Shown: positions 1 to 30,331 of the stretch, piece after piece
How the letters are laid out: every line of letters begins with the position of its first letter
How positions within the stretch are numbered: the first letter of the stretch is position 1
DNA from: an uncultured Pseudomonas sp.
GTDB taxonomy: Bacteria > Pseudomonadota > Gammaproteobacteria > Pseudomonadales > Pseudomonadaceae
NCBI RefSeq assembly: GCF_946885885.1
Contig: NZ_CAMPHN010000040.1
Span: 1-30,331, forward strand
Reading direction: 5' to 3'
DNA length: 30,331 bases
Translations under genes and position numbers: made by a program
Notes under the pieces: generated by a model
What the model was told of the DNA's origin: nothing
What the model saw: the letters and a program-made list of their open reading frames with translations, nothing else
Databases searched by the model: none

Positions 1-188
1 CGCAGCGTGGGATCAATATCGAATCGATCATGCAGAAGGAAGTCGAAGAGCATGACGGCTTGGTGCCGATGATCCTGGTCACCCATAGAGTGGTCGAGGC
101 GCGTATCGACGAGGCGCTCACCGCCCTGGAAGCGCTGGACGACGTGGTGGGCAAGGTCATGCGGATCCGCGTGGAACAGTTGGCTTGA
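1..188 (+). CDS. hom: Homoserine dehydrogenase, C-terminal end (partial)
   Basis: The reading frame is open from base 3 and stops with TGA at 186-188. The roughly 61 visible residues (starting QRGINIESIMQKE, ending RIRVEQLA) look like the C-terminal ACT regulatory domain of bacterial homoserine dehydrogenase, the part that senses threonine. The enzyme reduces aspartate semialdehyde to homoserine on the route to threonine and methionine. The catalytic and NAD-binding parts lie outside the window. thrC follows on the same strand, the usual hom-thrC order in Pseudomonas, which supports the call. Only the tail is visible, so the identity rests on this short match plus context. Confidence 0.85.
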   Translation, partial: QRGINIESIMQKEVEEHDGLVPMILVTHRVVEARIDEALTALEALDDVVGKVMRIRVEQLA

Positions 189-357
189 AGCTGCAAGCTT
201 CAGGCTTCAAGCTGCAAGCGAAGGTCGGCCTGTATCGGTCTTCGCTCGCCGCTCAGATTTGAACCGTTAATCCAGCGACATGAAAACAGGCCGCCAGCTA
301 CCAGACATAGGCCGCCTGGCTTGTTCTTTTAGCTTGCAGCTTGCAGCTTGCAGCTCA
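189..357. repeat. hom-thrC spacer with GCTGCAAG / CTTGCAG repeats
   Basis: The hom-thrC gap holds repeated AAGCTGCAAG units at about 187-219. The complementary sequence AGCTTGC follows as a 7-base tandem repeat (about 3.5 copies) at 331-355. The two blocks are reverse-complementary, so a transcript could fold into a long hairpin ending just before thrC. Repeats of this kind are frequent between Pseudomonas genes. An effect on thrC expression is possible but not shown by the sequence. Confidence 0.6.
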
Positions 358-375
358 AACCGAAGGTTTGCACAT

Positions 376-1785
376 ATGCGCTATATCAGTACCCGCGGCC
401 AGGCACCGGCCCTGAATTTCGAAGACGTATTGCTGGCCGGTCTGGCCAGCGACGGCGGCCTTTACGTGCCGGAGAACCTGCCGCGTTTCACTCAGGAAGA
501 GATCGCTTCCTGGGCTGGCCTGCCTTATCACGAGTTGGCGTTCCGGGTGATGCGCCCGTTCGTTGCCGGCAGCATTGCCGATGCCGACTTCAAGAAGATT
601 CTCGAAGAGACCTATGCGGTGTTCGCCCATGGCGCCATCGCTCCGCTGCGTCAGCTGAACGGCAACGAGTGGGTGCTCGAGCTGTTCCATGGCCCGACCC
701 TGGCATTCAAGGATTTCGCCCTGCAATTGCTCGGTCGTCTGCTCGACCATGTGCTGAAAAAGCGCGGCGAGCGCGTGGTGATCATGGGTGCCACGTCCGG
801 CGATACCGGTTCGGCGGCGATCGAAGGCTGCAAGGCCTGCGAAAACGTCGACATCTTCATCATGCACCCGCACAACCGGGTGTCCGAGGTGCAGCGTCGG
901 CAGATGACCACGCTGTTCGGCGACAACATCCACAACATCGCGATCGAAGGCAACTTCGACGATTGCCAGGAGATGGTCAAGGCGAGCTTCGCCGACCAGA
1001 GTTTCCTCAAGGGCACGCGCCTGGTGGCGGTCAACTCGATCAACTGGGCGCGGATCATGGCCCAGATCGTTTACTACTTCCATGCCGCCCTGCAGTTGGG
1101 TGGCCCGGCGCGTTCCGTGGCGTTCTCCGTACCGACCGGTAACTTCGGCGATATTTTCGCCGGTTACCTGGCGCGCAATATGGGCCTGCCGATCAGCCAG
1201 CTGATAGTCGCGACCAACCGCAACGATATCCTTCACCGCTTTATGAGCGGTAACCGCTATGCCAAGGATGCGCTGCACCCGACGTTGTCGCCGTCCATGG
1301 ACATCATGGTCTCGTCGAACTTCGAGCGTTTGCTGTTCGATCTGCACGGGCGCAACGGCGCGGCCATTGCCGGGTTGATGGGCGAATTCAAGCAGAGCGG
1401 CGCTTTCAGCATTGAGGACGACCGCTGGACGGAAGCGCGCAAGCTGTTCGACTCCCTGGCGGTGGACGATGCGCAGACCTGCGAAACCATTGCCGAGGTG
1501 TTCGCGCAGAGCGGCGAGCTGCTCGATCCGCATACCGCCATCGGTGTGCGCGCCGCCCGCGAATGTCGTCGCAGCCTGGCCACGCCCATGGTGATTCTGG
1601 GGACCGCACACCCGGTTAAATTCCCCGAAGCGGTGGAAAAGGCCGGTATCGCCCAGGCGTTGACGCTGCCGGCGCACCTGGCCGACCTGTTCGAGCGCGA
1701 AGAGCGTTGCACGGTACTGGCCAACGACCTGAAAAGCGTGCAGGACTTCGTTAGTCGCCACGGCAATCGCGGCAAGCCGTTGTAA
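376..1785 (+). CDS. thrC: Threonine synthase
   Basis: This 469-residue protein makes threonine from O-phosphohomoserine using pyridoxal phosphate. The start MRYISTRGQAPALNFEDVLL is the typical N terminus of the long gammaproteobacterial threonine synthase. The PLP-binding lysine is K112 in FHGPTLAFKDF, and the ligand loops ATSGDTGSAA and SVPTGNFGDIFAGY are both present. I chose the ATG at 376 because translation upstream runs through repetitive spacer DNA and the family begins at MRYISTRG. The gene follows hom in the same direction and is closed by a hairpin terminator, so hom-thrC is probably one transcript. Length is normal and no damage is visible. Confidence 0.97.
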   Translation: MRYISTRGQAPALNFEDVLLAGLASDGGLYVPENLPRFTQEEIASWAGLPYHELAFRVMRPFVAGSIADADFKKILEETYAVFAHGAIAPLRQLNGNEWVLELFHGPTLAFKDFALQLLGRLLDHVLKKRGERVVIMGATSGDTGSAAIEGCKACENVDIFIMHPHNRVSEVQRRQMTTLFGDNIHNIAIEGNFDDCQEMVKASFADQSFLKGTRLVAVNSINWARIMAQIVYYFHAALQLGGPARSVAFSVPTGNFGDIFAGYLARNMGLPISQLIVATNRNDILHRFMSGNRYAKDALHPTLSPSMDIMVSSNFERLLFDLHGRNGAAIAGLMGEFKQSGAFSIEDDRWTEARKLFDSLAVDDAQTCETIAEVFAQSGELLDPHTAIGVRAARECRRSLATPMVILGTAHPVKFPEAVEKAGIAQALTLPAHLADLFEREERCTVLANDLKSVQDFVSRHGNRGKPL

Positions 1786-1804
1786 GTAGTAGGCTATGCA
1801 CGAT

Positions 1805-1837
1805 AAAAACCGGCATTCCCTGGGTGTCGGTTTTTTT
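1805..1837 (+). terminator. Rho-independent terminator after thrC
   Basis: An AAAAACCGGCA arm and a TGTCGGTTTTT arm (one G-U pair) enclose a short loop and run into seven T residues. The hairpin starts 20 bases after the thrC stop codon, so it fits the end of the hom-thrC transcript. Confidence 0.85.
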
Positions 1838-2184
1838 ATGCGCGCTCGTACGGTATGGCTCTGGCCGTCTTACAGGCATGGCCGCTGGTTGGATCGGGGT
1901 TCAGGCCTCCGTGTAATTCGGAGCGATGTCCGCGATTTCCAATGATGGGTTACGCCGCGCAGAAATGGATGCTTTGCCTGAACCGTGTTGCGGCTAACCC
2001 ATCCTACGGGGCTGGATGGTCTATATCGTTGGGGTCGCCCATCTGTAGGAGCCAGCTTGCTGGCGATCCGGGCCGGGTTGGATCGGGCTGCGCAGGTTGG
2101 CGGCTAACCCGCCCTTGAGGCGGTCGGCTTTCCCTTTGCGGATACGCAGCTAAGCTCTGTGGGATTCTTTGCAGGAGCGTTGCC
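1838..2184. repeat. Intergenic region with two palindromic repeat types
   Basis: No convincing gene lies between thrC and the next small gene. At about 1945-2010 an imperfect inverted repeat pairs GGGTTACGCCGC with GCGGCTAACCC, followed by ATCCTACGG. The same family recurs at 29894-30218. At about 2044-2070 there is a Pseudomonas REP-like unit, TGTAGGAGCCAGCTTGCTGG, with the self-complementary core CCAGCTTGCTGG. A third GGCTAACCC piece lies near 2101-2110. The open frame at 1855-2118 runs through these repeats and is not treated as a gene. Confidence 0.7.
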
Positions 2185-2454
2185 GTGACTGAATTCGACG
2201 ATGCGTTACCGCCCGAGGTTATGGCTGCGCTCGAGCGTGGGCATAAGATCGAAGCGATCAAGTTGCTCCGCGAGCTCAAGGGGGTAGGGCTCAAGGAGGC
2301 CAAGGATGCGGTGGACCGCTACAAGCCGGGGCGCTCGTCGATGGCGGCCGATTCGGTGGTGCGGCCGGGCTCGAATGGGTATTCGCCGCTGCTTTGGCTG
2401 GTGCTGTTGGGGTTGCTGGGTTTGGCGGTCGCCTGGTTCGGCGGCTGGCTGTAG
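2185..2454 (+). CDS. Small L7/L12 C-terminal-like domain protein with membrane tail
   Basis: This 89-residue protein has two parts. Residues about 8-48 (LPPEVMAALERGHKIEAIKL, then the LKGVGLKEAKDAVDRY stretch) resemble the C-terminal domain of ribosomal protein L7/L12, where GLKEAKDAVE is the hallmark. Residues about 66-89 form one hydrophobic segment, so the protein is probably tail-anchored in the inner membrane with the helical domain in the cytoplasm. The start is GTG at 2185, with AGGAG about nine bases upstream. It faces a second, similarly built small gene at 2461-2724, the two stops lying only six bases apart. Function is unknown. It is not ribosomal L7/L12, because the N-terminal dimerisation domain is missing and a membrane tail is present. 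Confidence 0.8.
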   Translation: MTEFDDALPPEVMAALERGHKIEAIKLLRELKGVGLKEAKDAVDRYKPGRSSMAADSVVRPGSNGYSPLLWLVLLGLLGLAVAWFGGWL

Positions 2455-2460
2455 CGCGCC

Positions 2461-2724
2461 TTAGCCGACCAGCAACAGATAAGTCGCGGCCATCAGAATG
2501 ATCAAGCCCAGCCAGATCAGGCCGTTGAGCCTGCTTTGGCGGATCACGCCGGCGCCGCGCAAGGGTGCTCTGGGGTTGGTTTCTAGATATTGATACACCC
2601 GGGTTTCCGCCTGTTCGCTGCTGAGCCCTTCATGCCGGCGCAGCAACTCGATGGCTTCGTCGCGGTGCTCCTGGCGCAGGGCCAGCAAGACGTCCTTGGG
2701 CAGTGACGGCTCGATAGTGCGCAT
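2461..2724 (-). CDS. Small membrane-tailed protein, look-alike of the facing gene
   Basis: This 87-residue protein starts MRTIEPSLPKDVLLALRQEH and ends in a hydrophobic segment (about residues 67-87). I placed the start at 2724 because GAGGAG lies about eight bases upstream of that ATG. The segment LPKDVLLALRQEHRDEAIEL aligns by eye with LPPEVMAALERGHKIEAIKL of the protein at 2185-2454. Both then have a short helical domain, a polar linker and a C-terminal membrane helix, so they look like diverged copies arranged tail to tail. The L7/L12 signature is weaker here: GLSSEQAETRVYQY replaces GLKEAKDAVDRY. It lies 25 bases downstream of the CoA transferase stop on the same strand and may be co-transcribed with it. 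Function is unknown. Confidence 0.75.
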   Translation of the reverse strand: MRTIEPSLPKDVLLALRQEHRDEAIELLRRHEGLSSEQAETRVYQYLETNPRAPLRGAGVIRQSRLNGLIWLGLIILMAATYLLLVG

Positions 2725-2749
2725 GTCGATTCTCCTCGATTGGAGAAAG

Positions 2750-3949
2750 TTAAATGGCGCCACTGCTGCGTAGTTCGTCGATCCGCTGTCGGTCGTAGCC
2801 GAGCGAGGCGAGTATCCGTTCGGTGTGCTCGCCCAGCTCCGGGCCGACCCAGTCGATTGCGCCCGGCGTGTCGCTCAGTTTGGGTACGATGCCGGGCATC
2901 TTGAACGGCTTGCCGTCCGGCAATTTGGCGCTGAGCAGCATTTCGCGAGCGAGGTATTGCGGGTCGTGGAACATGTCCTCGGCGCTGAAGATGCGGCTGG
3001 CCGGCACTTCGGCCCGATTCAGCGTATCGAGCACCTGGTCGAGCGGTAGCGCGCCGACCCAGCGGTCGATCACCCCGTACAGCTCGTCGCGTCGCGCATC
3101 GCGGCCGTCGTTGCTGGCCAGGCTCGGATCATCTGCCAGATCCGCGCGGTCGATGGCCTGCATGAAACGCTTGAAGATCGCATCGCCGTTGGCGCCGATC
3201 TGGATATGTTTGCCGTCGCTGCTGGTGTGGATCGAGGAGGGGGTGATGCCGGGCATGATATTGCCGCTGCGCTCGCGGATAAAACCGAACACATCGAACT
3301 CCGGCACCATGCTTTCCATCATGGCGAAGATCGCCTCGTATAGCGCCACATCCACCATCTGACCGCTGCCGCCGTTCACTTCGCGGTGACGCAGCGCCAT
3401 CAGCGCGCCGATCACGCCCCAGAGCGCGGCGATCGAGTCGCCGATGGAGATGCCGGTGCGCACTGGCGGACGATCCTCGAAACCGGTGATATAGCGCAAT
3501 CCGCCCATGGATTCGCCGACCGCGCCGAAGCCTGGCTGGTCCTTCATCGGCCCGCTCTGGCCGAAGCCGGACAAGCGCACCATGACCAATTTGGGATTTA
3601 GTGCATGCAGCACCTCCCAGCCCAGGCCGAGTTTTTCCAATACGCCGGGGCGGAAGTTCTCGATCAGGATATCGGCTTCGCTCAGCAGCTTTTTCAGGAC
3701 TTCCAGTCCTTGCGGGTGCTTGAGATTAAGGGTGATCGACTGCTTGTTGCGCGCTTGCACGAACCACCACAGCGAGGTGCCCTCGTAGAGCTTGCGCCAC
3801 TTGCGCAGGGGGTCGCCGCCGTCCGGCGATTCGACTTTGATCACCTCGGCGCCGAACTCGGCGCAAATGCGGGCGGCGAACGGGCCGGCGATCAGGCTGC
3901 CGAGCTCTATCACTTTCAGGCCGGCGAGGGGTTTGTTGGCTGTGGTCAT
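2750..3949 (-). CDS. CaiB/BaiF-type (class III) CoA transferase
   Basis: This 399-residue protein belongs to the family that moves CoA between carboxylic acids, such as formyl-CoA transferase and carnitine CoA transferase. The N terminus (LAGLKVIELGSLIAGPFAAR), the stretch GAEVIKVESPDGGDPLRKW, and LVMVRLSGFGQSGPMKDQPG are family landmarks. D171 in ISIGDSIAALWG occupies the position of the catalytic aspartate (D169 in the well-studied members). The substrate cannot be read from the sequence. I used the ATG at 3949, where homology begins; its ribosome-binding site is weak. On the minus strand CATAAT at 3994-3989 could be a -10 box, but I see no good -35. The small gene at 2461-2724 follows closely on the same strand. 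Confidence 0.92.
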   Translation of the reverse strand: MTTANKPLAGLKVIELGSLIAGPFAARICAEFGAEVIKVESPDGGDPLRKWRKLYEGTSLWWFVQARNKQSITLNLKHPQGLEVLKKLLSEADILIENFRPGVLEKLGLGWEVLHALNPKLVMVRLSGFGQSGPMKDQPGFGAVGESMGGLRYITGFEDRPPVRTGISIGDSIAALWGVIGALMALRHREVNGGSGQMVDVALYEAIFAMMESMVPEFDVFGFIRERSGNIMPGITPSSIHTSSDGKHIQIGANGDAIFKRFMQAIDRADLADDPSLASNDGRDARRDELYGVIDRWVGALPLDQVLDTLNRAEVPASRIFSAEDMFHDPQYLAREMLLSAKLPDGKPFKMPGIVPKLSDTPGAIDWVGPELGEHTERILASLGYDRQRIDELRSSGAI

Positions 3950-4277
3950 CGAGAGGGTCCGTGTCGGGATGCTGGCCAAGCCTATTCGATTATGCGCTGT
4001 CGCGTCATATCCCGATTGCCTGGTCCGGCTGTTCCAGCTGCGATGGGGTTGGCGGTTTTGCCGGTTCAACCGGGGCGCGATATAGGGTTAAATTGCCATC
4101 ACGAATGGATGCACGGCGTTTTGAGCCTGGATGGTTTCCCTCCTGCGATTTCTCCTTATCCATCTGTTTGCTGCTGCCCGGCGCGGCGGCGCAGTGATGC
4201 GCCTGAAGAAAACGAGCGTTTGAAAGTATTACATGTGATGCATTGATTCATTACATGTGTGAGGCTAGTCTCTGCCC
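3950..4277. other. Divergent promoter region between CoA transferase and yjfI-like gene
   Basis: These 328 bases separate two divergent genes and hold no gene that I can support. The notable feature is a pair of ATTACATGTG repeats at 4228-4259, listed separately. A weak sigma70-like pair for the rightward operon is TTGATT (4243-4248) and TAGTCT (4266-4271), 17 bases apart, which would overlap the second repeat. If used, the transcript would have almost no leader before the ATG at 4278 and would favour the internal start at 4458. Confidence 0.5.
4228..4259 (+). promoter_or_regulatory. Paired ATTACATGTG repeats, candidate operator
   Basis: ATTACATGTG occurs at 4228-4237 and again, identically, at 4250-4259. 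The spacing is 22 bases start to start, close to two helical turns. Each copy contains the palindrome ACATGT. The pair sits 18 bases before the first start codon of the envelope operon. Two in-phase copies of a short palindrome are a typical binding arrangement for a ribbon-helix-helix or other dimeric regulator. The binding protein is unknown. Confidence 0.5.
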
Positions 4278-4901
4278 ATGGAAAGCAAATCATCAGCCCA
4301 TTACCAGCGTCTTTTCCGTCAGCGCCTGCGCGAGCAGGGTCTGGTGAAGAAGGAGGTCTGGATACTGCCAGAGCATGCCCCGCTGCTTATGGCGTTCGAA
4401 AGGAAACTTCGCCAGCCGCACTCGGTGAAGCTGGCTTCGATGGAAAAGGAGGAGGGTATGAGCATGCCGCAGATTTGGACTGCACAGGCTTTGCACGATG
4501 CGTTGTCGGCCGCCGAGCTGTTCAAGGGTGGGCAGGCGAGCATCGAGTTGATTCAAGGTGCCGATGCCAGTTTGCATGTCATCATGCACGACTACGGCGA
4601 TCTGCCGTTGTTCGTCGCGGTGTATGGCGAACAGATCATTGTCGAGAGCCTGCTCTGGCCGGCCGCCGATGTACGCGACAGCGCGGCCTTCAACGAGGAA
4701 GTGCTGCGTACCCACAAGCTGTTTCCGCTGTCGTGCATCGGCCTGGAAACCCTGCCGGACGGCCAGCCGTGCTACACCATGTTCGGCGCGCTGAGCTCGG
4801 CCTCCACCCTCAGCGATGTGGTATTCGAGATCGAATTGCTGGCGGACAACGTGATCAAGGCCACCGAAGCCTACGAAGGCTTCCTCAAGGTCGACGCTTA
4901 A
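4278..4901 (+). CDS. yjfI: YjfI-like DUF2170 protein with N-terminal extension
   Basis: This 207-residue protein is the first gene of the large envelope operon. Residues about 61-207 (from MSMPQIWTAQALHDALSAAE) look like DUF2170, the family of E. coli YjfI, whose gene likewise precedes a pspA-like gene (yjfJ). Residues 1-60 are an extra basic segment, YQRLFRQRLREQGLVKKEVW followed by ILPEHAPLL, which has the look of a short DNA-binding or ribbon-helix-helix-like strand and helix. An in-frame ATG at 4458 (M61) is preceded by a very strong ribosome-binding site, AAGGAGGAGGGT, whereas the ATG at 4278 has only GAGG 13 bases upstream. Two products (207 and 147 residues) are therefore possible, and the short one matches the length I recall for YjfI. 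Role unknown; probably a partner or regulator of the PspA protein that follows. Confidence 0.8.
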   Translation: MESKSSAHYQRLFRQRLREQGLVKKEVWILPEHAPLLMAFERKLRQPHSVKLASMEKEEGMSMPQIWTAQALHDALSAAELFKGGQASIELIQGADASLHVIMHDYGDLPLFVAVYGEQIIVESLLWPAADVRDSAAFNEEVLRTHKLFPLSCIGLETLPDGQPCYTMFGALSSASTLSDVVFEIELLADNVIKATEAYEGFLKVDA

Positions 4902-4912
4902 GGAGAGATGCT

Positions 4913-5608
4913 ATGAACGTCTGGAGCAAATTGCTGACGGCGCTGCGTGGCGGTGCCAATGAAATGGGCGAAGCGGTGGTCGATGGTCAGGCGCTGCGGA
5001 TTCTCGATCAGGAGATTCGCGATGCCGACCTCGAACTGCGCAAATCCAAGGAAGCCCTGGCCGAGATCATGGCCAAGCAAAAGCTCGCTGCCGAGCGAGT
5101 CGGAAAGAGCGCGGAGAAGATCGCCGAGTACGAGCAATACGCACTGAAAGCCCTGGAGGCTGGCAACGAAGCGCTAGCCACCGAGGTGGCGGAGAAAATC
5201 GCCAACCTGGAAACCGCCCAGGCCGGCGAGCGTGAACAAGCCGAAGCGTACGCCGCCAGCGTGGCGCAGCTGCGCAAAGCGGTGACCCAGGCCGAAGGGC
5301 ATATCAAACGCCTCAAGCAGCAAGTGGATACGGTCAAGGCCACCGAAAGCGTGCAGAAGGCGCAGATGGCCGTGGCCCACCGTTACGGCGGCTCCCAGGC
5401 CAAGCTGCACACCGCGGTCGAGTCGCTGGAGCGGATCAAGCACAAGCAGGCCGAGCGCGCGGCGAAGATGGAAGCGGCGGCGGAACTGGCCGAAACCAGC
5501 AGCCCGGACGACGCCCTCGACGTCAAACTGCGCGCCGCCGGCATAGTGCCGGCCAACGCCAGCGCCGATAGCGTGTTGGCGCGGCTGAAGGAAAAAGCCA
5601 AGTCCTGA
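4913..5608 (+). CDS. PspA/IM30 family protein (YjfJ-like)
   Basis: This 231-residue protein belongs to the PspA/Vipp1 family, the bacterial branch of the ESCRT-III superfamily, which polymerises on and stabilises inner membranes. Residues 1-24 (MNVWSKLLTALRGGANEMGE) form the expected amphipathic membrane-binding helix. Residues about 25-190 are almost entirely charged and alanine-rich coiled-coil helix, as in PspA. The C-terminal part (about 195-231) is a short linker and helix ending RLKEKAKS. The ATG at 4913 has GGAGAG seven bases upstream. It follows the DUF2170 gene by 11 bases and precedes the OB-fold gene by 65. No pspF, pspB or pspC is present, so control must differ from the classical phage-shock operon. 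Length matches E. coli YjfJ. Confidence 0.93.
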   Translation: MNVWSKLLTALRGGANEMGEAVVDGQALRILDQEIRDADLELRKSKEALAEIMAKQKLAAERVGKSAEKIAEYEQYALKALEAGNEALATEVAEKIANLETAQAGEREQAEAYAASVAQLRKAVTQAEGHIKRLKQQVDTVKATESVQKAQMAVAHRYGGSQAKLHTAVESLERIKHKQAERAAKMEAAAELAETSSPDDALDVKLRAAGIVPANASADSVLARLKEKAKS

Positions 5609-5673
5609 TTCGTCGGGCATGAGCGGCGGGGCCTGCGGGCCTCGCCTGATCTTCTTCCAGGGATGTGAACGCG

Positions 5674-6306
5674 ATGGATATTTTCCTGCAGACGGCCTTG
5701 TCGTTCCCCACGGCGCTGTTCAGTTTCCTGCTGTGCGTGGCGGTCTTCTACTGGCTGGTCGTGGTGCTCGGCGGCGTCGACATCGATCTGCTCGACGCCG
5801 ATGGGGTGACCGAAGGCGGCCAGACCGAGGGGCTCGCCGCGCTGCTGAGCAAGTTGAAGCTGGACGGCGTGCCGGTCACCCTGGTGTTGACCCTGTTGTT
5901 CTTCTTCGCCTGGTTCTTCAGTTATTTCGCCGAACTCTGGTTGCTCAGCCATCTTCCGCTGGGCCTGTTGCGCTACCCGCTGGGGCTGGTGGTGGCATTT
6001 GCCGTGTTGCTGCCGGCAGCGCTGATCAGCTCGATACTCTGCCGTCCCTTACGTCCGTTGTTTCACAAAATGGAAGCCACCAGCAGCAAAAGCGTACTGG
6101 GACAGACGGCGGTGGTGCGCAGCGCCAAGGTCACGCCGAGGCATGGCGAAGCGCTGCTCGAGGACGGCGGCGCGGGCCTGATTTTGCGCGTGCGGGCCGA
6201 TGAGGCTTGTGGTTTCAAGCGAGGCGATCGCGTCGTGTTGTTGGAGTACCTGAAGGCCGAGCACGCCTATCGGGTCATTACCGAGGATGAGTTTCGGAAC
6301 GTCTGA
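5674..6306 (+). CDS. yqiJ: YqiJ-like membrane protein with OB-fold domain
   Basis: This 210-residue protein resembles E. coli YqiJ, the partner encoded next to the flotillin YqiK. Residues about 5-35 form a membrane segment (FPTALFSFLLCVAVFYWLVV). Two further hydrophobic stretches lie at about 68-95 and 100-125 (VTLVLTLLFFFAWFFSYFAE and LGLVVAFAVLLPAALISSIL). The soluble C-terminal half, from about 143 (GQTAVVRSAKVTPRHGEALL, FKRGDRVVLLEY), fits an OB-fold of the NfeD type, usually paired with SPFH proteins. I chose the ATG at 5674 over the in-frame GTG at 5665, since AGGGA sits ten bases before the ATG. The flotillin follows 52 bases later, as expected for an NfeD/flotillin-type pair. Confidence 0.9.
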   Translation: MDIFLQTALSFPTALFSFLLCVAVFYWLVVVLGGVDIDLLDADGVTEGGQTEGLAALLSKLKLDGVPVTLVLTLLFFFAWFFSYFAELWLLSHLPLGLLRYPLGLVVAFAVLLPAALISSILCRPLRPLFHKMEATSSKSVLGQTAVVRSAKVTPRHGEALLEDGGAGLILRVRADEACGFKRGDRVVLLEYLKAEHAYRVITEDEFRNV

Positions 6307-6358
6307 TCCCGGCTCACTTAAGAGTTCGGCACTTTAAAATCAAAGGAGATTGATTTCG

Positions 6359-8434
6359 ATGAATATAGCGACTTTGCTGCCACTCCTGATGGGGGCTGGC
6401 CTGGTCATTCTACTGATCGTGGCTCTGCTGGCGCTGTTCAAAGCTTTCTATATCAAGGTCCCGCAGGGCACCGCGCTGATCGTCAACGACATGTCGTCGA
6501 CGCCCAAAGTGCATTTCACCGGCGCCCTGGTCTACCCGGTGATCCACCTCAAGGAGTTCATGAAGATCTCCCTGATCACCCTGGAAGTCGACCGTCGCGC
6601 CAAGGACGGGCTGATCTGCCGCGACAATATGCGCGCCGACATCACCGTGGCCTTCTACCTGCGCGTCAACGAAACCCAGGAAGACGTGCTCAAGGTGGCC
6701 AAGGCCATCGGTGTGGACCGCGCCTCCGACCGCTCCGCGGTCAACGAGCTGTTCAACGCCAAGTTCTCCGAGGCGCTGAAGACCGTCGGCAAGCAGTTCG
6801 ATTTCGTCCAGCTGTTCGAGAATCGCCAGGATTTCCGCGACCGCATCGTCGAGGTGATCGGCAACGACCTCAACGGTTATGTGCTGGAAGACGTGGCCAT
6901 CGATTACCTGGAGCAGACCTCCAAGGCGTCCCTGGACCCGAGCAACATTCTCGATGCCGAGGGTATCCGCAAGATCACCCAACTGACCGCCGCGCAGAAC
7001 GTCATCACCAACGAGCTGGAGCGCAACGAAGAGCTGGCGATCAAGAAGAAGAACGTCGAAACCCGCGAGGCCACGCTATCCCTGGAGCGCCAGCAGGCCG
7101 ATGCCGAAGCGCGGCAGAAACGCGAGATCGAAACCATCCGCGCCCGTGAGGAAGCCGAGACCCTCAAGGTCAAGGAAGAGGAACGTCTGAAGGCCGAACA
7201 GGCGCGTATCCAGACCCAGCAGGAATTGGACATCCGCGCCGAGAACCACCAGCGCGAAGTCGAAGTGGCGCAGCAGAACCGCCAGCGAGCAGTGGTCATC
7301 GAGGTGGAAAAAGTCACCCGTGCCAAGGATCTGGAAATCGTCTCGCGCGAGCGTGAGGTCGAATTGCAGCGCATCGAGAAGGAAAAGGCCCTGGAAGAGG
7401 AGCGCAAGAACATCGCCGGGGTGATCCGCGAGCGCGTGGCGGTGGAGAAAACCGTGGCCCAGGAAGAGGAGCGGATCAAGGAAGTGCGCGAGGTGTCCGA
7501 GGCCGAGCGGGCCAAGCAGGTCATCGTGTTGCAAGCGCAAGCCGAGGCCGAGCAGGAGCTGGTGCGCCAGGTCAAGCAGGCCGAAGCCGACGAAACCCGT
7601 TCCAAGCACAAGGCCGTGGAAATCAACAACCTGGCCCAGGCCGAGTTGGAAGCCGCGGCCAAGCAAAGCGAAGCCAAGAAGAAAATGGCCGAAGGCATCG
7701 AGGCCGAGCGCGCCGCGCCTGGTCTGGCCGATGCCCGTGTGCGTGAAGTCACCGCCGCGGCCAAGGAGAAGGAAGGCCTGGCCGAGGCTCGCGTCGAGGC
7801 CGAGCGCCTGATCGCCGAAGCCAAGGGCGAGCAGGAAAAAGGTCTGGCCGAGGCGCGGGTCACCGAAGCCAAAGCGACCGCCAAGGAAAAAGACGGCCTG
7901 GCCGATGCCAAGGTGCTCGAAGAGAAGCTCACCGCCCAGGCGCGTGGCGAGGAGCAGTTGGGCGTGGCCAAGGCGAAGGCGACCAAGGACCTGGGTTCGG
8001 CCGAAGCCGAAGTGCTGCTCGAACGCCTGAACGCCGAGGCCGAAGGTCTGGGCAAGAAGTTCGGCGCCCTCGACGCGCTCAGCGACAGCGCACGCCAGCA
8101 CGAAGAGTTCCGCATGCAGCTGGAGAAGAACTTCGACGAGGCCATGGCCGCGATCGCCGCCAACAAGGAAATCGCCAAGGATCAGGCCGAAGTGCTCTCG
8201 GCCGCGCTATCCAAGGCGAAGATCGAAATCGTCGGCGGCGAAGGCGACTTCTTCAACTCCTTCGCCAAATCGCTGTCGGTGGGCAAGGCCATCGAAGGCG
8301 TGGTCGGCAAGAGCCCGGTGGTGCAGGACGTGCTGGCCCGCATGCTGGCCGGCAAACCGGCGGTGCCCAGCGTTACCCCGGTGCCGGTGGCCGCGGCGCA
8401 AGCGCCAGTCGGCAATGGTGCCAGCGAGGTATAA
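6359..8434 (+). CDS. yqiK: Flotillin / SPFH-domain protein (YqiK-like)
   Basis: This 691-residue inner-membrane protein begins with a hydrophobic segment (about residues 4-32) and an SPFH/Band 7 domain (about 35-210; FKAFYIKVPQGTALIVNDMS, the DLNGYVLEDVAIDYLEQTS region). A very long Glu/Ala/Lys coiled coil follows to about residue 600, then a C-terminal region near FFNSFAKSLSVGKAIEGVVG. Flotillins oligomerise and organise membrane microdomains. It is longer than E. coli YqiK (about 550 residues). Part of the excess is a 40-residue internal repeat in the coiled coil at residues 455-534, listed separately. The ATG at 6359 has AAAGGAGA nine bases upstream; the in-frame TTG at 6350 is too close to that site. 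Confidence 0.94.
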   Translation: MNIATLLPLLMGAGLVILLIVALLALFKAFYIKVPQGTALIVNDMSSTPKVHFTGALVYPVIHLKEFMKISLITLEVDRRAKDGLICRDNMRADITVAFYLRVNETQEDVLKVAKAIGVDRASDRSAVNELFNAKFSEALKTVGKQFDFVQLFENRQDFRDRIVEVIGNDLNGYVLEDVAIDYLEQTSKASLDPSNILDAEGIRKITQLTAAQNVITNELERNEELAIKKKNVETREATLSLERQQADAEARQKREIETIRAREEAETLKVKEEERLKAEQARIQTQQELDIRAENHQREVEVAQQNRQRAVVIEVEKVTRAKDLEIVSREREVELQRIEKEKALEEERKNIAGVIRERVAVEKTVAQEEERIKEVREVSEAERAKQVIVLQAQAEAEQELVRQVKQAEADETRSKHKAVEINNLAQAELEAAAKQSEAKKKMAEGIEAERAAPGLADARVREVTAAAKEKEGLAEARVEAERLIAEAKGEQEKGLAEARVTEAKATAKEKDGLADAKVLEEKLTAQARGEEQLGVAKAKATKDLGSAEAEVLLERLNAEAEGLGKKFGALDALSDSARQHEEFRMQLEKNFDEAMAAIAANKEIAKDQAEVLSAALSKAKIEIVGGEGDFFNSFAKSLSVGKAIEGVVGKSPVVQDVLARMLAGKPAVPSVTPVPVAAAQAPVGNGASEV
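7721..7960 (+). repeat. Two tandem 120-base (40-residue) repeats within the flotillin gene
   Basis: GLA[DE]ARV-type units begin at 7721, 7775, 7841 and 7895, and a diverged GVAKAKA unit begins at 7961. The 18- plus 22-residue spacing makes two full 40-residue repeats, starting exactly 120 bases apart (7721 and 7841). They encode alternating GLAEARV and KEKE/KGEQEK blocks, extending the coiled coil without breaking frame. The copies have diverged, so the expansion is not recent. Confidence 0.75.
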
Positions 8435-8641
8435 GCCGCTGCCTCGGTGCCCGCCTCCAGGGCACCGAGCTATTCGAATAAAGTCACTGTGCTCCTTGTA
8501 GGAGCCGCTTGCTGCGGTCCGGCGTCCCGGCGATCTCGTCTGAGTCCGGGTTACCGGGCCGCCGGATCGCCGAACCGCAGCAAGCCGGTTCCCACAGGAC
8601 CGACATGACCGCCAAGACGCCGCAGATTCAGGAAGACCACG
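8435..8641. repeat. REP/BIME-type palindromic pair between flotillin and ATPase genes
   Basis: The 207-base gap holds a Pseudomonas-type REP unit (TGTAGGAGCCGCTTGCTGCG, from about 8497) and its inverted partner (CGAACCGCAGCAAGCCGGTT, to about 8602), separated by about 55 bases. Together they could form a large cruciform or an RNA hairpin of the kind known to stabilise or attenuate transcripts. A 19-codon frame at 8605-8664 overlaps the next gene's start and is discussed as a finding only. Confidence 0.75.
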
Positions 8642-11600
8642 ATGTCGCAGCCGCAAACCGCTAACCAGGCACAGGACGTATTGGACAAGGCCGTCGCCGA
8701 AGGCGGCGCCTACGAGGTGCTGCACAAGCGCCTGCTGGAGCAGGGCCTACGCCTGCGCCAGACCACCGAGGCGCTGAACGCTCAGCGTTTGCAGGAGTTT
8801 GGCAGCAGCCAGATGGAAGTGGTCGGGCGGGTACGTATCCGCACCGAAAACAACTGCACGGCTCGCGATATCGTCCAGGTCGGCGACAATCTGCTGTTCG
8901 GCTACAACGTGTTCCTCGGCCTGAAAAAGGAAACCCGGGTCGAGGACGTATTCTCCCTGTATCGCCTGAGCGAGCAGGACGAAGGCTATGAAGCCGAGAG
9001 CCTGGCGCTGGCCGACAGCTTTCTTGGCCAGAGCAGCTTCGTCAACGACTTCAACGAGCTCTACACCTACTACAAGAACACCCGCCTGCTGCAACTGCTG
9101 GTGCGCGACGGCAAGCTGCTGGCCAGTTTCCAGATCGGCGAGCGGGTCAGCGATATCCGCGTGTTCCGCTGGTCGATCGCCGAAGGCGGCAAAGAAGTTC
9201 GTTATATCGATAACCGCGGCGAGCGCGACATCGCGCTGCCGGCGCCGTTCGATTTCGAATGGCAAAAGACTTCCCGCGAGATGGTGGTCAATGGCCGCCA
9301 TCCGCATATGAATATCCTCGATACGATCTTCGTCGAGACCATCGGCGGCGACCTCACGGTCAAGGTCGAGAACAATACCGAGGACGGCCAGGGCATCTAC
9401 CGCGAAGCGGTGCTGGACAAGACCCAGTCGCTGGACGACGCGCAGATCGAGTACGCCAAGCTCGGCAGCCTGATCCTGCTCAAGGTATTGCCGTACCGCG
9501 AAGAGCAGTGGCGTTACCTGGTGTTCAATAGCCTGACCCGCAAGGTCGAGCGCATCGACGCCATCGGCCTGGCCTGCGTGCAGCTACCGGAAGACCACGG
9601 CATCATCTTCCCCGGCGGCTATTACCTGCAGAACGGCGAGTCCAAGGCCTTCGAACAGTCTATGGCGGGCATGCGCTTCAAACGCGCGGTGCGTTCGCCC
9701 AACGGCGAGGACGTGCAATACATCTTCTACCACCCGGAAGAAGGCCGCTCGGCGCTGTTCACCTACAACATGATCAATCGCCAGTTGCATAACCCGATCT
9801 TCGGTCACGGTTATGCGCGCCTGGAAGACGGGCGCATGGTGATCTTCGCAGCCGAAGGCACAGAGCCGACCCGTATCCACCCGATGCAGATCTGGCAAAC
9901 GCCGTTCGAGAGCGACGAGTTCGCCGCCCGCCAGCCGGCGCGCAGCGGCTTCTTCGGGCGTATCGGCAATGCCGAACTGGTGCGTGGTGTCTCCGATCTG
10001 CTCAATCTGAGTCGCGAAATCGAGAGTCCTGAAGTCTCGGTGCCGCGCTACACCCAGTTGTGCCAAAACACCCGCCGCTTGTTCGACGTCTACCACTGGC
10101 TGGGCGATGCCCATTGCCAGGGCATGGCGCCGCTGCTGCGCGAGATCGCCGCCACCGGCGAGCTGGTGCTCGACGAGTTCGAGAAGGTCGAAAGCATCCG
10201 TCAGCAATCGGCCCGCGCCATGGCCGAAGCCGAAACCCGGCAGAAGGCGTTGTTCTCCGGTCTGCTGCTCGACAGCTGGGACCAGGTGCAGCAGTTCGTC
10301 GACGCGCTCAACGGCATCAATGCCTTGCGCGGCCAACTGCTGACCATCCGCGATTACCGCTATATCGACGTGGCGCGTATCGACGCCATGGAAGTCGAGT
10401 TGCTCGCCGCCCAGGATCAGGTCGCGACTGCGACCTCGGCGTTTCTTGCCAGCAAGGCGGCGCTGCAACCTTATGTGCAGCAGCTGGCCCAGCTCGACGC
10501 ACAGGCGCAGAAGGCCGAGAGCGTCAGTCAGCTCAATGAGCCGCTGGTGGCGTTGCAGGCGATGGCCGGCAACCTGGACATGCTCTCTGGCCTGATGGCC
10601 TCCCTGCCGATCGACGACGCTACCCAGCGCACCGCGATCGTCGAGTCGATTTCCGAAGTATATGCCCGCCTCAACCAGGCCAAGGCCCGTGCCGAGCAAA
10701 GGCGCAAGGGCTTGGGTTCGGCGGAGACGGTGGCGCAGTTCGGCGCCCAGTTCAAACTGTTCAGCCAGGGCATCACCAACGCCCTGGCAATGGCCCAGGA
10801 CCCGGAACGCTGCGACGAACAGCTGTCGCGCCTGCTGGTGCAGCTCGAAGAGCTGGAGAGCCAGTTCGGCGATCAGGAACAGTTCCTCGGCGATATCCTG
10901 AGCAAGCGCGAAGAGCTGCTGGAAACCTTCGAAGCGCACAAACAGGCGCTGCTCGACGAGCGTCAACGCAAGGCCCAGGGTCTGCTCGATGCCGCGCGGC
11001 GCATCCTGGAAAGTCTCGGTCGGCGCACCGCGCGTCTGACCCAGGCCGAGGAACTGAACGCCTTTTTCGCCGCCGACCCGCTGATCCTCAAACTGCGCGA
11101 ACTGGCCGAGCGCCTGCGCGAGCTGAAGGACAGCGTCAAGGCCGAGGATGTCGAGGCGCGTCTCAAGGCCGCCCGCGACCAGGCGGTGCGCAGCCTGCGT
11201 GATAAGAGCGAGCTGTTCGAGGAGGGCGGCAACGTCATCAAGCTCGGCCCGCGCCACCGCTTCAGCGTCAACACCCAGGAGTTGGACCTGACCCTGATGC
11301 CGCGCGGCGATCAGCTCTATCTGCACCTGACCGGCACCGAATTCCTCGAACCGCTACAGAATGCCGAGTTGGAAGCGCTGCGCGATTATTGGCAGGTGTC
11401 CCTGGAGTCCGAATCCGCCACGCTCTACCGCGCCGAATACCTCGCCGGCGAAGTGCTGGTGGCGGCCGATGGCGGACGCGACGGTCTCAGCCTTGATCTG
11501 CTCAAGCAGCAATTGACCCAGCCGGAGGCGCTGATCAAAAGCATTCGCGACTTCGCCGCGCCGCGTTACAAGGAAGGCTACGAGAAGGGCATCCACGACC

Positions 11601-13894
11601 ACGATGCGGCGCTGATCCTCGCCCAGCTGCTGCCGCTGCGTGACAGCGCCGGGCTGCTCAGCTACGGCGCCTTGCCCCGGGGTTTCGCCAGCTTTTTCTG
11701 GGGCCAGACGCAGCGCCGCGACGAGGCCAAACAATGGCCGCAGCGCGCGCGTAGCGCCCGGTATATCCAACAGTTGTTCGGCCAGCGCGACAGCCTGTTG
11801 CAGTTGCAGGCGGAAATTGCCGAGGCCATGGCCGGCTATAGCGCCGAGCAGGAGATGACCCTGGCCCAGGCGACACTGGCTGAAGCCGCGGAATATCTGG
11901 TGCAGGAACTGGCCGCCGAACGTGTCGAGTTCGTCTTCAGCAAATACGCCCGCGAGTTGCTGGCCGGGTTGCAGGCGCGCTTGCAGACCGCGCATGCTTG
12001 GGATCTCTACCAGCAAACCCTGCAGAGCCTGCAAAAGCGCCCGGCGGCGCAGTGGGCACTGGTGGAAAACTGGTTACGCGGCCTCTGCGCAGCGGACGAA
12101 TTCGCCGCGCTCAGTGCCTATGTGCCCGAGGCCGTTGCCTTGAGCCTGCTCGCCGAGGAGTTGCCGAAGCGCATCACCGAGGTGGATCTGCGTTTCACCG
12201 TCAAGGAGTTGATGGGCGAGCACCCACGCATCGGCGAACGGCAACTGGTGCTGGCGGTGGACGATTTCTTCGCCCGCCTGCGCGTGCATCGCGAGCAGTT
12301 CCTGCCCGGTTTGCAGCGCTACCAGGCGCTGCGCCAGGCGGTGGTGGCGAGCGAACGCGAGGCGCTGCGCCTCGATGAATTCAAGCCCAAGCCGCTCAGC
12401 TCCTTCGTCCGTAACAAACTGATCAACGACGTTTATCTCGGGGTGATCGGCGACAACCTGGCCAAGCAGATGGGCACCGCGGGAGAGAACCGTCGCTCGG
12501 ACTTGTCCGGCCTGCTGATGCTGATTTCGCCGCCGGGTTACGGCAAGACCACGCTGATGGAGTACGTCGCCCACCGTCTCGGCTTGATCTTTATGAAGAT
12601 CAACGGCCCGGCCCTGGGTCACGAGGTGCGCTCCCTGGACCCGGCCCAGGCGCCAGACGCCACCTCGCGCCAGGAGCTGGAAAAGCTCAACCTGGCGCTG
12701 GAAATGGGCAACAACGTGATGCTCTATCTCGACGATATCCAGCACACCCATCCGGAGTTCCTGCAGAAGTTCATTTCGCTGTGCGACGGCACCCGGCGTA
12801 TCGAAGGTGTGTGGAAGGGCCGCACCCGCACCTACGACATGCGCGGGCGCAAGTTCTGCGTGATCATGTCGGGCAACCCCTATACCGAGTCCGGCGACGT
12901 GTTCAAGATTCCGGATATGCTGGCCAACCGCGCCGATATCTATAACCTCGGCGACACCCTGGGCGGCATGCAGGAAGCCTTCGCGCTGAGCTATATCGAG
13001 AACGGCCTGACCTCCAACCCGGTTCTGGCGCCGCTGGCCACCCGCGATATGGCCGATGTTTACCGCTTCGTCGCCAAGGCCGGGGGCAAGCCGTTCTCCA
13101 GCAACGAACTGAGCCACAGCTACAGCGGCGCCGAGGTCAACGAAATCGTCACCACCCTGCAACGCCTGATGCAGGTGCGCGACGTGGTCGGCCGGGTCAA
13201 TCAGCAGTACATCGCCAGCGCCGCTCAGGCCGATCAGTACCGCACCGAGCCGCCGTTCAAGTTGCAGGGCAGCTACCGCAACATGAACAAGATGGCGGAA
13301 AAGATTTCCGCGGTGATGAACGATGCCGAGGTGCTGCAACTGATCGCCGACCACTATCAGGGCGAATCCCAGTTGCTGACCACCGGCGCCGAGGAGAACC
13401 TGCTCAAGCTCGCCGAGCTGCGCGGCAATATGACCGCCGAACAGGCAGAGCGCTGGGTGCAGATCAAGCGCGACTTCATGCGCAACAAGGCCATGGGCGG
13501 CAGCGATACGGACGTGGGTGGGCGCGTGGTGGCGCAGCTCAACGACCTGGTCGAGGGCGTGCGCGGTCTCGCCAAGCTGGCGCCCGGCGAACAGCCCAGC
13601 GCGCCGACGATTCCCTGGGCCGAGCTGCTCGCCGGGTTGGATAATCTGGGCAAGCTGCGCCCGCAGGTCGAGGTGGTCGCCCCAGCTCAACCGGCGGTGC
13701 AGAAGCTCCTGGAAAGCCTGGCCGACAGCCTGCAGAACAGCTTCCTGCCGTTGATCAAGGCGATGGACAAGAAGATCGATATCGATCTGCGCACGCACAA
13801 CCGCATGCTGGAAATCTCCACCCAGCTGCGCGACCTCGGCAAGCAGCTCGGTCACGAGCAGCGTGTCGGCGACGTCGACGGCGAGCCGCTGTGA
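8642..13894 (+). CDS. Giant AAA+ ATPase (annotated elsewhere as DNA repair ATPase, DUF3686-like)
   Basis: This 1750-residue protein appears to have three regions. Residues about 55-430 are rich in beta strands with short repeated motifs (VEDVFSLYRLSEQDEGYEAE, LFTYNMINRQLHNPIFGHGY) and could be a propeller-like domain. Residues about 460-1230 are mostly helical with long coiled-coil stretches, interrupted by a beta segment near 871-910. Residues about 1250-1500 are the ATPase module: Walker A ISPPGYGKTT (K1302, T1303), Walker B VMLYLDD (D1364-D1365, with Asp where Glu is usual), and MSGNPYTESGDVFKIPDMLA with sensor Asn1412. This last motif resembles the NP...E..G...LP signature of MoxR-type ATPases. 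AGGAAG lies six bases before the ATG. The stop overlaps the next start (GTGA). The repair label is historical; context points to envelope work instead. Confidence 0.88.
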   Translation: MSQPQTANQAQDVLDKAVAEGGAYEVLHKRLLEQGLRLRQTTEALNAQRLQEFGSSQMEVVGRVRIRTENNCTARDIVQVGDNLLFGYNVFLGLKKETRVEDVFSLYRLSEQDEGYEAESLALADSFLGQSSFVNDFNELYTYYKNTRLLQLLVRDGKLLASFQIGERVSDIRVFRWSIAEGGKEVRYIDNRGERDIALPAPFDFEWQKTSREMVVNGRHPHMNILDTIFVETIGGDLTVKVENNTEDGQGIYREAVLDKTQSLDDAQIEYAKLGSLILLKVLPYREEQWRYLVFNSLTRKVERIDAIGLACVQLPEDHGIIFPGGYYLQNGESKAFEQSMAGMRFKRAVRSPNGEDVQYIFYHPEEGRSALFTYNMINRQLHNPIFGHGYARLEDGRMVIFAAEGTEPTRIHPMQIWQTPFESDEFAARQPARSGFFGRIGNAELVRGVSDLLNLSREIESPEVSVPRYTQLCQNTRRLFDVYHWLGDAHCQGMAPLLREIAATGELVLDEFEKVESIRQQSARAMAEAETRQKALFSGLLLDSWDQVQQFVDALNGINALRGQLLTIRDYRYIDVARIDAMEVELLAAQDQVATATSAFLASKAALQPYVQQLAQLDAQAQKAESVSQLNEPLVALQAMAGNLDMLSGLMASLPIDDATQRTAIVESISEVYARLNQAKARAEQRRKGLGSAETVAQFGAQFKLFSQGITNALAMAQDPERCDEQLSRLLVQLEELESQFGDQEQFLGDILSKREELLETFEAHKQALLDERQRKAQGLLDAARRILESLGRRTARLTQAEELNAFFAADPLILKLRELAERLRELKDSVKAEDVEARLKAARDQAVRSLRDKSELFEEGGNVIKLGPRHRFSVNTQELDLTLMPRGDQLYLHLTGTEFLEPLQNAELEALRDYWQVSLESESATLYRAEYLAGEVLVAADGGRDGLSLDLLKQQLTQPEALIKSIRDFAAPRYKEGYEKGIHDHDAALILAQLLPLRDSAGLLSYGALPRGFASFFWGQTQRRDEAKQWPQRARSARYIQQLFGQRDSLLQLQAEIAEAMAGYSAEQEMTLAQATLAEAAEYLVQELAAERVEFVFSKYARELLAGLQARLQTAHAWDLYQQTLQSLQKRPAAQWALVENWLRGLCAADEFAALSAYVPEAVALSLLAEELPKRITEVDLRFTVKELMGEHPRIGERQLVLAVDDFFARLRVHREQFLPGLQRYQALRQAVVASEREALRLDEFKPKPLSSFVRNKLINDVYLGVIGDNLAKQMGTAGENRRSDLSGLLMLISPPGYGKTTLMEYVAHRLGLIFMKINGPALGHEVRSLDPAQAPDATSRQELEKLNLALEMGNNVMLYLDDIQHTHPEFLQKFISLCDGTRRIEGVWKGRTRTYDMRGRKFCVIMSGNPYTESGDVFKIPDMLANRADIYNLGDTLGGMQEAFALSYIENGLTSNPVLAPLATRDMADVYRFVAKAGGKPFSSNELSHSYSGAEVNEIVTTLQRLMQVRDVVGRVNQQYIASAAQADQYRTEPPFKLQGSYRNMNKMAEKISAVMNDAEVLQLIADHYQGESQLLTTGAEENLLKLAELRGNMTAEQAERWVQIKRDFMRNKAMGGSDTDVGGRVVAQLNDLVEGVRGLAKLAPGEQPSAPTIPWAELLAGLDNLGKLRPQVEVVAPAQPAVQKLLESLADSLQNSFLPLIKAMDKKIDIDLRTHNRMLEISTQLRDLGKQLGHEQRVGDVDGEPL

Positions 13895-14457
13895 CGACCT
13901 GGCTGATCCCGCGGGTGCAATTGCTGTTCGGCATCGCCGCGCTGATGCTGGTGCTGCAATTGGTCAATAGCGTCAGCGGCTACAGCCTGAATGCTTGGGG
14001 CGTGATCCCGCGCCGGCCCGAGTCCTTGCCGGGCATTTTGTTCGCCCCCTGGTTGCATGGCGGTTGGCTGCATCTGTTGGGCAATCTCAGCGGGTTGCTG
14101 GTGCTCGGCGCCCTGACGTTGATCGAGTCGCGCCGCGACTTCGTCAAAGCCAGCGCGTTTATCGTCCTCGGCAGTGGCCTGCTGGTCTGGCTGTTCGCCC
14201 GCGAAGGCATCCATGTCGGCGCCAGCGGTTGGCTGTTCGGGCTCTGGTCGTTGCTGTTGGCACGAGCCTGGTTCCGCCGCAGCTGGCTGGATTTGCTGCT
14301 GGCGATCCTGGTGCTGTTTCTGCATGGCGGCTGGGTCTTCGGCCTGCTGCCGCAGCACGGCGTTTCCTTCGAATACCATCTGGCCGGTACGCTCTGTGGC
14401 GGCCTTTATGCGGCCTGGCGCTATTCGCCGCGCCAACGCCGCAAACAAGGAGGTTAA
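13891..14457 (+). CDS. Rhomboid-family intramembrane serine protease
   Basis: This 188-residue protein has about six hydrophobic segments and the rhomboid active-site set. The catalytic serine is S112 in GASGWLFGLW (GxSG motif), the catalytic histidine is H163 in EYHLAGTLCGG, and N65 in HGGWLHLLGN lies in the conserved HxxxN loop. All key residues are present, so an active protease that cleaves within membrane helices is predicted. The start is GTG at 13891, overlapping the stop of the giant ATPase by four bases (GTGA), and the stop abuts the next start. The three genes are therefore translationally coupled. Its substrate is unknown; membrane proteins of the same operon are candidates by inference only. 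Confidence 0.88.
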   Translation: MTTWLIPRVQLLFGIAALMLVLQLVNSVSGYSLNAWGVIPRRPESLPGILFAPWLHGGWLHLLGNLSGLLVLGALTLIESRRDFVKASAFIVLGSGLLVWLFAREGIHVGASGWLFGLWSLLLARAWFRRSWLDLLLAILVLFLHGGWVFGLLPQHGVSFEYHLAGTLCGGLYAAWRYSPRQRRKQGG

Positions 14458-15144
14458 GTGGATTTCAATCGTCTCGATCAGCAACTGCGCGACAGCCTGG
14501 CCGATCTGCGTCTGAGCAATGAGGAGCGCGACGAGCTGCGCCAGCTCGGCAGCGAGTTGAGCCCGGATCAGGTGCGCTATATGCGCAACCGCGCCTTCGC
14601 CCTGGTGCGCGAACTGATCCGCGAGCCGGCCAATGCAGAGCCGGCGCTGAAGTGGTTGGAGCAGGTGATCAAGACCCTCGACGCCCATGTCTTTCCGACG
14701 CGCAATCTCGCCAGCGCCCATTTCAGCCCGGGCGACGACTGCCGGCGGAAAATCCGCGAGCTGTGCCGGCAGGCGCGCAAGAGTTTGGATATTTGCGTCT
14801 ACACCATCTCCGACGACCCGCTCAGCGAGGAAATCCTCGCCTGCCATCAACGCGGTCTGGCCGTGCGGGTGATCAGCGACAACGACAAGCAGTTCGACGT
14901 CGGCAGCGACGTGCAATGGTTACGCGACAAAGGCGTGCCGCTGCGCATCGATTCCGGCCCCTACCACATGCACCACAAATTCGCCCTGTTCGACGGCCAG
15001 CTGCTGCTCAACGGCAGCTTCAACTGGACCCGTAGCGCCAGCACCAGCAATGAGGAGAACTTCGTGGTGGTCGACCATCCGCAGTTGCTGGCGGCCTTCA
15101 GTCGCGAGTTCGACAGCCTGTGGGCGCGTTACGCGGATAACTGA
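14458..15144 (+). CDS. Single-HKD phospholipase D-like protein
   Basis: This 228-residue protein has an N-terminal helical region (residues 1-80) of no clear family and a PLD-type catalytic domain (about 83-228). The motif MHHKFALFDG supplies H172, K174 and D179 (HxKxxxxD), followed by LLLNGSFNWTRSASTSNEEN, the usual arrangement in one-HKD enzymes such as Nuc-type nucleases and mitochondrial cardiolipin hydrolase. Such proteins work as dimers. Lipid or nucleic acid could be the substrate. No signal peptide is seen, so it should act in the cytoplasm or at the inner face of the membrane. The start is GTG at 14458, directly after the rhomboid stop, with AAGGAGG just upstream. It is the last gene of the operon. 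Confidence 0.9.
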   Translation: MDFNRLDQQLRDSLADLRLSNEERDELRQLGSELSPDQVRYMRNRAFALVRELIREPANAEPALKWLEQVIKTLDAHVFPTRNLASAHFSPGDDCRRKIRELCRQARKSLDICVYTISDDPLSEEILACHQRGLAVRVISDNDKQFDVGSDVQWLRDKGVPLRIDSGPYHMHHKFALFDGQLLLNGSFNWTRSASTSNEENFVVVDHPQLLAAFSREFDSLWARYADN

Positions 15145-15247
15145 TGGCAGCAGCGGCTTTGCCCGCGGCCATCCATCCCCGCTCAAGGCGCTCGGCTTGG
15201 ATTCAGGGTAGACTTGCCGCCTTTGCGAATAACCAAGAAGCCCGTCC

Positions 15248-15787
15248 ATGGCCCTGCCTTCCACGACCTACAAGATCGATCTGAACCTTACCGACATGGA
15301 CCGCAGCGTCTATGAAACCCTGCGTTTCACCGTCGCCCGCCATCCCTCGGAAACCGAAGAGCGCCTGGCCGCGCGGCTGATCGCCTATGCGCTGTTCTAC
15401 CACGAGCAACTGGCCTTCGGCCGCGGCCTGTCGGATGTCGATGAGCCGGCGCTGTGGGAAAAAAGCTTGGACGACCGCGTGCTGCACTGGATCGAAGTCG
15501 GTCAGCCGGACAGCGATCGCATCACTTGGTGCTCGCGGCGTACCGAGAAATTCAGCCTGGTGGCCTACGGCAACCTGCGCGTATGGCAGACCAAGGTGCT
15601 CGACCCGGTGCGCAGCCTGAAGAACATCAACGTGGTGGCGCTGGATCAAGAAGCCCTGGCCAGCCTGGCCCTCGACCTGCCGCGCTCGTTGAGCTGGAGC
15701 GTGATGATCAGCGATGGCGAATTGTTCGTCACCGACGAGCGCGGTCAGCACGAAGTGCCCATTGAGTGGCTGATTGGCCAGCGCTAG
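15248..15787 (+). CDS. yaeQ: YaeQ family protein
   Basis: This 179-residue protein matches the length and layout of E. coli YaeQ. It starts MALPSTTYKIDLNLTDMDRS, contains the conserved ARHPSETEERLAARLIAYAL, and has the conserved acidic and lysine residues (ALWEKSLDD, LHWIEVGQPDSDRI). The family has a PD-(D/E)XK nuclease-like fold, but its cellular role is unsettled. A separate 103-base gap from the PLD gene, with TAGACT at 15209-15214 as a possible -10 box, suggests its own promoter. It is upstream of recJ, an arrangement I associate with Pseudomonas. Confidence 0.93.
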   Translation: MALPSTTYKIDLNLTDMDRSVYETLRFTVARHPSETEERLAARLIAYALFYHEQLAFGRGLSDVDEPALWEKSLDDRVLHWIEVGQPDSDRITWCSRRTEKFSLVAYGNLRVWQTKVLDPVRSLKNINVVALDQEALASLALDLPRSLSWSVMISDGELFVTDERGQHEVPIEWLIGQR

Positions 15788-15816
15788 GTAGCTGGTTTGT
15801 GCGAAATACGGTTCCC

Positions 15817-15878
15817 GTAGCCCGGATGAAATCCGGGGGCTGTTGAGGCTTACCATCCCCGGATTGCATCCGGGCTAC
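15817..15878. repeat. GTAGCCCGGAT palindromic repeat upstream of recJ
   Basis: The arms GTAGCCCGGATGAAATCCGG and CCGGATTGCATCCGGGCTAC form a long inverted repeat with nested CCGGAT(N)ATCCGG stems. The same family appears twice downstream of recJ, at 17678-17743 and 17914-17980. A different short palindromic stretch, GCGGGTTGCACCCGCCCTAC, follows at about 15909-15928. Confidence 0.8.
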
Positions 15879-15937
15879 GTCTCTGCATGGCCGCTATGTT
15901 TTGATTCCGGCGGGTTGCACCCGCCCTACAGATAAGA

Positions 15938-17656
15938 ATGACCATGCGTATCGAAGCCCGTCCGTTACCCGCCATCCTGCCCGATCTGGGCAATCTGCCG
16001 CCTCTGTTGACCCGTCTGTACGCCGCCCGTGGCGTGCAATCGGCGGCCGATCTGGACAAGGGGCTGGCGCGGTTGATCCCCTATCAGCAGATGAAGGGCA
16101 TGACGGCGGCGGTCGAGCTGCTGGTGCAGGGCTTGCAGCAGGGCCAGCGCATGCTGATCGTCGGCGACTTCGATGCCGATGGCGCCACCGCCAGCACGGT
16201 CGGCCTGCTCGGTTTGCGCATGCTCGGCGCGGCGCATGTCGATTACCTGGTGCCCAATCGTTTCGAATACGGCTACGGCCTGACCCCGGAGATAGTCGCG
16301 GTGGCGCTCGAACGCGAGCCGCAATTGCTGATTACCGTGGATAACGGCATCTCCAGCGTCGAGGGCGTGGCGGCGGCCAAGGCGGCCGGCTTGACCGTGC
16401 TGGTCACCGACCACCATTTGCCCGGCGCCGAGTTGCCGGCGGCGGATGCCATCGTCAATCCCAACCAGCCCGGTTGCGAATTCCCCAGCAAGGCCATGGC
16501 CGGTGTCGGGGTGATGTTCTACGTGCTGCTGGCGTTGCGTGCGCACCTGCGAGAAATCGGTTGGTTCGACGCGCAACGGCCGGAGCCCAACCTTGGCGAA
16601 TTGCTCGACCTGGTGGCTCTCGGCAGCGTCGCCGACGTGGTGCCGCTGGATGCCAATAACCGCATCCTGGTGCATCAGGGCCTGGCACGGATTCGTGCCG
16701 GGCGGGCGCGGCCGGGTTTGCGCGCGATTCTCGAGGTGGCGGGGCGCGATCACCGGCGCATCACTTCCACCGACCTGGGTTTTATTCTCGGCCCGCGCCT
16801 GAACGCGGCCGGGCGCCTGGACGACATGAGCCTGGGCATCGAATGCCTGCTCTGCGACGACGAGGCCCTGGTGCGCGATATGGCGGTGCAGCTCGACCAG
16901 CTCAATCAGGATCGCAAGGCGATCGAGCAGGGCATGCAGCGCGAAGCCCTGGCCCAGCTCAAGGACCTGCCGCTGGCGGATATGCCCTTCGGTTTGTGCC
17001 TGTTCGAAGCGGATTGGCACCAGGGCGTGATCGGTATCCTCGCTTCGCGCATGAAAGAACGTTACCACCGCCCGACCATCGCCTTCGCCGATGCTGGCGA
17101 CGGCGTGCTGAAAGGCTCGGCGCGTTCGGTGCCGGGCTTTCATATCCGCGACGCGCTGGATGCCGTGGCGGCGAAACATCCACAGCTGATCAGTAAATTC
17201 GGTGGCCACGCCATGGCCGCGGGCTTGTCCCTGCCGCAGGAAAATTTCGGCGCCTTCGCCGTGGCTTTCGACGCCGAAGTGCGTCGCCAGCTCAGTGAGG
17301 ACGATCTGACCGGGCGGCTGCTGTCGGACGGTAGCTTGTCGCTCGAGGAATTCCACCTGCCGCTGGCCAAGGAGCTGCGCAACGCTGGGCCCTGGGGCCA
17401 GCATTTCCCCGAGCCGCTGTTCCATGGGGTGTTCCAATTGACCCAGCAGCGCATCGTCGGCGAGCGCCATCTCAAGGTGGTGCTGAAGACCGAATGCGGC
17501 GGGCAGACCTTGGACGGTATCGCCTTCAATATCGACCGCGAGCTCTGGCCCAACCCGACCGTGCGTTGGGTCGAACTGGCCTACAAGCTGGACGTCAACG
17601 AATACCGCGGCCAGGAAACCGTGCAGCTGCTGATCGCGCATATTCAGCCGCGCTAA
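15938..17656 (+). CDS. recJ: Single-stranded-DNA-specific exonuclease RecJ
   Basis: This 572-residue protein is the 5'-to-3' single-strand exonuclease used in RecF-pathway recombination, mismatch repair and base-excision repair. The DHH-family metal ligands are visible: VGDFDADG (D77, D79, D81), TVDNG (D135) and the signature TDHH (D158-H160). The DHHA1-type region near SKFGGHAMAAGLSLP and the C-terminal OB-like region (NVNEYRG-type end, here DVNEYRGQETVQLLIAH) are also present. Two starts, ATG 15938 and ATG 15944, are six bases apart and cannot be separated, as the ribosome-binding site is weak. Length is normal. The gene is framed by members of one palindromic repeat family. Confidence 0.97.
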   Translation: MTMRIEARPLPAILPDLGNLPPLLTRLYAARGVQSAADLDKGLARLIPYQQMKGMTAAVELLVQGLQQGQRMLIVGDFDADGATASTVGLLGLRMLGAAHVDYLVPNRFEYGYGLTPEIVAVALEREPQLLITVDNGISSVEGVAAAKAAGLTVLVTDHHLPGAELPAADAIVNPNQPGCEFPSKAMAGVGVMFYVLLALRAHLREIGWFDAQRPEPNLGELLDLVALGSVADVVPLDANNRILVHQGLARIRAGRARPGLRAILEVAGRDHRRITSTDLGFILGPRLNAAGRLDDMSLGIECLLCDDEALVRDMAVQLDQLNQDRKAIEQGMQREALAQLKDLPLADMPFGLCLFEADWHQGVIGILASRMKERYHRPTIAFADAGDGVLKGSARSVPGFHIRDALDAVAAKHPQLISKFGGHAMAAGLSLPQENFGAFAVAFDAEVRRQLSEDDLTGRLLSDGSLSLEEFHLPLAKELRNAGPWGQHFPEPLFHGVFQLTQQRIVGERHLKVVLKTECGGQTLDGIAFNIDRELWPNPTVRWVELAYKLDVNEYRGQETVQLLIAHIQPR

Positions 17657-18062
17657 TCATGTTTCGCGGGTGCTTTTGTAGCCCGGATGCAATCCGGGAA
17701 GCGGTGTCAGCCGCACAATATTCCCCGGATTTCATCCGGGCTATGGGAGCAACTGATCGTTCCCACGTGGACGGTTCGACGCCTCGATGTGGGAACGATC
17801 AAAGTCACCCAATGGTAGCCCGGGTTGAGCGAAGCGATACCCGGGTATCGGCGCCCTGGGTATCGCTGCGCTCAACCCAGGCTACGCGCTAATCATGTTT
17901 CGCGGGTGCTTTTGTAGCCCGGATGCAATCCGGGGAGCGGTGTCAGTCGCACAATATTCCCCGGATTCCATCCGGGCTACGAAGTGCGCTTCTGGGCCGA
18001 ATGCAATTCAGCATGCATCCGCTCTAAATGCCTTGCTGCGATAAACGAGTTGGATGTGGCTC
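17657..18062. repeat. Repeat cluster downstream of recJ
   Basis: This 406-base region has no gene but is packed with palindromes. A 95-base direct repeat at 17649-17743 recurs at 17885-17979 with only three differences; its first copy includes the last codons of recJ. Each copy carries a GTAGCCCGGAT inverted repeat. Between them lie a perfect 12-base inverted repeat, GATCGTTCCCAC / GTGGGAACGATC (17755-17800), and a third type with arms GTAGCCCGGGTTGAGCG and CGCTCAACCCAGGCTAC (17815-17885). recJ and lapG converge on this region, so the hairpins could end both transcripts. Confidence 0.85.
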
Positions 18063-18725
18063 TTAGCCGCGCGGTGCGGCAGGCGCCGAACCGTCGGCCA
18101 TGGCCCGTTCGGTCAGCTCGCTCCAGCGCGCGAGAAATTGCGGCGGCTGGCTGACGCGCTGCGGTGCCTTGGCCAGGAACACCCCGAGATCGTTGAACGA
18201 GTACACCGGCAACAGGTCGCTGCGTTCGCTGGCGGGGCGGATCTGCGGGTCGAGGTTGTCGAGAATCAGCGGTTGTGCGCCGGGGCTGGGGTAGTAGGTC
18301 AGCACCATATGCGCCTGGTTTTGCTTGAGCGCTTTGACGAAGGTCAGGCGCAGTTTTTCGCTAGGCACGCCCATGCGCACCAGGCTGAAGTATTTGGCGA
18401 TGGCGAAGTCTTCGCAGTCGCCCAGGCCGCGGTTCAGGGTTTGCGCCGGCGTGGCCCAATAATCTTCGACACCCCAGGCCTGCTGGTCGTCGACGAAGGT
18501 TATCGAACGATTGATAAAGCGATTGACCCGTTGCAGCTTGGCGCTTTCCGCATCGTTGCCGGCCGTGTCCAGCAGGTTCTGCCAACTGGCCAGGCGCGCG
18601 TCGCTGAACGCTTGCGGCAAGGCAGTGCCGGGCAGCTCGGCGACCAGCGCCGGGCTGAACAGCCAACAGCCGGCCAGCAGGCAGCGCAGCTTATGCGAGG
18701 CGGAGCGAGAGGCGCGAATTGGCAT
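18063..18725 (-). CDS. lapG: LapG-type periplasmic cysteine protease (transglutaminase-like)
   Basis: This 220-residue protein belongs to the bacterial transglutaminase-like cysteine proteinases. The catalytic triad is C104 (GLGDCEDFA), H139 (NQAHMVLTYY) and D156 (LILDNLD). The C-H and H-D spacings (35 and 17) match those I recall for LapG. LapG cuts the N terminus of giant adhesins such as LapA and releases biofilm cells; the c-di-GMP receptor LapD normally holds it back. A signal peptide is predicted at residues 1-29 (CLLAGCWLFSPALVA), so it acts in the periplasm. lapD, often adjacent, is not in this window, and neither is an adhesin. It converges with recJ and is divergent from the DUF533 gene. 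Confidence 0.88.
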   Translation of the reverse strand: MPIRASRSASHKLRCLLAGCWLFSPALVAELPGTALPQAFSDARLASWQNLLDTAGNDAESAKLQRVNRFINRSITFVDDQQAWGVEDYWATPAQTLNRGLGDCEDFAIAKYFSLVRMGVPSEKLRLTFVKALKQNQAHMVLTYYPSPGAQPLILDNLDPQIRPASERSDLLPVYSFNDLGVFLAKAPQRVSQPPQFLARWSELTERAMADGSAPAAPRG

Positions 18726-18981
18726 CTAAGGGCGGTCTCCGGCGTCGGCTCTTGATAGCCTTTTGCCGTGGAGGAATTTTGTGATGCCATCCTATGGGTG
18801 GCCAAGACTCAGCAACTGTGACGCCGGCCACTATTCGAGCTATTCGGCGACGATAAACCGACGAGCTGTCGTCGTTTCTCCCGTACAGCAATTTTTAGAA
18901 GCACTCTTGCGGTAGGGCGCGTACGCCCGGCTGCCTAGAATGGGCTCCTACGTCATTAGCAGACCCAGCGGGAGAAATTGC
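18726..18981. other. Divergent spacer between lapG and the DUF533 gene
   Basis: These 256 bases must hold the promoters of two divergent genes. I see a TAGAAT hexamer at 18936-18941 that could be a -10 box for the rightward gene, but no matching -35 at a normal distance. A GGGCGCGTACGCCC palindrome lies at about 18915-18928. No gene is supported here. Confidence 0.4.
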
Positions 18982-19671
18982 ATGAATAGTCGCGGCTTGC
19001 TCGATCAATTACTGAAATCCGGCCAGGACCTGCTGCAGAAGCAGTCCGGCAACAAATCCGGCAGCAGTGCCGACGGTGGTTTGAGTGGTCTGTTGACCGG
19101 GGCCGCCGGCGGTGCACTGGGCGCCGGCGCCCTGGGTCTGCTGCTGGGCAACAAGAAGGCCCGTAAATTCGGCGGCAAGGCCTTGACCTATGGCGGCTTG
19201 GCGGCGCTCGGGGTGATCGCCTACAAGGCTTATGGCAATTGGCAGGCGCAGCAAGTGAATGCGCCCAAAGGCGAGCCGCAGACCCTCGACCGTTTGCCGG
19301 CGCCGCAGGTCGAACTGCACAGCCAGGCGATTCTCAAGGCCTTGGTGGCGGCGGCCAAGGCCGATGGCCATGTCGATGCGCGCGAGCGCCAGTTGATCGA
19401 AGGCGAATTCAGCAAATTGACCGGCGACGCGGAGCTGCAAGGCTGGCTCGAAGCCGAACTGAATAAGCCCCTCGACCCGGCCGACGTCTCCCGTGCGGCG
19501 ACTACCCCGGAAATGGCCGCCGAGATGTACCTGGCCAGTGTGTTGATAGTCGATGAAGAGCACTTCATGGAACGCGCCTACCTGGACGAACTGGCCCGCC
19601 AGCTCAAGCTCGATCCGGCGCTCAAGACCGAGCTGGAAACCCAGGTGAAGCTGCAACTGAACGCTGGCTAA
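18982..19671 (+). CDS. DUF533 / TerB-like inner membrane protein (YebE-like)
   Basis: This 229-residue protein starts MNSRGLLDQLLKSGQDLLQK. A glycine/alanine-rich hydrophobic hairpin (about residues 35-90; LLTGAAGGALGAGALGLLLG, then YGGLAALGVIAYKAYG) is followed by a soluble helical domain (about 115-229). The ILKALVAAAKADGHVDARER stretch there is the acidic metal-binding-like signature of TerB/DUF533 proteins. E. coli YebE is of this type. The ATG at 18982 has GGGAGA about seven bases upstream; the in-frame codon at 18940 is less likely. It is a single gene, divergent from lapG. Its molecular role is not established. Confidence 0.88.
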   Translation: MNSRGLLDQLLKSGQDLLQKQSGNKSGSSADGGLSGLLTGAAGGALGAGALGLLLGNKKARKFGGKALTYGGLAALGVIAYKAYGNWQAQQVNAPKGEPQTLDRLPAPQVELHSQAILKALVAAAKADGHVDARERQLIEGEFSKLTGDAELQGWLEAELNKPLDPADVSRAATTPEMAAEMYLASVLIVDEEHFMERAYLDELARQLKLDPALKTELETQVKLQLNAG

Positions 19672-19787
19672 GCCACAGCTGAACGGCACGCAAACGCCAC
19701 ACAATCACCACCGCCGCTACAAACTCCCACCACAAAGCGACCGCAGCATTGCCCCCGTGTTTTGCATAACTCACGGGGAGCGTCGCC

Positions 19788-21812
19788 ATGTTTCATCGTT
19801 TATTCACTACCAGAACGCGCGTCGGCCGCAGGCTCGTGCTGCTGATCGCTGTGGTTCTCTCGCAACCCGCGCTGGCCAGCGCGCAATCCGCCGCCGAGCG
19901 CAGCGAGAGTCCGTATTTCGCCGTGCAGAGCGACGATCCGACCCTCGATCGCTTGCCGCTCAAGGCCACCAAGGTCGAGGTGCGGGTGCTCGGGGTGATC
20001 GCCGATGTGCGGGTCGTCCAGCAATACCGCAACGAGGGCACGCGGGCGCTGGAGGCGCGTTACGTGTTCCCCGGCTCGACCCGCGCGGCGGTCTACGGCA
20101 TGACCGTGCGCCTGGGCGATCGCGAGCTGCGGGCGCAGATCCGCGAGAAGCAGAAGGCCAAGAAGGAATATCAACAGGCCAAGAGCGCCGGCAAGACCGC
20201 GGCCCTGCTCGAACAGTACCGCGAAAACGTATTCCAGATGAATGTCGCCAATATCCTGCCCGGCGATGTGGTCGATGTGGAGCTGCGCTATACCGAGTTG
20301 CTGCTGCCCACCGATGGCGTCTACAGCTTCGTTTTCCCAACCGTGGTCGGGCCGCGCTACAACGGCAGCGCCGGTAGCGAGAGTGCCAAGGCCGGACCCT
20401 GGGTCAGCACGCCCTATCTGCCCCAGGGCGAAGCGACGCGCGACGCTTTCTCGCTCGCTGTGGAGTTACAGGCGCCGGTGCCGCTGGCCGATATCCGCTC
20501 GCCAAGCCATGCCATCGAGCTGCGACAGGCCAAGCCGAGCGAGGCGACCGTCAGCCTCGGTTCAGATGAGGGGCAGAGCAACAACCGCGATTTCATCCTC
20601 GACTATCGCCTGAGCGGCGCGAGTTTCGAGAGCGGTGTGCTGCTGTCCAAGGGCGTCGACGAGAACTTCTTTATGGCGCTTATCGCGCCGCCGGCGAAGG
20701 TGCAAAACAAAATGCTGGTGCCGCGCGAATATATCTTCGTGGTGGATATTTCCGGCTCCATGCACGGCTTCCCGCTGGATACCGCCAAGCGCCTGCTGAG
20801 CGATTTGATCGGCAGCCTGCGTCCGGCCGACAGCTTCAACGTGCTGCTGTTTTCCGGCAGTAGCCGCATGCTCGCCGCCGAGTCGCAGGCGGCCACGCCG
20901 GCGAATATTCGGCAGGCCCTGGATATGCTCGATACGCAGATGGGCTCGGGCGGCACCGAGTTGCTGCCGGCGTTGCGCCAGGCCCTGGCGGTGCCGGCCG
21001 ATCCCGAGCGGGCGCGCAGCTTCGTGGTGGTCACCGATGGCTTTGTGTCGGTGGAGCGCGAGGCCTTCGAGCTGGTGCGCAACAACCTGGACAAGGCCAA
21101 TCTGTTCGCCTTCGGTATCGGCAGTTCGGTCAACCGCCAGCTGATCGAAGGCCTGGCGCGGGCCGGGCAGGGTGAGCCCTTCGTAATCCTCAATGAGGCT
21201 TCGGCGGACGAGCAGGCCGAGCGCTTCCGGCAGATGATCGATGCGCCGGTGCTGGCCGACCCGCAGGTGCGTTTCGATGGGCTGGAGGTCTACGACGTCG
21301 AGCCCGTGGCCTTGCCGGATCTGTTCGCCCAGCGGCCGCTGGTGGTGTTCGGTAAATGGCGCGGCGAGGCGCGCGGCAGCCTGCAAGTGGAAGGACGCGG
21401 CGCCGCCGGGCCATATCGAGTCGAGGTGCCGATCAAGCCTGAGATGGCCAGCACGAGCAATCAGGCGCTGGGCTATCTGTGGGCGCGGCATAAGGTCGCC
21501 AGCCTCACCGATCAGGAAACCCTCGAAGGCGGCTACAGCCATAGTCAGGCGATTCTCGACCTTGGGCTGAAATACAGCCTGTTGACGCCCTATACCTCGT
21601 TTATCGCCGTGGACGAACGGGTGCGCAACACCGATCCGGCCGCTGCCGCCAGCGTCAAGCAGCCATTGCCGCTGCCCCAGGGCGTGAGCAATCAGGCGAT
21701 CGGGGCGGTGGTGTCGGGCACGCCCGAGCCGAGCGCCTGGCTGATGCTGCTGGTCGCGACCCTGGGCATGGGCTGGCTGGCGCGCCAGCACGCCCGTCAG
21801 GAACAACTCTGA
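19788..21812 (+). CDS. VIT-vWA domain protein with PEP-CTERM-like sorting tail
   Basis: This 674-residue protein carries an N-terminal signal peptide (about residues 1-33, LVLLIAVVLSQPALASA). A VIT domain follows (about 55-175; ARYVFPGSTRAAVYGMTVRL, REKQKAKKEYQQAKSAGKTA), then a von Willebrand A domain (about 312-490). The vWA metal site looks intact: DISGS (D320, S322, S324), T390 in GSGGT, and D417 in VVTDGF. The last 31 residues have the three parts of an exosortase sorting signal: GTPEPSA (P646-E647-P648), a hydrophobic helix (WLMLLVATLGMGWLA) and a basic end (RQHARQEQL). GGGGAG lies seven bases before the ATG. The stop directly abuts the exosortase start, making this protein its probable substrate. 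Overall it resembles an inter-alpha-trypsin-inhibitor-heavy-chain-like surface protein. Confidence 0.92.
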   Translation: MFHRLFTTRTRVGRRLVLLIAVVLSQPALASAQSAAERSESPYFAVQSDDPTLDRLPLKATKVEVRVLGVIADVRVVQQYRNEGTRALEARYVFPGSTRAAVYGMTVRLGDRELRAQIREKQKAKKEYQQAKSAGKTAALLEQYRENVFQMNVANILPGDVVDVELRYTELLLPTDGVYSFVFPTVVGPRYNGSAGSESAKAGPWVSTPYLPQGEATRDAFSLAVELQAPVPLADIRSPSHAIELRQAKPSEATVSLGSDEGQSNNRDFILDYRLSGASFESGVLLSKGVDENFFMALIAPPAKVQNKMLVPREYIFVVDISGSMHGFPLDTAKRLLSDLIGSLRPADSFNVLLFSGSSRMLAAESQAATPANIRQALDMLDTQMGSGGTELLPALRQALAVPADPERARSFVVVTDGFVSVEREAFELVRNNLDKANLFAFGIGSSVNRQLIEGLARAGQGEPFVILNEASADEQAERFRQMIDAPVLADPQVRFDGLEVYDVEPVALPDLFAQRPLVVFGKWRGEARGSLQVEGRGAAGPYRVEVPIKPEMASTSNQALGYLWARHKVASLTDQETLEGGYSHSQAILDLGLKYSLLTPYTSFIAVDERVRNTDPAAAASVKQPLPLPQGVSNQAIGAVVSGTPEPSAWLMLLVATLGMGWLARQHARQEQL

Positions 21813-23189
21813 ATGGACACCCTATGGCGGATCGGCGGGGCGCGCGGTTTTGTCGAACCGCCCGCCTGGCTGTGGTTGCTGCTGCCGGCGCTGGCGCTGT
21901 GGCCGGCTTGGGAGTGGAGCGTGCGGCGGATGAGCGACGGCTCCGACGACCCGTTCGGCATAGTCGCGCTGCTCGCCTTGGCGCTGATGCTGTGGCGCGA
22001 ACGCCGGCAGTTGTCGGCCGCACCGCGTCTGCCCTGGTTGCTGTCGGCCTTGCTGCTCTGCGCCCTGGTTGCGCTGGCGCCGGGGTTGCCGCCGTTGCTG
22101 CGCGCGGTGCTGGCGGTATTGGCGCTGTTCGGCGCGGTGATGGCGTTGCGTACGCAGGGTCAGGCGCTGCTGGCCTGGCTGGGGTTGGGTTTGTTGGCGC
22201 TGCCGATCATGTCGTCGTTACAGTTTTTCGTCGGTTATCCGCTACGGGTGCTGACCGCCGAAGTCAGCGCCTGGCTGTTGCGCGCGGGCGGGCTGGAGGT
22301 GCTGCGTCAGGGCAGCACGCTGGAGGTGGCCGGGCAACTGGTGATGGTCGATGCGCCTTGTTCGGGTATTCAGATGGCTTGGGTCGCGTACTTCACCGCG
22401 TTCGCCACGGCCGCCTGGTTGCGCTTGAGCGATCGCCAGTTGTTGCGACGCCTGCCGTTGCTCGGTGGGTTGGTATTGACCGGCAATATCCTGCGCAACA
22501 GCCTGCTGGTGTTGCAGGAAACCGGGCGCCTGGACTGGCCCAGCTGGATGCACGAGGGCACCGGTTTGCTGGTGTTCGTCGCGGTCTGCGCGTTGGTGTT
22601 GCGCTATGTCGCCGCCGGGGCTGCAAGGGCGCAATCGGTTATCGCGCCGGGGTACAGGCGGCCGCTCGAACCATGGGTACGGCGCCTGCTGGCACTGGCG
22701 TTCGCGGCGTTGGCGCTATGGCCTTTACTGAAGCAGCCGACGGCGGCCGAGCCGCCGCATGGGAATTTCGTCGAGTGGCCCACGCGTTTCGCCGATCAGC
22801 CGTTACGGCCGCTGGCGCTGTCGGCGGTGGAGCAGCGTTTCGCCACGCAGTTTCCCGGCGCCATCGCCCGTTTCAGCGCCGGGCCGCGTTTGGTGACGCT
22901 GCGTCATGTCACCCGGCCCACGCGCAAATTGCACCCGGCGGCGGATTGTTACCGCGGCCTGGGTTATCGCATCGAGGCCATGCATCTGGAGCAGCGTACC
23001 GAGGGCGCCGGCCTGCAGCGCTGCTTCGTCGCCGACGGGCACGGGGTGCGTTTGCGGGTCTGCGAATACATCGAGGACGCCAACGGGCGGACCTTCAGCG
23101 ACAACTCGGCCTGGTATTGGGCGGCCCTCGCCGGCGATTCGCCAGGGCCCTGGCGCGCGGTGAGCACGGCCGAGCTGTTGACTCCATGA
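21813..23189 (+). CDS. Exosortase with C-terminal EpsI-like extension
   Basis: This 458-residue protein has about eight to ten membrane helices (residues 17-270 and about 290-310) and the exosortase catalytic triad: C183 in VDAPCSGIQMAW, R228 in TGNILRNSLLV and H247 in WMHEGTGLLVF. Exosortases cut PEP-CTERM proteins at the inner membrane and pass them on to the envelope or outside. Residues about 315-458 form a non-membrane region with LHPAADCYRGLGYRI, similar in layout to the EpsI domain often fused to or encoded beside exosortases. It starts at the base after the stop of the VIT-vWA gene. No exopolysaccharide genes are in view, so this looks like a one-substrate type. The exact family name, possibly XrtQ, is not certain. 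Confidence 0.9.
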   Translation: MDTLWRIGGARGFVEPPAWLWLLLPALALWPAWEWSVRRMSDGSDDPFGIVALLALALMLWRERRQLSAAPRLPWLLSALLLCALVALAPGLPPLLRAVLAVLALFGAVMALRTQGQALLAWLGLGLLALPIMSSLQFFVGYPLRVLTAEVSAWLLRAGGLEVLRQGSTLEVAGQLVMVDAPCSGIQMAWVAYFTAFATAAWLRLSDRQLLRRLPLLGGLVLTGNILRNSLLVLQETGRLDWPSWMHEGTGLLVFVAVCALVLRYVAAGAARAQSVIAPGYRRPLEPWVRRLLALAFAALALWPLLKQPTAAEPPHGNFVEWPTRFADQPLRPLALSAVEQRFATQFPGAIARFSAGPRLVTLRHVTRPTRKLHPAADCYRGLGYRIEAMHLEQRTEGAGLQRCFVADGHGVRLRVCEYIEDANGRTFSDNSAWYWAALAGDSPGPWRAVSTAELLTP

Positions 23190-23256
23190 TCGCGCGGCTT
23201 TGTCGGCGGCCCATTGCGCCGACGAATTTATATGCCCTCCAACACTTCAGGGCGGC

Positions 23257-24219
23257 TCAGCTTTTAGTGCCTGAAGGGCCGGGCGTGTCCTGGGTGGCCA
23301 TAAGTGAAAGGGCGGGTAAGGGCGTGGGTGCGGGCGGTTTGTGCAGGCGAGTCGATGGTTGCAACTCCGCCGTCAGCAGGAAACGGGCAGGGTTCTTTGC
23401 CTTGTTGCCCCATAACTGATCATCATCGGAGTTCAACTGTACATACAGAAATGCGCACAGGTTGCGCTTGTGCTCGGGGTCGCAACTGACCACGCCATAG
23501 TTGGGATCGAACAGGTGCAGCTGGTCGTTGTTATCACGGTACAAGGCCATGACATGGGTGTCCGTCATACAGATCAATGCCTGTTGGCGGTTACCGCCAT
23601 CGAGCAGGCGCTCCAGCCGTGCAGTGAGCGGCTCGATCGAGCGCGTCGGAATGCGGTGGGCAACCTGTGTCGGGCTGACTGCGATGCACTCCATACCGGC
23701 CAGTGCAGCGAGGTACTCGAACTGTTTGTCGTTCTGGCCGAGGTGACGGTCCTGCTCGATCGTCTGTAGCCCGACGGTTCGGAGAAGCAGCGAGTCGGAC
23801 TGCCAGTTGGAAAGGGTGGAGAAGATCTCCGCATCGCTCTTGCCTTGGAAGCGTTGCTGGCACCAGCCCAAGGACAGTCCGAAGCACCAGCCTTGGTCGC
23901 GTTCATCCCTGGGGAGGGCTGCCACCACCTCGGGGACCTGGGTCTTGAGCTCGGTCTGATTGAACGGATGGCTGTAGCGGCACTGCAATTGTTCCGCTAT
24001 GGCCTGTGTGTCGAGAACGATTGTGTCGTCATCTTTATCGTTCTTCGGTTGGCAGAGTGTGATAACGGTTTCTAACAGGTCACTCACCATTTTTCGCAAT
24101 GAGAAACCGTCATCGCCTCGAGAGGGCGGTTTATCGGTCCGCTTCGGCAACAGCGGTTCGGTATCGTGACCCATATGTCTGGGTGACGGTTCGCCGGTAA
24201 AAGGAGTAGTCCTGATCAT
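23257..24219 (-). CDS. Putative YopT/AvrPphB-like (C58) cysteine protease effector
   Basis: This 320-residue protein has no signal peptide or membrane helix. A probable catalytic triad is C112 in [15 protein letters not shown]222 in [12 protein letters not shown] and D238 in [12 protein letters not shown]. The FDPN(Y/F)G motif and the 16-residue H-to-D spacing match the C58 peptidases YopT and AvrPphB, type III effectors that cut host proteins. Residues 1-40 are polar and proline-rich, as is the C terminus (about 285-320), fitting a secreted toxin or effector. GC is lower than around it: by my count 30 of 60 bases at 24001-24060, against 43 of 60 at 22021-22080. It is alone between the exosortase and prfB, with no chaperone or secretion gene in view. 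Identity rests on motifs, so other papain-fold roles remain possible. Confidence 0.6.
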
Positions 24220-24341
24220 TCGAATGCCCTTATGGTAGTGGCATTGGGTGGGCTCTCCGGTTGCTGGGTTCCATATTCGAGTTGCAGCGCTCCGCCGATC
24301 CGCTTGGCCAGTGGCGGGCTGCCAGCCAGGGCGGAGTGGGG

Positions 24342-24347
24342 TATACT
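24342..24347 (+). promoter_or_regulatory. Possible -10 box for prfB
   Basis: TATACT matches five of six consensus bases and lies 42 bases before the prfB ATG. The -35 position 17 bases upstream reads CTGCCA, a weak match. Part of the upstream DNA is shared with the start region of the divergent YopT-like gene. Confidence 0.45.
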
Positions 24348-24389
24348 CGCCGGCTTTTCCGAAAGTTTGACCTGTGAGTGCCGCCAGCC

Positions 24390-25485
24390 ATGGAAATCAA
24401 CCCGATCCTTAACAGCATCAAGGACCTGTCCGAGCGCACCCAGACCATTCGGGGGTATCTTTGACTACGATCAAAAGCATGATCGGCTGATCGAAGTAAA
24501 CCGCGAGCTCGAAGACCCGAACGTCTGGAATAACCCGGAATACGCCCAGAATCTGGGGCGCGAACGTGCGTCCCTGGCGCTGATCGTCGAAACCATCGAC
24601 GACCTCGACGGCAGCCTTGCCGACTCCCGCGACCTGTTGCAAATGGCCGCCGAAGAGGAAGACCAGGGCGCCGTCGACGATGTAGCCGCCGAAGTCGAGC
24701 GGCTGCGCGATATCCTCGAAAAAATGGAATTCCGCCGGATGTTCAGCGGCGAGATGGACCCGAACAACGCCTACCTGGACATCCAGGCCGGCTCCGGCGG
24801 CACCGAAGCCCAGGACTGGGCCAACATGCTGCTGCGCATGTACCTGCGCTGGGCCGACAAGCGCGGGTTCGACGCCACCATCATGGAACTCTCCGCGGGC
24901 GAAGTCGCCGGTATCAAGGGCGCCACCGTGCATATCAAAGGCGAATACGCCTTCGGTTGGCTGCGCACCGAAATCGGCGTGCACCGCCTGGTACGCAAGA
25001 GCCCGTTCGACTCCGGCAACCGTCGCCACACTTCGTTCACCGCGGTGTTCGCCTCGCCGGAAATCGACGACAACATCGAGATCGAAATCAACCCGGCCGA
25101 CCTGCGCATCGACACCTATCGTTCCTCCGGGGCCGGCGGTCAGCACGTCAACACCACCGACTCGGCGGTGCGTATCACCCACGTGCCGACCAACACCGTG
25201 GTCAGTTGCCAGAACGAACGCTCCCAGCACGCCAACAAAGACACCGCGATGAAAATGTTGCGGGCCAAGTTGTACGAGCAGGAAGTGCAGAAACGCAACG
25301 CGGCTTCGCAGGTGCTGGAAGATTCCAAATCGGATATCGGCTGGGGCCACCAGATCCGCTCCTACGTGCTCGATCAGTCGCGGATCAAGGATCTGCGCAC
25401 CGGCGTCGAGCGCAGCGACTGCGTCAACGTGCTCGATGGCGATATCGACGAGTACCTGGTCGCCAGCTTGAAACAGGGGCTGTAA
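24390..25485 (+). CDS. prfB: Peptide chain release factor 2, with programmed +1 frameshift
   Basis: RF2 ends translation at UAA and UGA. It is encoded as 24390-24461 joined to 24463-25485, giving 364 residues. The first frame ([20 protein letters not shown], then RGYL) meets TGA at 24462-24464. Ribosomes slip +1 on CTT at 24459-24461, helped by a Shine-Dalgarno-like GGGGGT just upstream, and continue DYDQKHDRL. This is the classic RF2 autoregulation: low RF2 gives more slippage. Key motifs are the stop-codon reader SPF (S204-F206) and the peptide-release loop GGQ (G249-Q251), at the expected positions. lysS follows 137 bases later on the same strand. The open frame that runs on from upstream (24232) is only the +1 frame extended backwards. 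Confidence 0.97.
24451..24465 (+). promoter_or_regulatory. prfB programmed frameshift site
   Basis: GGGGGTATCTTTGAC holds the internal Shine-Dalgarno-like G run, the slippery CTT codon and the in-frame stop TGA followed by C, which is the conserved RF2 recoding arrangement. Termination here competes with +1 slippage according to the amount of RF2. Confidence 0.95.
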
Positions 25486-25494
25486 GCCATTTGA

Positions 25495-25595
25495 CTCCCT
25501 CTCCCTTCCGGGGAGAGGGCGGGGGTGAGGGGCTGGAGTTCTACCATTTCCAGCCCGCCCCCTCACCCTAACCCTCTCCCCAGTGGGGAGAGGGA
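25495..25595. repeat. CCCTCTCCC inverted repeat between prfB and lysS
   Basis: The arms CCCTCTCCCTTCCGGGGAGA at the left and CCCTCTCCCCAGTGGGGAGA at the right each fold on themselves. The inner GGGGGTGAGGGGCTGG and CCAGCCCGCCCCCTCACCC arms pair with each other, giving a branched hairpin of about 100 bases. This repeat type is common between genes of many proteobacteria. It fills most of the 137-base prfB-lysS gap and might modulate read-through into lysS. Confidence 0.75.
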
Positions 25596-25622
25596 ACGAA
25601 TCAGTGACGGAAGTTAAAGACC

Positions 25623-27140
25623 ATGAGCGACCAACAACTCGACCACCAAGCCCTCTCCCACGAAGACCGGCAACAGGAAGAAAACAAGCTGATCGCCCTG
25701 CGCAAGGAAAAACTTGCCGGCGCGCGCCAGCTGGGTAACGCCTTCCCCAACGACTTCCGCCGCGACAGCTATTGCGCGGCATTGCAGAAAAAGTACGTCG
25801 ACAAGACCAAGGAAGAGCTGGCCGAAGCCGCGATTCCGGTCAAGGTGGCCGGTCGTATCATGCTCAACCGCGGCTCCTTTATGGTTATCCAGGACATGAG
25901 CGGGCGCATCCAGGTCTACGTCAACCGCAAAACCCTGTCTGAAGAGAAGCTCGCCGAGGTCAAACACTGGGACCTGGGCGATATCATCGCCGCCGAGGGC
26001 ACTCTGGCGCGTTCCGGCAAGGGCGACCTCTACGTGGAAATGACCGAGGTGCGCCTGCTGACCAAATCGCTGCGCCCGTTGCCGGACAAGCACCACGGCC
26101 TGACCGACACCGAGCAGCGTTACCGTCAACGCTACGTCGACCTGATGGTCAACGAGGACGTGCGCGAGACCTTCCGCGTGCGCTCGCAGGTCATCGCGCA
26201 TATCCGCAGTTTCCTGATGAAGCGCGACTTCCTCGAAGTGGAAACGCCGATGTTGCAGACCATCCCAGGTGGTGCCGCGGCCAAGCCGTTCGAGACCCAC
26301 CACAATGCCCTGGACATGCAGATGTTCCTGCGTATCGCGCCCGAGCTGTACCTCAAGCGTCTGGTGGTCGGTGGGTTCGAGAAGGTCTTCGAGATCAACC
26401 GCAACTTCCGTAACGAAGGCGTTTCGACCCGGCACAACCCCGAGTTCACCATGCTCGAGTTCTACCAGGCCTACGCCGACTATGAAGACAACATGGACCT
26501 CACCGAGGAGCTGTTCCGCGAGCTGGCCATGCTGGTTCTGGGGACTACCGACGTGCCTTACGGCGACAAGGTGTTCCACTTCGGCGAGCCTTTCGCGCGC
26601 CTGTCGGTGTTCGACTCGATCCTCAAATACAACCCGGACATCACCGCCGCCGACCTGCGGGACATCGACAAGGCCCGCGAGATCGCCAAGAAGGCCGGGG
26701 CCAAGGTGCTCGGCTTCGAGGGTCTGGGCAAGTTGCAGGTGATGATTTTCGAAGAGCTGGTCGAGCACAAGCTGGAACAGCCGCACTTCATCACCCAGTA
26801 CCCGTTCGAAGTCTCGCCGCTGGCCCGGCGCAACGATCAGGATCCGAGCGTGACCGATCGCTTCGAGCTATTCATCGGCGGCCGCGAAATCGCGAATGCC
26901 TACTCCGAGTTGAACGACGCGGAAGACCAGGCCGAGCGCTTCCATGCCCAGGTGGCCGACAAGGACGCCGGCGACGACGAAGCCATGCATTACGATGCCG
27001 ATTTCGTCCGCGCGCTGGAGTACGGCATGCCGCCGACCGCCGGCGAGGGCATCGGTATCGATCGTTTAGTGATGTTGCTCACCAATTCGCCGTCTATTCG
27101 GGACGTAATCCTCTTCCCGCATATGCGACCGCAGGCCTGA
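25623..27140 (+). CDS. lysS: Lysyl-tRNA synthetase, class II
   Basis: This 505-residue cytoplasmic enzyme charges tRNA-Lys. It has an N-terminal OB-fold anticodon-binding domain (about residues 60-160; [20 protein letters not shown]) and a class II catalytic core. Motif 2 is at about 257-272 ([19 protein letters not shown]), and motif 3 begins at G474 ([20 protein letters not shown]). Length and motif order match bacterial LysS. The prfB-lysS order is conserved in gammaproteobacteria. A strong terminator follows within about ten bases. No damage is seen. Confidence 0.98.
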
Positions 27141-27148
27141 TGGTCCCG

Positions 27149-27172
27149 AAGCCGCCTACGGGCGGCTTTTTA
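27149..27172 (+). terminator. Rho-independent terminator after lysS
   Basis: AAGCCGCC and GGCGGCTT form a perfect eight-base stem around a TACG tetraloop, followed by a T run. It begins nine bases after the lysS stop. Confidence 0.92.
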
Positions 27173-27230
27173 TTGCCTGGAGATGGATTAATCAGTTATC
27201 CCTTTGCCAGCCAGAAAGGACAGTCTCACC

Positions 27231-27944
27231 GTGATTCCCAATTCCGTTCAGGAAAGCGCCACCCATGTGGCTAACGCCGTCGCCGAAAGCGTTCAGTACC
27301 AAGGACGCAAAGCCAGCAGGCACGGCAGCGAGCAACGGCGCCAAGCGATTCTCGATGCGGCCATGCGCATCATCGTGCGCGACGGCGTACGTGCCGTGCG
27401 CCATCGCGCGGTGGCGGCCGAGGCGGAGGTGCCGTTGTCGGCCACCACCTACTACTTCAAGGATATCGATGACCTGATCACCGATACCTTCGCCCTGTTC
27501 GTCGAACGTAGCGCGGCACACATGGCCAATGTCTGGAGCAGCACCCAGGGTGTGTTGCAGCAACAGGTCGGTCGGCTCGACGGCAGTGTCGAAGCGCGTC
27601 GGCATCTGGCCAACGAAATTGCCGGGTTGGCGGTGGAGTACGTGCGCAATCAGTTGGTCGAACACCGCGATCATCTGCTGGCCAAGCAGGCGTTTCATCA
27701 GGAAGCCTTGCTCAACCCGCGCTTGCACGGTCTGGTGCGCGCCTATCAGCAGATACTTTTGCAGGGGGTCAACCAGTTCTTCGAAGTACTGGGCTCGCAA
27801 CAACCCGAGCAGGATGCCAAGCTATTGACGAGCATTATTGTGCGGATGGAGTATCAGGGCCTGCTCGATGGGGTCGAGCATCTGGATAAAGAAGATATGC
27901 TGGCCAACCTCAAGCGCTATATGCACCTGGTTTTGGGGCTTTAA
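27231..27944 (+). CDS. TetR-family transcriptional regulator
   Basis: This 237-residue protein has a disordered, basic N terminus (residues 1-35). A TetR helix-turn-helix domain follows (about 37-90; RQAILDAAMRIIVRDGVRAV, then AVAAEAEVPLSATTYYFKDI, with the YYFKD signature of recognition helix and start of helix 4). The C-terminal ligand domain (about 95-237) is all helical with no recognisable ligand signature. I chose GTG at 27231, because AGAAAGGA lies about ten bases before it; the TTG at 27204 has no such site. The lipoprotein gene follows 52 bases later and is a likely target or operon partner. The TetR gene after lysS is, to my knowledge, conserved in Pseudomonas. Confidence 0.92.
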   Translation: MIPNSVQESATHVANAVAESVQYQGRKASRHGSEQRRQAILDAAMRIIVRDGVRAVRHRAVAAEAEVPLSATTYYFKDIDDLITDTFALFVERSAAHMANVWSSTQGVLQQQVGRLDGSVEARRHLANEIAGLAVEYVRNQLVEHRDHLLAKQAFHQEALLNPRLHGLVRAYQQILLQGVNQFFEVLGSQQPEQDAKLLTSIIVRMEYQGLLDGVEHLDKEDMLANLKRYMHLVLGL

Positions 27945-27996
27945 CTATTCATATGGCCGCTAAGCGCGTGAACCGGCCGCACAAGGAGAGAACACG

Positions 27997-28548
27997 ATGA
28001 AAGCTTGGCGCCTACTTGCCGCCTTGTCCTTCCTGCTGTTGAGTGGTTGCCTGGTTACCTTCAAAGACCCCATTCCGGCCAATGAGCCGGCGCCGATCCC
28101 GTTGCTCGGCGAATGGTCGCGCAAGAACGAATGGGGCGAGCAGATCTACCTGTACGTCAGTCGTGCGGGGTCTAACGTTTATAAAGCCAAGGCTTATGTG
28201 GACAGCCCGGACAATCTCGACAGTGTCGAGGAGTTTGGTTTCACCGTGGCTCACCACGGCCAGCGCTGGTACCTGTCGGCGGGTCTGTCGAAGAAATACG
28301 GCACCAATTTCGCGATTGCCGGCTTCGAGCTGACCGACGACAACGAGCTGGTACTCTACAACCTGGATATCGACCGGGTGTTGCAGGAGCTGGAGCAGGG
28401 CGAGCTGCGCGGCGAAGTCGTGGAAATGCCGCAAGGCGATGGCGTGCTGATCACCAGCCCGCTGGAGCAGGTATTCGCTTACCTGGACGACCAGGCGAAC
28501 TCGGACGTGTTTATCGAAGTCGCGCGCTATCAGCGCGTCGGTCAGTAA
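27997..28548 (+). CDS. Lipoprotein of unknown function
   Basis: This 183-residue protein has a lipoprotein signal peptide: MKAWRLLAALSFLLLSGC, with lipobox LSGC and the modified cysteine at C18. The residue after it is L, so there is no Asp+2 retention signal and outer-membrane sorting is likely. The mature part, with GEWSRKNEWGEQIYLYVSRA and later beta strands, gives no family that I recognise. AAGGAGAG lies about eight bases before the ATG at 27997. It sits between the TetR regulator and the QEGLA protein, all on the same strand and with short gaps. Confidence 0.85.
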   Translation: MKAWRLLAALSFLLLSGCLVTFKDPIPANEPAPIPLLGEWSRKNEWGEQIYLYVSRAGSNVYKAKAYVDSPDNLDSVEEFGFTVAHHGQRWYLSAGLSKKYGTNFAIAGFELTDDNELVLYNLDIDRVLQELEQGELRGEVVEMPQGDGVLITSPLEQVFAYLDDQANSDVFIEVARYQRVGQ

Positions 28549-28577
28549 GTTTTCAGCAGTGATGTGATGAGGGGCGG

Positions 28578-29873
28578 ATGAACAGTCATACCGGGTTGGA
28601 CGATTACCAACTGATAGTTCGGGCCTTATCCGATCGGATTGTCGAGGCACAAACGCCGATCCGCGTGTTGGACGCGGTGAAGTGGGATGAAAGCATCCGC
28701 AGCGAATTCCTCAAACACAAAGGCCGCAAGTTGCCGGCGGTCGATCGCGCGTATTACGACGGCCGTCCGTTGGCCTTCGAAGCAGCGGCGAAAAAACTCG
28801 AATTCCAGAATATCGAGCGCGATATCACTCGCCAGCTCGGCCAGTTCAACCCGGTGGGGCAGATCATGCGGCGCATGTGCCGCGAATACCGCATGGTCGT
28901 GCGCATGCTCGAGGCCCGCGGCACCGAGGATTTCGGCCTGATCTCCCAGGAACTCTACGGTGCGGCCTCCGATGCTTTCCATGCCGGCGACCCGACGCTG
29001 GCCGACCTGGGGTTGATGTTTTCCGACTTCCTGAACAACATCGACAGCCGCGGCGACCTTAAGGACGAGCCGAAAAACCTCAGCGCCCGGGAGGCCGTGA
29101 GTCTGCTGCAAAGCCGGCTGAACAAGGTGTTCGGCGAGGCGGAAAGCACCATCCGGGTGTTCGAGTCCGACGGTATTCTCGCCGACGCGGCGGCGGGTGC
29201 CGACTACATCAAGATCCGCGCCGATGCGCTGTTCAACGAGCGCGATGTGAAAGCGCTGGAGGTGCACGAGGGCCTGGTGCACGTGGCGACCACGCTGAAC
29301 GGTTTGAGCCAGCCGGTCTGCACCTTCCTGGCCAAAGGGCCGCCATCCTCGACGGTGACCCAGGAAGGCTTGGCGATTCTGATGGAAGTGATCACCTTCG
29401 CCTCCTACCCGACGCGTCTGCGCAAGCTGACCAACCGCACCCGCGCCATCCATATGGCCGAAGAGGGCGCCGATTTTCTGCAGATTTTCGAGTTCTACCG
29501 CGAACAAGGCTTCAGCCAGGAAGAGAGCTACAGCAATGCCAACCGGGTGTTTCGCGGCTCGACGCCCAACGGCATGCCTTTCACCAAGGACCTGTCCTAC
29601 CTGAAAGGCTTCATCATGGTCTACAACTACATCCAACTCGCCGTGCGCAAAGGCAAGCTGGAGCAGATCCCCTTGCTGTTCTGCGGCAAAACCACCCTGG
29701 AAGACATGCGCATTCTGCGTCGCCTGGTCGATGAAGGTCTGGTCGCGCCACCGAAATACCTGCCGCCGCAATTCAGCGACCTGAACTCGCTGTCGGCCTG
29801 GATGTGCTTCTCCAACTTCTTGAATCACTTAAGCCTGGATCGGATCGAAGCCGACTACGCGAATATTTTATAA
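28578..29873 (+). CDS. QEGLA-motif protein (DUF1704, TIGR02421-like putative metallopeptidase)
   Basis: This 431-residue protein shows two linked motifs: EVHEGLVHVATTLNG (H230-H235, an HExxH-like arrangement with Gly and Leu) and VTQEGLAILMEV (Q262-A266). They define the family annotated as flavohemoglobin expression-modulating QEGLA motif protein, which is also related to tyrosine/matrix-type carboxypeptidases. The motifs suggest a zinc site with H230, H235 and E264 as likely ligands; this is inferred. No signal peptide is present, so it is cytoplasmic. GGGGCGG precedes the ATG at 28578. It follows the lipoprotein gene by 29 bases. Confidence 0.87.
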   Translation: MNSHTGLDDYQLIVRALSDRIVEAQTPIRVLDAVKWDESIRSEFLKHKGRKLPAVDRAYYDGRPLAFEAAAKKLEFQNIERDITRQLGQFNPVGQIMRRMCREYRMVVRMLEARGTEDFGLISQELYGAASDAFHAGDPTLADLGLMFSDFLNNIDSRGDLKDEPKNLSAREAVSLLQSRLNKVFGEAESTIRVFESDGILADAAAGADYIKIRADALFNERDVKALEVHEGLVHVATTLNGLSQPVCTFLAKGPPSSTVTQEGLAILMEVITFASYPTRLRKLTNRTRAIHMAEEGADFLQIFEFYREQGFSQEESYSNANRVFRGSTPNGMPFTKDLSYLKGFIMVYNYIQLAVRKGKLEQIPLLFCGKTTLEDMRILRRLVDEGLVAPPKYLPPQFSDLNSLSAWMCFSNFLNHLSLDRIEADYANIL

Positions 29874-30228
29874 AGCCGTAAGCGGCAAGCGGTAGGTTGG
29901 GTTAGCGGCGATTATCGCGGTTCGAACAACGCCATCGTCGTCGGCCGCCGCGTAACCCAACAATGTCGCCACGCGGTGTAATGGGTTATCGGGCTTTGTC
30001 CATCTACGGGCACGCGCTGACGTCTTGTCGGGTTACGCGGCGTTCATCTACGGTGTTGACGAGAGCTAACCTGGACCGCCGCTAACCCGACCTACGGACT
30101 GTTAATGACCCGTCATGCCGGAACGGTATAGCGCCGGCGCCTTGTCGGGTTATGCGGCGTTCATTTACGGTGTTGACGACAACTAACCTGGATCGCCGCT
30201 AACCCAACCTACGGACTGAAGGAACCCC
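29874..30228. repeat. Intergenic repeat cluster with a 78-base direct repeat
   Basis: No gene lies between the QEGLA gene and the next start. GGGTTAGCGGCG and GCCGCGTAACCC (about 29898-29959) form one inverted repeat. A 78-base unit at 30024-30101 recurs at 30141-30218 with six differences; each copy pairs GGGTTA(C/T)GCGGCG with CGCCGCTAACCC. These belong to the same family as the repeat at 1945-2010. Confidence 0.8.
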
Positions 30229-30331
30229 ATGCCCAGCCACCAACTCGACTACGAAATCCTCGGCGCTTCGGCGCAGAGCGTTGAAATCATCCTCGACCCC
30301 GGCGAAACGGTGATCGCCGAAGCCGGGGCGA
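30229..30331 (+). CDS. AIM24 / TIGR00266 family protein, N-terminal part (partial)
   Basis: The frame opens at ATG 30229, with GAAGGAA about five bases upstream, and runs off the window. The visible 34 residues begin [20 protein letters not shown] and continue [14 protein letters not shown], matching the N terminus of the AIM24/TIGR00266 family (a beta-rich fold of uncertain role). Only about 15 percent of a typical member is visible. Confidence 0.8.

Follow-up and report, generated by a model that had tools for sequence, protein, structure and literature searches.

The seven-gene operon described here can be understood, with a probability of about 0.7, as a bac-type envelope-stress operon in which BacA would act as autorepressor and a giant ATPase would remodel or load a YqiJ-flotillin scaffold. 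It lies in a stretch of 30,331 nucleotides from an uncultured Pseudomonas sp., referred to below as the window. Judging from the available text of PMC10948618, the Biofilm Associated Cluster of Pseudomonas aeruginosa, bacABCDEF, is the same operon. Two features seem new, both resting on a comparison of about a hundred relatives: an N-terminal domain of BacA together with a paired-palindrome operator, and the pairing of the ATPase with one kind of flotillin.

Open reading frames in the window confirmed seven genes on the + strand at 4278-15144 (Table 1), and the families named for them in the first-pass annotation were all borne out by the ORFs together with Pfam or E. coli relatives. The Pfam matches were DUF2170 (E 2.2e-52), PspA_IM30 (E 1.9e-54), Rhomboid (E 1.6e-19), PLDc_2 (E 4.2e-27) and, in the ATPase, DUF3686 (E 7.7e-208) plus a P-loop AAA domain. 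Since neither the YqiJ-like protein nor the flotillin had a Pfam match at E 0.01, both were named through E. coli relatives: YqiJ is retrieved by the YqiJ family profile (E 3.8e-13), and YqiK matches the flotillin at 28% over 457 residues (E 4.6e-41). The assignment of bacE to the giant ATPase and of bacF to the PLD protein follows from the gene order at the P. aeruginosa-like locus L137, which has the bac order and whose BacA is identical to crystal 8q8o at 145 of 146 residues. The window's BacA scores 350 bits against the NCBIfam BacA cut-off of 300. In operon order the intergenic gaps are 11, 65, 52 and 207 bases, followed by a 4-base overlap and a direct abutment, as annotated earlier except for the second gap, which had been given as 67 bases. 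The inverted repeat in the longest gap is presumably a REP-type element.

Table 1. Genes, promoter elements and other features of the operon (positions in the window unless residues are stated).
Feature	Position	Strand	Description
GG-N10-GC	4133..4146	+	candidate sigma-54-type site; kept in the 4 closest of 7 relatives aligned
Operator box 1 (putative)	4229..4238	+	TTACATGTGA; just 5' of -35
-35-like element	4243..4248	+	TTGATT; sigma-70 type; conserved in anchored alignment
Operator box 2 (putative)	4251..4260	+	TTACATGTGT; within 17-base spacer
-10-like element	4266..4271	+	TAGTCT; 6 nt 5' of bacA ATG
bacA (DUF2170)	4278..4901	+	207 aa; N-terminal domain residues about 4-48; DUF2170 CesT/Tir-like domain 67-203
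bacB	4913..5608	+	PspA/IM30 family, 231 aa
bacC	5674..6306	+	YqiJ-like membrane protein, 210 aa
bacD	6359..8434	+	flotillin (SPFH), ATPase-linked clade, 691 aa; extra C-terminal segment about 480-600
Inverted repeat	8507..8585	.	imperfect, 26-nt arms, 88% complementary; in flotillin-ATPase gap
bacE	8642..13894	+	1750-aa ATPase; DUF3686 (38-485), DUF7902 (607-689), AAA+ domain
bacE AAA+ motifs	Walker A residues 1299-1304; Walker B residues 1361-1365		
Rhomboid protease homologue	13891..14457	+	GTG start; catalytic S112 and H163 conserved
bacF	14458..15144	+	GTG start; single-HKD PLD-family protein, H172xK174

By sequence comparison, the composition of the operon is kept across many genomes, with YqiJ, flotillin and ATPase as its core and with BacA-PspA, rhomboid and PLD as optional layers. 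The comparison covered 94 clusters with enough flank (7 of 101 were dropped for short flank), mostly picked for the similarity of their ATPase to the window's and taken from the best 80 of at least 580 confirmed stretches and from 10 of 12 plasmid matches, two Proteus ones being left out; since these loci share ancestry, counts and p-values are not independent. This neighbourhood survey, which the first-pass annotation had proposed, found all seven genes together in 23 of the 94 clusters, flotillin beside the ATPase in 94, YqiJ in 93, a linked PspA in 67, and rhomboid and PLD in about half each (44 and 47). The 27 clusters in which no PspA was detected include 10 of the pattern yqiJ-flot-rhom, as well as operons of Actinomycetota and Deinococcota, although locus L150 may carry a diverged PspA that escaped detection. 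The earlier view that PspA, flotillin and ATPase form one conserved neighbourhood is supported here, and also in the available text of PMC11237479 and PMC10948618.

Since flotillin and YqiJ accompany the ATPase in 94/94 and 93/94 clusters, versus 67/94 for linked PspA, these sequence data suggest that the ATPase pairs with the flotillin scaffold, not with PspA. In Pseudomonadaceae, flotillin was present in all 42 genomes with the ATPase versus 5 of 206 others (Fisher p 2e-42, in related genomes), and in a draw across phyla in 8/8 versus 43/390. The 43 flotillins from ATPase-less genomes of that draw are distant (25-33% identity), and their matches end by residue 509. Flotillins linked to the ATPase share an extra C-terminal segment and group in one clade, which a midpoint-rooted FastTree recovered with a support of 0.535 and with linked and unlinked sequences split without error. 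Linked flotillins of Actinomycetota, Deinococcota and Bacteroidota are nearer to the window's than is any of the 22 unlinked ones compared, all of which are from Pseudomonadota. Neither Band_7 nor Flot was found by Pfam in the window's flotillin, whereas its relative YqiK has both; a scan of 32 flotillins at E up to 1, with the window's among them, gave three with Flot and one with Band_7. Single-sequence and profile searches of the PDB with the flotillin, and a DNA-level search of E. coli, returned nothing.

The first-pass annotation had proposed that the ATPase remodels a PspA or flotillin polymer, as Vps4 recycles ESCRT-III. Its role as a polymer remodeller is plausible; PspA, however, is less favoured as the polymer, and a Vps4-like recycler of PspA appears unlikely. 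Besides the 67 clusters with a linked PspA, such a recycler would be consistent with the presence of PspA in all 42 ATPase genomes of Pseudomonadaceae, with the finding that two genomes with fully flanked PspA-less operons (G004 and G008, both searched whole) carry PspA elsewhere, and with the ESCRT-like roles suggested for PspA-AAA+ pairs in the part of PMC11237479 consulted. BacB also matches eight Vipp1/PspA sequences in the PDB (best E 1.2e-5), in agreement with the earlier placement of PspA in the ESCRT-III superfamily. However, PspA was not detected in the 27 operons mentioned above and was linked in only 3 of the 8 ATPase operons of the phylum draw, and ATPase distances track it least (r 0.74, versus 0.86 for flotillin and 0.94 for YqiJ, with the species tree still in the signal). 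No MIT domain was among the Pfam matches of the ATPase at E 0.01, where the AAA families are near tied (AAA_5 2.9e-6, AAA 1.1e-5), and its sequence profile matches VCP-type and RuvB ATPases in their P-loop stretches. In a low-confidence model of the AAA domain (mean pLDDT 64), the best fold matches were RuvB, the MoxR-type proteins NorQ and CbbQ, and Clp, the last within 1 Z unit, and Vps4 was absent from the fold lists shown for this weak model.

The two remaining enzymes had been regarded as auxiliary, which agrees with their catalytic residues, though each is absent from roughly half of the operons. Across 46 sequences, the rhomboid motif G110-x-S112-G113 and H163 show a conservation of 97% or more, as do H172, K174, D179, G186, S187 and N189 of the PLD HxK...GSxN motif across 49. 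Assignment of the former as a rhombosortase was rejected at 28 bits against the NCBIfam TIGR03902 cut-off of 84. A DNA-repair or phage-defence system seems improbable overall. It would agree with the label 'DNA repair ATPase' given by Pfam and RefSeq, with matches of the PLD protein to Nuc endonuclease and DISARM models (NucT 3.9e-11, DrmC 8.7e-10), and with the joint induction of PA3728-PA3732 on phage infection reported in the available text of PMC12041424. The PLD protein, however, lies far under the NCBIfam cut-offs (33 versus 133 bits for DrmC) and is nearer to mitochondrial cardiolipin hydrolase (its best PDB match, E 2.6e-26) than to endonuclease (2.9e-13); the other six proteins gave weak or no PADLOC matches, the partners are membrane proteins, and no experiment behind the repair label was found.

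Regulation had not figured in the first-pass annotation, which missed both the BacA N-terminal domain and the probable operator. The domain, of about 45 residues, is conserved in BacA of 66 operons, the window's included, and is coding, with 406, 217 and 962 mismatches by codon position across 59 loci. Pfam gave no match for it, and its similarity to a plasmid repression protein is weak (NF041430, E 0.014). Set against the beta-alpha-alpha fold of ribbon-helix-helix repressors, its model, whose confidence is low to middling (pLDDT blocks 53-74), has a helix-extended-helix form. Stand-alone relatives were considered as free repressors, but the 15 matches, mostly nameless and two called 'DUF2170, partial', are probably fragments. 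The C-terminal domain matches the T3SS chaperone/YbjN fold, with 8q8o first (E 1.4e-17), followed by YbjN, SigE and AmyR. The published 8q8o chain begins at residue 61 of the L137 BacA, so that the crystallised form is without the part that may bind DNA.

Two palindromes of the TYACATGTRA type are paired at the bacA promoter in 64 of the 66 ATPase operons whose BacA carries the N-terminal domain, and at least one is present in all 66, when a profile anchor at bacA is used and each box is allowed one mismatch; the random-window background is 28/4080 for pairs and 215/4080 for single boxes. At DUF2170 loci without the ATPase the corresponding counts are 15/19 and 19/19, whereas no box within one mismatch was found at the three loci naturally without the domain (L150, L203 and E. 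coli yjfI), although L150 and yjfI, scored as box-less, have two-mismatch look-alikes. A simpler anchor, misplaced for at least L040 and so replaced for the final counts, gave exact pairs before bacA in 47/67 and one-mismatch pairs in 60/67 (3/67 when shuffled); for any of the eight other genes tried it gave no exact pairs and 0-6 one-mismatch pairs. Against a link to BacA, a looser pattern shows a pair before yqiJ in 2/30 bacA-less operons. In 11 of 15 whole genomes the exact pair is unique and lies at bacA; one (G418) has it three times, once at bacA, and three lack it, one of them (G433) being a genome with no gene for DUF2170. The box centre is AT with all 74 N-terminal domains not of the GYVKHE type and GC with 8 of the 11 that are. 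Since the boxes go with the N-terminal domain, the pair is mostly unique in the genome and the box centre varies with the domain type, BacA is probably, on this sequence evidence, an autorepressor of the operon acting through the palindromes at its own promoter. This would fit the bacA insertion mutant described in the available text of PMC10948618, where the other five Bac proteins are 6.1-13.5-fold more abundant.

An alternative is that an unlinked regulator binds the boxes and the N-terminal domain has another role, such as membrane or RNA binding. In its favour, the domain has no Pfam match and a model of modest confidence, the pair persists at L029 although the domain is frameshifted in that assembly, and G418 carries two more pairs away from bacA. 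This alternative is nevertheless quite unlikely: besides the solitary position of the exact pair at bacA in most genomes and the shift of box centre with domain type, the boxes accompany the domain onto plasmid pQBR103, and among bacA-less operons a one-mismatch TTACATGT precedes yqiJ in only 1/31. Transcription driven by sigma-54 with a PspF-like activator, as for E. coli pspA, is similarly improbable. A sigma-54 site is proposed in the accessible text of PMC2587700 and PMC10948618, and the candidate GG-N10-GC is kept in L002, L003, L014 and L017. In the same alignment L004, L005 and L137 lack it, whereas box 1 is present in all eight rows; no PspF-like family was found by Pfam among the 24 window ORFs scanned, and the plain sigma-54 pattern with three mismatches gave 128 matches against a chance mean of 146. 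The sigma-70-type elements are read from the anchored alignment alone, a mechanical scan having called no site, and their position makes a leaderless bacA start possible.

Under autorepression by BacA, dimers of its N-terminal domain would bind the two palindromes that flank and overlap the -35/-10 region, while its chaperone-like domain would bind PspA (BacB); a predicted BacA-BacB complex scored 0.981 in the available text of PMC13092808. PspA would coat damaged membrane. A change in free PspA upon membrane damage may make BacA leave the DNA, so that the whole operon is expressed. The YqiJ-flotillin complex would build a membrane scaffold, with the giant AAA+ protein docking on the extra C-terminal segment of the flotillin to remodel or load it, and at the damaged membrane the rhomboid may cut membrane proteins and the PLD enzyme probably anionic lipid, or else nucleic acid. 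More tentatively, and at somewhat less than even odds, BacA may found a class of repressors that join a new small DNA-binding domain to a PspA-sensing secretion-chaperone fold, by which an ESCRT-III-type protein would set the expression of a flotillin scaffold and its dedicated AAA+ motor; if true, the operon would be a self-contained sensor and repair machine for membrane damage. Autorepression would give a self-contained account of Psp-type control without PspF, involving one protein and one 32-base DNA. That a single giant ATPase accompanies a single flotillin clade offers a candidate partner for these bacterial flotillins, whose deletions show little; deletion of the P. aeruginosa flotillin PA14_16180 cost at most about 20% of biofilm, according to the part of PMC13086221 consulted.

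With the E. coli Psp system (pspF-pspABC) the window shares the PspA/IM30 protein, and Pfam found no pspF, pspB or pspC family among the 24 window ORFs scanned, small ORFs being left out. Compared with E. coli yjfIJKL and yqiJK, BacA matches YjfI at 32%, PspA YjfJ at 38% and the flotillin YqiK at 28%. The two sets are apart in E. coli K-12, as stated in the first-pass annotation (yqiJK at 3.19 Mb, yjfIJ at 4.41 Mb), no ATPase lies beside yqiJK, and YjfI is without the N-terminal domain; on pQBR103, yjf-type genes and flotillin-ATPase genes are joined. The operon is not new, since the layout CesT/Tir-PspA-YqiJ-flotillin-AAA+-PLD is described in the available text of PMC11237479 (Ravi et al. 2024). 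The window shares the main components and the optional PLD of that class, whose section in that paper has no rhomboid, DUF2170 N-terminal domain, operator or ATPase-tied flotillin clade; nor does the word 'rhomboid' occur in the main text, as available, of PMC11237479 or PMC10948618. In P. aeruginosa PA14, RT-PCR joins bacA-bacF (PMC10948618, available text). With bacABCDEF the window shares the order BacA-PspA-YqiJ-flotillin-ATPase-PLD on one strand, to which it adds, unlike L137, a rhomboid between the ATPase and the PLD protein.

The seven genes of the operon lie on the same strand, as the gene coordinates confirm, and the intergenic gaps are as the first-pass annotation gave them, except for one of 65 rather than 67 bases. 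Five gene names are directly backed by Pfam, while the flotillin and the YqiJ-like protein gave no match in the Pfam search and take their names from the E. coli relatives YqiK and YqiJ. Genes for YaeQ and RecJ (Pfam) lie downstream of the operon.

Operon and further features of the window
Position	Strand	Feature	Support
4278-15144	+	seven-gene operon	gene coordinates
19788-23189		VIT-VWA domain protein gene abutting an exosortase (EpsH family) gene	
23257-24219	-	C58-type cysteine peptidase domain	Pfam Peptidase_C58, E 2e-12
28578-29873		MATCAP peptidase family homologue	Pfam PF08014, E 1.4e-136

The survey of relatives covered 137 loci (the best 80 genome loci of at least 580, which are biased toward close relatives, 10 of 12 plasmid matches, and 47 from family and phylum draws), forming 101 clusters at 97% ATPase identity, of which the 94 with enough flank were counted. 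The flotillin is always beside the ATPase (94/94), PspA is linked in 67, and the complete set of seven is present in 23; YqiJ was linked in 93, BacA in 66, PLD in 47, and rhomboid in 44. Of the 398 genomes in the phylum draw, 8 have the ATPase, which adjoins a flotillin in all 8, and PspA is linked in 3; of the other five loci, which include L150, with a bacA-yqiJ interval that could fit a further gene, one has just 4.4 kb of upstream DNA. Among 248 Pseudomonadaceae genomes, the 42 with the ATPase and the 206 without it differ in flotillin (42 vs 5, the latter distant), DUF2170 (41 vs 17), and PspA (42 vs 31). PspA is present in 10 of 11 genomes searched whole, including G004 and G008, whose operons are without it; the whole-genome search found none in G007, a metagenome-assembled genome. 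In six Lysobacter-type operons (L049, L051, L070, L072, L076, L080), PspA is much diverged, with 31-39% identity, and flotillin and ATPase show 59-63% and 62-66%.

A tree on flotillin residues 1-455 split 101 sequences linked to a DUF3686 ATPase gene from 22 unlinked ones (21 drawn from Pseudomonadota plus E. coli YqiK) without error, with a node support of 0.535. Linked flotillins of Streptomyces, Nonomuraea, Deinococcus, and Hymenobacter lie closer to that of the window (0.7-1.3) than to any unlinked one (2.4-2.8). Across phyla, therefore, this flotillin accompanies the ATPase. Linked flotillins have a median length of 687 (585-903; n=100), the unlinked ones 576 (560-589, plus one of 985; n=21), and residues 561-600 have a mean occupancy of 1.00 vs 0.10. 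This extra C-terminal segment may be a docking site for the ATPase.

Walker A, Walker B, and the conserved Asn after Walker B are kept in 101 ATPase sequences. The predicted fold of the AAA region (residues 1185-1660), with a mean pLDDT of just 64, gave RuvB, NorQ/CbbQ, and MCM as top Foldseek rows and, in a second comparison with VIA, CbbQ, Clp, and NorQ, all within about 1 Z unit; the same model shows a hairpin after Walker B (residues 202-215 of the modelled piece), which we take to agree with the pre-sensor-1 hairpin group. Such a hairpin may set the ATPase apart from Vps4, to which it had been likened as a remodeller.

Catalytic residues are kept in 46 rhomboid and 49 PLD sequences. Since the PLD is close to both mitochondrial cardiolipin hydrolase (best match, E 2.6e-26) and Nuc endonuclease (next, 2.9e-13), lipid and nucleic acid are both possible substrates. 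In Providencia, Xenorhabdus, and kin, the rhomboid gene is behind the ATPase gene, with no linked PspA; on plasmid pQBR103 (L095) it is directly behind pspA. The latter is a plasmid-borne fusion of a yjf-type operon with the flotillin-ATPase core, in the order yjfI-pspA-rhomboid-DUF2491-DUF350-DUF1190-glutathionylspermidine synthase-YqiJ-flotillin-ATPase.

BacA begins with a highly conserved N-terminal stretch of about 45 residues, the translation of which is supported by codon-position evidence; by sequence comparison, it is absent in E. coli YjfI, L150, and L203. Upstream of bacA genes encoding this domain are two 10-base palindromes (TYACATGTRA), probably a BacA operator, spaced by 22 bases in 32, 23 in 13, and 24 in 10 of 61 pairs. 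With one mismatch allowed and a profile anchor, pairs precede 64 of 66 ATPase operons with the domain, that of the window among them, and 15 of 19 ATPase-less DUF2170 loci, and at least one box is found in all 66 and all 19, in 0/3 loci without the domain, and in 215 of 4080 random control windows (pairs in 28). Two-mismatch look-alikes occur at L150 and in E. coli, both without the domain. In four of the 19 loci, the 170 bases next to the domain contain a single box; a second box appears in the longer DNA of L196, L198, and L200, and that of L193 has a degenerate copy. An exception is L029, where the pair reads TCACGCGTGA twice upstream of bacA and the domain is frameshift-broken in that assembly. 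In a simpler test, exact pairs precede bacA in 47/67 and the other eight genes in none; one-mismatch pairs there reach up to 6/97 (yqiJ), 4/100 (flotillin), and 5/101 (ATPase), near the shuffled level.

When the 32 promoters with 22-base spacing are aligned on the boxes, TTGA appears between them (100, 84, 81, 62%) and, 17 bases from it, TAG-CT after box 2 (100, 100, 78, -, 90, 100%). Box 2 would thus lie in the spacer and box 1 upstream of the -35 element, which is where a repressor would sit. Genome-wide, the exact pair is single-copy, at bacA, in 11 of 15 genomes, present three times in G418, and absent from three. Among these three, G433 lacks a DUF2170 gene, and the pair in G002 departs from the exact pattern. 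The additional pairs in G418 (L216, L217), one before a LemA-like gene (by sequence reading) and one near a small membrane-protein gene, possibly mark a small BacA regulon. The box centre tracks domain type: AT is present with 74/74 domains not of the GYVKHE type, and GC with 8 of 11 of that type, the other three having AT and GT. A GYVKHE-type DUF2170 clade (L192, L193, L195, L196, L198-L201) has palindromes of the TCACGCGTGA type with a separation of about 45 bases, the second degenerate in L193; no DUF3686 ATPase was found in these genomes.

Autorepression by BacA agrees with the published 6.1- to 13.5-fold rise of BacB-F in a bacA mutant (PMC10948618). Support for contact between BacA and PspA comes from a published prediction (0.981; PMC13092808) and an unpublished result quoted in PMC10948618. 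By analogy, PspA would release BacA from repression. One model for this step is PspA-PspF, and a second is the CesT-CsrA structure 5z38, which is among the fold matches. The concerted increase of PA3728-PA3732 in phage-infected cells (PMC12041424) fits such a release under stress.

The operon itself is known. PMC11237479 (Ravi et al. 2024) describes a class of CesT/Tir (DUF2170)-PspA operons with TM-band-7-flotillin, YqiJ, and an AAA+ ATPase carrying a beta-propeller and coiled coil, with PLD added in some Proteobacteria. The P. aeruginosa counterpart is bacABCDEF, in which RT-PCR joins every gene border and a bacA mutant shows rhamnolipid, swarming, and biofilm effects (PMC10948618); bacE corresponds to the DUF3686 ATPase and bacF to the PLD, since the P. 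aeruginosa-like locus L137 shows that order. The literature search, with most subscription papers and all supplements outside it, found, among the papers listed, no statement of the BacA N-terminal domain, operator, or flotillin clade, and the word 'rhomboid' is absent from the main text of PMC11237479 and PMC10948618. The new details worth testing are the rhomboid, the cross-phylum tie between flotillin and ATPase, and, most of all, the probable BacA operator. Unlike the window BacA, the crystallised protein (8q8o), to which L137 BacA is identical at 145/146 residues, is without the N-terminal domain; PA3732 is given as 16 kDa in PMC2587700. The P. aeruginosa-like bac operon of L137 also has no rhomboid, unlike the operon of the window.
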